IMG/VR virus record: IMGVR_UViG_3300032229_000159
Span: 1-42,679 of that record
Length of the DNA stretch: 42,679 nucleotides
Origin: a virus
Strand: one strand, 5' to 3'
Below the pieces are notes generated by a model that was given only the letters and a program-made list of their open reading frames with translations, did no database searches and was not told where the DNA came from. Of the stretch, positions 1-42,679 are shown piece after piece. Positions within the stretch are counted from its first letter, which is position 1, and every line of letters begins with the position of its first letter. The position numbers and the translations under genes were made by a program.

Positions 1-772
1 CGCACTCTTATCCAACACAACTGGAAACTACAACACAGCCAGTGGTGTAAGCGCACTCTACTACAACACAACTGGAAATGATAATGTAGCTGTTGGTTAT
101 TATGCACTTGTTAATAACACAACTGGAAATAACAACACGGCGTGTGGAGATGGCGCACTTGAAAACAACTTAACATTTTCAAATGTTTGTGGATTGGGAC
201 AAGGCGCTCAAGTAACTGGATCAAATCAAATTCAACTTGGTAATGCTTCTACTACAACTTACGCATACGGTGCAGTTCAAAATCGTTCTGACATCCGTGA
301 TAAAGCTGATGTCCGTGATACAACTCTTGGTCTTGAGTTTGTAAACGCACTTCGTCCAGTAGACTTCAAATGGGACGTTCGTGAAGACTATCGTCCAGAA
401 GCACCTGAATCCGTTGCTAAACCATCGGAACTAAAAGAAGACGCTTCTGACGAAGATAAAGCAAAATATGCTGAAGAACTTGCTGCTTACGAGGCATACG
501 TTGTTCTTAAAGACAAGTGGCTGGAAGACGTTAAACTTGCTAATATCACGCACGATGGCAGTAAAAAACGCAGCCGTTTCCATCACGGGTTGATTGCTCA
601 AGAAGTGAAAGCGGTTCTTGATGCTAAAGGAATCGACTTTGGTGGATTCCAAGATCACTCTGTAAAAGGTGGCGATGACGTTCTTTCTATTGGTTACGAA
701 GAACTAATTGCTCCAATGCTAAAAGCAATTCAAGAACTTTCTGCTGAAGTTGCAGCGTTGAAAGCTAAATAA
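1..772 (+). CDS. Tail fibre/spike C-terminus with S74 intramolecular chaperone (5' partial)
   Basis: The reading frame is open from base 2, so the N-terminus lies outside the window; 256 residues are visible. Residues 1-65 are 17-residue repeats (AL-x2-NTTGN-x-N pattern), a beta-rich fibre-shaft style. From about residue 96 (Ser-Asp at bases 287-292, in NRSDIRDK) the sequence matches the peptidase S74/endosialidase chaperone family: an SD start, a LRPVDFKW strand, GLIAQEV about two thirds through, and a C-terminal helix ending in an ELSAEVAALKAK coiled coil. In that family the domain trimerises the fibre and then cuts itself off between Ser and Asp. An insert rich in Glu, Asp and Lys sits at about residues 130-180. 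Host-receptor binding is the likely role. The TTG at 194 is not a real start because coding continues upstream of it. Confidence 0.88.
   Translation, partial: ALLSNTTGNYNTASGVSALYYNTTGNDNVAVGYYALVNNTTGNNNTACGDGALENNLTFSNVCGLGQGAQVTGSNQIQLGNASTTTYAYGAVQNRSDIRDKADVRDTTLGLEFVNALRPVDFKWDVREDYRPEAPESVAKPSELKEDASDEDKAKYAEELAAYEAYVVLKDKWLEDVKLANITHDGSKKRSRFHHGLIAQEVKAVLDAKGIDFGGFQDHSVKGGDDVLSIGYEELIAPMLKAIQELSAEVAALKAK
14..129 (+). repeat. 51-bp direct repeats in fibre gene
   Basis: The 14-base string AACACAACTGGAAA occurs exactly at 14-27, 65-78 and 116-129, spaced 51 bases each time. It encodes the N-T-T-G core of a 17-residue protein repeat. The array probably continues to the left of the window. 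Confidence 0.9.
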
Positions 773-773
773 T

Positions 774-1205
774 ATGCCATACGCAAAAGAAAAAGCGAAA
801 CTCAAGTCAGATTTCATTGACCTCGGTGAAGAGATGAAAACTGGCGGCATGACGATCTCAATGGGTTCTGAAGAATCCATCGAATCGCCAAAATATCACT
901 ATCCATCGCTTTATTTCGACAACGTAAAAGGTCTTGAAAAGCTCGGTAAAGAAGGAATTGCAATTATCCATTACAAAAAAGTGATGGAACGCACAGAAGA
1001 CATCACGCGCAATGGCAAAAACGAGAAGCGTCATTCTGTTGAGCTTTGCATCTGCGGCATCAAGCCAGAGTGTTGCGAAGAAATGCCCGAAAACGAGATG
1101 GAAGAAGAAGACGATGAGGACGCAATTGAAATGGGATTGAAAGCAGCCGCTGGCGAAACTGAATCCGAAGAAGAAGACGAAGACGAAACCGAAGAAGAAG
1201 ATTAA
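774..1205 (+). CDS. Capsid-staple/decoration-like protein with acidic tail
   Basis: This 143-residue protein starts one base after the fibre stop. The middle (residues about 42-98: YPSLYFDN, LEKLGKEG, YKKVMERTED, RHSVELCICGI) resembles the layout of small capsid-staple or decoration proteins of tailed phages: a YP start, a LekLG loop, a strand with charged residues and a closing SVEL-I strand. Residues 100-143 are almost entirely Glu and Asp with a short Ala stretch, longer than usual for that family. Three Cys lie at C92, C94 and C100-101. A structural role on the capsid is inferred from the match and from lying among virion genes; the assignment is by pattern only. Confidence 0.5.
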   Translation: MPYAKEKAKLKSDFIDLGEEMKTGGMTISMGSEESIESPKYHYPSLYFDNVKGLEKLGKEGIAIIHYKKVMERTEDITRNGKNEKRHSVELCICGIKPECCEEMPENEMEEEDDEDAIEMGLKAAAGETESEEEDEDETEEED

Positions 1206-1210
1206 AATTT

Positions 1211-1534
1211 ATGCCTCCAAAAAATGCGCTTCCAACTGAAGCACCAACACCAACACCAGACGCGATGCCGGGGGAAATGGCCGCACCAACTCCTGACATG
1301 GCTGCTCCTGCTGGTGGACAAGTTATGGTTGAAATGCCTTCTGACGCATTTGATGCCATCTACACGCTTGTTACACAGCTTGCAAGTGGTCTTGAAACGC
1401 TCAAGGCAGATGTTGATGCGCAGAAGGGTGGCGCAACCGCTCCAGAAGGCGAGATGATGCCTACAGAAGCCGCTGCAATGGGTGCTGATGAAGAGTTTCT
1501 GAATTCTCTTGCACAAGAAGGCTCCATGCGCTAA
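1211..1534 (+). CDS. Pro/Ala-rich small virion-block protein, function unknown
   Basis: 107 residues, not recognised. Residues 1-35 are Pro-, Ala- and Thr-rich with repeated APTPD/AAPTPDM units and look disordered. Residues 42-72 (SDAFDAIYTLVTQLASGLET) form a likely amphipathic helix. The C-terminus is again Ala/Glu/Met rich. It sits between the staple-like gene and the large adaptor gene with gaps of 5 and 9 bases, so it is probably co-transcribed with virion genes. No SD is visible before the ATG. Confidence 0.6.
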   Translation: MPPKNALPTEAPTPTPDAMPGEMAAPTPDMAAPAGGQVMVEMPSDAFDAIYTLVTQLASGLETLKADVDAQKGGATAPEGEMMPTEAAAMGADEEFLNSLAQEGSMR

Positions 1535-1543
1535 TTTCGCGCC

Positions 1544-4500
1544 ATGTTTGTCTCGGAAATCTTCGATGAATGCGCTGAAATTTTAGGATCAACAGATACC
1601 AATAGGGTATTTCGTAAAATTCAGCAGGCAGTCCAGACCTTGATGGAATCTGGACACTGGACGCACACCACAGCGGAGATCGATGTCTGCACTGGCTGGG
1701 ATCGTTGCAGTCTTGCATTGCCTCGCGGCATTGATGTGCCTCTTGCTGTCAACATCGATGGTTCTCCAACATACTTCCGCAATCGATTGTTCCAATACCA
1801 TGTGAACAAAGGTGGAGTCTATAATTCCGTTGAGTGGGCATGGGATGATCGAGGATATGTTGCAACGCTGATGGACATCATTCAGCCTTCACAACTTGTT
1901 GCGGTGGCTGAAAGCAATAATGATGTTGGCAAGAAAATTCGCGTTCTTGGCATTGATCAAAACAACCGCAATCTTCGCTCGCAGATGCCAAACGGAATGG
2001 GAGTAGATGGTCTTCTCATTCCCATTCACTCGCAGCAAGATTTCCAATATGGAACAATTGCTCCAGATGACGCAACGATTGCAACCCGTGACGTTGCCAT
2101 TGATCCAATTACTGATTTCACAACAACAACTCCACATGGATTGACATCTGGTCAAGGAATGTCTGCAAGGGTGCTTACAGGCACAATTCCAGTGCCGCTA
2201 AACGATGGGCAAACATATTATGTTGGAGTTATTGACGCAGTTACAGTCCAGCTTTTCAGCGATTCGCTAAACGCTGAAGCATTGCAATACCCAATCGCGC
2301 TTTCAAGCATAGTTGGATTTGGAACAATGCAATTACGCGATCAGCGTAATGCTCAAGTGGTAACTTCGCTGGAATTTGCATCTGCTCCATCGTTTGCAAT
2401 TGACTCGCCTAACGAGGTTGTTTTTCCAACATTGCCGCTTCCTGCGCCATTGGAACAAAAGAAAACATACTTTGCACAACCAATAGATTCTACGCATTTG
2501 AACATCTTTAGTTCACTTTCTGACGCGAAGAGTAATAGCAATCCGATCTACACAACTGGTTCAATGTCTCCGATTGACATTGATATTCGGAAGGCAATCG
2601 TTCCAGAAACAAAACTTGTTTTCAGCGTTCGGCATTACTTCAGCGATGGCGACCAAGTGCAGGCATTTACCGCTGGTGGCGTATTGCCTCAACCGCTGAT
2701 TGCAAATCAAAACTACTTTGTCAATGTCATTGACGATTTCTCTGTTTCGTTGCACGAAAACCAAGCTGATGCCGCTGCATCAACTCCGACAAACTTTGTA
2801 AATCCGATCAAGATTACAACTGCTGGATCGGGAACAAACTCGCTTGTCAAGTTGATTCAAGCTACATCAAAAGTAGGCACAGAAAGTCAAATTACTGCAC
2901 CGGGACTTAATATTGCTACTCCATCTGGTTCTGGAGCGCAATTCCAAGCCAATGTTGTTGGAGTTGTAACATCAGTTCGTGTAACTGCTGTAGGAAGCGG
3001 ATATGGAACAACAGTTCCAAATGTTACTTTTTCTGCGCCAACCGATCTACCTTCTGGAAGTAACCTTGAAACTCGAACGGCGGCAGGATATGCAATCCTC
3101 GTTTCTGGATCAGTAAACAATATTGTAATTACTGACGCTGGGCAAGGATATTCATCTGCGCCAACAATTACAATTGATCCTCCTTCGTCTGGAACGCAAG
3201 CAATAGCAACTTCTGTTATTACAACATCTTTTGTTTCTGGATTTACTAAAATTTCTGGTGGATTTAATTACACGGATGTTCCTCAAGTAAAAATTACTGG
3301 AGGGGGTGGAACTGGAGCAACAGCAACAGCAACAGTAAACAACGCAAATATTTCTGTTTCATCAATCTCAAGTGTTGGAACTGCTGCGTCAGCAGTAACC
3401 GCATCACCGCATGGATTTAGTTCTGGTCAAATGGTTAGAATTTCTGGAGCTACTCCAAGTAATTACAATGGTGATTTTACAATTACTGTTCCTCAAATAA
3501 ATACTCCAATATTATCTATTACAAAAGCAACTGCTGGAGCAACTCTTGCTACTGTAACTACAAACGCAGTTAACCATAATTACAATACAGGAGATCGAGT
3601 TACAATTTCTGGGTGCACATTAGCATCTGCTGGATATAATGGCCCATACAACGTTACTGTTACTGGGCCTCAAACATTTACAATCCGTGTTTTATCAACA
3701 TTGCCAACATCTGTTACTGGAACTGTTATTTCATCCATTGCAGACGATACGGCAACAACATTTACATACACGCTTTTAACAGCATATACTGGTTCTGCCA
3801 GCGGAACAATTTCAGTTTTTTCTGGTGAAGTAACAGGGATAAATATTGTTACCGCTGGCACTGGTTATACTACAACACCAACAGTAACAATTATTCCATC
3901 AACTGGCGTACTTGTAAACTTTTCCTCAACTGGAGTATTGCCATCTCCGCTTGTTTCTGGAACGGCATATCGTGCAGAAACTCCATTGAGTGGAATTACT
4001 GGAACATTTACTGTTAAAAACACAGATTTCAGCGATGTAAATATTACTTCTGCTGGAACAGGAACATTTTACGTTGTTCTTTCACGCGCATTTGGAGTTG
4101 ATTTCACAAATAATTGGTTGGGAGATTTTACAACGCTTGTAACTGGTCAACAAATTTACTTTGGAACTGATTACATCCTTCCAACGACATCTCCAGCAAT
4201 TGACAATAGCGTAACTCCGTTTTATTTGAGCGTTGCATCAAACACGCTTGCAAAAGTATACGCAAATGTTGGTTTGACAACGATTGTAAACATCGATTCT
4301 TTCGGAACTGGTCAAACATATTACGCTATTCGGACGCAGGTTTCTCCATCTGTTGACTCAAATCTGATTAAGCCTGTAAATACTGCTTTCTTGACTGAAG
4401 ATCAAGTTGTTCAATTTAGCTCATCTGGAACATTGCCAACTCCTTTGGTTGCATTGACCAATTACACGATCAAAATTATTGGTGACTCTGTTCGCGTTTA

Positions 4501-5287
4501 TAATGGCGCGTCTCCAGTAATTCTTTCTTCAACTGGAAATGGTCAGTTGAGCCTTGACATCATCCGCAATGTTACAGTTCAACCATCTAACAACATTGTT
4601 GCTGATGCTTCGCTCTACGAGACAGGAACGCTGCTTGTAGCTCGCGCAAAAGAAGGAGACACGCTGCCAACTGGATTGTTGCCGAATACAAATTACTATG
4701 TTCGTCGCATTGATAACAATTCTTTCGAGCTTTACAACACGCTTGCCAATGCGCGTAACTTGACATCCACAACTGGACGCAGGACATACACAACAACTGG
4801 CGATTCCGTTTCATCCACATTCTTTGTTGATGCAATTTCCGATCCAATCTTTGTAAAGAGCGTTGCACACATTGAAAAACCTCTTACGGATGGATATGTT
4901 AGCCTTTACGCATGGGATTACGGACGCAGCAACGATATGACTTTGATTGGTCAATATCATCCAACCGAAATCAATCCGCAATATCGCAGAATTCGCATTG
5001 GCAAACCTTGTGCATGGGCAAGGATTATTTACAAGGTTACTAATCCAAGAATTACAAGCGTGTATGATTATATTCCGCTTGAACAAGAGCGAGCAATCAT
5101 TGCTGCTGTTCACGCAGTTGACTTGGAAGATAAGGATTTTGCTGATCAAGCTATGCGTTACTGGCAGATTGCATTTGGATATTTAAAGAATCAGCAAGAA
5201 TCAATTGATGGTCACGCAATGGCAGTTCCTCAAATTAATTCCATCTGTTACGCAGAAGGAGATGGAGCTGATCCTGTGATGTTTTAA
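1544..5287 (+). CDS. Giant head-tail adaptor with inserted beta-repeat region
   Basis: 1247 residues. Residues 1-185 and about 1100-1247 resemble the two halves of a short-tailed phage adaptor (tail tubular A-like): an N-terminal helical start VSEIFDECAEIL and Trp-rich strands, and a C-terminal YRRIRIGKPC, IPLEQERAIIAAVHA and helix FADQAMRYWQIAFGYL. Between them sit about 900 residues of Gly/Thr/Ser-rich beta repeats of three kinds. Six are LPxPL-x4-Y-x4-ID modules (near bases 2185, 2435, 2685, 3935, 4435, 4665). Four are AGxGYxxxPxVxI modules (near 2985, 3130, 3260, 3850). Three are HGxxSGQ/TGDxVxISG modules (near 2130, 3405, 3580). Usual adaptors are about 200-250 residues, so the insertion is extreme. 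The stop overlaps the next start (TAATG). Role inferred: connector under the portal, with repeats perhaps decorating the tail. Confidence 0.65.
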   Translation: MFVSEIFDECAEILGSTDTNRVFRKIQQAVQTLMESGHWTHTTAEIDVCTGWDRCSLALPRGIDVPLAVNIDGSPTYFRNRLFQYHVNKGGVYNSVEWAWDDRGYVATLMDIIQPSQLVAVAESNNDVGKKIRVLGIDQNNRNLRSQMPNGMGVDGLLIPIHSQQDFQYGTIAPDDATIATRDVAIDPITDFTTTTPHGLTSGQGMSARVLTGTIPVPLNDGQTYYVGVIDAVTVQLFSDSLNAEALQYPIALSSIVGFGTMQLRDQRNAQVVTSLEFASAPSFAIDSPNEVVFPTLPLPAPLEQKKTYFAQPIDSTHLNIFSSLSDAKSNSNPIYTTGSMSPIDIDIRKAIVPETKLVFSVRHYFSDGDQVQAFTAGGVLPQPLIANQNYFVNVIDDFSVSLHENQADAAASTPTNFVNPIKITTAGSGTNSLVKLIQATSKVGTESQITAPGLNIATPSGSGAQFQANVVGVVTSVRVTAVGSGYGTTVPNVTFSAPTDLPSGSNLETRTAAGYAILVSGSVNNIVITDAGQGYSSAPTITIDPPSSGTQAIATSVITTSFVSGFTKISGGFNYTDVPQVKITGGGGTGATATATVNNANISVSSISSVGTAASAVTASPHGFSSGQMVRISGATPSNYNGDFTITVPQINTPILSITKATAGATLATVTTNAVNHNYNTGDRVTISGCTLASAGYNGPYNVTVTGPQTFTIRVLSTLPTSVTGTVISSIADDTATTFTYTLLTAYTGSASGTISVFSGEVTGINIVTAGTGYTTTPTVTIIPSTGVLVNFSSTGVLPSPLVSGTAYRAETPLSGITGTFTVKNTDFSDVNITSAGTGTFYVVLSRAFGVDFTNNWLGDFTTLVTGQQIYFGTDYILPTTSPAIDNSVTPFYLSVASNTLAKVYANVGLTTIVNIDSFGTGQTYYAIRTQVSPSVDSNLIKPVNTAFLTEDQVVQFSSSGTLPTPLVALTNYTIKIIGDSVRVYNGASPVILSSTGNGQLSLDIIRNVTVQPSNNIVADASLYETGTLLVARAKEGDTLPTGLLPNTNYYVRRIDNNSFELYNTLANARNLTSTTGRRTYTTTGDSVSSTFFVDAISDPIFVKSVAHIEKPLTDGYVSLYAWDYGRSNDMTLIGQYHPTEINPQYRRIRIGKPCAWARIIYKVTNPRITSVYDYIPLEQERAIIAAVHAVDLEDKDFADQAMRYWQIAFGYLKNQQESIDGHAMAVPQINSICYAEGDGADPVMF

Positions 5288-7389
5288 TGAAATCACCGCA
5301 AATTACTTCTGGACGGCAGGTAAAAACAACTGCTGGTTGGACTCAAGGAATTAACTCTGTTCGTAATCCGTGGGCATTGCCAGAGAACCAAGTTAAATGG
5401 GCTGTTAATTGTCAGTTCCGAGGTGGAATCGCGCAGACAAGACCCGGACAATCAATGCGCTTGTCACTACCTCCGGGCAACTTTCAAGGCGGCATTTTGT
5501 TTCTTGCAAACAAGCAATTCAAAGCGGCAAGCGAAACAACATCCACGCAAATTTACGGAACAAATGGAGAAGGGGTTGAAGCGGATGAGTTGCCATACAT
5601 TGTATTTGCTGTAAACGGCAAGGTTTATTGGAGTCCATTTCCATTAACGCAACCTAAAGATTGGAAACCATTCCAACTTATCAACGTTTCGCTTGATCCA
5701 AATGTTTCACAATTTTGTTTCACGCTCGCAACTAAATCAGCAAACATTTCTACTGGAGGTGATGTTTCAGTCACCCCTTCGCATCGCGTATTGTTCATCC
5801 AAGATGGCGTGAACGCTCCTGTGTATTGGGATGGATCAAATACTACTGGAGTGCAAGACACTGACATACCAATTGGTTTTTGGATGGCATATTCTGGCAA
5901 TCGACTTTGGATTGCTAACAAAAACATCGTTCTTGCGTCTGATCTTGGCGATCCTACAAGCTGGCAGGAACGCACAACGGGATCAGGGCGCGGAGACTTC
6001 TCGTTTACTCGACCAGTAACTGCATTGGTGAACTATGTAGGTCAGAATAACGACCAGAAATTGTATGTATTCACAGATCGTGAAACCTATGCTCTTTCAA
6101 GCGGAATTTACGACAGGGCAGCATGGGGAACAACGCCTAATTTTCAAACTATTTTGTTTGCGAATGTAGGTTGCATCGCTGGCAAGTCCATCGCGTTTCA
6201 AGCTGGTCAAATGTGGTGGTTTTCGCAAGGTGGACTTGTATCAGCGGACGTTGCTGGCAACGCTTACCTTTCGTCGCAGGTATTGTATAAAGATGTCGAA
6301 ATGGTGCGAGCAAAGGCATACATGGCAGGCAACCAAACTGGCATTTGCGCTACATCATTTGAGAATTATTTACTTTATAGCATTCCGTATCTTGAACCAC
6401 TAAATTCAGCTACAATGGTCATGGATTGGGCAGTTGCAGCGGAAATGGGATCATCGCGCCAACCTGCTTGGTGCGGTGTATGGACTGGCAGCAGACCAGT
6501 TGAGTGGACTACAGGAATTGTTGATGGACAACCTCGATGTTTTCATTTCTCCGTTGATTATTCTGCGACAAACGATGGTTCTTACATTTCGCTTTGGGAA
6601 TCATTTACTCAAAACCGAGTTGATTCATATTTGAACATCAATGCCGATGGTTCAACAACTGAACTATTCAATCGCATTTACTCGCAAGTTGAAACCGCAT
6701 TGCTCGGTGATGGGATGGACTTCAAGCAGTTTGTTTACGCTGAACTGGAATGTTGCGAAGTTGGAGGCACAGTAGATGTCAAAGCATCTTATCGAGGCAG
6801 CAAAGGCCCATATCAAAATATTCTTGACACGCGCATTTTAGCGGTAACTGAAGACTACCAATGGCAGGATACTCCATTCGCGCCAGAGATTGAAAAATTT
6901 GGCTTTTTAAACACGCAGCATCGACGTTTGATTACTGAATCTGCAACTCGAAATGCAGTTGCTGAAACGTGCGAATCTTATCTCACAACGGATATAGATA
7001 AGGGCTTTTCTATGCTTGTTGAATGGTGTGGAGAGTTAGGTGTAGAAATTATTAGGATGTTTCAAGACCCGTGGAGCGAAAGGTCAACTGGTGTTCCAAA
7101 TTCAAAAGAAAAACAATCTTGTTTGCTTGCCCAAGATGGATCAACATTGACTCTTGATCTTCTTCCAAGTCCGTATGAAATTCCGCAAACAGACCAGCAA
7201 AGTTGGTATGCCAAAGTTTATCGAACTGTGACTTTGACTTGCCCATCTTTGTCATCAATTTCAGCCACGGCAGCGGCATCGTTCCTGTCAAGCATTTCTT
7301 TTACTCACGCCGAAGAACAAGCAGGAATTCTTGCTCAACAAGCAGCGAATGCGGCAGCACAACAATACAGAATACTTAATCCTTGCTAA
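5287..7389 (+). CDS. Tail nozzle-like protein (tail tubular B / phage stabilisation type)
   Basis: 700 residues directly after the adaptor, sharing one base with it. The N-terminus (GWTQGINSVRNPWALPENQVKWAVNCQFR, residues about 18-46 in part) is the typical opening of nozzle-type proteins, in which the chain states which genes feed the tail tube. Beta-propeller-like repeats follow: RVLFIQDG..PVYWDG, RLWIANKNIVLASDLGDPTSW, LYVFTDRETYAL and WWFSQGGLVSAD. In this family the protein closes the tail tip and triggers DNA release. The C-terminal 60 residues are Ala-rich helix (AGILAQQAANAAAQQ). The order adaptor then nozzle supports a short-tailed virion. Assignment by motif layout, no close homologue named. 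Confidence 0.7.
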   Translation: MKSPQITSGRQVKTTAGWTQGINSVRNPWALPENQVKWAVNCQFRGGIAQTRPGQSMRLSLPPGNFQGGILFLANKQFKAASETTSTQIYGTNGEGVEADELPYIVFAVNGKVYWSPFPLTQPKDWKPFQLINVSLDPNVSQFCFTLATKSANISTGGDVSVTPSHRVLFIQDGVNAPVYWDGSNTTGVQDTDIPIGFWMAYSGNRLWIANKNIVLASDLGDPTSWQERTTGSGRGDFSFTRPVTALVNYVGQNNDQKLYVFTDRETYALSSGIYDRAAWGTTPNFQTILFANVGCIAGKSIAFQAGQMWWFSQGGLVSADVAGNAYLSSQVLYKDVEMVRAKAYMAGNQTGICATSFENYLLYSIPYLEPLNSATMVMDWAVAAEMGSSRQPAWCGVWTGSRPVEWTTGIVDGQPRCFHFSVDYSATNDGSYISLWESFTQNRVDSYLNINADGSTTELFNRIYSQVETALLGDGMDFKQFVYAELECCEVGGTVDVKASYRGSKGPYQNILDTRILAVTEDYQWQDTPFAPEIEKFGFLNTQHRRLITESATRNAVAETCESYLTTDIDKGFSMLVEWCGELGVEIIRMFQDPWSERSTGVPNSKEKQSCLLAQDGSTLTLDLLPSPYEIPQTDQQSWYAKVYRTVTLTCPSLSSISATAAASFLSSISFTHAEEQAGILAQQAANAAAQQYRILNPC

Positions 7390-7390
7390 T

Positions 7391-7645
7391 ATGCCATCCA
7401 TCGTTGACGCTTCTGTAAAAGTTACAAACTTCCCCAACCGCTTTGTATCACCATTCGGCGATGATCCAGTTGTGCCTCTCTATTCTTCTGTTCCAATTCC
7501 AATCGATGCTGAAAATTGCCTGCCTTGCGTTGTTTGTGGTAATTTTGCCACACGAAACAAGGTTATTCAGCAGCAAGCCGAAAGATTTAAAGGATATTTG
7601 CCAACGGAATTGAGCGGAAATGAGGTTGTGGTTGGAACTAATTAA
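7391..7645 (+). CDS. Small virion-block protein, unknown
   Basis: 84 residues from the ATG at 7391, one base after the nozzle stop. An upstream in-frame TTG at 7331 would lie inside the nozzle gene and is less likely. The protein starts MPSIVDASVKVTNF, continues with a Pro-rich stretch (FGDDPVVPLYSSVPIPIDAENC) and has a CLPCVVC Cys cluster at about residues 43-49. It is not recognised. The position suggests a minor structural or assembly protein. Confidence 0.6.
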   Translation: MPSIVDASVKVTNFPNRFVSPFGDDPVVPLYSSVPIPIDAENCLPCVVCGNFATRNKVIQQQAERFKGYLPTELSGNEVVVGTN

Positions 7646-7653
7646 ATAAATAT

Positions 7654-8040
7654 ATGAGAACAAGAATCGAATATAAATACGCAAGACCGGGATCGAATGA
7701 ATTCTATGAATTGCAAGATTTCGCTCAAGAATTTGACCATGAAATCATCGAACATCCGAATATCAATGTTTACGCGCATTATTCTAACGGCAAGTTATTT
7801 GGATATTCTGATCATGTATTTCTTCCTGTCGTCTATCCTGCCTTTCACCCACAACACACGCGACCACAAGATGTAATCCAAGTAATGAGCGATTGGAAAG
7901 CGCACGCGCAACTTTCTGGACAACCCGGATATATCGGAGTTCCGCTAATCAATGATCGACCTAATTTTAGCAATGAAATTATGAATAAATTAGGTTTGAC
8001 AAAAACAGATCGTGAAATTTATAGTATGACCAATTTTTAA
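7654..8040 (+). CDS. Virion-block protein, unknown
   Basis: 128 residues. Rich in Tyr, His and Phe in the centre (VYAHYSNGKLFGYSDHVFLPVVYPAFHPQHT in part), with a compact alpha/beta look that is slightly reminiscent of acyltransferase-like phage proteins found before internal virion proteins; that comparison is weak. The start follows the leader TTAAATAAATAT with no SD. It lies directly before the ejection-type paralogues, so a role in virion assembly is plausible. Confidence 0.6.
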   Translation: MRTRIEYKYARPGSNEFYELQDFAQEFDHEIIEHPNINVYAHYSNGKLFGYSDHVFLPVVYPAFHPQHTRPQDVIQVMSDWKAHAQLSGQPGYIGVPLINDRPNFSNEIMNKLGLTKTDREIYSMTNF

Positions 8041-8042
8041 TC

Positions 8043-8966
8043 ATGGGCGGGTCAAAAACAGTTAATGCACAACAATATTTGAGTAAACCAGATTCCTCGC
8101 GTGATCTGGCAATTCAAATGGCAATGCAGCAAGCCCAAGCACAGCAACAAGCAACGCAAGCTAAATTGCTTGACGCTTATGCAAGAATGGCTCCAGCGCA
8201 GCAAGAGTATGATGCTCTAAAAGAATCTAAACGACTTGGTGAGCTTGGAATGGCTAATGTTCAGCGTTCACGCGAAATGGAGAAAATGGTTTCTCCAGAA
8301 GCAGCGCAAATGCGACAAGCTCAAGGCGCAGAACTTGCGAGACTTGCAAGCATGGATAATGCAACTCGCTACATGAATGAATGGGCGCGTAATCAAGGTC
8401 TTATTCAAGGATACGAAACGGGCCTTGGCAATTCCACTATTGGGCAAGCTGCAACATACGATGCTGCATTGAAAGCAAAAGCTAACTACGATCAGCAAAA
8501 TCTTGCATTACAGCAAGAAATTCTGCGTCAAATGCAAGCTCCAGTAGGTGGCATTGATCCATCTACATCAATTTCAGCGCAAGAAGCAAATAAGGCATCT
8601 AACTTGCAAGCACTTCAAAATTGGCAGGATGCAATGTATGGCAACATTGGAGGATACAACCAATCCGTTGCCGATCAAATGGCACAAGCTGGAGCAAATT
8701 TCCAAAACTTGCAACAGAACGCGATGCAAAACAAGTTGAATTACCAAGGCGCATTGCTTGGGCAGCAAGCTCAAAATCTCGCTTCTCAACGCGCAATGAC
8801 TGGCGCATACATTCAAGCTGGAGGAAGCGTAATTCAAGGAGCAGCGCAAGGTGCAGGTGCTGCCGCTGGTGGAGGTGGATTTGGTGGTGGTGGTGCTGGA
8901 AAATCTTATGGTCAAGCATTAGGCAAACAGCTTGGTTCAAGTCAAGGCAGTTTTATGGACGATTAA
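8043..8966 (+). CDS. Ejection/internal virion-type protein A1 (Gln/Ala rich)
   Basis: 307 residues, dominated by Gln, Ala and Met in long predicted helices, ending in a Gly-rich segment (AGGSVIQGAAQGAGAAAGGGG) that could insert in a membrane. Such composition is typical of short-tailed phage proteins stored in the head and injected with DNA. It is a paralogue of the next gene. Shared landmarks are E-x-G-M-x-N-x-QRS, W-x3-x-GL, IG-x-A-x-YD and A-P-x-GG-[IL]-DP. It starts MGGSK two bases after the previous stop. Function is inferred from composition and place. Confidence 0.6.
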   Translation: MGGSKTVNAQQYLSKPDSSRDLAIQMAMQQAQAQQQATQAKLLDAYARMAPAQQEYDALKESKRLGELGMANVQRSREMEKMVSPEAAQMRQAQGAELARLASMDNATRYMNEWARNQGLIQGYETGLGNSTIGQAATYDAALKAKANYDQQNLALQQEILRQMQAPVGGIDPSTSISAQEANKASNLQALQNWQDAMYGNIGGYNQSVADQMAQAGANFQNLQQNAMQNKLNYQGALLGQQAQNLASQRAMTGAYIQAGGSVIQGAAQGAGAAAGGGGFGGGGAGKSYGQALGKQLGSSQGSFMDD

Positions 8967-8969
8967 TTT

Positions 8970-9761
8970 ATGGCATACCAAAAACCAGACCCAACAATAG
9001 CACTTCAAGGTTTAGGTATTCAAGCGCAAGGACAACTTGCGATGTTGCAAAATCAAGCGGGTCTTCTTAAATCTTACGCATCTCAAGCTCCATTGATGCA
9101 GTCATTTGATGCTGCAAAGACTTCACAGCAGGCAGCAGAGTTTGGAATGGATAATTTGCAACGCTCAAAGGAGTTTGATCGTTTGCTTAATCCAGAAATT
9201 GCCAAGATGCGCGATGAGCTTGGTTCCAAGGTTGCCGAGGCAACTAACTTGGGTGCAACAAAAACTTGGATGGACAATTGGGCAGTCAAAAAAGGATTGA
9301 TGAACCAATCTGGACTTGGAACTGATAGCTTAATTGGAAGGTCTGCCGTTTACGACCAAGCAACAGAAGCTGGAAGGCAGGCAAGGTTACAGAACCTTGC
9401 GATTCAACAGGGTTATCTGGCTCAAACTCCCGCACCAATTGGTGGTCTTGATCCAGCGTCTATTATTGCTGCGGAACAAGCTGCAAAAGCTCAGAACCTT
9501 GTCGCAATGCAGCAGTATCAAGGAAATGTTATGCAGGGAGCGCAACAACTTAATCAATCGACAACAGATTGGATTAATTCAAACCTTGGACAACTTCAAA
9601 AAATCAATCAGAATCAGCAGCAAAGTCAGCAAAATTACGAGCAAATGTTGCTTCAAAATGCTCAACAAAATGCCGCAAGCGGCAACGCTCAAAAGGGACA
9701 AATGATTCAAACTGGAGGTGCTGTTGCTGGTGCTGTTTTGGGTGCTGCTATTATTATTTAA
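8970..9761 (+). CDS. Ejection/internal virion-type protein A2, paralogue of A1
   Basis: 263 residues. Aligns by eye with the preceding protein over most of its length: EFGMDNLQRSKEF against ELGMANVQRSREM, WMDNWAVKKGLMNQ against YMNEWARNQGLIQG, and APIGGLDPASIIAAEQA against APVGGIDPSTSISAQEA. The last 20 residues are a Gly/Ala/Ile hydrophobic segment (TGGAVAGAVLGAAIII), a probable membrane-active helix at the very C-terminus. The final A of its stop codon TAA is the first base of the next gene's ATG (9761). Likely a virion protein ejected with or ahead of DNA; inferred from composition and paralogy. Confidence 0.6.
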   Translation: MAYQKPDPTIALQGLGIQAQGQLAMLQNQAGLLKSYASQAPLMQSFDAAKTSQQAAEFGMDNLQRSKEFDRLLNPEIAKMRDELGSKVAEATNLGATKTWMDNWAVKKGLMNQSGLGTDSLIGRSAVYDQATEAGRQARLQNLAIQQGYLAQTPAPIGGLDPASIIAAEQAAKAQNLVAMQQYQGNVMQGAQQLNQSTTDWINSNLGQLQKINQNQQQSQQNYEQMLLQNAQQNAASGNAQKGQMIQTGGAVAGAVLGAAIII

Positions 9762-10597
9762 TGAAACAGCTAATAGATACAACAATACATAAAATCAAAG
9801 AATGGAACAAAAGATGGCCGAGAGCAGTAGTTTTATGGAGTGGAGGTAAAGACTCCACGGCACTGCTGCATTTGATCAAGTTTGGAGCAGGAATTGATCT
9901 TCCCGTCATACAGTATCGTGAACCAAAATTCCGTGAACGATACGCTTATTCAGATCGATTAATCAAAGAATGGAAGTTGGAAGTTTACGATTACGCTCCA
10001 AGCAAAATAGCTATTGCAGATGGGCCTGATGTTGAAACTGGAGAACTGCGATTTGACTTCATTAAATATTATCAATGGGGTCAAGGAACGGCAGTGTGCT
10101 TGTCTCTTGGGACTGAACGACCAAAGGAAAACGAGGACTTCTTGTGCGGTGTTACTGATGTCTTGCAGCGTCCTACGGGCACATTTAACTGGCCTTGGGG
10201 AGCAGTGTATATCGGAACTAAATATAGCGATACAGATTTGATTAAAGGTCATGTTCCGCTTGCGGTTGATATTCGATACGCTGAAAACTCTCCGATGTCT
10301 CTGTATCCAATGCGAGACTGGACTGATGATGATATTTTTCAGTATCTGGAAGACAACGGAGTTCAGCCAGACCCGACAAGGTATGTGAAAGATTACCACA
10401 AATGGAAAAACAATCCCGACAAGTCACTTAATGCAGACTTCTATCCTATTTGTTTCAACTGCATCAATCGGCACGAAGGAAAGTATGTTGATTGTCCTAA
10501 ATTAAAAGCTAAAATATCAAACATTTCTCACCTTGCGCCATACGAAGATTTGGTGAATGAAGACCTTGGATTCCGACCTGTGACATGGAACAAATAA
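9761..10597 (+). CDS. PAPS reductase-family PP-loop enzyme
   Basis: 278 residues. The PP-loop SGGKDS at residues 27-32 after strand VVLW, and the following helix TALLHLIK, identify the adenine-nucleotide alpha-hydrolase/PAPS reductase fold, which binds ATP or PAPS. W-x-W-G, PMRDWTDDDIFQYL (typical of the sulfurtransferase-like branch) and a C-terminal Cys set C231-x2-C234 with H238 and a later Cys (VDC, about residue 245) follow. The Cys pattern suggests a metal or Fe-S site rather than the ECGLH thiol motif of assimilatory reductases, so the substrate is uncertain; nucleic acid thiolation is one option. The gene sits among virion genes between two paralogue pairs and overlaps the next gene by 13 bases. 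Confidence 0.8.
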   Translation: MKQLIDTTIHKIKEWNKRWPRAVVLWSGGKDSTALLHLIKFGAGIDLPVIQYREPKFRERYAYSDRLIKEWKLEVYDYAPSKIAIADGPDVETGELRFDFIKYYQWGQGTAVCLSLGTERPKENEDFLCGVTDVLQRPTGTFNWPWGAVYIGTKYSDTDLIKGHVPLAVDIRYAENSPMSLYPMRDWTDDDIFQYLEDNGVQPDPTRYVKDYHKWKNNPDKSLNADFYPICFNCINRHEGKYVDCPKLKAKISNISHLAPYEDLVNEDLGFRPVTWNK

Positions 10598-10881
10598 GTG
10601 AATTTGACTGCAAATCATGCGGTGCTTGTTGCTGTTTCAAATGGTCTTGGCCTGTTTTAAAACGAGATCGTTCAGACGCAATAAACATACCGAATGAAAT
10701 GGTCAGAACAGATTATCCACTGATGAAAACAACTGACAATCGTTGCATTGCACTTGAAGGAAAAGTTGGTCAATCTGTCTGTTGCAAGATTTACAATGAC
10801 AGGCCAAATTCTTGCAGGCAATTTGAACCCGGAAGTGATCTTTGCAGAGAAGCTCGCAAAAAAGTTCTTGAACAAAGTTAA
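10585..10881 (+). CDS. YkgJ/UPF0153-type CxxCxxCC cysteine cluster protein
   Basis: 98 residues with the hallmark cluster C9-x2-C12-x2-C15-C16-C17 near the N-terminus, a central CIALEG and CCKIYNDRPNSCRQF, and a last Cys in GSDLC. This is the layout of small Fe/Zn-binding proteins of the YkgJ (UPF0153) family, whose exact role is unknown. It overlaps the PAPS-reductase-family gene by 13 bases, so the two are probably translationally coupled and may share a metal-dependent reaction. The next gene starts 36 bases downstream. Confidence 0.75.
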   Translation: MEQISEFDCKSCGACCCFKWSWPVLKRDRSDAINIPNEMVRTDYPLMKTTDNRCIALEGKVGQSVCCKIYNDRPNSCRQFEPGSDLCREARKKVLEQS

Positions 10882-10917
10882 ATGCCATGCTAACAACCAA
10901 CAAATTCCTTTAATTTT

Positions 10918-11397
10918 ATGGGCGGAAGTCGATCACAACCTAAACAACAACAACAACAGCAACAACCGCAATCTTCTGGCCCTGATCCAATGATTGCATT
11001 CATGGCAATGCAGCAACAGCAACAAGCCGCTCAAGCTGCCGCTGAAGCTGAACGGCAAAGGCAAGCTCAAATTCAAGCTCAACAACAAGCTGGAATGCAG
11101 GCGCAGCAACAAGGTGAAGCTGCTGCCAAAAGCGCATTGAGCGGAATGAATGTTGGTCAGCAAGCGCAAGACCAAGCTACTATGGCTGCTCAACAAAAAG
11201 CATCTGCTCCAATTGGAGGAGCAACACCATCTCCTGTTGCTGATGCTGGTCAATATCGTCAAGCATCTCTTGGAACAATGGGAGGACAACAAGGAGCGGC
11301 AGCAATGGCAGCAAATGCTGGCGCAGGCGGAACACAGCAACGAAATAACCAGTTTCAAGTTCCTGCAACTACTGGTTTAACTTTTGGAGGAGCATAA
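10918..11397 (+). CDS. Gln-rich virion-type protein B1
   Basis: 159 residues. Starts MGGSRSQ, then runs of Gln encoded by CAA/CAG, GPDPMIAFMAMQ, and long Gln/Ala helices. The C-terminus is FQVPATTGLTFGGA. It is a paralogue of the next gene (GPDPM-[IM]-AF start, FGG end). Low complexity limits any functional call. The place, between the Cys-cluster gene and more virion-type proteins, suggests a small internal or scaffold-like virion component. Confidence 0.55.
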   Translation: MGGSRSQPKQQQQQQQPQSSGPDPMIAFMAMQQQQQAAQAAAEAERQRQAQIQAQQQAGMQAQQQGEAAAKSALSGMNVGQQAQDQATMAAQQKASAPIGGATPSPVADAGQYRQASLGTMGGQQGAAAMAANAGAGGTQQRNNQFQVPATTGLTFGGA

Positions 11398-11399
11398 TT

Positions 11400-11915
11400 A
11401 TGGGCGGAGGAGGAGGTGGTTCTAAACCCAAAAAACAAACGCAAACTGGGCCAGACCCTATGATGGCGTTTTTGGCTCAAATGCAATCTCAACAAGCTGC
11501 TCAAGCTGCTGCTGCTCAACAGGCTCAAGAAGAAGCGTTGAAGCAATCTCAAATTACCGCTGGCACACAACGTCAACAGCAAGCAGAGCAGGCCGCTAAA
11601 CAAGAACTCGCAACAATGGGTTCAATGCAGTCGATCCGCGATGCCAACGCACTTCTTGCAGCACAACAGGCACAAGCTACCGCTGGACAGCAAGCAACTG
11701 GCGGTGGATTTGATTTCAATAAGTCCCGTGAAGAGGCACTTGCCAATCTTGGAGCAGCGGCGGGAATGCTACCATCAACATATTCTAATGCACCTACAAC
11801 CTCTGTAAATCCAGCTTTAACAGGTCTTGTAAACCAAGGTGCAGGAGCAGCATCTAAAAAAGCAAATATCTTCTCGCTCCCATCTTCATCTGACCTTAAA
11901 TTTGGTGGCGTTTAA
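11400..11915 (+). CDS. Gln/Ala-rich virion-type protein B2, paralogue of B1
   Basis: 171 residues starting MGGGGGGSKPKK, two bases after B1. Shares GPDPMMAFLAQMQ with B1 and ends SSDLKFGGV, matching the FGG end of B1. The middle is Ala/Gln helix (QQAAQAAAAQQAQEEALKQ), followed by a less biased stretch with FDFNKSREEALANLGAAAG. The GGAGG upstream codes for the end of B1 and may double as a ribosome site. Probable internal virion protein; function inferred only. Confidence 0.55.
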   Translation: MGGGGGGSKPKKQTQTGPDPMMAFLAQMQSQQAAQAAAAQQAQEEALKQSQITAGTQRQQQAEQAAKQELATMGSMQSIRDANALLAAQQAQATAGQQATGGGFDFNKSREEALANLGAAAGMLPSTYSNAPTTSVNPALTGLVNQGAGAASKKANIFSLPSSSDLKFGGV

Positions 11916-11917
11916 TT

Positions 11918-13660
11918 ATGGCAATTTCATACTCTGGAGAAGGATATAAATTCAATCCGCAGTTTGCCAATCTTGGCGCATTGCAAGGATTGCAACCGCT
12001 TGATGTTACTCGCAAAGCTGAATTCCAGCTTCAACCATTGACATACGCTCCTATTCCATCCTCGCGTCCAGAGCTTGTATCTGAAGGCATTTCTAAAGGC
12101 ATTCTTGCTGCTGTTGGCGGCATTACTGAAGGCATTACTGCTAAATACAAAGCAGAGCAAAAAAGAGAAGAAAAACTTGCTGAAAGAGCGCATGAGAAGC
12201 AATTGGTTGCATTAAAATATGGTCTTGATAAAACAGAGACTGAAGAAAAAGCAAAAGATTATATTACAAGGCAAAAAGCATTAATTGATTACAGAAACGA
12301 TACAGCAAAAAGACTTAAAGGTTCTCTTGGAGAAAATTTCCCTATTTATGGAGGAGATACTACAACGGAAACGGAAACTGAACCTGCTCCAATAGAAGTA
12401 GAACCAATTGAAGATGAGTTGCCTGCTGACTTTGACACTACTCTTAATGAATTAGAAGGAACAAGTTTGTTTGGACAACTTGCGCCAGCAGATGCAATGC
12501 AGGCTCAAATTGCAGAGCAAGCAAAACAACTTCAAGGTTTATCACCAGAATATCTTACCGCTGGTCTTGAAGCGGGTGCTGTTGCTCCAATTGAACCAGT
12601 TCCTCAAATGTCTCTGGAAGGATTTAAAGCTACTGCAATTTCTCCAGAACAAGCAGCGCAAGCAACTGAAGTAAGGAAAGAACTTCGTCAAACACTTGCT
12701 GGAATTAAACCTGTAAAACCAGAAGTTGCAAAATCAGAAGCTCAACGTCCCGGTTGGTATCCAATTGAAAAAGCTCAAGAAGAAGCATCTCGCAATATTC
12801 CCGGATGGAAACCCGCTGAAATTGATGAAGTAAATGTAAAAAATGTAGGTGGAGTTCCTTATTATCTTGTTAAACCAAGGAAAGTTTTGACTAAAAAAGA
12901 GCAAGCTGAAGAACAGGCAGCATTAAAAGCTCCTGAAATGTCAAAAGAGCAAAATGCTATTTTAATTTCACAAATAGGAAAACTTGAAGCTGACAAAACA
13001 TATTTCAAAGCATTGGAATCAAGGGATTCAAGAGATATTATTTTAACTTCATTATCAAAAGAAGATGGTTTTTCAGACATTGCTGCAATTAACGCATTTC
13101 AAAGATTGATTGATCCCGGCGTTGCTGTCAGGGAAGGTGATGTTGCGCTTATTCAATCTGCATCTGCACTTTTTGATAAATACAATCCTAAATTTATTGG
13201 TAAAAAATTCCAATCTGGTGATAAATTGCCTCCAGAAGATCGAGAAAAAATGCGTTCTCTTACAAAAGAACTTGCAAGAATGCAAATGGAAAAGGCAAAT
13301 AAAGGCCCGATTCAAAAATATAGGTCATTAACACAAAAAACAGGCATTGATCCAGATTTGTTGGCAGTTCCATTTGATCTTGAAGAAACAAAAGAACAAA
13401 CACCGCAAGACCAAATTTCAACGCTTTCAATGGAGCTTGAACAAGTTCCAGTAGATCAAAGAAACTCTCCAGACTTCCTTGCAAAGCGCAAAGTATTATT
13501 TGATCTTGTTAAACAACAAGAAGAGTTGAAAAAGAAATCACAACCAAAACCAACTCCAACTCCTACTCAAGTTCCACAACCAACATTTCAACCAGCGGTT
13601 CCTCGCCAGCCAGTAACAGAATACGGAGAAACAATAGAATCGATGTTTGGAAATAGATAA
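11918..13660 (+). CDS. Large coiled-coil virion-type protein, unknown
   Basis: 580 residues. A Gly/Ile-containing hydrophobic segment (ISKGILAAVGGITEGI, about residues 58-76) precedes a highly charged coiled coil (KAEQKREEKLAERAHEKQ, about 77-125). An acidic Pro/Glu linker (about 145-170), Gln/Ala helices and a second charged helical half follow. The C-terminus is Pro/Gln/Thr rich (PTPTPTQVPQPTF) and looks like a flexible tail. Not recognised. Position directly before the giant polyvalent gene, one base apart, and the membrane-plus-coil pattern suggest an ejected internal protein partnered with it. Confidence 0.6.
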   Translation: MAISYSGEGYKFNPQFANLGALQGLQPLDVTRKAEFQLQPLTYAPIPSSRPELVSEGISKGILAAVGGITEGITAKYKAEQKREEKLAERAHEKQLVALKYGLDKTETEEKAKDYITRQKALIDYRNDTAKRLKGSLGENFPIYGGDTTTETETEPAPIEVEPIEDELPADFDTTLNELEGTSLFGQLAPADAMQAQIAEQAKQLQGLSPEYLTAGLEAGAVAPIEPVPQMSLEGFKATAISPEQAAQATEVRKELRQTLAGIKPVKPEVAKSEAQRPGWYPIEKAQEEASRNIPGWKPAEIDEVNVKNVGGVPYYLVKPRKVLTKKEQAEEQAALKAPEMSKEQNAILISQIGKLEADKTYFKALESRDSRDIILTSLSKEDGFSDIAAINAFQRLIDPGVAVREGDVALIQSASALFDKYNPKFIGKKFQSGDKLPPEDREKMRSLTKELARMQMEKANKGPIQKYRSLTQKTGIDPDLLAVPFDLEETKEQTPQDQISTLSMELEQVPVDQRNSPDFLAKRKVLFDLVKQQEELKKKSQPKPTPTPTQVPQPTFQPAVPRQPVTEYGETIESMFGNR

Positions 13661-13661
13661 A

Positions 13662-16600
13662 ATGGCAAGCATTCTTGACGAAATCAAGGCAGAAGTCGAA
13701 GCGGAACTATCTCAACAACCTCAAGAAGAAAAACCAGTAAGCGTTCTTGAAGATGTTAAGCAGGAGGTTTCGGCAGAACCACAACAAGCTCCAGTTGAAG
13801 AACCGCAAGGTGATTTTTTTGAGTCTGCCGAAAGGTGGTTAGAACCTGCTCCAACGCAAAAATCCAGCGGAGATATTTTCCTTGGACTTATTTCCAATAA
13901 ACGCGCAAACGAGCTTGACGATGAAGAAAAAGGTTTGTTCAACGCATTAAGCGACGAGGAGCAATACAAGGTAGCTCAAGCTCGCAAAGACATTCCGCTG
14001 GATGACGCTCAAGCGAGGCGCATTTTTGAGGTTGAAAAGTCAAAGATGCCATCAGTTCCGACATCTTGGGAAGATTGGTATAATCTTGGTGGTGATGCTT
14101 GGGATGTTGTTAAGAATGTTTCCAAGATTCCAATTAAAGTTGGACTTGGTGCAGCGGAATTTGGTCGAGATGTTGTTAAAGCAACGGATATGACTGTTAG
14201 TGACGAAGAGGCTGCTAACAACATCAAAAAAGCACAAGGTTCATTTTACTCGTTCATGGCTCCAGCAATGGAACTTCCAGAAGATGTTCTTTGGGCGGCA
14301 ACAAAAGCAAAAGAAGGCGGATTAGGATGGGCGGATGCTGCTGGAGAAAAACTTGGTTTGGTTACTCCAGAAGACCGATTTGAGCGTTGGAAAACAAGAA
14401 GGTTGGTAACTCAAGCTCAAGCAGAATATTTCCGCGAACATCCAACAATTTACGGCAGGTTGCTTGATAGTCCTCTTGCAAAAGATGCTCTTGCTGGAAT
14501 TGCAAAATGGGAGATGGAATCTCCAGAGGAATTGGCAAAGCGAACGAACATTTCTGTTGAAGAAGCAAAAGCTCAACAAGACGCGATGGCGCGTGAGCAA
14601 ATTGACAATTTGACTTCTCAAATGGAATCAGAATTGCCAGAAGAAAAAGCTCGCGTAAGAATTGTTGGCGAGTTTTTGCTTCCCGGAGAGGTTGGCATGG
14701 GAACAATGGGGGCTGTTAGCATCGCAGCAAAAAGCGCAAGAAACATCGCGCAAGGATTGAAATACATTGGCAAATCCGCTGATGAAATTAATGAAATCAA
14801 CAAGGCAGCACAAGCATTACGAAAATCTCAATTTGCAGAAATGCTTAAAAAACGCACAGAGCGAGCAGAAGCGGTTGCTCAAGGTGCAGGCAAGATTGAA
14901 AAAGCGATTGAGGGATGGAAACCTGCCGCAGAAAAAGTAAATAAAGTTCTTGGTAACATTACCGCTCCTGTTCTTGGTGGTGTTGCTGGCTATAGCGTTT
15001 CCGAAGAATCGCCAATGACTGGTATTTTGAGTGGAGTTCTTGGTGGGGTTGCCGCAAGAGGCGTATTGAAGGGAACGAAGGTTGGTCTTGAAATTCCAAC
15101 ATTTGTTCGTGAGGTTGCAGAAGCTCGCAAGGTTGCACCTCTTGGCAAGACATTTGAGACACTCGGCAAATCCGCTGAAGGATCGGCATTGAAGGCTAAA
15201 ATTCTTTCCCGTGGAGGAAAGACGATTGATAATATTCTTTCAAACTCTGTTGAGTATGCGAAGTCTGGAATCCACGGAACTACGCTTGCTCTTGCTACTG
15301 GAGCATTAGAGTCCGCTGATCCAGAGGAGATGAAGCAGATGCTTGCTGATGGTCTTGCAATCACTCTTGGTGGACGCGCATTGCAGCATATCAAGGGCAA
15401 GATGATGGGCAATGACCCTATCATTGAACAACGCGAGCGTATTTCAGACGATTCTCGCATCCATCGCAGGTATCAAGAAGCTGATCCAGAAACCCAAGCA
15501 AACTTGGATCAAATTTCTGACTTTGATAATGCTATTTCTGCAAGAGAAACAAAGCTGAACGAAAGCGAATCTGACCTTGCGAACTTGATGGCATCTTACA
15601 AGGGTTCAGCGGAAGATGCCAAAAAAATTAAACTTGCTCAATCGGAAGTAGAAAAAAACAAGATTGCACTTGATCAAGTTAAACGCGCCAATGTGCAAAC
15701 GCGCAATGAATTTGGCAGGGAGTTTTTGAAGACATACGCAAACCTTCAAGACATCACCAATGGTGTTATGAAGAGTGGTCAGAACAATGTTGGGTTCAAT
15801 GTTCTTTCAACTGATCAAATCTATCAAAAGTTGCGTAATGATCCAGCGAACAGCAATGTTCCAGACGCTGACCTTGTTCAAATGGCAAGCCAAGCTGGAT
15901 TTTACTCAAATCCCGCACAACAAGGGCTTGCATTTGACCGCAGAAAACCATCCATTGTTATCAATGCAGACTCCATTCGTGAGCGCATCAAGTTGTTTGG
16001 TGAATCACCAACCGAAGCATTGGTTCACGAAACATCGCACTTCATGGATGTTGTGCCAGAGTTCCAAGAAGCACTTGCTCCAGTGCGTTCGATGCTTTTC
16101 CAAAACGAAATCCGCGATGCCGCTGGAAACATCAAGGCGACAACTTCTGGTATTTTCTCAAAGGCAAAACTCGTTGAACTTTTCAACGATGGATACCTTC
16201 GCCATTTAGACCCGCAAGGAAGAGAAGCATTTTCCAAGCTGAACAAACTTTGGGATGAATCCCGTGGTCAGTTGGATGAAAACAAGGTTGCCAACTACAT
16301 GAAGAGTGAAGTCATGGCAGACTTGCTTGGCGAAGTATCCAGCAGGCATCTTGCAAATGATTTGGATTCCGCAACGCTTGCCATGTGGGATCGCGCAAGG
16401 ATCAAAGCAAAGAAAAACTTGCTGGATCGTGCAATCAATCGTTTTTACGGACTTGGAGGACGAGGTGACATTGTTACTGCTGCCAATACACGCGCAGAAT
16501 TCCCCCCAGAAGCGATGGCGGCAGCAAGAGATGCAATGCGCCAGATCGTTTCTTTAAATGGCGAAATTTCGCCTCCAGCGCAAGAAGCTGATATGCCTGC

Positions 16601-19600
16601 TATCAGCAAGGCGCAGATGATGAAAAACTCTGCGCTGATCGAGCGTTTCGGAAAAGATTCTCCGCTATTCAAAACAGAATTTAAAGTCAAGGTATTCGAC
16701 AAGGACGGCAATCAGATTGGCGAGTCAATGCCAGTGACAACGCCAAATCCACGGGAAGGAACATTCCAAAGCACAGATGTTGGAATGAAGAAACTTTCTG
16801 GATATGGCGACATTCCAGCGGAAGCGCAAGGACTGCAAGTTCCCGAAGGTGGAACTCTTGTTGTCTCGCGTGATTTGGTCATGCAGCCAGATGGGGTAAC
16901 TCCTGTCATGTATGAGCCAAAGGACGCAAAGAAAATTGATGCAGACCGCAAAAAGCTGATTACAGAGGCACTCGATACAGACGATTACGGAACACCTAAT
17001 CGTTTTGAGCCTGTTGAAGAAGGATCGGAAACATACCGAGGCACATTCACTCCGCTTCAGATTCAAGCTATCAAGGATATGCCAGAAAGTCTTGTTCCAA
17101 AAACTCTCAAGGAGCATATGCTTAAAATTAACGATGCCATCGTTCGTGGAGATGGAACAAGGTTCATCGTGGATTATGCAGCGGTAATGAATGACAAGGG
17201 CAAGTATCAAGCATTCTCGCCAAAGATGTATGACCTTGTGCCAATCGGAATGCACTTGTCGAGCAAAGGAAATTTCCTTGTAACTACAATTTCCGTTGGA
17301 CGCATATTTGATAAAATGCGCTTGTGGAATGAGCGTATGCCGGGTCGCTTGCGTTTCTGGGATAATAACCTTGAGCGCACATTTGATGATTTTGTTAAGT
17401 ATCTTAAAAACTGGGAAGCTGGAAAACCCGGCAAAACAGACCTTGATGCTGATCCGAAAATAGCAGAAGCAAAAGCAGTAATTTTCAACGATCTTCTTAA
17501 TCTTTACGACAAGGCAACGGAATACACTAATCTCGAAAGGACAAAAATTCCTCGTCGCAAAGGTGATCCTCGCGGCAAAGACCCTAACCGCACGATCATG
17601 TCAATTCGCGTTGACCACATTGCTGAATTGATTCCAAACGAGAACGCAACAAAACTTCCAGTCAATTACGGATTTGCTAAAATCAACTTCATGCCAGAGC
17701 GCATGGAAGGTGAAGTTCCAGCGCAGGAAATACGACAAATTGATGAAAATATAAGATTTGCAAATCCTGCATTGGAAAAAGACGCAGTTGAAGCATTAAG
17801 TTCAAACAAACGTCAGTATTTTGGAGCGCATCGAGATTTAGACGATGGTTATCCTGTTGGAATAAGAATTGATATTCCTGCATTTACATCAAAAGGAGTA
17901 TATGTAGTAACTGTCCACGAAAAGAAAAAAGGTGGAGAAAGAGGACAAGTTGGAGAAAGAATCGGATATGACACAATTGCAAAAGTAGATAATCCTGTTT
18001 TCTTCTCTAATGAAGTTGGTGCTAAAAAAATAAAATCTGGAGAAGCCAATAAATTCCCAGTTGCAACAGTTGAAGGTCAATTTAACTCTTCAAGAGAAAT
18101 TCCAGAAGACATCAATGAATGGACACCTGTTGGATATAATCCACGGGAGCATTCTTACTTCTACGACAAACGCAACGATGAACCAGTGCTATCTGGAGAT
18201 GAAGCAATATCTGTTGGCAATACTGTTTTTGTTAAAAATCCTGTGTATGGAGACAAGGCTAATTTTGCATTCATGCCAGAGCGTCCAGCAGAGCAAGAAC
18301 CTACTATCGGAGAAAAAACTGAAATTTCTCCAAAGATAGGTGGTGAAGTTGAAACACAAAGCATAGAAAATATTCAAAAATTGCTTGCTGAAGCAAATGC
18401 AAGAAAGAAGTCAGCTTTGGATGCCTTTAATACAAAGGCAAACGAAGAATCGTTTGACTCTCCAGAAGCAACAAAACTTTATGAAGAGTATGACGCAATA
18501 AGAAAAGAAGTCCGCGATTTAGAATTCCAAGTTAGAAATCCCGGAGCAAAAAAGTTAAGTTTAGATGAAAGAGACAGATATTTAAGCGATCTTGAATCAC
18601 TAAATGAAGGTATTCCAACGCAAATAGAGCAAGGATTGTTTGGCCCAAGGGATACAGGCAGACGATGGAAAAAAGGAAAAAAGATTGCTGATTCAGATGC
18701 TCTTGGTGACAAATTTGAAGCTGAACTTACTGGTGGCGTTTTGTTTCGTGGAGTAACAAAAGAAGATTGGGAAAGAATCCAAAACCAAGGATACATTGAT
18801 ACAGATGGGCGCGGTGTAATTTCTCCAGAAGAAGAAATCAATCTCGCTACGAGCGTAGTAACGGCAGAAACATATATTCCGCACGGAAAACAAGGCGTTG
18901 TTCTTGCAATAGACCCAGCGGGACTTGATCTATTTATGATTGGCGCAGATGACTATTTAAGGGCATCTGGGCGCATTCCAATTGATAATGTTGTGAAAGT
19001 TTCTGGGCCTATCGGAAAAGATAGCGAAACAGGAACTCCATTTATACCATCTGAAACTTTTACCGAGATGAAACCTACTATCTCGGAAAAACAGCAAAGT
19101 TCTCAGATGATAGGTGCTGACACAATTAAACCCATTGATCTTCAAACAAGTGCAAAACCAGAAGCTGACGCAGTAATCAAGCCATTCTCGAACGCTTTAG
19201 TGTCATCCGCTGGACTCATCAACTTCCTTCCTGCTTATCACGGCACTCCATTTGATGTGGACAAGTTCAAGTTGGCAAATATCGGAACTGGTGAAGGAGC
19301 GCAGGCGTATGGATGGGGGCTTTACTTTGCACAGGCAAGAAAAGTTGGAGAGCAATATCGAGATGAGTTGTCTGGATATGATGAATTAACAATTTTTACT
19401 GATAAAGGTAAAAAGAAAGGTCAACAATTGGACGACCTTGACTTGGAAGCTGCTAAATATCTTGAATCTGGCGCAAGAGCAGCAGGACAATTTAAACACA
19501 ATACTGTTTACTACGCAAAACAAGCCGCTGAACGAAATGGCAAACAAGATGTTGTTGCACGAATTGATGAATATGGAAGAGATGCAAAAGTAACTTACGA

Positions 19601-21986
19601 AAAAAATCTTGGCAACCTCTACAAAGTCGATCTTGATGTAAAAGACGAAGACTTGCTGGATTGGGACAAGCCATTGAGTGAGCAACCAGAAAGCGTTCGT
19701 GATGCAATTACTGCACTTATCAAAGAGCGCACTCCAAAAGAAATTGCTGATGCACAGTTGAATAAATTAAAAACAAAAGGTGGATCGCTCTACGCTTTGA
19801 TTTCAGATAGCTTTGGAGAAAGCGCACAAGGAACTCCAGAGAAGCGAGCATCTGAAGCGTTGCTTGCGGCAGGAATTCCCGGCATACGCTACCTTGATGG
19901 AACATCGCGCAAGCAAGGCGAAGGCACTTACAATTATGTCGTATTCGACGAGAATCTTATCACAATTCTTGACAAGAACGATAAACCTGTTGCTGGTGAG
20001 TTGCCGACGAAGCAACCATTGAGTGGAATTCAGTTTATGCCGCAGCGTCCATCTGGAGAAATCCCGAACGCAAAAGAAATTCTTAAAAAACCTCTCGAAA
20101 ATCTTCCGTTGCGAGATGCAAGCACTTGGACTGAAATACAAAAAGCACCAGTTATTACTCTTAAAGACCTTATTGGCAAAAAAGTATTCCCAACATTTGC
20201 TGACATAACATCTGCTGGTAGAGTGTTTAAAGGGATTGATTCAAGTGAACTTTTAATACCAATTGAAACTCATGGTGGGCCAGAGTGGCCTTTAATCCAA
20301 GCAGAAAAAGTTGGAGAAGAAACCAATGTTTGGTCAAATCAAGGTGCTGGCGTAACAACAACAAAAGCAAAACGAGCGGATGAAGGAGCGATAATGCTTG
20401 TGACGCTTATGGACAAAAATGCCCATATGTCAAATACTGAAGTTGCAAATGCAATTATTGGAACAAATTTGGCATATGTAAGAGATAAAAGAATTTCTGC
20501 AAAAAATTTAAAACTTTTAAATAAAAAAATTAAATCAGAAGAAGTATTTGATGACTTTGTAGGAATTGATTCTCCTGATATTAATGATTATGTTTCAAAA
20601 CTTCCATTCCAAGGAGATAAAAGCAGGGCAAGACTTTCTACAATTCTTTCATCAAAAGAGGCAGAAGAACTTGGGGCGGCAAATGTTCAACGCATCCTTG
20701 ATGAGATGCGTAGCCCAGAATTTGAAGGCAGCAGAATTGGAGATTCTGTAATTGCTCTGCAATTGTCAAAAGGCGCACCAGTTGTCAAATTATCGGATTC
20801 TGGCGGAATGACTCATCCTTCATATCAATATGCAGTTAGAGGAAAAGTAATTGGTAGATTTGCTCGTCCTATAAATGCTGAAATGATTTATGATGATTTT
20901 ATTGCACAAAGGAGAGCAGAAGGTAAACCGCAAAAGGGAGATCGAAGGGCAATTGACCTTGCAAAACCAGTTCAAGTTATAACAGAAGAAATTGCAAATC
21001 GCATACCGCAAACTCCATACAAATATTTAAGATCAGCGCAACACGCTAAATTGTTAAAATATGCTATTGAAAATCAATGGAAAGATTCAACTGTTGCAAA
21101 AAACAATGGAGGAATTTCTCCAGCAGAATTCATTGATACTTTAAATTCAAGCGAAGCAAAAGTTGCTCTTAATGAATATACTTTGGATTCCATAAAGAAA
21201 GAAATCAAAGATGGTAAACTAAAATTGTATCAACTTGGCGACTCTAAAGTGTTTTTTGGAACAAAGAATACTGACCCTGCAAGCGATTATGGATTAGACC
21301 CAAAAAACTATGGGTTTGGCGAAAATGAAAAAACGCTAACCTTGGTATTGAATGCAGAGCGTGGAACCGCTGGAATGGGAGATGCCATTATGATGAAAGC
21401 GTTGTCAGAAGGCGTAACTGCTCTTGATTGTTTTGCGATTAAAAACACAAGATACCCTGATGGTATGTTGCCATCATTATACAAGCGATTCGGGTTTGAG
21501 GTTGTTGGAGAAATCCCATTTGACCCGCAATATTACACTCCTCAAAAATTGGCAGATATAAAATTGTTTTGGAAAAATAATGGTTGGGACGAATCTACTG
21601 GACTTCCTTCTGTTGTTATGATGAAGTGGAAAGGAAATGAAAATGACCGAACAAAAACCTTACGAGATATTGCTGGAAAAAATCCGACAAGTTTTCGGGA
21701 ACGAATTGAAGACCCTGTCAGAGACGCAGAAGGATATTCTGAACGGACTGATATTGGACAGGGTAGAAGCCCACAAGGGAGATTACAGCAAGGTGACTCT
21801 GGACGAACTGGAGGGAGTCAGGGAGATGCTCTACAAGGAATTCAGCTTGGCCGAGGCACAATAAATGCAGTCCAAGAATTGTTTGGAATGAATGATGCTG
21901 AACTCAAAAATTTGGGGATTAATCCTTCTCAAATTCAAACAATCAAAGAAGTCATAGGATACACTGCTGAGGAAAAGAAAGACTAA
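13662..21986 (+). CDS. 2774-residue polyvalent protein: zinc peptidase motif, ART-like domains, GNAT-like end
   Basis: The ATG at 13662 is one base after the previous stop; an in-frame TTG at 13647 is less likely. Order: acidic N-terminus (1-100); helical region with Gly-rich hydrophobic stretches near 430-470 that could enter a membrane; HETSH at 789-793 with E883 and D887 as a possible third ligand (zincin-like peptidase); an unrecognised region about 1010-1340; a module starting HRDL at 1390 and ending FVKNPVYGD near 1530; a compact ART-like domain about 1694-1785 (LFRG start, later T-x4-A-x-Y and GRIP); a classic phage polyvalent ADP-ribosyltransferase domain about 1858-2105 (AYHGTP, GWGLYFA, LLDWDKPLSEQ, GIRYLDG, GTYNYVVFD); another unknown module about 2130-2450; a GNAT-like end about 2550-2655 (LPSLYKRFGFEVVG). 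A motif x-F-[ML]-P recurs at 1343, 1537, 1855 and 2125 between modules. Such proteins are thought to be carried in the virion and injected to modify host targets. Confidence 0.85.
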   Translation: MASILDEIKAEVEAELSQQPQEEKPVSVLEDVKQEVSAEPQQAPVEEPQGDFFESAERWLEPAPTQKSSGDIFLGLISNKRANELDDEEKGLFNALSDEEQYKVAQARKDIPLDDAQARRIFEVEKSKMPSVPTSWEDWYNLGGDAWDVVKNVSKIPIKVGLGAAEFGRDVVKATDMTVSDEEAANNIKKAQGSFYSFMAPAMELPEDVLWAATKAKEGGLGWADAAGEKLGLVTPEDRFERWKTRRLVTQAQAEYFREHPTIYGRLLDSPLAKDALAGIAKWEMESPEELAKRTNISVEEAKAQQDAMAREQIDNLTSQMESELPEEKARVRIVGEFLLPGEVGMGTMGAVSIAAKSARNIAQGLKYIGKSADEINEINKAAQALRKSQFAEMLKKRTERAEAVAQGAGKIEKAIEGWKPAAEKVNKVLGNITAPVLGGVAGYSVSEESPMTGILSGVLGGVAARGVLKGTKVGLEIPTFVREVAEARKVAPLGKTFETLGKSAEGSALKAKILSRGGKTIDNILSNSVEYAKSGIHGTTLALATGALESADPEEMKQMLADGLAITLGGRALQHIKGKMMGNDPIIEQRERISDDSRIHRRYQEADPETQANLDQISDFDNAISARETKLNESESDLANLMASYKGSAEDAKKIKLAQSEVEKNKIALDQVKRANVQTRNEFGREFLKTYANLQDITNGVMKSGQNNVGFNVLSTDQIYQKLRNDPANSNVPDADLVQMASQAGFYSNPAQQGLAFDRRKPSIVINADSIRERIKLFGESPTEALVHETSHFMDVVPEFQEALAPVRSMLFQNEIRDAAGNIKATTSGIFSKAKLVELFNDGYLRHLDPQGREAFSKLNKLWDESRGQLDENKVANYMKSEVMADLLGEVSSRHLANDLDSATLAMWDRARIKAKKNLLDRAINRFYGLGGRGDIVTAANTRAEFPPEAMAAARDAMRQIVSLNGEISPPAQEADMPAISKAQMMKNSALIERFGKDSPLFKTEFKVKVFDKDGNQIGESMPVTTPNPREGTFQSTDVGMKKLSGYGDIPAEAQGLQVPEGGTLVVSRDLVMQPDGVTPVMYEPKDAKKIDADRKKLITEALDTDDYGTPNRFEPVEEGSETYRGTFTPLQIQAIKDMPESLVPKTLKEHMLKINDAIVRGDGTRFIVDYAAVMNDKGKYQAFSPKMYDLVPIGMHLSSKGNFLVTTISVGRIFDKMRLWNERMPGRLRFWDNNLERTFDDFVKYLKNWEAGKPGKTDLDADPKIAEAKAVIFNDLLNLYDKATEYTNLERTKIPRRKGDPRGKDPNRTIMSIRVDHIAELIPNENATKLPVNYGFAKINFMPERMEGEVPAQEIRQIDENIRFANPALEKDAVEALSSNKRQYFGAHRDLDDGYPVGIRIDIPAFTSKGVYVVTVHEKKKGGERGQVGERIGYDTIAKVDNPVFFSNEVGAKKIKSGEANKFPVATVEGQFNSSREIPEDINEWTPVGYNPREHSYFYDKRNDEPVLSGDEAISVGNTVFVKNPVYGDKANFAFMPERPAEQEPTIGEKTEISPKIGGEVETQSIENIQKLLAEANARKKSALDAFNTKANEESFDSPEATKLYEEYDAIRKEVRDLEFQVRNPGAKKLSLDERDRYLSDLESLNEGIPTQIEQGLFGPRDTGRRWKKGKKIADSDALGDKFEAELTGGVLFRGVTKEDWERIQNQGYIDTDGRGVISPEEEINLATSVVTAETYIPHGKQGVVLAIDPAGLDLFMIGADDYLRASGRIPIDNVVKVSGPIGKDSETGTPFIPSETFTEMKPTISEKQQSSQMIGADTIKPIDLQTSAKPEADAVIKPFSNALVSSAGLINFLPAYHGTPFDVDKFKLANIGTGEGAQAYGWGLYFAQARKVGEQYRDELSGYDELTIFTDKGKKKGQQLDDLDLEAAKYLESGARAAGQFKHNTVYYAKQAAERNGKQDVVARIDEYGRDAKVTYEKNLGNLYKVDLDVKDEDLLDWDKPLSEQPESVRDAITALIKERTPKEIADAQLNKLKTKGGSLYALISDSFGESAQGTPEKRASEALLAAGIPGIRYLDGTSRKQGEGTYNYVVFDENLITILDKNDKPVAGELPTKQPLSGIQFMPQRPSGEIPNAKEILKKPLENLPLRDASTWTEIQKAPVITLKDLIGKKVFPTFADITSAGRVFKGIDSSELLIPIETHGGPEWPLIQAEKVGEETNVWSNQGAGVTTTKAKRADEGAIMLVTLMDKNAHMSNTEVANAIIGTNLAYVRDKRISAKNLKLLNKKIKSEEVFDDFVGIDSPDINDYVSKLPFQGDKSRARLSTILSSKEAEELGAANVQRILDEMRSPEFEGSRIGDSVIALQLSKGAPVVKLSDSGGMTHPSYQYAVRGKVIGRFARPINAEMIYDDFIAQRRAEGKPQKGDRRAIDLAKPVQVITEEIANRIPQTPYKYLRSAQHAKLLKYAIENQWKDSTVAKNNGGISPAEFIDTLNSSEAKVALNEYTLDSIKKEIKDGKLKLYQLGDSKVFFGTKNTDPASDYGLDPKNYGFGENEKTLTLVLNAERGTAGMGDAIMMKALSEGVTALDCFAIKNTRYPDGMLPSLYKRFGFEVVGEIPFDPQYYTPQKLADIKLFWKNNGWDESTGLPSVVMMKWKGNENDRTKTLRDIAGKNPTSFRERIEDPVRDAEGYSERTDIGQGRSPQGRLQQGDSGRTGGSQGDALQGIQLGRGTINAVQELFGMNDAELKNLGINPSQIQTIKEVIGYTAEEKKD
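21643..21864 (+). CDS. Small helical protein nested in the 3' end of the polyvalent gene
   Basis: 73 residues in the +1 frame relative to the giant gene, entirely inside it. The start ATG at 21643 has AAGGA seven bases upstream; an ATG at 21637 is also in frame. The sequence (MTEQKPYEILLEKIRQVFGN, then TLSETQKDILNGLILDRVEA, VTLDELEGVREMLYKEF) has balanced hydrophobic spacing and reads as a real helical protein. The giant protein's own frame over the same bases is Arg/Gly/Gln-rich low complexity. Function unknown. This is either a true overlapping gene or an older separate gene over which the polyvalent frame extended. Confidence 0.6.
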   Translation: MTEQKPYEILLEKIRQVFGNELKTLSETQKDILNGLILDRVEAHKGDYSKVTLDELEGVREMLYKEFSLAEAQ

Positions 21987-21990
21987 CACT

Positions 21991-22131
21991 ATGCCACTAC
22001 GAAAATGCGCCTCGCAAAATTGCTTCACTCGCAATTTGAAAACTGAAATCAAATCTGGCAAGCCCGTTAAACAGGCTCTTGCCATCGCATACAGCGTCCA
22101 ACGCAAGGCGAAAGCTAAAAAGAAAAAGTAA
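21991..22131 (+). CDS. Small basic phage protein (KxGKPxKQAxAIA family)
   Basis: 46 residues, starting four bases after the polyvalent stop. The pattern MPL-x-K-x8-SxNLKTEIKSGKPVKQALAIA (in part) followed by a Lys-rich tail KAKAKKKK matches a very small basic protein seen in many phage genomes. Two Cys (C6, C11) replace the usual Lys/Ser. Function unknown; nucleic acid binding is possible from the charge. Confidence 0.65.
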   Translation: MPLRKCASQNCFTRNLKTEIKSGKPVKQALAIAYSVQRKAKAKKKK

Positions 22132-22155
22132 CGGATTGTTTTTCAATTTTACCAG

Positions 22156-22254
22156 ATGACAATTCACACTTGGACAATTTTGGTGATTGCTACGGCATCG
22201 TTTATTGCTGGTGGATTCTGCATTGCCGCTGCTTGCTGGTGGGACGATAAATGA
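22156..22254 (+). CDS. 32-residue single-pass membrane peptide
   Basis: One hydrophobic segment covers most of the protein (WTILVIATASFIAGGFCIAA), ending CWWDDK. It overlaps the next start by ATGA. Candidates are a tiny holin-like or membrane-anchor protein, but nothing in the sequence proves a lysis role. Confidence 0.4.
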   Translation: MTIHTWTILVIATASFIAGGFCIAAACWWDDK

Positions 22255-22934
22255 TCACGCTTAAAAACATTGATCCAGTTGCCATGCGGTATGCGACAAC
22301 TGGCGATTGGGAATGGTTGCCTAATAGTCACCTCAAATGCTCTGTGGCCGATTACGGCAACGAGGATGGCGCATTCTTGGTCAACCTGCATGAACTGGTA
22401 GAAGCATGGCTATGCAACAAGGCTGGAATCCGCGAGGATGAGGTCAGCAAGTTTGATGTCACAAATTGTGACCTTAAAGAACCCGGCGACTCTCCAGAGG
22501 CTCCGTATTACCACCAGCACCTCGCTGCAACGCAGATCGAGCGCATTGCTTGTCAAGCGGCAGGAATCGACTGGGAGGAGCATAACAACTGGGTGCAGCG
22601 AGCAGGCGACGAAGTTGAGCGCAAGCAAGGCGACGAAGTGCCAGCAATCCTTCTCAATGGGCCGAGGTTCTGGGCAGAGTTGCATTTGCTTGGATTGCGC
22701 CACAGGTCAGGCAAAAACATGACTGGTTGGCTTAACGATTGGCGCGATTCTATTCCGTTCAATGGATGCCCATGCAAGGAGCATCTTGACGAGTGGATGA
22801 GCGAAAATCCTCCAGACTGGAACCGCTTTTTTGAGTGGGGTATTGACTTGCACAACGCAGTAAATATGCGGATTGGCAAGCCAACGATGGATGTTGAGAA
22901 CGCGAAAGAATTGTGGATGCAACGACACTTCTAA
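22251..22934 (+). CDS. Phage protein with Erv1-like C-terminal motif
   Basis: 227 residues. The C-terminal part (about 140-227) reads FWAELHLLGLRH, then W-x7-IPFNGCPCKEHLDEW, PPDWNRFFEWGIDLHNAVN-x3-GKP and ELW. This spacing of Trp, C-x-C, His-Asn-Ala-Val-Asn and Gly-Lys-Pro resembles Erv1/Alr-like sulfhydryl oxidase domains reported in some phages. Here the redox pair would be C-P-C rather than C-x2-C, so catalysis is uncertain. The N-terminal 130 residues are unrecognised. Overlaps the membrane peptide upstream (ATGA). Confidence 0.5.
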   Translation: MITLKNIDPVAMRYATTGDWEWLPNSHLKCSVADYGNEDGAFLVNLHELVEAWLCNKAGIREDEVSKFDVTNCDLKEPGDSPEAPYYHQHLAATQIERIACQAAGIDWEEHNNWVQRAGDEVERKQGDEVPAILLNGPRFWAELHLLGLRHRSGKNMTGWLNDWRDSIPFNGCPCKEHLDEWMSENPPDWNRFFEWGIDLHNAVNMRIGKPTMDVENAKELWMQRHF

Positions 22935-22981
22935 AATAATTCTTGCCATGAGGAAATAACTGCATAGGATTCGCGGCTCAT

Positions 22982-23113
22982 ATGAACATTATCGATACAT
23001 TCATCAATACACCGATCCTCGTTACGCTCCAGCATTGCTGGCAGGCATTCTTGTGCCTATCTCCAGTTGCGTTGCTCGCAGGACTAACATTTCTCCTTAC
23101 TCAAAATGACTAA
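22982..23113 (+). CDS. 43-residue small membrane protein
   Basis: MNIIDTFINTPILVTLQHCW followed by a hydrophobic segment (FLCLSPVALLAGLTFLL) and TQND. One membrane pass with a short polar end. The last eight bases overlap the next gene. Small size and context are compatible with a lysis or inner-membrane accessory role, which cannot be proved from sequence. Confidence 0.4.
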   Translation: MNIIDTFINTPILVTLQHCWQAFLCLSPVALLAGLTFLLTQND

Positions 23114-23312
23114 ACATCGTGGTCAAAAACTAAAGATGCTTTCAGCCAAGGGTGCTGGAGACTCATCTGGCATGGAGGAAAAAGCAGATGCTTGGCTAAT
23201 CAAGCTATCTGGAGAGGTCAGCAGGGCTTGCGATAAGTTCTGGACAAATACCGAGGAAAGACGCAGTATCGACGCTCAATATCGCAGAAACAATCCATTT
23301 ATAAACGAATAA
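23106..23312 (+). CDS. Small phage protein, unknown
   Basis: 68 residues, basic N-terminus (MTKHRGQKLKMLSAKG), then a helical middle (MEEKADAWLIKLSGEVSRAC) and a polar C-terminus. Overlaps the membrane protein upstream by eight bases and is followed four bases later by the next gene, so it belongs to the same transcription unit. Not recognised. Confidence 0.55.
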   Translation: MTKHRGQKLKMLSAKGAGDSSGMEEKADAWLIKLSGEVSRACDKFWTNTEERRSIDAQYRRNNPFINE

Positions 23313-23316
23313 AAAC

Positions 23317-23550
23317 ATGGCAAAAATAAATAATCACCCTGCATTTCCCGTGCAGGCATACGCAGGCGATCAACACACACCTAAAGTTAGACCAAACTCT
23401 GGCATGGGAATGCGAGACTGGTTCGCTGGACGCGCACTGGAAGGAATACTGGCAAATCCAGACGAGGAGGCTATGGAGGCTCCAGCGGAGGAAGTGGCTC
23501 AACTTGCATACAAGTTTGCAGACGCAATGCTGGAAGAGCGGGAAAAATAA
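23317..23550 (+). CDS. Small phage protein (AFP-GMxxRDWFAxxALxG family)
   Basis: 77 residues. The layout HPAFPV, then GMGMRDWFAGRALEGILA, then a final helix AQLAYKFADAMLEERE is a widespread small phage protein pattern (usually GMTLRDYFAAQAL and ADAML). Function unknown; usually in early or accessory gene clusters. Confidence 0.65.
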   Translation: MAKINNHPAFPVQAYAGDQHTPKVRPNSGMGMRDWFAGRALEGILANPDEEAMEAPAEEVAQLAYKFADAMLEEREK

Positions 23551-23553
23551 TTT

Positions 23554-23694
23554 ATGTCAACATCAGCAACCATCAAATTTGGAGGGCCAATGATTATTTC
23601 AAATGGTCAATCAAAGAAGAAGCTATCGAACATGAATGTTTCGGTAGCCAAACCAAACAAGAAAACAAGCAAACTAAAATCAATAAAAAAATGA
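23554..23694 (+). CDS. Short basic protein, unknown
   Basis: 46 residues, Ser/Lys rich with a Lys-rich end (KKTSKLKSIKK). Supported by tight packing: it begins three bases after the previous stop and its stop overlaps the next start (ATGA at 23691). No recognised family. Confidence 0.45.
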   Translation: MSTSATIKFGGPMIISNGQSKKKLSNMNVSVAKPNKKTSKLKSIKK

Positions 23695-23942
23695 GCGAGC
23701 AAACAGAACCAACAGCAGAAGGATTCAGCGAGGATCAAGTCAAGGCAATCGAACACGTGTTGAAGGACATTGACATTGACGCAGTGTCAAAAGACGAAGT
23801 GTTCATCGATGTCATCAATCGTCTCAAGCGTTTCAATTTCGAGATGACAGTTGCTCTGTATCTTCTCGAAAAGAAAACCATCTCGGACATGGCAAATGCT
23901 GCCGCAGAAACGCCAGCGGAAGGCGACGAGAAGCCAGAATAA
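23691..23942 (+). CDS. Small acidic phage protein, unknown
   Basis: 83 residues, acidic. A helical core (EDQVKAIEHVLKDIDIDAV, VINRLKRFNFEMTVALYLLE) is flanked by Glu/Ala/Pro tails. Start overlaps the previous stop. Not recognised. A hairpin with a T-run follows 30 bases after the stop. Confidence 0.55.
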   Translation: MSEQTEPTAEGFSEDQVKAIEHVLKDIDIDAVSKDEVFIDVINRLKRFNFEMTVALYLLEKKTISDMANAAAETPAEGDEKPE

Positions 23943-23972
23943 GTTTAGACGTTTGGCGACGAAAATTAGTTG

Positions 23973-24008
23973 GAGTGCGTGAGTCCAATCCTCGCGCACT
24001 CACTTTTA
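23973..24008 (+). terminator. Possible rho-independent terminator
   Basis: GAGTGCG (23973-23979) pairs with CGCACTC (23995-24001), and an alternative GTGAGT/ACTCAC pairing overlaps it; ACTTTTA follows. The T-run is only four bases and the loop is 15, so this may be a weak or regulated terminator in the 73-base gap between genes. Confidence 0.3.
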
Positions 24009-24015
24009 AAAAACC

Positions 24016-24261
24016 ATGAGCATTATATCCGATCACGCATCTGACACAAAAGACTTGTCCCACAAATGCCCATCGTGCGGCGTTGAGTGGGTTGATCACC
24101 GAGGCCCGACATCGCTCTGTGAGCGTCTGCAAGAGTGCAAGCGAGTCATTGCTGACTTGCTGCATTATGTAGAGCAACCAGACTACACACGCGACATAGG
24201 CGAAATGGAATGTTACTTCGACACCATAGAAGACGCTGAAATCATCTTGGAGGAGTTCTAA
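24016..24261 (+). CDS. Small zinc-ribbon-like phage protein
   Basis: 81 residues. CPSCGVEWVDHRGPTSLC (C18-x2-C21 and a further Cys, C35) looks like half or all of a small zinc knuckle, followed by a helix (CERLQECKRVIADLLHY) and an acidic end. Function unknown. The last A of its stop is the first base of the next gene. Confidence 0.55.
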   Translation: MSIISDHASDTKDLSHKCPSCGVEWVDHRGPTSLCERLQECKRVIADLLHYVEQPDYTRDIGEMECYFDTIEDAEIILEEF

Positions 24262-24428
24262 TGGACACCATCAAAAATTCGGAGTGGAGCAGGAACGGCA
24301 AGGGCGATGATGAACGCCCTATGGATCGCAAAAAGTTTCGTGCAAACTTTGACGAAATCGATTGGTCTGCTCATCGCAAAAAGAAGTCTGAAGACATCGT
24401 TCCATACGAAGACGACCGCAGAGCTTGA
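24261..24428 (+). CDS. Small charged protein, unknown
   Basis: 55 residues, alternating acidic and basic (RNGKGDDERPMDRKKFR, HRKKKSED). One-base overlap with the upstream stop supports translation. Last gene of the small-protein cluster before the control region. Not recognised. Confidence 0.45.
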   Translation: MDTIKNSEWSRNGKGDDERPMDRKKFRANFDEIDWSAHRKKKSEDIVPYEDDRRA

Positions 24429-24666
24429 TTTGATCAGCGTTTGCGAGCGTCAATATTTTTTTATAAATATTTTTTTACGCTGAAAAAAATTGTTGCGTAG
24501 TGTTTATGCGGTTCTGCGAGCATCGATGTCCGCAGATGTAGATTTCATGCGGTTCTGCGAGCATGAAAAAAAGTTGAAAAAAAATATTTACATCGAAATG
24601 CCGTGCTGTAGTTTTGATTTCAAGCAGACGGCACAACGCCAGACGCGAAACCAATAAATACATACC
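24429..24666 (+). promoter_or_regulatory. Intergenic control region (AT-rich tracts, repeats, hairpins)
   Basis: This 238-base gene-free stretch is one of the longest in the window. It holds an AT-rich tract with TATAAA at 24462-24467 (poorly placed TTGCGA 15 bases upstream), two exact 18-base direct repeats, an 8-base-pair stem TTTCATGC/GCATGAAA (24543-24550 with 24561-24568), A-rich runs, and a 9-base-pair hairpin with a bulged G (24599-24633). It precedes the recombination and replication genes, so an early promoter/operator or leader is likely. No confident promoter can be named. Confidence 0.45.
24506..24564 (+). repeat. Two exact 18-bp direct repeats
   Basis: ATGCGGTTCTGCGAGCAT occurs at 24506-24523 and 24547-24564, 41 bases apart (about four helical turns). 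The second copy is framed by TTTC and GAAA, giving a hairpin with a 10-base loop. Fits a protein-binding site pair upstream of the early genes. Confidence 0.85.
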
Positions 24667-24861
24667 ATGAACTTCATTAATCCATTTACAGAAAAACCAG
24701 AAACAATCGAAGAACGCATCGCTCGTTATCAAGATTCAGAAAAATGCCTTCGACTTCGCGCTTCACTTGTTTGGGGTGGTTTCAAAGCAAACCTCACAAA
24801 AAAAGCAAACGAAAAGGCAGTTCAAATTGCGCGTCTTAAAGAAATTCAAATTGCCGCTTAA
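24667..24861 (+). CDS. Small helical protein, unknown
   Basis: 64 residues, starting after the leader AATAAATACATACC with no SD. Helical and basic, with an Ala-Ala C-terminus (IARLKEIQIAA). First gene after the control region and so probably expressed early. Not recognised. Confidence 0.5.
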   Translation: MNFINPFTEKPETIEERIARYQDSEKCLRLRASLVWGGFKANLTKKANEKAVQIARLKEIQIAA

Positions 24862-24909
24862 CCAATCTGTTCTCCCCAGAACAACCAACATCAACCATAC
24901 ATACATACA

Positions 24910-25125
24910 ATGAATCCACTACTCACCGAAATCCACGATCTGTTCGCATTCCAGCTTAAACAAGCGCAGCGGCATGATCTCGACGAAATCCGCATCACAG
25001 TTCCTCGTGCAAAATCGTTCTGCAATGCCATCCGTATTGCCAAGCACCATGAGCGAGTCAGCAAAGAATCGCATCCAGCGAGAATCTTCCACAACTGGGC
25101 AACAATTCAAATGAGCGCAAAATGA
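24910..25125 (+). CDS. Small protein, unknown
   Basis: 71 residues, His/Arg-rich helical protein (LLTEIHDLFAFQLKQAQRHD, IRIAKHHERVSKESH). The leader is a repeated CATA (ATACATACATACA) without SD. Its stop overlaps the next start by ATGA. Not recognised. Confidence 0.5.
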   Translation: MNPLLTEIHDLFAFQLKQAQRHDLDEIRITVPRAKSFCNAIRIAKHHERVSKESHPARIFHNWATIQMSAK

Positions 25126-25265
25126 GTGCCGAATTTGCAGTAACTTTATTCTTGATCTGTATCGGTAGCTGCTATGCTTGCTTCCGATTGGGGCAAGAAA
25201 ATGTCATTCATCAATTCCGCGATTACTGCGGCAAACAAGACCAAAACAAAACAACAAAAAAATAA
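25122..25265 (+). CDS. 47-residue single-pass membrane protein
   Basis: N-terminal hydrophobic segment (FAVTLFLICIGSCYACF) followed by a polar, Lys/Gln-rich tail. Start coupled by ATGA to the gene upstream and stop six bases before the RecT-like gene. Unknown role, possibly a membrane anchor or host-takeover peptide. Confidence 0.45.
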   Translation: MSAEFAVTLFLICIGSCYACFRLGQENVIHQFRDYCGKQDQNKTTKK

Positions 25266-25271
25266 ATACAT

Positions 25272-26048
25272 ATGAGTAACGCAATCGTAGTTCACAATCA
25301 GTCCGTATCGGACATCGAAACAATGGCAAAAGCCATTACCAAATCCGGCTTGTTCGGGATCAAATCTCCAGACCAAGCAGTCGCACTCATGCTCGTCGCT
25401 CAATCCGAAGGACGGCATCCAGCCAGCGTAGCAAGCGAGTTCGACATTATTCAAGGTCGTCCTGCACTCAAGTCACAAGCTGCACTCGCTCGCTTTCAAG
25501 CAGCAGGCGGCAAGATTCAGTGGACAAGCCGAGGGCCGAGCAAATGCTCTGCAAAGTTCTCTCACGCTCAAGGTGGCGAGCTTGAGATCACTTGGACAAT
25601 GGAACGCGCCAATGCTGCCGGACTTACTGGCAAGGCAACATGGCGGCAGTATCCAGACCAAATGCTTTCTGCTCGCGTTGTTGCTGAAGGTGTCCGCGCA
25701 GTATTTCCTGCCTGCCTCAATGGAGTCTACCTTGCTGAAGAGGTGCAGGATTTCGATACCAAGCCCGTTAGGACATCAGCACCGAGCGTCATAAAAGAAG
25801 CAACTCCAATTGCCGTTGAAGTAGTCCAGATTGAAGACGCTCCAGAAATCCCGTGGGACTCTGGAAACTGGTATGACGGCATCAAGGCACAGATTGGCCC
25901 TGTAGCAGATGCTGCAACTCGCTTCCTTGCTGCCAAGGGACAACTCACGGAAGGTCAATCATGGACTGACCTCGGCGAAGGCGCATATCGCCAACGCATC
26001 CTTGAGGCAACTGATAAATTTATTTTAGCACTTGAGGCATTCAAATGA
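25272..26048 (+). CDS. RecT-like single-strand annealing protein
   Basis: 258 residues. The block KSQAALARFQAAGGKIQW, then AKFSHAQGGELEITWTMERA, AGLTGKATWRQYPDQMLSAR and VVAEGVRAVFPACLNGVYLAEEVQDF in succession (residues about 68-165) is the conserved core found in phage RecT-type recombinases. The C-terminal 90 residues are less conserved and may bind partners. The next gene overlaps by ATGA and is a Cas4/RecB-like nuclease, the usual partner that resects ends for annealing. Leader AATAAATACAT-ATG, no SD. Confidence 0.7.
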   Translation: MSNAIVVHNQSVSDIETMAKAITKSGLFGIKSPDQAVALMLVAQSEGRHPASVASEFDIIQGRPALKSQAALARFQAAGGKIQWTSRGPSKCSAKFSHAQGGELEITWTMERANAAGLTGKATWRQYPDQMLSARVVAEGVRAVFPACLNGVYLAEEVQDFDTKPVRTSAPSVIKEATPIAVEVVQIEDAPEIPWDSGNWYDGIKAQIGPVADAATRFLAAKGQLTEGQSWTDLGEGAYRQRILEATDKFILALEAFK

Positions 26049-27052
26049 TCCGTCACTCATCGCTACCAAAGTTAGAACAGTGCGCCTGCTATGAATCCGC
26101 TGGAGGCGACTCTCCAGCGGCAGCAAGAGGCACTCGGATGGACGAGGCATTCCGCTTTGCATTGTCTGGAGACGCAAGCAAACTTGACGCTCTGGAGCAT
26201 GACGAAAAGATGGCAGTCGATTGGGCAGTCAACCAAGTGCGTTTAATTGCTGGCGGTGAAACTATCATCTCAGACGAATCTGCGCTCAAAGTTCAAACAC
26301 CGGGGCTTGAGCATATCGGCACGGAGGATTCCCGCATTCCATCAAAATGCACAAGCCTTGACCTGAAGTCAGGAATTCGGAGGGATTATTATTCGCAGAT
26401 AGCGGCATACGCATATGGCAACATGGAACGCGACTTTGCTCCGGGGTGGACTTGTCACCTGTTGTTCTGCGACCAGAAACAAATAGTCACGCACCACTTC
26501 ACTTACGAGCAAGCGAAAATGGTTGTTGAAAACATTCTGGAGGCAGTTGCCGATCCAGAGAAAAAACCAACTCCTTGCGAGTATTGTAACTGGTGTAAAA
26601 ATAAAGAAGAGTGCCTTCCACTTGGCAAGGCGGCATCCGATACACTTGAGATTGTTGATAGCGATTTAAACGCCAACCTCGCGCAACTGAAGAAGTATCT
26701 GGCAGACTCGCCAGAAACGCTCGCGGCATTTATTACAAAGGCAGCAATCTTTAATGATGAGTTGGTAGATTGGGCAAGGGAACTGGCAAAGGAAAAACTT
26801 TTCGATGGCGAGGAAATCCCCGGTTACAAGTTACAGAAAGTCAAAGGAACGGATTACATCGATCCAACGCAGGTTGCTAAAGCATTGTCAACATCTGGAG
26901 CGACAATGCAAGAAGTTGTTAAGTTCCTCGGAGATAAAGTAAAAGCATTAGATATGCGAGATTTTCTTGATAATCGTCAATGCGATTTTCAATTTGATGT
27001 TATTCAAGGAAAGGGATATACTAAATTAACTACAGACAGAAAAAAGAAGTAA
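26045..27052 (+). CDS. Cas4/RecB-like PD-(D/E)XK exonuclease
   Basis: 335 residues. Motifs: S-S-L-P-K-L-E-Q-C near the N-terminus, GTRMDEAFR (about 29-37), GTED with D95, LDLKSG (D106, K108), and QIAAYAYG (Q118, Y122), the standard order for the RecB/Cas4 nuclease fold. Cys C178, C181, C184 and C190, perhaps with C13 or C15, form a likely Fe-S cluster. Only ten residues separate the two acidic motifs, shorter than common. It would make single strands for the RecT-like protein encoded just upstream, with which it overlaps by four bases. Confidence 0.8.
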   Translation: MIRHSSLPKLEQCACYESAGGDSPAAARGTRMDEAFRFALSGDASKLDALEHDEKMAVDWAVNQVRLIAGGETIISDESALKVQTPGLEHIGTEDSRIPSKCTSLDLKSGIRRDYYSQIAAYAYGNMERDFAPGWTCHLLFCDQKQIVTHHFTYEQAKMVVENILEAVADPEKKPTPCEYCNWCKNKEECLPLGKAASDTLEIVDSDLNANLAQLKKYLADSPETLAAFITKAAIFNDELVDWARELAKEKLFDGEEIPGYKLQKVKGTDYIDPTQVAKALSTSGATMQEVVKFLGDKVKALDMRDFLDNRQCDFQFDVIQGKGYTKLTTDRKKK

Positions 27053-27077
27053 AACAAATAAATAAATACATAAATAC

Positions 27078-27371
27078 ATGAATATCAGACAACGAAACAA
27101 ATGGCTTGATGGTTTTAATCTCCGCATTAAAACTCAAGATGAATGGATCGAAGACATTATGAAAGTTCCAGCATATGCTCGCGCATTGGTTGCTCGCATT
27201 ATCTGGTGGGATTATGCCAGTGAGCGGCTATCAAAAGATAAGTGGGAGCAGTTTGACCAGTTCCTCGTTCCTCCATACGACGAAGTCTCACCTCGCGCAT
27301 TGATCAACGGATTGATAATTTGCGGATACACTAAAGACCGCGCAAACACTCGCGTAAGGAGGGCAGCATGA
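27078..27371 (+). CDS. Small protein, unknown
   Basis: 97 residues, Trp/Arg-rich (MNIRQRNKWLDGFNLRIKTQ, ARALVARIIWWDYASERL) and helical; C-terminus RANTRVRRAA is basic. The start follows AAATAAATAAATACATAAATAC with no SD. The next gene starts within its last codons. Likely a replication-cluster accessory protein; not recognised. Confidence 0.5.
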   Translation: MNIRQRNKWLDGFNLRIKTQDEWIEDIMKVPAYARALVARIIWWDYASERLSKDKWEQFDQFLVPPYDEVSPRALINGLIICGYTKDRANTRVRRAA

Positions 27372-27670
27372 TGGGCGGTTACAATCTCAAGGAAGCTGGA
27401 TGCGCCAAGGTCATTGACAACACTCCAGAGGATTGGAAGGAAGCAACACTTGCGATTATAAAAGCAATGGCATCCAGCGGTATGAAATTTCATGCTGAAG
27501 ATGTCCGCAAGCTCGCTGGTGATCCGCCTAATCATCCAAACGCTTTTGGCGCGATGTTCAATGCAGCGGTTAAAATGAAACTGATCGTCCGTGTTGGTGA
27601 TATTATGGCTACACGCGACAACGCTCACGCTCGGAGAATATCGCTTTACAAAGGCGCACGATACGCTTAA
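27368..27670 (+). CDS. Small winged-helix-like phage protein
   Basis: 100 residues. The pattern FHAEDVRKLAGDPPNHPNAFG, then AMFNAAVKMKLIVRVGDIMA and HARRISLYKG is a common phage module near replication genes: helix, PPHPNAWG-like turn, helix, wing, HAR. It suggests a DNA-binding winged helix. Start is ATG 27368 or 27371 (ATGATG), overlapping the previous stop. Confidence 0.55.
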   Translation: MMGGYNLKEAGCAKVIDNTPEDWKEATLAIIKAMASSGMKFHAEDVRKLAGDPPNHPNAFGAMFNAAVKMKLIVRVGDIMATRDNAHARRISLYKGARYA

Positions 27671-27679
27671 TGTAGTGCT

Positions 27680-27793
27680 GCCTCGTTTGAGGCCGATGTT
27701 TGATACCATCGAAAAACACTAAAACAAATTTGGCCTGCCTCATGCCCATGGGTTTCCTTGTGGGAGTATCACTTGAGGCGGGCCTTTCTTTTA
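27680..27793 (+). terminator. Attenuator-like leader with terminator hairpin
   Basis: GCCTC (27680-27684) pairs with GAGGC (27689-27693). Further on, GGCCTGCCTCA (27732-27742) pairs with TGAGGCGGGCC (27774-27784), an 11-pair stem with one G-U pair, followed by TTTCTTTTA. TGAGGC (27688-27693) could instead pair with GCCTCA (27737-27742), so the hairpins are mutually exclusive. This fits regulated termination before the replication genes. The loop is 31 bases and holds CCCATGGG. Confidence 0.5.
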
Positions 27794-27797
27794 GATT

Positions 27798-28520
27798 ATG
27801 AAAATTAAACGACCAGCATTCCAGTTCTACCCCGCAGACTATTTAGGTTCGCAGAGGGTGGCATTGATGACACTTGAAGAAGAAGGCGCATACTTGAGAT
27901 TGCTTTGCTATTGTTGGCAGCATGGAAGCATACCTTCCAATCCAGAACAAATCGCACGATTGATCGGTAAGTGTGCTTCAACCACCCTTGCAACCAATGT
28001 TGCAACCATGTTCCAACCACACCCAGAAAATGGTTCGTTGTTGGTTCACGAAAGACTCCAACAGGAAATCGTCAAGCAAAATGAATGGGCAAGGAAAAGT
28101 GCTGAAGGTGGTAAAAAGTCTGCTGAAATGAGGAAGAATCTCAAGGGTGGTTCAACCACACTTGCAAGGGTGGTTGAAGAATGCTTGCCAAATGGTATCA
28201 ACCAAAACGCAACACTTCTTCTTCAGTCTTCTTCTTCTTCTACATCTTCTACTACTACAGAAAAGAAAACTACTACAGCAATCCAACCATTCACAGTCGA
28301 TGATCAGGTCTGGAATGACTTCCTCGCAGTTCGCAAAGCTAAACGCGCACCGCTGACAGAAACAGCACTTGCCATGATCGAAAAAGAATCTGAACTTGCA
28401 GGCTTGACACTCAATGACGCTCTGACAGAATGCGTCACCCGTGGATGGCAATCATTCAAAGCTGACTGGATCAAACCAAAGCAGCAACAAGTTGAGATGA
28501 CATACTCACGGGCTTGCTAA
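27798..28520 (+). CDS. DUF1376-type replication protein
   Basis: 240 residues. N-terminal domain RPAFQFYPADYLGSQRVALM, then TLEEEGAYLRLLCYCWQHGSIP and an IARLIG helix (residues about 1-60) is the DUF1376/YdaU fold common in phage replication proteins. A Ser/Thr-rich linker (SSSSSTSSTTT) separates it from a C-terminal domain (VWNDFLAVRKAKRAPLTETA, GWQSFKADWI) like DnaT/helicase-loader ends. The coding sequence contains a cluster of CAACCAC iterons and a large palindrome, as phage origins inside initiator genes do. A DnaB-type helicase lies 1.5 kb downstream, the likely partner. Confidence 0.7.
   Translation: MKIKRPAFQFYPADYLGSQRVALMTLEEEGAYLRLLCYCWQHGSIPSNPEQIARLIGKCASTTLATNVATMFQPHPENGSLLVHERLQQEIVKQNEWARKSAEGGKKSAEMRKNLKGGSTTLARVVEECLPNGINQNATLLLQSSSSSTSSTTTEKKTTTAIQPFTVDDQVWNDFLAVRKAKRAPLTETALAMIEKESELAGLTLNDALTECVTRGWQSFKADWIKPKQQQVEMTYSRAC
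27976..28179 (+). repeat. Iteron/palindrome array, candidate replication origin
   Basis: CAACCA occurs at 27979, 27991, 28003 and 28014, that is every 11-12 bases, about one helical turn. CTTCAACCACCCTTGCAA (27976-27993) reappears as its exact reverse complement at 28162-28179 and as a 16/17 direct match at 28151-28167. Together 28151-28178 form a 28-base palindrome with one mismatched pair. CAAGGGTGGTT is repeated at 28142 and 28165. All lie in the DUF1376 gene. Confidence 0.55.
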
Positions 28521-28522
28521 AA

Positions 28523-29431
28523 ATGAAAAAGCACTTAGATTTGTTTTCTGGCATTGGTGGATTTGCATTAGGGTTAGATCGCGTTTGTGAATTTCAACAC
28601 ACATTTGTTGAATATGAGCCGCATCTAAAAAGGGTGCTGAATAAAAATTTTCCGTCATCGAAAGTTTATGGAGACATAACAGAATTTACACCTGACTTTC
28701 AGCCTTGGGTAATAACTGGTGGATTTCCATGTCAGGACATATCCAGAGCAAATACAAACAAAAACAAAGGAGGAATAAATGGAAACAGAAGCGGATTATG
28801 GAAACACTACCTTAGAATTATTCGGGAATCTTCACCTAAATACGTCATCATCGAAAATGTGTATGATCTCTTGTCAAACGGGCTTGGAATCGTTGTGCAA
28901 GACTTGGCCGAAAGCGGGTATGATTCGACTTGGACGATCATCGACTCTAAATTCTGCGGAGTTCCACAAAGAAGACGTAGAGTTTACATACTGGGATTCC
29001 GTGATGGAATCACCAGAGGAACCGATCCACTCAACAATACAAAGCGTTCTTCTTACGAATTACGATCCAAAGTTAAAGATATCGAAAAAATCAGCAATTG
29101 GTATTTTGAGGAGAGCATGGGAACGGAACATCCCATTGCCTACTTTACTCGCCAACGCTCTGATGAATATGCTGAGTGCGGATTGTCTGGAACTATTGCA
29201 AAAAGAGATTACAAAAGTTTCACAGACATTGTGTTGCACGGAGATGGAAAGTTGCGACGAGTTGGGGTTGTGGAAAGATTAAGGTTACAAGGAATTCCAG
29301 ATAATTGGTTGGATGACTGCAATCTTTCAGAAGTTCAAAAATATCAAGCAAATGGAATGACAGTTCCAGCAGTTTCTTGGGTGGCAAAACAACTTATTTC
29401 TTATGATGAAAGACTGGACATTCAAAAATAA
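28523..29431 (+). CDS. Cytosine-5 DNA methyltransferase
   Basis: 302 residues from ATG 28523, two bases after the previous stop; a TTG at 28514 is less likely. Motif I LDLFSGIGGF (5-14) binds SAM, motif IV PCQ with catalytic C70, motif VI ENV (111-113), motif VIII QRRRR (149-153), motif X with QANGM-x-VP (275 on). The target-recognition part (about 165-240) contains FTRQRSDEYAECG. It would put 5-methylcytosine in phage DNA, probably to evade host restriction. No cognate restriction enzyme is seen. The gene is AT-rich compared with the helicase gene downstream and fully contains a second gene in another frame (28779-29282). Confidence 0.92.
   Translation: MKKHLDLFSGIGGFALGLDRVCEFQHTFVEYEPHLKRVLNKNFPSSKVYGDITEFTPDFQPWVITGGFPCQDISRANTNKNKGGINGNRSGLWKHYLRIIRESSPKYVIIENVYDLLSNGLGIVVQDLAESGYDSTWTIIDSKFCGVPQRRRRVYILGFRDGITRGTDPLNNTKRSSYELRSKVKDIEKISNWYFEESMGTEHPIAYFTRQRSDEYAECGLSGTIAKRDYKSFTDIVLHGDGKLRRVGVVERLRLQGIPDNWLDDCNLSEVQKYQANGMTVPAVSWVAKQLISYDERLDIQK
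28768..28773 (+). promoter_or_regulatory. Strong Shine-Dalgarno inside the methyltransferase gene
   Basis: AAAGGAGG precedes the ATG at 28779, with AATAA between. Most starts in this window have no such site, so it is a notable signal for the nested gene. The same bases code Lys-Gly-Gly of a conserved methyltransferase loop, so some of the match may be coincidence. Confidence 0.55.
28779..29282 (+). CDS. Phage protein nested in the methyltransferase gene (GILRRAxxR family)
   Basis: 167 residues in the +1 frame within the methyltransferase gene. KTWPKAGMIRLG (41-52) and then ESPEEP, a short Ser/Leu helix, YDPKLKISKKSAIGILRRAW (95-114) and ERNIPLPTLLANAL match the layout of a small phage protein often found beside cytosine methyltransferases (usually SGM-x2-G, then LSAKACAGILRRAEKRGK and LP-x2-L-x2-AL). 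An AAAGGAGG site precedes the ATG. Both frames thus look conserved, a true double-coding stretch of 504 bases. Function unknown, perhaps helping the methyltransferase. Confidence 0.65.
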   Translation: METEADYGNTTLELFGNLHLNTSSSKMCMISCQTGLESLCKTWPKAGMIRLGRSSTLNSAEFHKEDVEFTYWDSVMESPEEPIHSTIQSVLLTNYDPKLKISKKSAIGILRRAWERNIPLPTLLANALMNMLSADCLELLQKEITKVSQTLCCTEMESCDELGLWKD

Positions 29432-30050
29432 TTGGATAGCAGAAAACTTTGACAACCATGTGCGTGAGCAGTTGCCTTGGTATGATTTAGCGACAAGTGC
29501 TGTGGTTTCCATAACAAGGAACTATCTTTCCAATAATGGAATAATCTACGATATTGGAGCAAGCACTGGAAACATAGGAAGGTCTGCTAAATCTTTGATA
29601 GAACAAAGAAACGCAAATCTAATATCTATAGAGGAAAGCGAAGAAATGGCACAAAAGTATAATGGTGGAGGAACGCTTGAAATTTCAGATGCCGTGGATT
29701 TTGAATATCAAGAATTTTCCGTGGCAGTTTGCTTTCTTTCTTTAATGTTTATGTCAAAAAAAAGAAGGTCAAAACTTCTGCAAAAATTAATGGCATCCAC
29801 AGAATATGGAGGATGTATTATTTTAGTAGAAAAATTTGAATCAGTTCACGGATACGCATCAACAATATTCCGAAGAATGACATCAGAATGGAAATTGAAA
29901 TGCGGAGCATCTCCATCTGATATTTTGGATAAAGAACTTTCATTAAGCGGAGTTCAGCGTCCACTTGATCAATCCGAGGTTGATGGAGGAATTGAATTCT
30001 TCCGAATCGGAGAATTCGCAGGATACATAATTGAAAAACACAATACATGA
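29403..30050 (+). CDS. SAM-dependent methyltransferase (CmoA-like class I)
   Basis: 215 residues. Motif I IIYDIGASTGNIGRS (about 47-61), an acidic end of strand two (LISIEESEEMA), SDAVDF, and a long substrate region with SSXF-type fragments make a class I Rossmann methyltransferase, closest in layout to CmoA/UbiE-like phage enzymes. Substrate unknown (tRNA, small molecule or DNA precursor). It overlaps the cytosine methyltransferase by 29 bases and the helicase by four. Very AT-rich: 17 G/C in the 60 bases 29701-29760. Confidence 0.7.
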   Translation: MMKDWTFKNNWIAENFDNHVREQLPWYDLATSAVVSITRNYLSNNGIIYDIGASTGNIGRSAKSLIEQRNANLISIEESEEMAQKYNGGGTLEISDAVDFEYQEFSVAVCFLSLMFMSKKRRSKLLQKLMASTEYGGCIILVEKFESVHGYASTIFRRMTSEWKLKCGASPSDILDKELSLSGVQRPLDQSEVDGGIEFFRIGEFAGYIIEKHNT

Positions 30051-31339
30051 AATCACTACCTATCGCTATTACCGCAGAGAAGGCGGCACTATCACTAATC
30101 GCAATCGATCCAGAGGTTCTACCGCACCTCGCATGGAACGCTGATCTTTTCGCTCTGGAACAGCACAAACTGATCTTCAAGGCACTCGAAAGGGTTTACC
30201 AGCGGACAGGCAGCACAAACGCATTGGGAGCTATCTCTGACCTTGAAACCACTGGAAAGCTAAATGCCGCTGGAGGAAAGGAAGGAGTCATCGAAGTTCT
30301 CAAGACAATCTTACTCGCTCCGGGAGCTATGTGCGTCGAGACGGCAGCGGACTACCGCTCGCAACTTCTCAAGGCAAAAGGATACCGAGATGCCATCAAG
30401 ACATGGGAGGAAGCGCATGACGATGTTTGCGCGATGCGTGCAGACCTGCCAGCAATCGCTGATGCACTGGCTAATGCCATCCAACCAGAAACCAACTCAA
30501 AGAGCGTGAAGGAGCATTTAAGCGATTTCCTTGACGATCTGGAGAACAAGTCACCGCTCGAAAACTTCGCCACTGGAATTCCGAAGGTTGACAAATACCT
30601 CGGAGGTGGAATGCGCCGAGGTGAGATGCTCGTTATCGGAGCGCAGACCAGCGGAGGAAAGTCAATCCTGCTTTACCAAGCTGCACTCAACGCGCTGCTG
30701 GAGGGAAAATCGGTAACGATATTCAGCCTCGAAATGCCAGCGAAATCTATCCTGCAACGAATGGCGTGTAATCTGATCGGCAAGACAATCGTGCCAATGC
30801 GAGAGATTGATGCAGTCAGTGACTGGAAGACAGTTGCCAGTGCGAAGGACATATCCAATGCAATCGGACAATTGATGCAAATGAACCTCACGATCCGCGA
30901 TGATCTGTCAGAGGTCGGCGAGATAATCGCTGAAGCAAACAGGCTCGCGTCACTTGGCAAGGCAGATGTAATTGTGGTCGATTACCTACAAATTGTAACG
31001 ATGCCGAACGCCGACAACAGGGAGCAGGCAGTGAGTGAACTATCACGCAGACTCAAGTTGACAGCACTCAAGGCAAACTCCGTGGTGCTGACAGCATCGC
31101 AACTCAACGACGATGGAGCGGTGCGGGAGTCACGCGCAATCGGGCATCATACAGACTTCCTGCTCATCATCTCGCATCCTGACGATAAAAAGAAAGAGAC
31201 TTCTGGCTACCGCAAGACAGCACCAGCACAACCGACATCACGCATCCGCATAGACAAGAATCGCCGAGGTCAACGAGACGTGTTCGTCCCAGTCAAAATG
31301 CGCGGAGAAATTTCACGCTTTGAGGAGATACATGAATAA
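30047..31339 (+). CDS. dnaB: DnaB-type replicative helicase
   Basis: 430 residues. An N-terminal DnaB-like helical domain (residues 1-150: EKAALSLIAIDPEVLPHL, IFKALERVYQRTGST) precedes the RecA-like motor: Walker A GAQTSGGKS (198-206), FSLEMP, Walker B VVDYLQI (310-316), the SQLNDDGAVRESRAIGHHTD stretch and KNRRGQRD (404-411) as the arginine-finger motif. It would unwind phage DNA, loaded probably by the DUF1376 protein. The start overlaps the previous stop (ATGA), and the following gene overlaps the end by eight bases. Confidence 0.93.
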   Translation: MKSLPIAITAEKAALSLIAIDPEVLPHLAWNADLFALEQHKLIFKALERVYQRTGSTNALGAISDLETTGKLNAAGGKEGVIEVLKTILLAPGAMCVETAADYRSQLLKAKGYRDAIKTWEEAHDDVCAMRADLPAIADALANAIQPETNSKSVKEHLSDFLDDLENKSPLENFATGIPKVDKYLGGGMRRGEMLVIGAQTSGGKSILLYQAALNALLEGKSVTIFSLEMPAKSILQRMACNLIGKTIVPMREIDAVSDWKTVASAKDISNAIGQLMQMNLTIRDDLSEVGEIIAEANRLASLGKADVIVVDYLQIVTMPNADNREQAVSELSRRLKLTALKANSVVLTASQLNDDGAVRESRAIGHHTDFLLIISHPDDKKKETSGYRKTAPAQPTSRIRIDKNRRGQRDVFVPVKMRGEISRFEEIHE

Positions 31340-31577
31340 AGATCACGCATACGAGCATTGTCTCATGCTACTCGAAACAAGTATTGGAATCTGGGAAAAC
31401 CGCATCCAGACTCGATTTGCGCTCGCAGAGAAAAACTACCAAGAGGCAAGAGAAATATATGAAAAAAATTTCAGCGAGTCTGCAAGCGGTTCAGCGGACA
31501 TCGAAGACCGCAAACCAAGTATTGATGCGGTTGCCGAGTGGGATGCTTTTTTTGAAAATAATGTTGACCCGTTTTAG
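31332..31577 (+). CDS. Small acidic protein, unknown
   Basis: 81 residues from ATG 31332, preceded by a good SD (GAGGAG, four-base spacing), unlike most neighbours; an in-frame TTG at 31320 is less likely. Helical (AYEHCLMLLETSIGIWE, KNYQEAREIYEKNF) with an acidic C-terminus. Overlaps the helicase end by eight bases, suggesting translational coupling. Not recognised. Confidence 0.5.
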   Translation: MNKDHAYEHCLMLLETSIGIWENRIQTRFALAEKNYQEAREIYEKNFSESASGSADIEDRKPSIDAVAEWDAFFENNVDPF

Positions 31578-31619
31578 CAATGCTGTAGATTTGAACTCGT
31601 CAAACGACAATACATACAT

Positions 31620-31802
31620 ATGAACCAACCAAAATACATGGAGACACAGAGCGGCATCAAAGCTCACCTTAAACGCACTCGCAAGACACGGGTGCGTGAA
31701 CTTTGCTCAAAGCACAATATTTCAAGCTATGCACAGGCAAGCTATCTTGATACCGCAGAACTATGCGCTCGCATCAATGCAAAACTTGCTCAACGGAGTT
31801 AA
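31620..31802 (+). CDS. Small basic protein, unknown
   Basis: 60 residues, basic (KAHLKRTRKTRVRELCSKHN) with a helix-turn-helix-like or SAP-like C-terminus (SSYAQASYLDTAELCARINA). Possibly DNA-binding, but this is only a composition and spacing argument. Leader ATACATACAT-ATG. Confidence 0.45.
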   Translation: MNQPKYMETQSGIKAHLKRTRKTRVRELCSKHNISSYAQASYLDTAELCARINAKLAQRS

Positions 31803-31846
31803 GGTTTCACAACCAATAAAAACATTCGTTCACAATCAATAAATAT

Positions 31847-32062
31847 ATGACTCTCACAATGACACCACTGGCTGAAAGATTGATGGCAGAATTCCCGCAG
31901 GACTTCCAAGAAGGCGCGGATGCTCAAGACAGGATTGAACAAGGCATGGACGGAGGAAAACGCGCCAAGGCAATTTGGGCAATCGTGGAGCAAGGCACAG
32001 AAGACGCGCTATCACCAAAAGATTTTGCATTCTGGATCGGACAAGCAAATGGAACAATCTAA
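31847..32062 (+). CDS. Small acidic protein, unknown
   Basis: 71 residues (MTLTMTPLAERLMAEFPQDF, then GMDGGKRAKAIWAIVEQGTE, DFAFWIGQANGTI). Leader AATCAATAAATAT-ATG without SD. The C-terminus overlaps the next gene by 14 bases. Not recognised. Confidence 0.5.
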   Translation: MTLTMTPLAERLMAEFPQDFQEGADAQDRIEQGMDGGKRAKAIWAIVEQGTEDALSPKDFAFWIGQANGTI

Positions 32063-32231
32063 ACCTAACCCCGGCAGCAAGGCGGCAATCGAAGCAGGTT
32101 GCACTTGTCCAGTCATGGATAACGAGTATGGCGCAGGCTACATGGGTATGGAAGGAGTTTACATTTACTCCGCTGGCTGCAAACTTCATAAGCCAGATAA
32201 TAATTTAAACAAACAAGACAATGACAACTGA
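32049..32231 (+). CDS. Small Cys-containing phage protein (GCTCPV-x-DN family)
   Basis: 60 residues from ATG 32049. NPGSKAAIEAGCTCPVMDNE, then GAGYMG, VYIYSAGCKLH matches a common short phage protein (NPGSPEAI-x-GCTCP-x3-N ... C-x-LH). Three conserved Cys and a His may bind zinc. Function unknown. Overlaps genes on both sides by 14 and 11 bases. Confidence 0.65.
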   Translation: MEQSKPNPGSKAAIEAGCTCPVMDNEYGAGYMGMEGVYIYSAGCKLHKPDNNLNKQDNDN

Positions 32232-32421
32232 ATACGCACAACAAAATGGATTTGTTCCGCTAACTAATGGCTATAAACTTCCACGAGAGAAGTGGATGAT
32301 GGATAATGTTATTAATGACGCGCAACGAAACAATAAGGAGATTCTTGTTGTCTTCACAGACGAAGGCGCAGAACTCTGGCAGAAACCAAAAGCAAAACAA
32401 ACACCAACAGAACAAGAATAA
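32221..32421 (+). CDS. Small protein, unknown
   Basis: 66 residues. Begins MTTEYAQQNGFVPLTNGYKL and ends Lys/Gln-rich (KPKAKQTPTEQE). Overlaps the previous gene by 11 bases and is followed three bases later by the SSB-tailed protein. Not recognised. Confidence 0.45.
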   Translation: MTTEYAQQNGFVPLTNGYKLPREKWMMDNVINDAQRNNKEILVVFTDEGAELWQKPKAKQTPTEQE

Positions 32422-32423
32422 AT

Positions 32424-32699
32424 ATGGAATACGACAACACTAATCGCGGATCACTCTTTAAAAACGAACGCAAGGAACAGGATAGTCACGCCGATTACAA
32501 CGGCAGCATCAACATCGAGGGTGTAGAATATTACCTCAACGCATGGATCAAGGAATCCAAAAAAGATGGCAAGAAGTTCTTCAGCCTATCAGTGAAGCCA
32601 AAGGCTAATCAAAACGCGCCACAGGGCAAATCTGCGCCAGCAAAGGCTAAATACGAAGGACGCAAGAAAGACGACGAAGGCGACGATATTCCGTTCTGA
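32424..32699 (+). CDS. DUF736-like protein with SSB-type acidic tail
   Basis: 91 residues. The core (RGSLFKNERKEQDSHADYNG, then SINIEGVEYYLNAWIKESKK, FFSLSVKPK) resembles small DUF736-type OB-like proteins of phages. A flexible Ala/Lys linker follows and the chain ends DDEGDDIPF, the same ending as bacterial SSB proteins, which they use to recruit repair and replication enzymes. A single-strand DNA-binding role in replication is therefore likely. The next gene is 128 bases away, across a promoter-like gap. Confidence 0.65.
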   Translation: MEYDNTNRGSLFKNERKEQDSHADYNGSINIEGVEYYLNAWIKESKKDGKKFFSLSVKPKANQNAPQGKSAPAKAKYEGRKKDDEGDDIPF

Positions 32700-32769
32700 T
32701 CAATCTTGAGATGCAATAACGTGGTATTGTGGCGGAGGAAAACCTTGGCGGGTCTACCTCTGGTTAAAG

Positions 32770-32798
32770 TTTACACCATTCCAGTAACCACATAAAAC
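32770..32798 (+). promoter_or_regulatory. Candidate sigma-70 promoter
   Basis: TTTACA (32770-32775), 17 bases, TAAAAC (32793-32798) in the 128-base gap after the SSB-tailed gene. The -35 box is 5/6 and the -10 box 4/6 of consensus. It would start transcription about 20 bases before the gene at 32828. The rest of this gap (32700-32827) holds no gene or tRNA. Confidence 0.4.
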
Positions 32799-32827
32799 TG
32801 GGACTCTCATAAACAATAAATAAATAT

Positions 32828-33112
32828 ATGACAACTAAACAAGAACAACAAAAAGAAGAACTAATCGAACAACTTTCTAATTGCATGGCTAACGAATATG
32901 TTGATGCAATGAAGAAAATGTTCACTGAAATATTTTCTGATCAAAGAATTTTAGCAGCGGTTTGGGTAAGCGATCTGCTTGATGAAGGCGACCAATGCGC
33001 GATTGCGCGACAAGCTATGGAATTAGCAATTGAAAAAGCCTGCCAAGAAACCAGTTCAGTTTATGAAGATTTGATAGAAATATCTGACGTTTGGACTTGG
33101 GATGATGAATAA
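32828..33112 (+). CDS. Small acidic protein, unknown
   Basis: 94 residues, acidic, helical (EQQKEELIEQLSNCMANEYV, QCAIARQAMELAIEKACQET), ending TWDDE. Start after AATAAATAAATAT-ATG. Directly upstream of the nuclease gene, three bases apart, so probably co-expressed with it. Not recognised. Confidence 0.5.
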   Translation: MTTKQEQQKEELIEQLSNCMANEYVDAMKKMFTEIFSDQRILAAVWVSDLLDEGDQCAIARQAMELAIEKACQETSSVYEDLIEISDVWTWDDE

Positions 33113-33115
33113 TAA

Positions 33116-33592
33116 ATGATTAGCCTGCAAGAAACATTATTTGATCTGACAGAGTATTCGTTGGAATGTGATGAAAAGAAAAGTAATCACAATTCAATGA
33201 TAGGAACATTGTCTGAAATCATGTTCATGTCTGAAGCGGCATCTCATGGGTTTCATGTCTTCATGCCAATAGGTCACGCTCAAAAAGCTGACTGCATTAT
33301 TTGGAAACCACAAGCAAAACCAATTACTATCCAAATTAAGAAAGCAGGCGCAAAATCTATAAATTCATGGCAAATTCCAACATCATCAAAAAAGTCATCT
33401 TGTTATGCCAATCCAAATGACAGAGGTTCTCTATATACAAATTACACCGAAGGAGATTTTGACATTCTTGCGGCACACATTACTGAACACAATTGTTGGG
33501 CGTTATACAGACTCAAAGACATATGCGGACAGACATCAATCCGTTGGACTGGATCGCCAAGGAATAATTTTGAACTGCTGAATCATATATGA
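33116..33592 (+). CDS. PD-(D/E)XK-type endonuclease/resolvase-like
   Basis: 158 residues. GTLSEIMFMSEAASHGFHVF puts the first acidic residue at E34 in a helix, ADCII gives D59, and ITIQIKKAG gives Q73-x-K75: E-x25-D-x13-Q-x-K, the active-site layout of the PD-(D/E)XK superfamily, group with restriction-like and Holliday-junction enzymes. A resolvase-type role in recombination fits the neighbour, a RusA-like gene overlapping by four bases. Substrate not provable from sequence. Confidence 0.65.
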   Translation: MISLQETLFDLTEYSLECDEKKSNHNSMIGTLSEIMFMSEAASHGFHVFMPIGHAQKADCIIWKPQAKPITIQIKKAGAKSINSWQIPTSSKKSSCYANPNDRGSLYTNYTEGDFDILAAHITEHNCWALYRLKDICGQTSIRWTGSPRNNFELLNHI

Positions 33593-33957
33593 ACTGGACA
33601 CAAGATCAACTCGCACAGAAAGGATATCAACTCAATGCAGATGGATCATATTCACCTAAACCTCAAAGGTTACTTAACACCTTCGCTCAACAAGCTCTTA
33701 AACAAACACTGGACGCACTACGCGAAAGAGAAGAAGCTCGCAGCAGACGCACTCGCATCCGCATTACAAGATATTCTTGCAGACCACTCGATTGCGACAA
33801 CTACGCAGGAGGTTGTAAGCCAATTATTGACCAACTACGTTACGCTAAACTCATCCGCGACGACTCGCCAGAAGATATCGAAGTCGAGTTTAAACAGGTT
33901 AAAGTCAAAACTAAAACCCAAGAACGCACGGAAATCGAAATCAACGAGACTCGTTGA
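33589..33957 (+). CDS. RusA-like Holliday junction resolvase
   Basis: 122 residues. The C-terminal half (RIRITRYSCRPLDCDNYAGG, KPIIDQLRYAKLIRDDSPED, IEVEFKQVKVK) carries the RusA acidic set: D68, D70, D81 and D91/D92, and the usual ending T-E-I-E-I. These residues bind magnesium in RusA. The N-terminus (TQDQLAQKGYQLNADGSYSPKP) is a typical variant start for phage versions. The same DNA also contains an overlapping reading frame (33635-33961). It would cut recombination intermediates before packaging. Confidence 0.75.
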   Translation: MNWTQDQLAQKGYQLNADGSYSPKPQRLLNTFAQQALKQTLDALREREEARSRRTRIRITRYSCRPLDCDNYAGGCKPIIDQLRYAKLIRDDSPEDIEVEFKQVKVKTKTQERTEIEINETR

Positions 33958-33961
33958 ATGA
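33635..33961 (+). CDS. Overlapping reading frame in the resolvase gene, with RusA-N-terminus-like segment
   Basis: 108 residues in the +1 frame, nearly the whole length of the resolvase gene, ending four bases after it. Residues 5-40 (HLNLKGYLTPSLNKLLNKHW, THYAKEKKLAADALASAL) look like the start of other RusA-type proteins (PPS-x-N-x2-L-x3-HW with a helix). The rest is Ser/Thr/Lys-rich low complexity. It could be a real overlapping gene, part of an ancestral frame-shifted resolvase, or chance. Confidence 0.35.
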   Translation: MQMDHIHLNLKGYLTPSLNKLLNKHWTHYAKEKKLAADALASALQDILADHSIATTTQEVVSQLLTNYVTLNSSATTRQKISKSSLNRLKSKLKPKNARKSKSTRLVE

Positions 33962-34047
33962 GATAGCAACTTAACACAAGTGAGCTTTCGAGGAAACATC
34001 TTACAGCACCGCCTCGGTTTCCGAGATGATAACAACAACAAAAATCA

Positions 34048-34089
34048 TGTCAAGACTTTTTTGACAACAACTTTCACCTGCATTATAAA
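34048..34089 (+). promoter_or_regulatory. Strong sigma-70 promoter with dyad on the -35 box
   Basis: TTGACA (34061-34066), 17 bases, TATAAA (34084-34089), near-perfect consensus. TGTCAA (34048-34053) is the exact inverted repeat of the -35 box, so a repressor could sit here. The expected start point, about seven bases past the -10, falls on the ATG at 34096, which predicts a leaderless or nearly leaderless mRNA for the small terminase. Confidence 0.7.
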
Positions 34090-34095
34090 TAACTT

Positions 34096-34569
34096 ATGAG
34101 CGAAGAAGTTACGAAAGAGAAGAATAAAGGTGGAAGACCATCAAAATATAGCCAAGAACTCGCAGATGAGATTTGTAGCAGGCTATCCAAAGGAGAAACA
34201 CTGCGAAAAATGGTGCTGGATGATCATATGCCAGACGCTTCGCAGATATACAGGTGGCTTGATAGCAATGAAGAGTTTCGCAATCAATACGCACAGGCGC
34301 GTGTTCGTCAAGCCGACTATTACGCAGAGATGATCATCGACGAATCATTCGGAGCGCATGATGCTGCAATCGGCAGGTTACGCATGGACGCTCTGAAATG
34401 GGCATCCAGCAAGATCGCTCCCAAGAAGTATGGCGACAAGATCGAGCTTGAGTCTAACAGCAACCAGAATCTGACGCTATCGTTCAACATTCCTAATCGC
34501 GGGAATGAGCGTGAAATTATTGAACTTGAAGATGCTGAACGCTTAACGCTGGAACAGGGCGAGAAGTAG
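34096..34569 (+). CDS. terS: Terminase small subunit-like protein
   Basis: 157 residues. A basic GRPSKYSQ start, then a helix-turn-helix with LSKGETLRKMVLDDHMPDAS and QIYRWLDSNEEF, and an ARVRQADYYAEMI helix, RLRMDALKWASSKIAPKKYG: the usual plan of phage small terminases that recognise the packaging site. Located 5 kb before the large subunit, with lysogenic-conversion style genes in between. Transcribed from the strong promoter directly upstream. Confidence 0.75.
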   Translation: MSEEVTKEKNKGGRPSKYSQELADEICSRLSKGETLRKMVLDDHMPDASQIYRWLDSNEEFRNQYAQARVRQADYYAEMIIDESFGAHDAAIGRLRMDALKWASSKIAPKKYGDKIELESNSNQNLTLSFNIPNRGNEREIIELEDAERLTLEQGEK

Positions 34570-34593
34570 TCAATTATCTACTACACAGATTAT

Positions 34594-34839
34594 ATGAAGT
34601 TATCAACTGAAACCGCAGCGGAAACGCTTGCTGACAAACCATATACAATGGAAATTGAGGATGAGATTGATAGCCTAAAAACCACCATCAAGGCACTTCG
34701 TCGCAATGCTGCGGAGGATAATTGCTACATTGACGCTCTGGAGGAGGCTATCAAGGATGCAAGGATTGCTTTTTATGCTGGCGCATCAGCATCGGATGTG
34801 TATAACGCACTAACACGCACAGAGATCAAAACTAAATAA
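34594..34839 (+). CDS. Small helical protein, unknown
   Basis: 81 residues (MEIEDEIDSLKTTIKALRRN, CYIDALEEAIKDARIAFYAG) with a coiled-coil helix and a polar end. Leader CAGATTAT-ATG, no SD. One base separates it from the glycosyltransferase. Not recognised. Confidence 0.5.
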   Translation: MKLSTETAAETLADKPYTMEIEDEIDSLKTTIKALRRNAAEDNCYIDALEEAIKDARIAFYAGASASDVYNALTRTEIKTK

Positions 34840-34840
34840 C

Positions 34841-35956
34841 ATGAGATTCCACATATTAGGATTACCGCACACAGTTACCAGCAAGGAGTTTAACGCCTGC
34901 GCTTACACGCAAAAGGTCGTGAAGTTCGGAAAAGCTATGACAGAGCGAGGCCATGAAGTGATCCACTACGGACATGAAGATTCCGACCTTATCTGCACGG
35001 AACACGTCTCTGTGCTGACCAACGATGACTTCAAGAAGTCCTACGGGACGCATGACTGGCGCAAGACGTTCTTCAAGTTCGACATGAATGACCATGCGTA
35101 TCGGTCATTCTTCGCCAATGCCATCCGTGAAGTAGGCAAGCGCAAGCGCAAGCATGACTTTATCCTGCCGTTCTGGGGTTCTGGTGTCCGTCCAGTATGT
35201 GACGCTCATCCAGACCTTATCTGCGTTGAACCGGGCATTGGCTACGCAGGGGGTCACTGGGCGCGTTGGAAGGTATGGGAGAGCTATGCCATCTATCACG
35301 CTTATTGTGGCCTACAGAGCGTTGGATCGTGCCGACAAGACTGGTATGATGTCGTCATCCCGAATTACTTTGATGTCGATGATTTCGACTTCAATAGCGC
35401 GAAGGAGGATTACTTCCTCTACCTTGGCAGGGTCTACTCTGGTAAGGGGGTGGATGTCGCTATACAGGCAACAGAACGCGCAGGAGTCAAACTGGTCATC
35501 GCTGGGCAGAAGGAAGAAGGATACAAGCTGCCTTCGCACGTCGAGTATGTAGGCTACGCAGACGTTCCTACGCGCAAGAAGCTCATGGCAGGCGCAAGAG
35601 CATCCTTTCTGCCATCGATGTATGTTGAGCCATTCGGTGGTGTCCAGATCGAGAACCTGCTGTCTGGCACTCCAACCATCACCACTGACTGGGGTAGCTT
35701 CGCGGAAAACAACCTGCATGGTATCACTGGCTATCGCTGCCGCACGATGGGTGACTTCGTAGATGCGGTCGAAAATATCGACTGCATCAACCCGTATGAC
35801 TGCCGCAAGTTTGGCGAGAACTTTACCTTGGAGCGGGTCGCACCAATGTATGAAAAGTATTTCAGCGATGTTCTGGATGTCTACGAAGGCAAAGGATGGT
35901 ATGCAGACGGCAACGGCATCGATGCCATGACGAGGTTCTATCCAAGCATTATATGA
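34841..35956 (+). CDS. GT4-family glycosyltransferase
   Basis: 371 residues, GT-B fold. The C-terminal half has YFLYLGRVYSGKGVDVAIQA, LVIAGQKEEGY and FLPSMYVEPFGG with QIENLLSGTP, the nucleotide-sugar site of GT4 enzymes (E near residue 264 in EPFGG). The N-terminal half carries the acceptor domain. In a phage it may glycosylate phage DNA, virion proteins or host surface; which is unknown. Much more G/C-rich than its surroundings (31 of 60 bases at 35041-35100). The next gene, a methyltransferase, overlaps by four bases. Confidence 0.85.
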   Translation: MRFHILGLPHTVTSKEFNACAYTQKVVKFGKAMTERGHEVIHYGHEDSDLICTEHVSVLTNDDFKKSYGTHDWRKTFFKFDMNDHAYRSFFANAIREVGKRKRKHDFILPFWGSGVRPVCDAHPDLICVEPGIGYAGGHWARWKVWESYAIYHAYCGLQSVGSCRQDWYDVVIPNYFDVDDFDFNSAKEDYFLYLGRVYSGKGVDVAIQATERAGVKLVIAGQKEEGYKLPSHVEYVGYADVPTRKKLMAGARASFLPSMYVEPFGGVQIENLLSGTPTITTDWGSFAENNLHGITGYRCRTMGDFVDAVENIDCINPYDCRKFGENFTLERVAPMYEKYFSDVLDVYEGKGWYADGNGIDAMTRFYPSII

Positions 35957-36513
35957 GCGACTACACATTTGAATCGGCATACTGGGGCGACTGCTGCAAT
36001 ACCTTCGACGAGGATCAGAAGCACTATGTCTACGCTCGCTACATGGGCTTGAAGCAGGTTGGCTACTCGTTTGATGTAGGTGGCGCGAGGATCATTGACA
36101 TTGGAGGTGGGCCTACATCGATGTTGCTCAAGACGACTAACCTTGCGCCTCGCTCGCTTGTAGTTGACCCGTTGCATTATCCAAATTGGACATATGACAG
36201 GTATTCCGCGAAGGGTATTGATTCATTGGTTGTGCGTGGTGAAGACATCTTTGAGCAGGGATACGACGAGTGCTGGATTTACAACTGTCTTCAGCATACA
36301 GATGACCCTGAACGTATCATAGAAAACGCATTAAACGCAGCAAAGACAATACGATTGTTTGAGTGGGTTGACATCCCAGCGCATGATGGTCATCCAATTG
36401 AGTTGACAAAGGAGAAGCTGGATGCATGGATCGGCAAGGAAGGTCAGACGATTCAGCTTGCGGAGTCAGGATGTTTTGGTAAAGCATACTTCAACACATA
36501 CACACATGAGTAA
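35953..36513 (+). CDS. SAM-dependent methyltransferase partner of the glycosyltransferase
   Basis: 186 residues from ATG 35953 (ATGA overlap). The motif IIDIGGGPTSMLL (about 44-56) and the acidic turn LVVDPLHYPNW match a class I SAM methyltransferase; WIYNCLQHTDDPERII is the usual post-motif segment. It probably acts on the same sugar-modified target as the glycosyltransferase, but this is inference. Moderately high G/C like its partner. Confidence 0.7.
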   Translation: MSDYTFESAYWGDCCNTFDEDQKHYVYARYMGLKQVGYSFDVGGARIIDIGGGPTSMLLKTTNLAPRSLVVDPLHYPNWTYDRYSAKGIDSLVVRGEDIFEQGYDECWIYNCLQHTDDPERIIENALNAAKTIRLFEWVDIPAHDGHPIELTKEKLDAWIGKEGQTIQLAESGCFGKAYFNTYTHE

Positions 36514-36973
36514 TACAACACCATACCAGCAGTTCGTGAATTCAATCGTCAAGCCCGGAGCGGAGATCGTTCGGCAGTTGACACCACAGCAAGCGCATAT
36601 GTTGCACATGGCAGTAGGAGTATCTGGAGAGGCAGGAGAGCTTCTTGATGCCGTCAAGAAGCATTGCGTCTACCAGAAGCAGATTGACATTGGCAACATC
36701 GTTGAGGAGGCGGGAGACATTCTGTTTTATCTGACTGGCCTACTGAATGAGCTTGACTTGTCGCTTGAAGATTGCATTAACGCCAATAAGGAGAAGTTAA
36801 GCAGACGTTATGCAAGCGGGAGCTACAGCAACGAGCAGGCTATTGCGAGGGCAGACAAGGTTGAGGAAGTCAAGCAAGAAAAAACTATTCCCGACATTGA
36901 GTCTGACTTTGATGACGTGAAGATCGAGCGAGTAGCCTGCAACCTCGGTGAAGAGTGTGAGTCATGCCAATGA
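36506..36973 (+). CDS. mazG: MazG-like NTP pyrophosphohydrolase
   Basis: 155 residues from ATG 36506. GVSGEAGELLDAVKKH gives E42-x2-E45, and VEEAGDILFYL gives E67, E68 and D71: the four-helix MazG magnesium site. Phage MazG proteins hydrolyse (d)NTPs or the alarmone ppGpp to keep the host in growth mode. The acidic C-terminal 35 residues are extra. Overlaps the methyltransferase upstream by eight bases. Confidence 0.8.
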   Translation: MSNTTPYQQFVNSIVKPGAEIVRQLTPQQAHMLHMAVGVSGEAGELLDAVKKHCVYQKQIDIGNIVEEAGDILFYLTGLLNELDLSLEDCINANKEKLSRRYASGSYSNEQAIARADKVEEVKQEKTIPDIESDFDDVKIERVACNLGEECESCQ

Positions 36974-37275
36974 AAACTATATTGCTTGCATCCTGCTTGG
37001 CCTTGTGCGCGTGTGGAACTGCAAAGGAAACATACACGGAGAAAAGAACCTTGACATATCCGAAAGGCACTACTCCGAACTTGAAGGAAATGTATTTGAA
37101 GGAAGGCAAGGCTCCAAGTGCTGCCTCTGTGGTTGAGAATAATACCTACACTGGAGTTCCAGATTCAGCGGTTGCATACAATGATTCCGACTTGCTTCCG
37201 AGCGATTCATTAGAGGATGAGAACGAGCGGTTGCGATTGCTGGCGGTAAATAAAATCTTGAGAGGAATGCAATGA
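36970..37275 (+). CDS. Small lipoprotein
   Basis: 101 residues from ATG 36970 (ATGA overlap with mazG); ATG 36964 is an alternative. Signal peptide MKTILLASCLALCAC with lipobox L12-C13-A14-C15, followed by GTAKETYTEK. The mature part is mostly polar with a C-terminal helix (ENERLRLLAVNKILRGM). Likely lipid-anchored. Candidate spanin-like or superinfection-exclusion protein, but no partner spanin is seen nearby. Confidence 0.65.
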   Translation: MKTILLASCLALCACGTAKETYTEKRTLTYPKGTTPNLKEMYLKEGKAPSAASVVENNTYTGVPDSAVAYNDSDLLPSDSLEDENERLRLLAVNKILRGMQ

Positions 37276-37664
37276 GCGACTGGGATCAATACGCTCTTGG
37301 CATTGCCGAGGTAGTAGCGAAGAAGAGCAAAGACCCGTGGAGGCAGGTTGGTGCTGTGTTGTTGAGGCATGACAACACGATTGCGGCTTGTGGCTACAAT
37401 GGATTTCCAGCGCACATGGTTGAGGACTGGTCAGATCGTGAGCGCAGGAGGAACTATGTAGTCCATGCGGAGCAGAACGCATTGCGTCATGTCAAGCCAA
37501 ATGAATGTCGCTTGATTGCGTCTACGACATTGCCATGCAATAATTGTTTAAAATCTCTTGCATCGTATGGTATCAGGCGTATCGTCTACAGAGAAACCTA
37601 TCCAACGGATGAATCGACAGTTCTTCTCGCGGCAGATTTCGGAATAGAATTAATAAATATATGA
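37272..37664 (+). CDS. dCMP/cytidine deaminase-like enzyme
   Basis: 130 residues. Zinc site HAEQNAL (H65, catalytic E67) and TTLPCNNCLKSL (C89, C92), the deoxycytidylate deaminase layout, together with SKDPWRQVGAVL and YNGFP. It would convert dCMP to dUMP for the thymidylate pool; no thymidylate synthase is visible in the window. The upstream GAGAGG lies at a plausible SD distance, one of few. Starts four bases inside the lipoprotein gene. Confidence 0.85.
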   Translation: MSDWDQYALGIAEVVAKKSKDPWRQVGAVLLRHDNTIAACGYNGFPAHMVEDWSDRERRRNYVVHAEQNALRHVKPNECRLIASTTLPCNNCLKSLASYGIRRIVYRETYPTDESTVLLAADFGIELINI

Positions 37665-37972
37665 ATAAAACACCAGAGACGGATGACCTTGCTCGCGGCA
37701 ACCATGTCGTTCCTACAGAGTGGGCAGAGCAATTGGAACGCGAACGCAACGAGGCGAAAGCAAAATACGACATACTTGCAGTGGAGAATATGCTGGAGGT
37801 TCATAAAATTTGCAAAGAGCGTGACGAATGGGCGGCAATGTGTGGTCGATACAAACAAGAACGCGACGAGGCGAGGGATATTATTAGAAAAGCAAAAGCA
37901 AAATTTTGCGAAGATGGGGAAGATGGTAAGATAGCTTCTGAAATGTTTTCAATCCTTATAGGAAATATATGA
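37661..37972 (+). CDS. Small coiled-coil phage protein
   Basis: 103 residues. ETDDLARGNHVVPTEWAEQL, then LERERNEAKAKYD and YKQERDEARDIIRKAKAKF: a widespread phage pattern (ETD-x-P-x3-LERERDEA) with long charged helices. Function unknown. Leader TTAATAAATAT-ATG, overlapping the deaminase by four bases. Confidence 0.6.
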   Translation: MNKTPETDDLARGNHVVPTEWAEQLERERNEAKAKYDILAVENMLEVHKICKERDEWAAMCGRYKQERDEARDIIRKAKAKFCEDGEDGKIASEMFSILIGNI

Positions 37973-38211
37973 AAAAATCCGAACTATGGGCTAAATATGT
38001 TGATAAAAATCCATCGTTTGATGGGTTGGGAACAGTAACGATGTCAGCAAGAGGATTGCGTAAGATGTTTAACCAGACTTGGGACATTGCGTTTGAAGCT
38101 GGATTTAACCAAGAGTTTGAGGATGACGAGAATGAAGATGATTATCCAGAACCAATTAGGAATAGCGAATCTGCAATAAACATCTTCGATACGATATTCG
38201 GAAAACGATGA
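37969..38211 (+). CDS. Small acidic protein, unknown
   Basis: 80 residues: an N-terminal helix (MKKSELWAKYVDKNPSF), GLRKMFNQTWDIAFEAGF, and an acidic loop (EDDENEDDYPEP). ATGA overlap with the upstream gene. Not recognised. Confidence 0.5.
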   Translation: MKKSELWAKYVDKNPSFDGLGTVTMSARGLRKMFNQTWDIAFEAGFNQEFEDDENEDDYPEPIRNSESAINIFDTIFGKR

Positions 38212-38375
38212 ATTCACTTGAACAATACATTGAATATGAAAAACTTGATCCAGTTAAAGCGATGAACGCATTACAAGATCACGGAATAATCAGTGACAAC
38301 TGCATTGAAGCAAAAGATGTTGTTGACTCTGGAGTTGCAATAACTTGGTTAGATCAGAACTTTTTTAAACTATGA
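38208..38375 (+). CDS. Short protein, unknown
   Basis: 55 residues (MNSLEQYIEYEKLDPVKAMN, LQDHGIISDNCIEAKDVVDS). Starts in the stop of the previous gene (ATGA) and shares four bases with the next, strong support for being translated. Not recognised. Confidence 0.5.
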   Translation: MNSLEQYIEYEKLDPVKAMNALQDHGIISDNCIEAKDVVDSGVAITWLDQNFFKL

Positions 38376-38668
38376 GCGGAGGACATTGGGATTATATTCA
38401 ATATAAGCTGGAAGATATTGCTGATGAGATTGAGAGGATTGTTCAAGAGAACGATTCTAATGAGGTCAACGAGTGGGGAGATCGTATTGGAAAGAATTAT
38501 AAGGAAGAAACGCTTTACGAGTTTATGCTTGGCGTGACTTTCATTCTTACTGCTGCAACATACATTCGGAGGATTGATTACTTGCTGTCTGGCGACGATG
38601 GCGAGGATTCGTTTCATGCGAGGCTAAACAAGGACATGGGATATGAAGAAGAAGAGGAAGAATCTTAA
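38372..38668 (+). CDS. Small phage protein (MSGGHWDY family)
   Basis: 98 residues. MSGGHWDYIQYKLEDIADEI and RRIDYLLSGDDGEDSFHARL are landmarks of a widely distributed phage/bacterial small protein (MSGGHFDY ... RIDYLLSGDDGEE-x-F-x-RL). Function unknown. It ends EEEEEES. Overlaps the next gene by 26 bases. Confidence 0.65.
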   Translation: MSGGHWDYIQYKLEDIADEIERIVQENDSNEVNEWGDRIGKNYKEETLYEFMLGVTFILTAATYIRRIDYLLSGDDGEDSFHARLNKDMGYEEEEEES

Positions 38669-38957
38669 AACATATTTTCCCGGCAAGGACTGCAAGTGCC
38701 ATGCGTATGACGCTGGCGAGTGCGGATGTCCTGCTGACTGGACTCCAGCGGAGGTTTACAAACTTCGATATGAGAACGAGGATTTGAAATCACTTTGCAA
38801 GGAGTTCTTGGATATTCTGAATATCGTTGAGGTAAGCGATAGCGAAAGAGAGTTTCATCCAACGCGAATTACTTCATGCAGGGTGCAGGATGGAGTAAGG
38901 ATAAACAAGATTCTTGCACATATCTGTCGAATTGTGACAGATTCTTGCAAAAAGTGA
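38643..38957 (+). CDS. Small Cys-rich protein, unknown
   Basis: 104 residues. Basic start (MKKKRKNLKTYFPGKDCKCH), then C-x-C, ECGC cluster (C17, C19, C27, C29), then helical. A small metal-binding region is possible. Overlaps the previous gene by 26 bases; the next start is two bases after its stop. Confidence 0.5.
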   Translation: MKKKRKNLKTYFPGKDCKCHAYDAGECGCPADWTPAEVYKLRYENEDLKSLCKEFLDILNIVEVSDSEREFHPTRITSCRVQDGVRINKILAHICRIVTDSCKK

Positions 38958-38959
38958 CA

Positions 38960-39349
38960 ATGAAAACGAGTTTTTGGGATCATAGCGGGAAACCATCTGT
39001 TTTTGTTGTGAAAGAAAATGGCAAAGAAATTCATCGAGGCGGATTTGAGGAAGGATATAAACTTATCAATATGAGCATAGAACAAGACATCACAAGATTG
39101 ACGCAGGAATGGTATGCATTGATGGGCGAAGATCATCATAAAGATCGTGACTGCCATTGGTATATTGAAACCAAGTGGAGTTATGGTCAACTTCCAACAT
39201 ACTGCGTGATTCATCATGGTTATGTTTATGATCGCATCGAGGAAAACTGGAGCAGTTATGAAGGCGCATTGAATAGGTTGCGCGAAATTCTTATTGAGGC
39301 TATTAAAGAGATTAATGAGTTCAGAGACAACGACCCAGACTGGAGGTAA
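38960..39349 (+). CDS. Small protein, unknown
   Basis: 129 residues from ATG 38960; an in-frame upstream start at 38876 would overlap deeply and is less likely. Contains KTSFWDHSGKPSVFVV, CVIHHGYVYDRIEENWSSYE and a helical end. Balanced composition. Not recognised. Confidence 0.5.
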   Translation: MKTSFWDHSGKPSVFVVKENGKEIHRGGFEEGYKLINMSIEQDITRLTQEWYALMGEDHHKDRDCHWYIETKWSYGQLPTYCVIHHGYVYDRIEENWSSYEGALNRLREILIEAIKEINEFRDNDPDWR

Positions 39350-39350
39350 A

Positions 39351-39506
39351 ATGACAAGATCAGAAGCACAACGGAAGTCCAACGATAAATATATGTCTGG
39401 AGAAATTACCAGAGAAGAGTGGAGTAAGGAGTTTGATGAATTGTCAAACATCCGAGTTTGGTTAGCTGAAGGGAGGATTGAAAATGGAAGCAAAAGCAAC
39501 TCTTGA
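39351..39506 (+). CDS. Short charged protein, unknown
   Basis: 51 residues from ATG 39351 with a real SD (GGAGG 39342-39346, four-base spacing), unusual here. Ends in ENGSKSNS. Overlaps the next gene by 23 bases. Not recognised. Confidence 0.5.
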   Translation: MTRSEAQRKSNDKYMSGEITREEWSKEFDELSNIRVWLAEGRIENGSKSNS

Positions 39507-39750
39507 ATTTAACCTGCCAGAGCAGGAGCATGATTTTAAATACGCCTGTGCTGGATTGGATGCGTTGTTGACATTGAACGACATTGATCAGGAACTTCGT
39601 TCTGCCGTGCGATACCACACTGGCGAATTCACGCATTACATTAACGAGGAAACTGGCGAGCGTAAAGAATGCTGCGTTGAGACATTGTATCATGTCCGTA
39701 AAGTCATAAACGAAATGGTTCACGAACGAAAATTGCCAGAACTAATTTGA
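39484..39750 (+). CDS. Small phage protein (MxAxLEFNLPE family)
   Basis: 88 residues from ATG 39484 with SD GGGAGG upstream. MEAKATLEFNLPEQEHDFKY is the start of a widespread phage protein (KATLEFNLPEE ... LR-x-LRY), followed by LRSAVRYHTGEFTHYI and a final helix (HVRKVINEMVHERKL). Function unknown. Directly before the large terminase, with a four-base overlap (TTGA). Confidence 0.65.
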   Translation: MEAKATLEFNLPEQEHDFKYACAGLDALLTLNDIDQELRSAVRYHTGEFTHYINEETGERKECCVETLYHVRKVINEMVHERKLPELI

Positions 39751-41615
39751 CAGCAGATGTTAAAAACGCAATTGCCTTGGCAGAAAAAATTCGTGCCGAG
39801 GTTGATAACGCGACTGATGAAGATCGCGGGATATTGCTTGCCGCAAAGTATATTATAACAAATGTTTCAAATACAACTGGTAATTTTAAAGTAGACTTGC
39901 CGTTTGCAAAGAGTGTTGTATTGCAGTTTGTCAACGAACTGCTTAATAAAGATCAGTTTGAGGCGGCAGCAACGATCTTGTGGGGTCAGCAGGTTTATGA
40001 CTGGCGACCACAATCTTCGATGGATACTTGGAGATGCTTATTTGATCACGATAAGTTACTTATACAAGGTGCTGGCGCGATGGGGAAAACCTTTGGTGCA
40101 GCGGCATGGTTTCTGTTGGACTGGATGCGTGATCCGCACTACACTTGTATTAAAGTTGTTTCACTTACTGCTGAACACGCTCAACGAAATGTATTTGCTG
40201 CTATTAAAAAGTTTTATACGACTGCATTGGTAAGACCAGAATTTGATGGCAGCGAGACGCTTGTAAAAAGCATACAGGCAAATAATGACTCAAAAAACGG
40301 AATTCATCTTGTAGCTATTCCGAAAGGTGATAGCGGAACTGGAACTCTCCGTGGTTTCCACCCAAGTCCGAGAGCAGGCAAGCCGCATCCGACATGGGGT
40401 CAGATGTCAAGAACTCATGTTGTGTTGGACGAAGCGGAAGAAGTTCCCGCTGGCGTGTGGGAGGGTCTGCAAAACATCTTGTCCGCAGCGGATACCGAAG
40501 GCGCAAAGGGACGCATTAAAATTTTTGCTGCATCCAATCCAAAGGATAGGACAAGCGAGTTTGGCAAGCGGTGCGAACCAGAGCGAGGTTGGGGATCGGT
40601 GGATTGCGAGGATGACTTTGAATGGGAGTCACGCGATGGTTGGCACGTATTGCGCCTTGATGCCGCACGATGCGAAAACGTCATTGAGCAGAAAATTGTT
40701 TTTCCCGGCTTGCAGACTAACGAAGGCTACACGGCATACGAAGCCAAGGGGAGGACTGCGGAATATTTTACCATGGCTCGTGGTTGGTTCCCGCAGGAAG
40801 GTATCAGCATGGCGATTATAACTCCGTCGATGCTTGATAACGCGATGGGTAACGTGCGGTTTATTGGGCCTGTAGTGCCTCTGGCAGCGTTTGACTTGGC
40901 ACTGGAAGGAAACGATAGCGTTGTGTGTTCTTTCGGAAGATTTGGACTTTGTGATGGGTGGACACCGATGAGTGGTCAGTTTATTCCGTTCAAGACTCCG
41001 AGAACAGTATTGCAACTTGATTCGCAGATGACATTTCCGAAGGCGGCAACGCTGGAGCAAACTTACAACATTATTAAGTTTTGTAAGAACATGAAAATTG
41101 CTCCGAACTGGTTGTGTGTTGATCGAACTGGCAATGGTGCTGGCATCCATGACTCGCTAAAAACCTTGTTTGGCGATGAAGTTCTTGGCGTGAACTATTC
41201 TTGGGCGGCAACGGACACGCATATCCTTGGCGATGATTCACAGAAGGCGAGCGAGCTTTACAACGGGGTTGTTACTGAATTATTGTTTGGTCTGTCCAAG
41301 TATCTTGAGTTTGAGTATCTCAAAATATCACCGGGATTTCGCAACGATCAGCTTGTGCGGCAAGCTACTGGAAGGCGTTATATGCAAAAGGGAAAAGGCA
41401 TGGTTCGCGTGGAAAGTAAAAAAGATTATGTTAAGCGGACACGGCAACCATCACCAGATGCTTTGGACTCGCTTTCAATGCTGGTATTTCTTATGAGACA
41501 ACGCGCAGGATCAACTGCAACTATGGTAGAAAACAAAAAAGAAGTTCCTCGCTTAATGGATCGTGAAATGTTCTCTATCGTGGATAAGATACAATTTATC
41601 GATTTTAGCGAATAA
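39747..41615 (+). CDS. terL: Terminase large subunit
   Basis: 622 residues. ATPase: GAGAMGKT (108-115) as Walker A, HVVLDEAE (Walker B 225-231), FAASNP (coupling motif). Nuclease domain: D383 in AAFDLALEGND, D459 in CVDRTGNG, D571/D574 in PDALDSL as the metal triad. It cuts and pumps DNA into the head. The only reasonable start is TTG 39747, since no ATG occurs near the N-terminus; its TTGA overlap with the preceding stop supports it. Followed by a 164-base gap with palindromes. Confidence 0.92.
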   Translation: MTADVKNAIALAEKIRAEVDNATDEDRGILLAAKYIITNVSNTTGNFKVDLPFAKSVVLQFVNELLNKDQFEAAATILWGQQVYDWRPQSSMDTWRCLFDHDKLLIQGAGAMGKTFGAAAWFLLDWMRDPHYTCIKVVSLTAEHAQRNVFAAIKKFYTTALVRPEFDGSETLVKSIQANNDSKNGIHLVAIPKGDSGTGTLRGFHPSPRAGKPHPTWGQMSRTHVVLDEAEEVPAGVWEGLQNILSAADTEGAKGRIKIFAASNPKDRTSEFGKRCEPERGWGSVDCEDDFEWESRDGWHVLRLDAARCENVIEQKIVFPGLQTNEGYTAYEAKGRTAEYFTMARGWFPQEGISMAIITPSMLDNAMGNVRFIGPVVPLAAFDLALEGNDSVVCSFGRFGLCDGWTPMSGQFIPFKTPRTVLQLDSQMTFPKAATLEQTYNIIKFCKNMKIAPNWLCVDRTGNGAGIHDSLKTLFGDEVLGVNYSWAATDTHILGDDSQKASELYNGVVTELLFGLSKYLEFEYLKISPGFRNDQLVRQATGRRYMQKGKGMVRVESKKDYVKRTRQPSPDALDSLSMLVFLMRQRAGSTATMVENKKEVPRLMDREMFSIVDKIQFIDFSE

Positions 41616-41643
41616 ATGACTTATATCTGATTTAGAGTATAAC

Positions 41644-41734
41644 TTGATACATTTTATCAAATCAGACTTGATTTATTTATCAAATATGATGCACTAACCC
41701 ATAAATACTTGCTTTATTTATCATAAATGATAAA
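41644..41734 (+). promoter_or_regulatory. Cluster of operator-like inverted repeats
   Basis: Three dyads in the 164-base gap after terL: TTGATA-N5-TATCAA (41644-41660), TTGAT-N6-ATCAA (41668-41683) and TTTATCAT-AA-ATGATAAA (41717-41734). All share the half-site TTGATA/TATCA. They look like binding sites for a dimeric regulator or host factor. Confidence 0.6.
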
Positions 41735-41740
41735 TTATGC

Positions 41741-41769
41741 TTGCACAATTTAACGCTTTAGAATATTAG
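41741..41769 (+). promoter_or_regulatory. Candidate promoter for late/structural genes
   Basis: TTGCAC (41741-41746), 17 bases, TATTAG (41764-41769). The start point would lie a few bases before the ATG at 41780. Directly downstream of the dyad cluster. It would drive the Cys-rich gene, portal and the head genes beyond the window. Confidence 0.4.
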
Positions 41770-41779
41770 GATCGAACTC

Positions 41780-42361
41780 ATGGCAAAAGTAATTATCGGT
41801 ATGGTTCCGCCCGGAGGGTGGCATTACTACGACTCTGACGCTAAATTGACATCGCATTCTTACGAGGGATTGTTAAAAGCAGTTGAGAATTATCGCGCCG
41901 AAAATCATCTGTCAGTTGGAGACGTTGAGGGAGATGTAAATAGCTACATTTGTTCCAACTGGCCTAATTTTTGTCATGGAGTTGACATGGTTGTTGTGAC
42001 TTCAATCCATCCAGAAACAAGTCAGCAAACTTTGCTGAATGATATTACGATTTGGGCTAAAAATCTTCTGAACTCCAAGACTGCTAACAACCTTGTTTCG
42101 GATGATCTTGCCGAGCAACGAGCCAAGACTTGCAAGAGTTGTCAATACAATAAAAATTGGCGAGGAGGATGCGGATCGTGCGTTTCTGCAACAGAACGCA
42201 TTTCTGCTTCAATCCGCAATGGTCGAGATACAAGATCGTCAAGCAAATTAGGTGGATGCGAGTTGATGAGGCATGACAATCGCAGTGCAATTTTCTTTGA
42301 CAAATCAAAACTTTCTCAAGCAACTTCTCTTCCAGAACATTGTTGGATGACTATTAAATAA
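41780..42361 (+). CDS. Cys-rich protein between terminase and portal, unknown
   Basis: 193 residues. N-terminal domain MAKVIIGMVPPGGWHYYDSD, VENYRAENHLSVGDVEGDVN; then a Cys-rich C-terminal region (TCKSCQYNKNWRGGCGSC, about 113-130, LGGCELM, EHCW) that would bind one or two metals or an Fe-S centre. Not recognised. Location directly before the portal suggests a head-assembly or packaging accessory role. Confidence 0.6.
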   Translation: MAKVIIGMVPPGGWHYYDSDAKLTSHSYEGLLKAVENYRAENHLSVGDVEGDVNSYICSNWPNFCHGVDMVVVTSIHPETSQQTLLNDITIWAKNLLNSKTANNLVSDDLAEQRAKTCKSCQYNKNWRGGCGSCVSATERISASIRNGRDTRSSSKLGGCELMRHDNRSAIFFDKSKLSQATSLPEHCWMTIK

Positions 42362-42362
42362 T

Positions 42363-42679
42363 ATGGCAGATGTCCTTAAACCACTTCCCGCTATCGTAAC
42401 GGATACCTATGCGACAAAATCACCTCGCATTACGAACGCTTATGACAAGCCTCGCATTCTTGACTTGGATGTTATTGATCCTGCCGTTGGCAATAACGAT
42501 GTTGTCAATAAAGATACTTTGCAGGTTAAGCGGACATTCAAAGATGCGTCACAAGCGCACTCTGCGTATCGCAGGCTTAAACAGCAGAATGTCGAGAGGA
42601 ATAGGAAGAATCAACTGATTCAAAAGAAACTCAACAATGAACCTCCATACTCTGCGAAAAAACTGGAAAGCATGGGCCA
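42363..42679 (+). CDS. Probable portal protein (3' partial)
   Basis: 105 residues are visible before the window ends. MADVLKPLPAIVTDTYATKS, then SAYRRLKQQNVERNRKNQLI and KKLNNEPPYSAKKLESMG fit the N-terminus of short-tailed-phage portals, in which an R-x2-N-x2-I helix and a PPY-x3-KL-x3-G turn occur. Follows the large terminase as usual. Leader TATTAAATAAT-ATG. Confidence 0.55.
   Translation, partial: MADVLKPLPAIVTDTYATKSPRITNAYDKPRILDLDVIDPAVGNNDVVNKDTLQVKRTFKDASQAHSAYRRLKQQNVERNRKNQLIQKKLNNEPPYSAKKLESMG

Follow-up and report, generated by a model that had tools for sequence, protein, structure and literature searches.

What does a gene of the PAPS-reductase family do among the tail and internal-virion genes of a podovirus-type virus? 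The question is raised by a virus record of IMG/VR that was analyzed whole, as a window of 42,679 bases, in which a protein with a PAPS-reductase domain (P) is encoded immediately ahead of a small CxxCxxCC protein (the C protein). That viruses carry PAPS-reductase genes is well established (described in the parts seen of PMC9301287, PMC11437467 and PMC8066274). In the portion consulted of one of these papers cysH is counted among the often reported viral auxiliary metabolic genes (PMC9301287), and a table in the accessible part of a 2025 review gives viral cysH as not validated (PMC12713726).

The pair is embedded in a block of podovirus-type virion genes that encode tail and internal-virion-type proteins (Table 1). 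A preliminary description of this DNA had placed it between two pairs of paralogous ejection-type proteins, and this location is confirmed: A1 and A2, whose mutual similarity is evident from cross-matches between the searches of their relatives, lie upstream, and B1 and B2 lie downstream. No family model names the A or B proteins, and we infer their "ejection-type" character from position and composition. Both ORFs of the pair are real, as had been described, with Pfam matches over the cut-offs and an overlap of 13 nt; the start of P uses the last base of the A2 stop codon (1-base overlap). An MGG start is common to many short proteins of the block (A1, B1 and B2 in the window, and inserted genes of relatives), and a similar FGG motif is seen at the ends of B-type proteins.

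Table 1. Features of the virion-gene block of the window
Feature	Coordinates	Strand	Remarks
Tail/connector-type protein, 1247 aa, large low-complexity insertion	1544..5287	+	weak PHROG tail and head-closure matches
Tail-tube-B/internal-virion-type protein, 700 aa	5287..7389	+	phrog_511 "internal virion protein", E 9e-7; kept in relatives
Conserved 128-aa protein	7654..8040	+	no Pfam match over cut-off
A1, Gly/Ala/Gln-rich ejection-type protein, N-terminus MGGS	8043..8966	+	
A2, A1-like ejection-type protein, C-terminus GAVAGAVLGAAIII	8970..9761	+	
P, PP-loop (PAPS-reductase-domain) protein, 278 aa	9761..10597	+	C129, C231, C234, C245 invariant; no ECGxH
C protein, CxxCxxCC, 98 aa	10585..10881	+	eight conserved cysteines, KWSWP signature
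B1, Gln/Ala-rich protein starting MGGS	10918..11397	+	
B2, B1-like protein	11400..11915	+	
Internal-virion-type protein, 580 aa	11918..13660	+	
Giant 2779-aa protein	13647..21986	+	
Erv1/ALR-like ORF, CPC and HNxVN motifs, possible redox accessory	22251..22934	+	present in 17/42 records

P matches the Pfam PAPS_reduct domain (PF01507) with 30.8 bits (cut-off 22.5) and belongs to the PP-loop ATP pyrophosphatase superfamily. Its PP-loop, SGGKDS, occupies residues 27-32, with each position kept in at least 155 of 156 distinct P proteins. Four cysteines, C129, C231, C234 and C245, are invariant in all 156; as judged from this pattern (C129 plus CxxC-x10-C), they are likely to bind a [4Fe-4S] cluster, to carry sulfur, or both. 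The structure model of P is of mediocre to fair quality (mean pLDDT 63.3). A Foldseek search of the PDB with this model returned weak matches alone, none at E <= 0.001, and the one good viral match was A0A6J7XPH8, named PAPS reductase.

Comparison with CysH and APS reductases, which have the PP-loop fold in common with P, set P apart. The catalytic motif ECGxH is present in none of the 156 distinct P proteins, versus ECG[LM]H in 8/8 CysH proteins of alignment A3, where the residues E, C, G and H are invariant. The loop of P reads SGGKDS instead of the reductase form, the score against the CysH equivalog model is 20.6 bits for a cut-off of 154, and C129 aligns with the CC pair of APS reductase. 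In a tree of 46 proteins, the 12 viral P included formed one clade (support 100/100) and the 13 CysH a separate one (99/99), with P outside it. The two DndC proteins grouped alone, and CysD did not include P. The branches joining the clades were not resolved, and the stem of P is long (2.2).

By profile comparison (hhalign), P is closest to CysD, sulfate adenylyltransferase subunit 2 (E 1.6e-16), followed by PAPS-domain proteins from CPR and archaeal MAGs (6.4e-16) and by CysH (1.3e-4). CysD is, like P, an ATP-using PP-loop enzyme, and 1zun is also matched at E 2e-9; however, its clade is separate, P carries extra cysteines, and P scores far below the cut-offs of the CysD models (TIGR02039, 35.4/396.6 bits; NF003587, 44.2/195 bits). 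The scanned ORFs of the window yielded no CysN. The second-ranked proteins (from Parcubacteria, Giovannonibacteria and an archaeon; L144, L145, L147 and L148) resemble P in being without ECGxH but differ in their cysteine set, CC plus CxxC; they are encoded on cellular MAG contigs, and their loci hold no CxxCxxCC gene.

The C protein matches the CxxCxxCC domain PF03692 with 33.6 bits (cut-off 23) and contains the CxxCxxCC core of that family. In 91 sequences, none of its eight cysteines is substituted where the sequence covers the position. The core is common to YkgJ/FliB-type CxxCxxCC proteins (PF03692); unlike these, the C protein has a KWSWP signature and P as a close neighbor. No relative with a solved structure was found for the C protein, and its own structure model (pLDDT 45) was unusable and was set aside.

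Relatives were collected by IMG/VR scans with P or C protein queries, the alignment scan keeping the best 80 of 467 related stretches. After removal of duplicates by their first 500 nt, 163 distinct P loci were obtained, 158 of them with a full-length P. The pair was counted without the cellular loci L144-L148, the named records L344-L346 and minus-strand P matches. A C protein gene was present on the strand of P in 125 of 128 distinct full P loci with at least 1 kb downstream, and a search of 41 whole records found it in 38; the same three loci (L077, L078 and L195) are the exceptions in both counts. Among full P loci with a C protein, the two genes overlap or abut in 97, and in 49 the C protein lies 300-1000 nt away; the spacers, in the cases read, hold a gene for a protein that starts with MGG. 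In five loci drawn by the tail gene (L459-L463) the C protein gene is on the opposite strand. In G338 and G339, where both P and the C protein were located, the two are ~40 nt apart and thus still adjacent despite inversion of the C protein gene. The whole arrangement was found again in more than a hundred distinct viral loci, far more often than coincidence could account for. Our results bear out the preliminary description in two respects: the genes are coupled, and the PP-loop protein is something other than an assimilatory CysH. Both outcomes that it had named as fatal to its proposal, a pair not conserved together and a grouping with CysH, failed to appear.

To these loci we added scans with the tail gene, which listed 87 loci, 50 of them with at least 4.5 kb downstream. 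P is present in 47 of these 50. The loci L410, L411 and L419 have neither P nor the C protein while their neighbors are preserved, and for L410 and L419 the full records are without them too; L465 is also without the two. P is therefore dispensable. P without a C protein was seen in L077, L078, L195 (the same as L427), L415 and L417. A C protein-type gene for which no P was found in the record occurs in L330 (31 kb), among other kinds of neighbor genes; in four further C protein loci without P (L100, L111, L312 and L333) the C protein lies within ~1.2 kb of the locus end. Loss of the C protein is thus more frequent than loss of P, which would fit an accessory role of the C protein.

The place of P within the block is fixed as well. 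A long ORF ends between -3 and +59 nt from the P start in all 158 full loci, the upstream ORF of L315 being possibly a wrong one, and it ends at exactly 0 in 108. The A-type product encoded upstream of P usually ends in a hydrophobic Gly/Ala tail: of 60 distinct C-termini, 55 reach a mean Kyte-Doolittle value of 2 or more over the last four residues, and the isoleucine codons used are varied. In L415, P is present and the upstream tail ends in ATAY, and in L419, L410 and L465, which are without P, the upstream protein has neither a hydrophobic tail nor a Peptidase_S74 domain. These four loci led us to demote the C-terminal tail from proof that the A protein is the substrate of P to speculation.

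A scan of genome contigs for P returned a single full-length relative, L143, on a Chthoniobacter flavus MAG contig, plus five distant ones. Among 288 genomes of the phylum of C. flavus, full-length P was present in one, that of L143. Phage-type proteins (helicase-, terminase- and portal-like, from ORFs read by eye) are encoded upstream of P there, and the contig (G032:C4) carries a P-C phage region that represents a prophage or a mis-binned phage. As far as searched, the P family is virus-only. A tblastn search of 50,697 phage records with P, a set from which records very near the window may be absent, gave no match at E 1e-5 and so no isolate of the family, and partial or weak matches appeared among named phages at E values up to 10; A2 had no match in named phages at E 1e-2. 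Two matches to the C protein filed under "Acinetobacter phage MD-2021a" were dropped, the one examined looking like a bacterial chromosome. L346 (CAKLQH020000013.1), filed under that name, holds fhuA, guaB and glmM and has the look of a bacterial chromosome.

We propose that P and the C protein form one virus-specific enzyme system, which adenylates a substrate, most likely for sulfur transfer, during late morphogenesis, and which is neither an assimilatory CysH nor a major virion component; we assign this reading a probability of roughly 0.45. PP-loop enzymes adenylate their substrates with ATP, and P, as a PP-loop ATP pyrophosphatase, would likewise activate its substrate as an adenylate. 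Its cysteine set suggests sulfur transfer as the likeliest second step, in which the C protein would assist. The C protein may be an accessory iron- or zinc-binding cysteine-cluster partner, serving as a cluster donor or redox partner, that is gone in some lineages. To judge from gene position, both proteins would be made from the late operon right after A2 and would act inside the infected cell while virions are being assembled, with the ejection protein A2 as the first candidate substrate.

The preliminary description had named nucleic-acid thiolation as an example of what the pair might do, P with the C protein placing sulfur on tRNA or phage DNA in the manner of TtcA or DndC. Such a role is doubtful, and nothing points to a DNA or RNA substrate. 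The PP-loop fold and cysteines suited to a [4Fe-4S] cluster would serve it, as would late expression beside packaging if DNA were modified. E. coli TtcA likewise combines SGGKDS with CxxC motifs, at 122 and 210; P, however, has a single conserved CxxC (231-234) plus C129 and C245, and not the two CxxC of TtcA. DndC resembles P in its SGGKDS PP-loop and a CxxC but is longer (430 and 583 codons open) and stands apart in the tree. P reaches 14.2 of the 290.4 bits required by the DndC model, and its PADLOC match (E 0.006) spans 18 residues. Neither a tRNA gene in the window nor a Dnd partner among the window ORFs scanned was found.

Cultured Burkholderia podoviruses have a PP-loop gene in the equivalent slot. 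In Lessievirus, JC1 gp65, BcepIL02 gp67 and DC1 gp65 are PF01507 PP-loop proteins (43 bits) like P. Their genes come right after that of a virion protein whose C-terminus is hydrophobic and precede those of further virion proteins and a giant DarB-like protein. By positional analogy the latter corresponds to the giant protein of the window, and, again by position alone, an acetyltransferase gene takes the place of the conserved 128-aa protein. The Lessievirus PP-loop protein represents another branch of the superfamily, nearer to CysH profiles (36 bits) than to P (20 bits) and with the cysteines CC and CxxC. It has no CxxCxxCC partner, and JC1 gp66 is a Gly/Ala/Pro-rich protein. PP-loop genes of this other branch occupy the equivalent slot in ctyzp037 and in phiA008, where the frame lies partly outside the annotated ORF. 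Profile comparison of the A proteins of the window family with those of cultured phages found no homology (probability 3%), so that the equivalence of the two slots is positional alone.

A difference in the upstream protein accompanies the gene. Homologues of that protein were found in 38 records for the Lessievirus type and 9 for the ctyzp037 type, GenBank/RefSeq duplicates included; the phiA008 protein, which is in neither list, was chosen by position. Five phages with a PP-loop gene (BcepIL02, DC1, JC1, ctyzp037 and phiA008) were compared with 19 in which a motif search found none (L477-L495 are among the loci). The motif search was a regular expression applied within ~3 kb of the cultured A genes, which can miss degenerate loops (it misses the P of L459), gave a false match inside the A protein of ctjtQ328 and a spurious minus-strand match in L459. 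The comparison excludes CSP3 and BcepMigl, which have a PP-loop gene, as well as Stean, PEp14, SJM3, LASTA, Mwe-JY07, RHph_TM27A, TM27B and TM29. Of the 19 phages that lack a PP-loop gene, 15 have a Peptidase_S74 domain fused to the C-terminus of the upstream protein, and the five that carry the gene never do; by hand calculation, which ignores shared ancestry, the chance of 0 in 5 is 126/42,504, or ~0.003. MJing1, RHph_TM3_14A, CV-1-33 and ctjtQ328 have neither. In the aligned set, S74 starts at or just past the point at which the protein of the PP-loop phages ends. The Manatee Spring phages ctyzp037 (PP-loop) and ctvy9321 (S74) exemplify the alternation, their upstream proteins being 72.7% identical over 61% of the length.

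The 3' end of the ejection-protein gene could also be no more than a module boundary that collects morons, in which case the pair would have nothing to do with virions and might serve, for example, host metabolism or counter-defence. That other podoviruses hold other modules at this boundary (the S74 domain, short ORFs), and that related phages are without the pair, would agree with such a positional accident. Two findings argue against it: lineages with A proteins that have no detectable homology carry genes of the same superfamily at this point, and the conservation of P is close to that of the tail protein, whereas the genes next to P diverge. We consider an accident of position rather improbable.

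The S74 alternation invites a more specific and distinctly improbable reading, in which the PP-loop enzyme is a trans-acting maturase of the upstream ejection protein and takes over from the S74 chaperone-protease that acts in cis, fused at the same point, in other podoviruses. The enzyme would activate and modify the hydrophobic C-terminus (e.g., through an acyl-adenylate to a thiocarboxylate) or would aid folding. Self-cleavage at the first serine releases S74 domains; if this happens here, the mature protein would end like that of the PP-loop phages. The ATAY tail of L415, together with the lack of both tail and S74 in L419, L410 and L465, means that there is no strict either/or rule between P and S74.

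Virion cargo and CysH activity are both unlikely roles for P. The preliminary description had suggested a cargo unit, in which P and the C protein would be carried in the virion and delivered into the next host to work there, as their place among ejection genes and the abutment of the P start on the A2 stop might suggest. A positional analogy from a different branch of the superfamily disfavors this: in the part seen of the list from mass spectrometry of CsCl-purified JC1 virions, gp64, gp67, gp68 and gp69 are given, gp64 being the product of the gene next to that of gp65, and gp65, the counterpart of P, and gp66 are absent (PMC9144972). We regard cargo as unlikely. An assimilatory role, with P as a viral CysH that boosts the supply of sulfite and cysteine as an auxiliary metabolic gene, is most improbable despite the PF01507 match, the naming of such genes as cysH in viromes (PMC9301287, seen in part) and the proposal of sulfate reduction for gp65 by the JC1 authors, who call it a moron in the part seen of their paper (PMC9144972), given the lack of ECGxH, the low equivalog score, the separate clade and the late structural position.

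In the open-access literature we recognized no report of the P-C pair, of its fixed slot or of the alternation between PP-loop gene and S74. P represents a large class of viral "cysH"-type genes that are without the catalytic motif, virus-only as searched, accompanied by a Cys-cluster partner and set in an ejection-protein operon; a viral "sulfur metabolism" gene may thus in fact serve virus assembly or modify a molecule. If our reading is true, viral sulfur metabolism claimed on the basis of the P family will have to be re-examined, and an unrecognized enzymatic step is added to podovirus ejection. The reading can be tested in those cultured Burkholderia phages that carry an analogous gene.

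Virion redox chemistry, also raised in the preliminary description, is kept alive as a reading by the Erv1/ALR-like ORF downstream, which matches Pfam PF04777 (Erv1/ALR sulfhydryl oxidase) with 35 bits and ALR chains of the PDB at E ~2e-4. In this ORF, CPC replaces CxxC, and HNxVN is kept in the aligned relatives. Elsewhere in the window we noted a C5 cytosine methylase gene (28514-29431) and a glycosyltransferase gene (34841-35956; phrog_3408, 640 bits).

Follow-up and report, generated by a model that had tools for sequence, protein, structure and literature searches.

The 2774-residue polyvalent protein encoded in this viral DNA carries a short joint motif, [I/L]-x-F-[M/L]-P, at the borders of its modules; modules are exchanged between relatives at these joints, and across unrelated phages the joint varies in step with the zincin-like peptidase of the same chain. 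A motif that changes together with a built-in protease suggests that the chain cuts itself at the joints into separate weapons, and on balance, judging from sequence, the protein is somewhat more probably than otherwise an effector polyprotein that its own zincin would cut at lineage-specific joints. The repeated joints and the module swapping between relatives are the most informative feature of the protein and were absent from the original prediction.

Genome setting and domains

The window, which is the whole stretch of DNA analysed, comprises the 42,679 bases of an IMG/VR virus record. As originally predicted, positions 13662-21986 (+) hold a real, uninterrupted reading frame of 2774 aa that runs from ATG with no internal stop. 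Upstream lie the end of a tail-spike gene at the left edge (1-772), a 700-aa protein with a weak match to an internal virion protein family, and a 580-aa protein; downstream lie RecT-like, replication, methyltransferase and helicase genes, and the large terminase at the right edge (39747-42679), just ~22-30% identical to terminases of isolates. Portal and major capsid genes are not seen in the window; the record is probably partial, since contigs of relatives reach 65 kb and more, and the absent stretch of the genome probably carries the head genes. INPHARED isolates show no DNA match to this lineage and INPHARED no match to the peptidase platform or the C-terminal module, and GTDB genomes searched with an N-terminal query contained no isolate or prophage of the lineage. 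Three further genes stand out: a glycosyltransferase at 34841-35956 with a very strong phrog_3408 match (E 2.5e-192) amid divergent genes, a phosphoadenosine phosphosulfate reductase-like gene at 9761-10597 within the virion gene block, and a tRNA methyltransferase at 29403-30050 (phrog_4752, E 2.2e-46) in a window where no tRNA gene was found.

The polyvalent protein may be injected at infection, given the position of its gene downstream of the internal-virion-protein-like gene and precedent. Membrane-type N-terminal segments had also been invoked for injection; this argument fails because no 19-residue window in the N-terminal part exceeds a mean hydropathy of 1.3. The features of the protein, all on the plus strand, are as follows.

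13662..21986 (+): polyvalent protein, 2774 aa; intact ORF with relatives
13662..15461 (+): N-terminal region, aa 1-600; retained by close relatives, ~29% identity across the wider family
15462..16661 (+): helical region and zincin-like metallopeptidase, aa 601-1000; invariant HExxH and E883, AF2 pLDDT 80.6
16026..16040 (+): HETSH, aa 789-793; conserved in relatives
16308..16310 (+): E883, candidate third zinc ligand; lies on a predicted helix and is invariant
16662..17681 (+): unnamed domain, aa 1001-1340, always after the peptidase; from relatives and AF2 model
17682..17702 (+): joint 1, INFMPER, aa 1341-1347; motif, disordered in the AF2 model
17823..18239 (+): 'HRDL' module, aa 1388-1526; weak match to Phage_L5_gp82 / phrog_586
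18264..18284 (+): joint 2, FAFMPER, aa 1535-1541; motif
18339..19061 (+): module of unknown fold, aa 1560-1800; relatives only in L003/L015
19218..19235 (+): joint 3, INFLPA (LINFLPA), aa 1853-1858; motif
19236..20006 (+): predicted ADP-ribosyltransferase (ART) domain, ART-PolyVal type, aa 1859-2115; profile match, family alignment
20028..20048 (+): joint 4, IQFMPQR (GIQFMPQ), aa 2123-2129; motif, disordered in the model
20133..21701 (+): C-terminal module, aa 2158-2680; other phages encode it on its own
21219..21641 (+): GNAT-fold part, about aa 2520-2660; AF2 model and PDB fold search

The zincin-like site proposed earlier holds in its main residues: the H, E and H of HETSH and E883 are invariant in 25 relatives at identities down to 21%, while D887, also named as part of the site, is present but not invariant. 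The AF2 model of residues 601-1350 (mean pLDDT 80.6) places short strands before the HExxH helix, followed by another helix bearing E883, an order that fits a zincin; a PDB search with Foldseek yielded no zincin and low-probability helical matches only, which counts against self-cleavage. Profile matches between this region and other phage zincins are confined to the HExxH core, Peptidase_M48 is matched weakly in four rows, and BFVD yields phage ART-PolyVal and large-polyvalent-domain proteins. Two long stretches had been left unnamed (about 1010-1340 and 2130-2450), and rightly; no Pfam family matches residues 1001-1345 or 2155-2510, both of which are conserved.

The phage ADP-ribosyltransferase domain seen earlier is borne out at residues 1859-2115. 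By its sequence it is a genuine ART with predicted activity: it matches ART-PolyVal (PF18760) at E 9.8e-7, contains the invariant core YHG..GTGEG.Q..G.GLYF, and aligns across ~250 residues with the ARTs of >150 phage loci. The match in the window (22.7-24.6 bits) is below the curated cut-off of 31.2, related ARTs score up to 84 bits, and a variable mid-domain insertion sets the domain apart from the Pfam family. A second, compact ART-like domain had been placed at about 1640-1800; it has no library match and only near-identical relatives, and is dropped as unsupported. The module said to start with HRDL is retained as a phage domain at 1388-1526 that begins with this motif, on a weak Phage_L5_gp82 / phrog_586 match; a kinase reading of 'HRDL' is rejected, the motif opening a phage domain common to CRP-9 gp54 and ctYwJ313. 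The acetyltransferase-like end is confirmed as a GNAT fold by the AF2 model of the C-terminal module (pLDDT 81), for which GNATs are the top PDB hits (probability 1.00, E 3e-3, TMt 0.57); acetyl-CoA binding or transfer is predicted at most. The chain thus joins the unrelated activities of a polyvalent effector (peptidase site, GNAT fold and one ART, not two as first thought), and it is found in a virus record with tail and internal virion protein matches upstream.

Joints and module exchange

From residue 1 to about 1350 close relatives are 78-94% identical; beyond that point they diverge abruptly. Downstream of the kept N-terminal 1345 residues modules are swapped among relatives (ART, ParB-like, GNAT and unknown); other members of the family insert a ParB-like domain, another ART, a GNAT or different terminal modules. 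The ParB-like module shows a weak match to a ParB-like PHROG and a GRHR-type motif in L004/L007; in these two it occupies about aa 1350-1610, right after joint 1, instead of the HRDL module, and in L004 it is followed by a short ART-like stretch (IYHGTT). Relatives are also encoded by prophages of cultured hosts: Marinobacter iranensis (L134), Hydrogenophaga aromaticivorans (L121) and Piscinibacter sakaiensis (L140).

The joint motif, with the consensus [IL]-[QNR]-F-[ML]-P-[AE], places repeated recognition-like sites at the module borders, as a self-processing polyprotein would require. Its F-[M/L]-P core occurs four times in the window protein (F1343, F1537, F1855 and F2125) against 0.53 in shuffles (P 0.002), and [I/L]-x-F-[M/L]-P 103 times in the 57,145 aa of 22 family proteins against 11.8 expected; the remaining proteins of the window contain one copy of the motif in a total of 8072 aa. 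Alignments between relatives end near a joint (-5 to +25 residues from it) in 68/157 cases, compared to 15.1 +/- 3.6 when positions are drawn at random (at most 26 in any of 1000 trials), and start at joints in 34/117, compared to 11.4 expected. Joints 1 and 4, the two that were modelled, are disordered in AF2 with ordered domains adjoining. After the 1001-1340 domain, members that are 27-50% alike mostly retain NFMP, NFLP, NYMP or NYLP, with one NFSP. Joints 1 and 2 have the DNA TTCATGCCAGAGCG in common. The codons and flanks of joints 3 and 4 are different, an argument that the protein sequence is under selection and that DNA homology alone is not the explanation. The module at 1560-1800 closes with TPFIPSE (aa 1794; 19035-19055), a near-match that may be a fifth, variant joint. 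The L296/L297 ORFs (4144 and 4271 aa) are larger members with five or six FMP joints, in which R-rich residues follow FMP (FMPRRE, FMPQRE, FMPSRR).

Co-variation of joint and peptidase

Polyvalent proteins of other phages display different motifs in the same place (LFQ, LNQ, FSI/NYSI, RFAV). In the ART-bearing loci, drawn from IMG/VR and GTDB genomes, tripeptides that begin 6 and 5 residues ahead of the ART are found elsewhere in their own chain at 2.0x expectation, and recurrence is near 1 at other positions and in other chains; in a hold-out of 29 further ORFs recurrence is seen at -5 (28 vs 12.9) and -4 (25 vs 14.5), with none at -6. The C-terminal module is preceded by an FMP or FLP joint in the window lineage, L330 and L338; in L336, which has a HETGH zincin, it is flanked by VMNQS before and VLNQS after, and where it is encoded standalone it has no joint.

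Q at -3 accompanies HExGH zincins (19/28 vs 18/72, P 1.5e-4); among disjoint ART-matched pairs with different zincins all nine pairs that differ in Q go in the expected direction, and a Q joint stands ahead of Q-type zincins in 28/33 cases vs 19 expected, as a loose pattern. The Q and HExGH classes were picked after the first set had been viewed, and for this reason a hold-out set and a class-free Mantel test were used. In the hold-out Q joints again go with HExGH zincins (14/15 vs 6/14, P 0.005), in class proportions that are not representative because the scan was seeded with several Q-type ARTs. The class-free partial Mantel correlation of joint with zincin given ART is 0.43 (0/2000 permutations); with the window family left out it is 0.35, and the hold-out gives 0.33 (21/2000 permutations; P 0.01). 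The correlation of joint with ART is only 0.11. The pre-ART heptamer at -8..-2 tracks peptidase similarity and not ART similarity across unrelated phages: with composition also controlled r is 0.35 (0/1000), compared to -0.03 to 0.03 for five upstream heptamers under the same control, and -0.13 and 0.09 for two heptamers inside the ART. A regex test of plain versus joint against zincin presence was not significant (P 0.08-0.10), partly because FSI joints were misfiled as plain. Many FSI-type proteins are without a standard HExxH, which counts against self-cleavage, and HExxE is found in two; FSI-jointed L066 has HETVE at aa 868 and L055 HEHVE at aa 744 in place of the HExxH of relatives, possibly an altered or dead metallopeptidase. 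The co-variation may also in part reflect phage lineage or another lineage-specific protease.

In the proposed mechanism the effector would be made as one chain and then cut into pieces. The N-terminal block and the 1001-1340 domain would form a fixed platform; the zincin (601-1000) would recognise the short, disordered, lineage-specific joint, here [IL]-[QNR]-F-[ML]-P-[AE], and cut at module borders, either in the virion or after entry. This would release the ART, the GNAT-type module and further modules, whose targets would be host proteins. As modules sit between equivalent joints, phages could exchange them without losing processing. For phage polyvalent effectors at large, the chances seem evenly balanced that they are polyproteins which cleave themselves at joints matched to the peptidase; the joint would be a coding rule by which any module flanked by the local joint is pluggable, and each lineage (FMP, hxQ, FSI, RFAV) would have its own code.

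Alternatively, the joints could be docking or threading signals, short strands for binding to virion proteins or for unfolding at ejection, with the zincin having some other role; the joints are indeed short, hydrophobic and regularly spaced, and such proteins are thought to traverse the tail, however the ART and C-terminal modules mostly lack a joint when encoded alone (among ARTs 1/29 standalone against 88/128 long ORFs have one, by a pattern defined after looking) and the joint changes with peptidase type, so that this explanation is considered unlikely. It is rather doubtful that the joints are cut by another protease, of the prohead or the host, while the zincin targets host proteins: prohead proteases process internal proteins of phages P1 and T4 (PMC9024508), and one could be encoded outside a window that is without head genes, yet in many unrelated phages the joint varies with the zincin embedded in the chain. 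Mere recombination scars, that is short shared DNA at exchange points, would account for the coincidence of swap points with joints and for the DNA common to joints 1 and 2, but are improbable given the other codons and flanks of joints 3 and 4, the survival of the motif at 27-50% identity and its change with peptidase type.

The joints supply exact predicted cut sites in many phages, where the 2017 suggestion of zincin processing came without sites, and a single expression construct is enough to make the idea testable. In giant phage proteins that no domain library resolves, the joints also show where modules meet, and they may expose new effector modules. If self-cleavage by the zincin is true, they would in addition yield site-specific proteases whose codes differ.

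Comparison with known systems

The protein belongs to a known kind, the polyvalent proteins of Iyer et al. 2017 (PMC5512222), with which it shares the giant chain, zincin-like peptidase, ART, GNAT and uncharacterised domains; what is new to this kind is the joint code. Processing of polyvalent proteins by zincins was already proposed in that work, which reports neither a repeated module joint (the word 'linker' occurs 0 times) nor any correspondence of joint with peptidase type. A further difference is that no Pfam family is matched by the peptidase-flanking domain and C-terminal module described here. The N4 virion RNAP contains a zincin and is nevertheless packaged uncut (PMC5512222), which counts against self-cleavage. 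The P1 antirestriction proteins DarB and DdrB, compared by description, are large phage head proteins (PMC9024508, PMC5512222); DdrB has a zincin and is reportedly processed before packaging, however no series of module joints is described for either. No description of the joint motif or of a peptidase-joint match was found in the literature searched, a search that most subscription journals and preprints fall outside.

Polymorphic toxin systems also combine a constant N-terminal platform with exchangeable downstream effector modules; the window protein differs in having several modules per chain and in being encoded by a phage. Self-processing polyproteins of RNA viruses would follow the same logic if an embedded protease has repeated cognate sites between functional units; this is a comparison of how the systems work, as the present case concerns a DNA phage and the zincin family, with no homology between them.

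Follow-up and report, generated by a model that had tools for sequence, protein, structure and literature searches.

An origin of replication located inside the gene for its own initiator is an arrangement that is already known. In phage lambda, the O protein has an N-terminal part that binds the origin and a C-terminal part that recruits the helicase, and the iterons occupy the central part of the O gene beside an A+T-rich tract; this organization of O and ori-lambda has been described (PMC7466680). Four iterons are annotated inside O, at 39034-39118. In staphylococcal plasmids, the winged-helix N-domain of the pSK41-type RepA_N initiator binds Rep boxes within the rep gene, and in the natural chimera pPR9 about 500 bp comprising the N-domain and the origin have been exchanged, with the C-domain kept (PMC5703833). 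The Rac prophage of E. coli has an active origin, oriJ (PMC3945230).

We analyzed a phage record of 42,679 bases (the window) in which short repeats lie within a gene whose product joins a DUF1376 N-domain to an O-like C-terminal domain. From the sequence comparisons described below, we consider it quite probable that these repeats are the iterons of a replication origin embedded in the phage's own DUF1376 initiator gene. The locus has in common with lambda O the intragenic repeats, an A+T-rich tract (ranking in the bottom 3% of the window for stability) and the O-like C-terminal domain. It differs in that the N-domain is DUF1376 rather than Phage_rep_O (PF04492), the sites are 12 bp rather than 18 bp long, the sites form two clusters more than 100 bp apart, one of them within the code for the N-domain itself, and a DnaB-like helicase gene is found downstream rather than a P-type loader. 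With the staphylococcal RepA_N initiators (pSK41 Rep and the chimeric pPR9 Rep) it shares repeats in the initiator gene and an exchangeable block of N-domain and repeats; those initiators, however, belong to plasmids of Gram-positive bacteria, and the Pfam scan reported no RepA_N domain (PF06970) in the window's protein.

YdaU, from the Rac prophage of E. coli, belongs to the same Pfam family (PF07120) as the window's N-domain, but the repeat word in its gene differs from that of the window. TGTTCAA/TGTTGAA or their complements occur six times in ydaU, compared to at most five in 2000 shuffles, for a word that was chosen after looking, and four of the six are in the linker. The word-free repeat test was not significant for ydaU, and as an origin signal its repeats are no more than suggestive. 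When ydaU is compared with other E. coli genomes, the matching DNA ends immediately past the repeats, a pattern also seen in the window's cassette exchange. In a search covering the open literature and few subscription journals, we found no paper that maps oriJ to ydaU or calls DUF1376 an origin binder.

The initiator gene and its repeats

The initiator matched PF07120 (DUF1376) with E=1.3e-8 and 35.5 bits, compared to a gathering cut-off of 30.1, and its C-terminal residues 103-231 matched phrog_678, 'replication initiation O-like' (E=2.9e-20). The Pfam scan reported DUF1376 alone: PF04492 was not found in the N-domain by a search that, run identically, detected it in lambda O. No NCBIfam family matched the initiator. 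By its N-domain, the protein is outside the lambda O and RepA_N families.

Structure prediction suggests a winged-helix fold for the N-domain; the model had pLDDT values mostly of 80-90, with helices at residues 26-42, 49-56 and 62-69 and a strand at 81-83. Compared to solved structures, the model gave weak matches (Foldseek E ≥ 0.14, Z ≤ 5.4), and these were winged-helix or DnaD/RepA-like. The scores against the RepA N-domain (Foldseek E of 0.36 for 4pql and 1.6 for 4pta; VIA-align Z of 4.3 for 4pql) were at noise level, and a profile search of PDB sequences found nothing. Because the matches from the fold searches were weak, the winged-helix assignment rests on prediction.

The DnaB-like helicase encoded 1.5 kb downstream is the likely client of the initiator. 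Between the two genes are a C5-cytosine DNA methyltransferase gene (28514-29431) and a second methyltransferase gene (29403-30050), with overlapping ends; in one relative (L025), the DNA 3' of the initiator differs from that of the window.

An earlier note, made from the sequence of the window, had reported CAACCA four times at steps of 11-12 bases, and we confirmed these copies at 27979, 27991, 28003 and 28014 (spacings of 12, 12 and 11). Further copies begin at 28153, 28199 and 28284, and TGGTTG is found at 28171. The reported 18-mer CTTCAACCACCCTTGCAA (27976-27993) does have an exact inverted copy 186 bases on, at 28162-28179. The reported 28-base palindrome is present as well, with 13 of 14 pairs, but it is not built from the two 18-mers 186 bases apart; its halves are two adjacent copies in the linker-coding part, at 28151-28164 and 28165-28178. 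Comparison with relatives indicated that the true repeat unit is a 12-bp iteron, CAACCACCCTTG, which occurs four times within one mismatch in the 42.7-kb window, always inside the initiator gene. The iterons form two clusters in the DUF1376 gene, A (27979-28025) and B (28142-28204). The tract that follows cluster B (Table 1) is 66% A+T, ranks below 97% of the window's 50-bp stretches in stability, and is the least stable DNA locally.

Table 1. Features of the initiator locus, with putative iterons numbered in order of position.
Feature	Positions	Strand	Remarks
Structured RNA leader, four helices	27676-27790	+	Directly 5' of the initiator ATG
Initiator gene	27798-28520	+	240 aa: DUF1376 N-domain (residues 8-91), linker, O-like-type C-terminal domain
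Exchangeable cassette, N-domain and iterons	27798-28221	+	Replaced in L023/L025; reaches 28305 in L035-L040 (blastn)
Iteron 1, CAACCACCCTTG	27979-27990	+	Cluster A; exact 12-mer; frozen synonymous sites
Iteron 2, CAACCAATGTTG	27991-28002	+	Cluster A
Iteron 3, CAACCATGTTCC	28003-28014	+	Cluster A; hexamer conserved
Iteron 4, CAACCACACCCA	28014-28025	+	Cluster A, other reading frame; missing in part of the relatives
Iteron 5, GAACCACCCTTG	28142-28153	-	Cluster B
28-bp palindrome	28151-28178	.	13/14 pairs; iterons 6 and 7 head to head
Iteron 6, CAACCACACTTG	28153-28164	+	Cluster B
Iteron 7, CAACCACCCTTG	28165-28176	-	Cluster B
CAACCA of degenerate iteron CAACCAAAACGC	28199-28204	+	Another frame; gene offset 401 in most close relatives
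Candidate unwinding element	28215-28264	+	A+T- and pyrimidine-rich, encodes poly-Ser linker; directly 3' of cluster B
DnaB-like replicative helicase gene	30047-31339	+	PF03796 E=6e-35; phrog_19

The number of repeats exceeded what the protein and its codon usage produce. In 2000 shuffles that preserved both, the combined count of eight for CAACCA and TGGTTG was never reached (mean of 1.9, maximum of 6). Palindromes of 28 bases with 13 pairs arose in 20 of the same shuffles, and exact inverted repeats of 18 nt in 19. A word-free test, using the most frequent 8-mer with the Ser tract omitted, gave 9/200 for the window and 59/200 for lambda O; this test has little power because lambda O was not flagged either. 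The cumulative GC skew of the genome had no turn near 28 kb, which says little because the genes here run one way.

Conservation and exchange of the repeats

Synonymous sites were compared across the window's group, represented by 20 distinct genes. Relative to expectation, synonymous differences were 0.10 in codons 58-75 (cluster A) and 0.12 in codons 114-139 (cluster B), or about 0.11 for both clusters combined, compared to 1.25 in the rest of the gene. There was no synonymous change in 36 of the 43 informative columns in the clusters, compared to 44 of 176 elsewhere. The combined cluster value was reached by none of 100,000 random column sets, although these draws ignore kinship among the sequences and the permutation counts overstate certainty because relatives are not independent. 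Conservation of the repeats in related phages beyond amino acid need, which the earlier note had proposed as a check, was thus borne out.

The 12-mer was found 206 times in 75 related genes (54.7 kb), compared to twice in 421 kb of flanking DNA. The 206 copies were distributed over two plus-strand frames (99 and 45) and the minus strand (62), and what they encode varies: [A/S]TTL, QPPL or, when inverted, ARVVE (ARVVE in the window). For instance, tCAACCACCCTTG is read as STTL in cluster A, and CAACCACCCTTG is read as QPPL in L284, L292 and L295. Because one DNA word is used in several frames and on both strands, a need for particular peptides cannot produce the repeats. Together with the frozen synonymous sites over both clusters, this use of different frames and strands supports the earlier proposal that the repeats go beyond protein coding. 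No 12-mer was detectable in either cluster of eight distant relatives whose N-domain is of the same type as that of the window.

The earlier note had also held that its proposal would be refuted by loss of the repeats from close relatives in which the protein sequence is kept. Taken literally, such a loss is found in eight relatives without CAACCA clusters, one of which (L270) retains a single CAACCA in the linker, but all of the cluster-A copies in these relatives are CAACTA instead. In all eight, CAACTA occupies the same three cluster-A places (gene offsets 172, 184 and 196), and the linker contains an inverted copy of it (offset 352). The change in cluster A is a silent one, ACC to ACT in three threonine codons, and two of the CAACTA genes (L278 and L285) encode the same peptide, GASTTLATTLATMFQ, as the CAACCA relatives L265 and L268. 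That CAACTA is found in all cluster-A copies at once, with some peptides unchanged, argues for a role at the DNA level and for a shared reader of the sites.

Initiators with other types of N-domain have other words. In type T2 (67 distinct genes), AAGGTT/AACCTT occurred 477 times, compared to a shuffle mean of 164 (maximum of 187), and the T2 word is AAGGTTAACCTT. CAACCA was not in excess in T2 (87 vs 103 in shuffles), and AAGGTT was absent from the window's group (0 vs 11 in shuffles). The frozen sites of T2 are AAG GTT, AAG GTT ATC CTT and AAC CTT in the domain and AAG GTT AAC CTT in the linker; the linker sites are followed by a frozen tract of TCA/TCT serine codons that corresponds to the tract at 28215-28264 of the window. 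In type T3 (69 genes; initiators L162-L240), conservation of this sort is confined to the linker, where an element with GGGGAGGC..AGCCCCCC arms and recurring AACCAA and ACCAATA words is frozen; the N-domain contains no frozen sites. The layout is largely common to the N-domain types, while the word differs.

Two further groups of initiators were of note. In the O-like initiators of L035-L040, which have the window's C-domain, a linker element has no synonymous change over ~20 codons, and after it comes an A+T-rich tract in which ATACCTAAT/TACTAATAA words recur; this is likely a third kind of origin within the phage group. Three T2 initiators (L082:3001-3966, L083 and L084) have an in-frame insertion of ~100 residues between the N-domain and the linker repeats. 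The insertion matches T5orf172/MUG113, which we take to be a GIY-YIG-like nuclease domain, and by this match is a nuclease-like domain within a replication initiator.

Upstream of the initiator, at 27001-27797, the window shares 77-91% identity with L001, L023, L025, L035-L040 and others. A T2 N-domain and T2 repeats are present in L023 and L025, where homology to the window begins again at 28221 (87-88%). L035-L040 have an O-like N-part (phrog_678) fused to the window's C-domain, with homology from 28305 on (88-94%). Because the flanks and the C-domain are homologous and the N-domain and repeats are different, the latter two have been exchanged together between close phages. Lambdoid phages likewise exchange the N-domain and the repeats. 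The same pattern is on record for the plasmid pair pSK41/pPR9 (PMC5703833). The joint change of N-domain and word, the exchange of the cassette and the adjacent unstable tract all support the likeness to lambdoid origins within the initiator gene that had been suggested earlier. A RecT-like annealing protein and an exonuclease-like gene (DUF2800) are encoded upstream of the replication genes, at 25272-27052, and a recombination module beside the origin is in line with frequent exchange of the cassette.

An RNA leader upstream of the initiator

The region directly upstream of the initiator is conserved as a structured RNA (Table 1). In an alignment of 11 relatives, 99.7% of the cells were paired and 20 of 29 pairs had changes on both sides. 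The covariation far exceeded that in shuffles and slid controls, a comparison somewhat favored by the structure having been derived in part from the same alignment. A covariance model placed the leader at the same position upstream of the initiator in 32 relatives, with any N-domain type. No Rfam family matched the leader at the gathering score, and we attribute the single sub-threshold match, to sR52 (E 0.47), to chance. The last hairpin resembles a terminator, and its T run directly adjoins the start codon, which makes control of initiator expression the natural guess; the leader is possibly an attenuator or a sensing leader that sets the dose of the initiator.

The proposed origin and alternative explanations

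We propose that the DUF1376 N-domain, as a predicted winged helix, would bind the 12-bp CAACCACCCTTG sites in both clusters, that is, the tandem copies of cluster A in the part of the gene that encodes the N-domain and the opposed copies of cluster B (the 28-bp palindrome) in the part that encodes the linker. The nucleoprotein complex would open the adjacent A+T- and pyrimidine-rich tract, and the C-terminal domain would bring in a DnaB-type helicase. Binding of the iterons by the DUF1376 domain is strongly suggested because the repeat word co-varies with the N-domain; opening of the tract and loading of the helicase by the C-domain are steps that we infer.

All of the conservation data would fit equally well if the repeats were intragenic operators, through which the DUF1376 protein or another phage regulator controls transcription of the replication operon while replication starts elsewhere, and the opposed pair does resemble an operator for a dimer. 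Such operators seem unlikely to us, given that the sites swap with the N-domain of a protein that has an O-like initiator C-domain, and that they adjoin an unstable tract. Repeats of a similar sort are also known at packaging, partition and recombination sites, and a phage site with one of these functions could lie in the gene by chance. However, the exchange with the initiator N-domain, and a shared layout with different words for each N-domain type, tie the sites to the initiator, and we regard a site with one of these other functions as very improbable.

The 28-bp palindrome, with its 13 of 14 pairs, could in principle form an RNA or cruciform hairpin that serves as an attenuator, a processing site or a recombination site. 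Among 67 genes with the window's type of N-domain, however, the sites of cluster B have mixed or inverted orientations in 28 and form direct-only sets of at least two in 8, and what is conserved is the 12-mer rather than the hairpin. We rejected the hairpin, to which we assign hardly any probability, because the orientation of the sites varies among relatives. The peptide of cluster A is partly repetitive, and one could suppose that the repeats come from coding only, through repetitive peptides (STTLAT, QPPL) or codon bias. This supposition, in our judgment next to impossible, is refuted by the synonymous shuffles, which never reach the repeat count, by the use of the same word in different frames and strands to encode different peptides, and by the concerted silent change of CAACCA to CAACTA.

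As the probable binder of an origin inside its own gene, the DUF1376 N-domain is what sets this locus apart from lambda O and the RepA_N initiators. DUF1376 is still classed among the domains of unknown function and was mentioned in just five papers of the literature that we searched; sequence-specific origin binding is a putative function that is concrete and can be tested. Site words are now supplied for two N-domain types, along with candidate elements for others, and the change from CAACCA to CAACTA provides a natural specificity switch with which the domain's DNA recognition can be mapped. For metagenomes, a search for frozen synonymous sites in initiator linkers offers a route to phage origins. 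More tentatively, and with somewhat more doubt than confidence, DUF1376 may be an origin-binding family whose genes carry their own origin, and in the window's N-domain type the iterons would coincide with the codons for residues 62-69, the predicted recognition helix. If so, the helix that reads the DNA would be encoded by its own target sites, and a change of the word would have to go silently through the code for this helix, as in the CAACTA clade.
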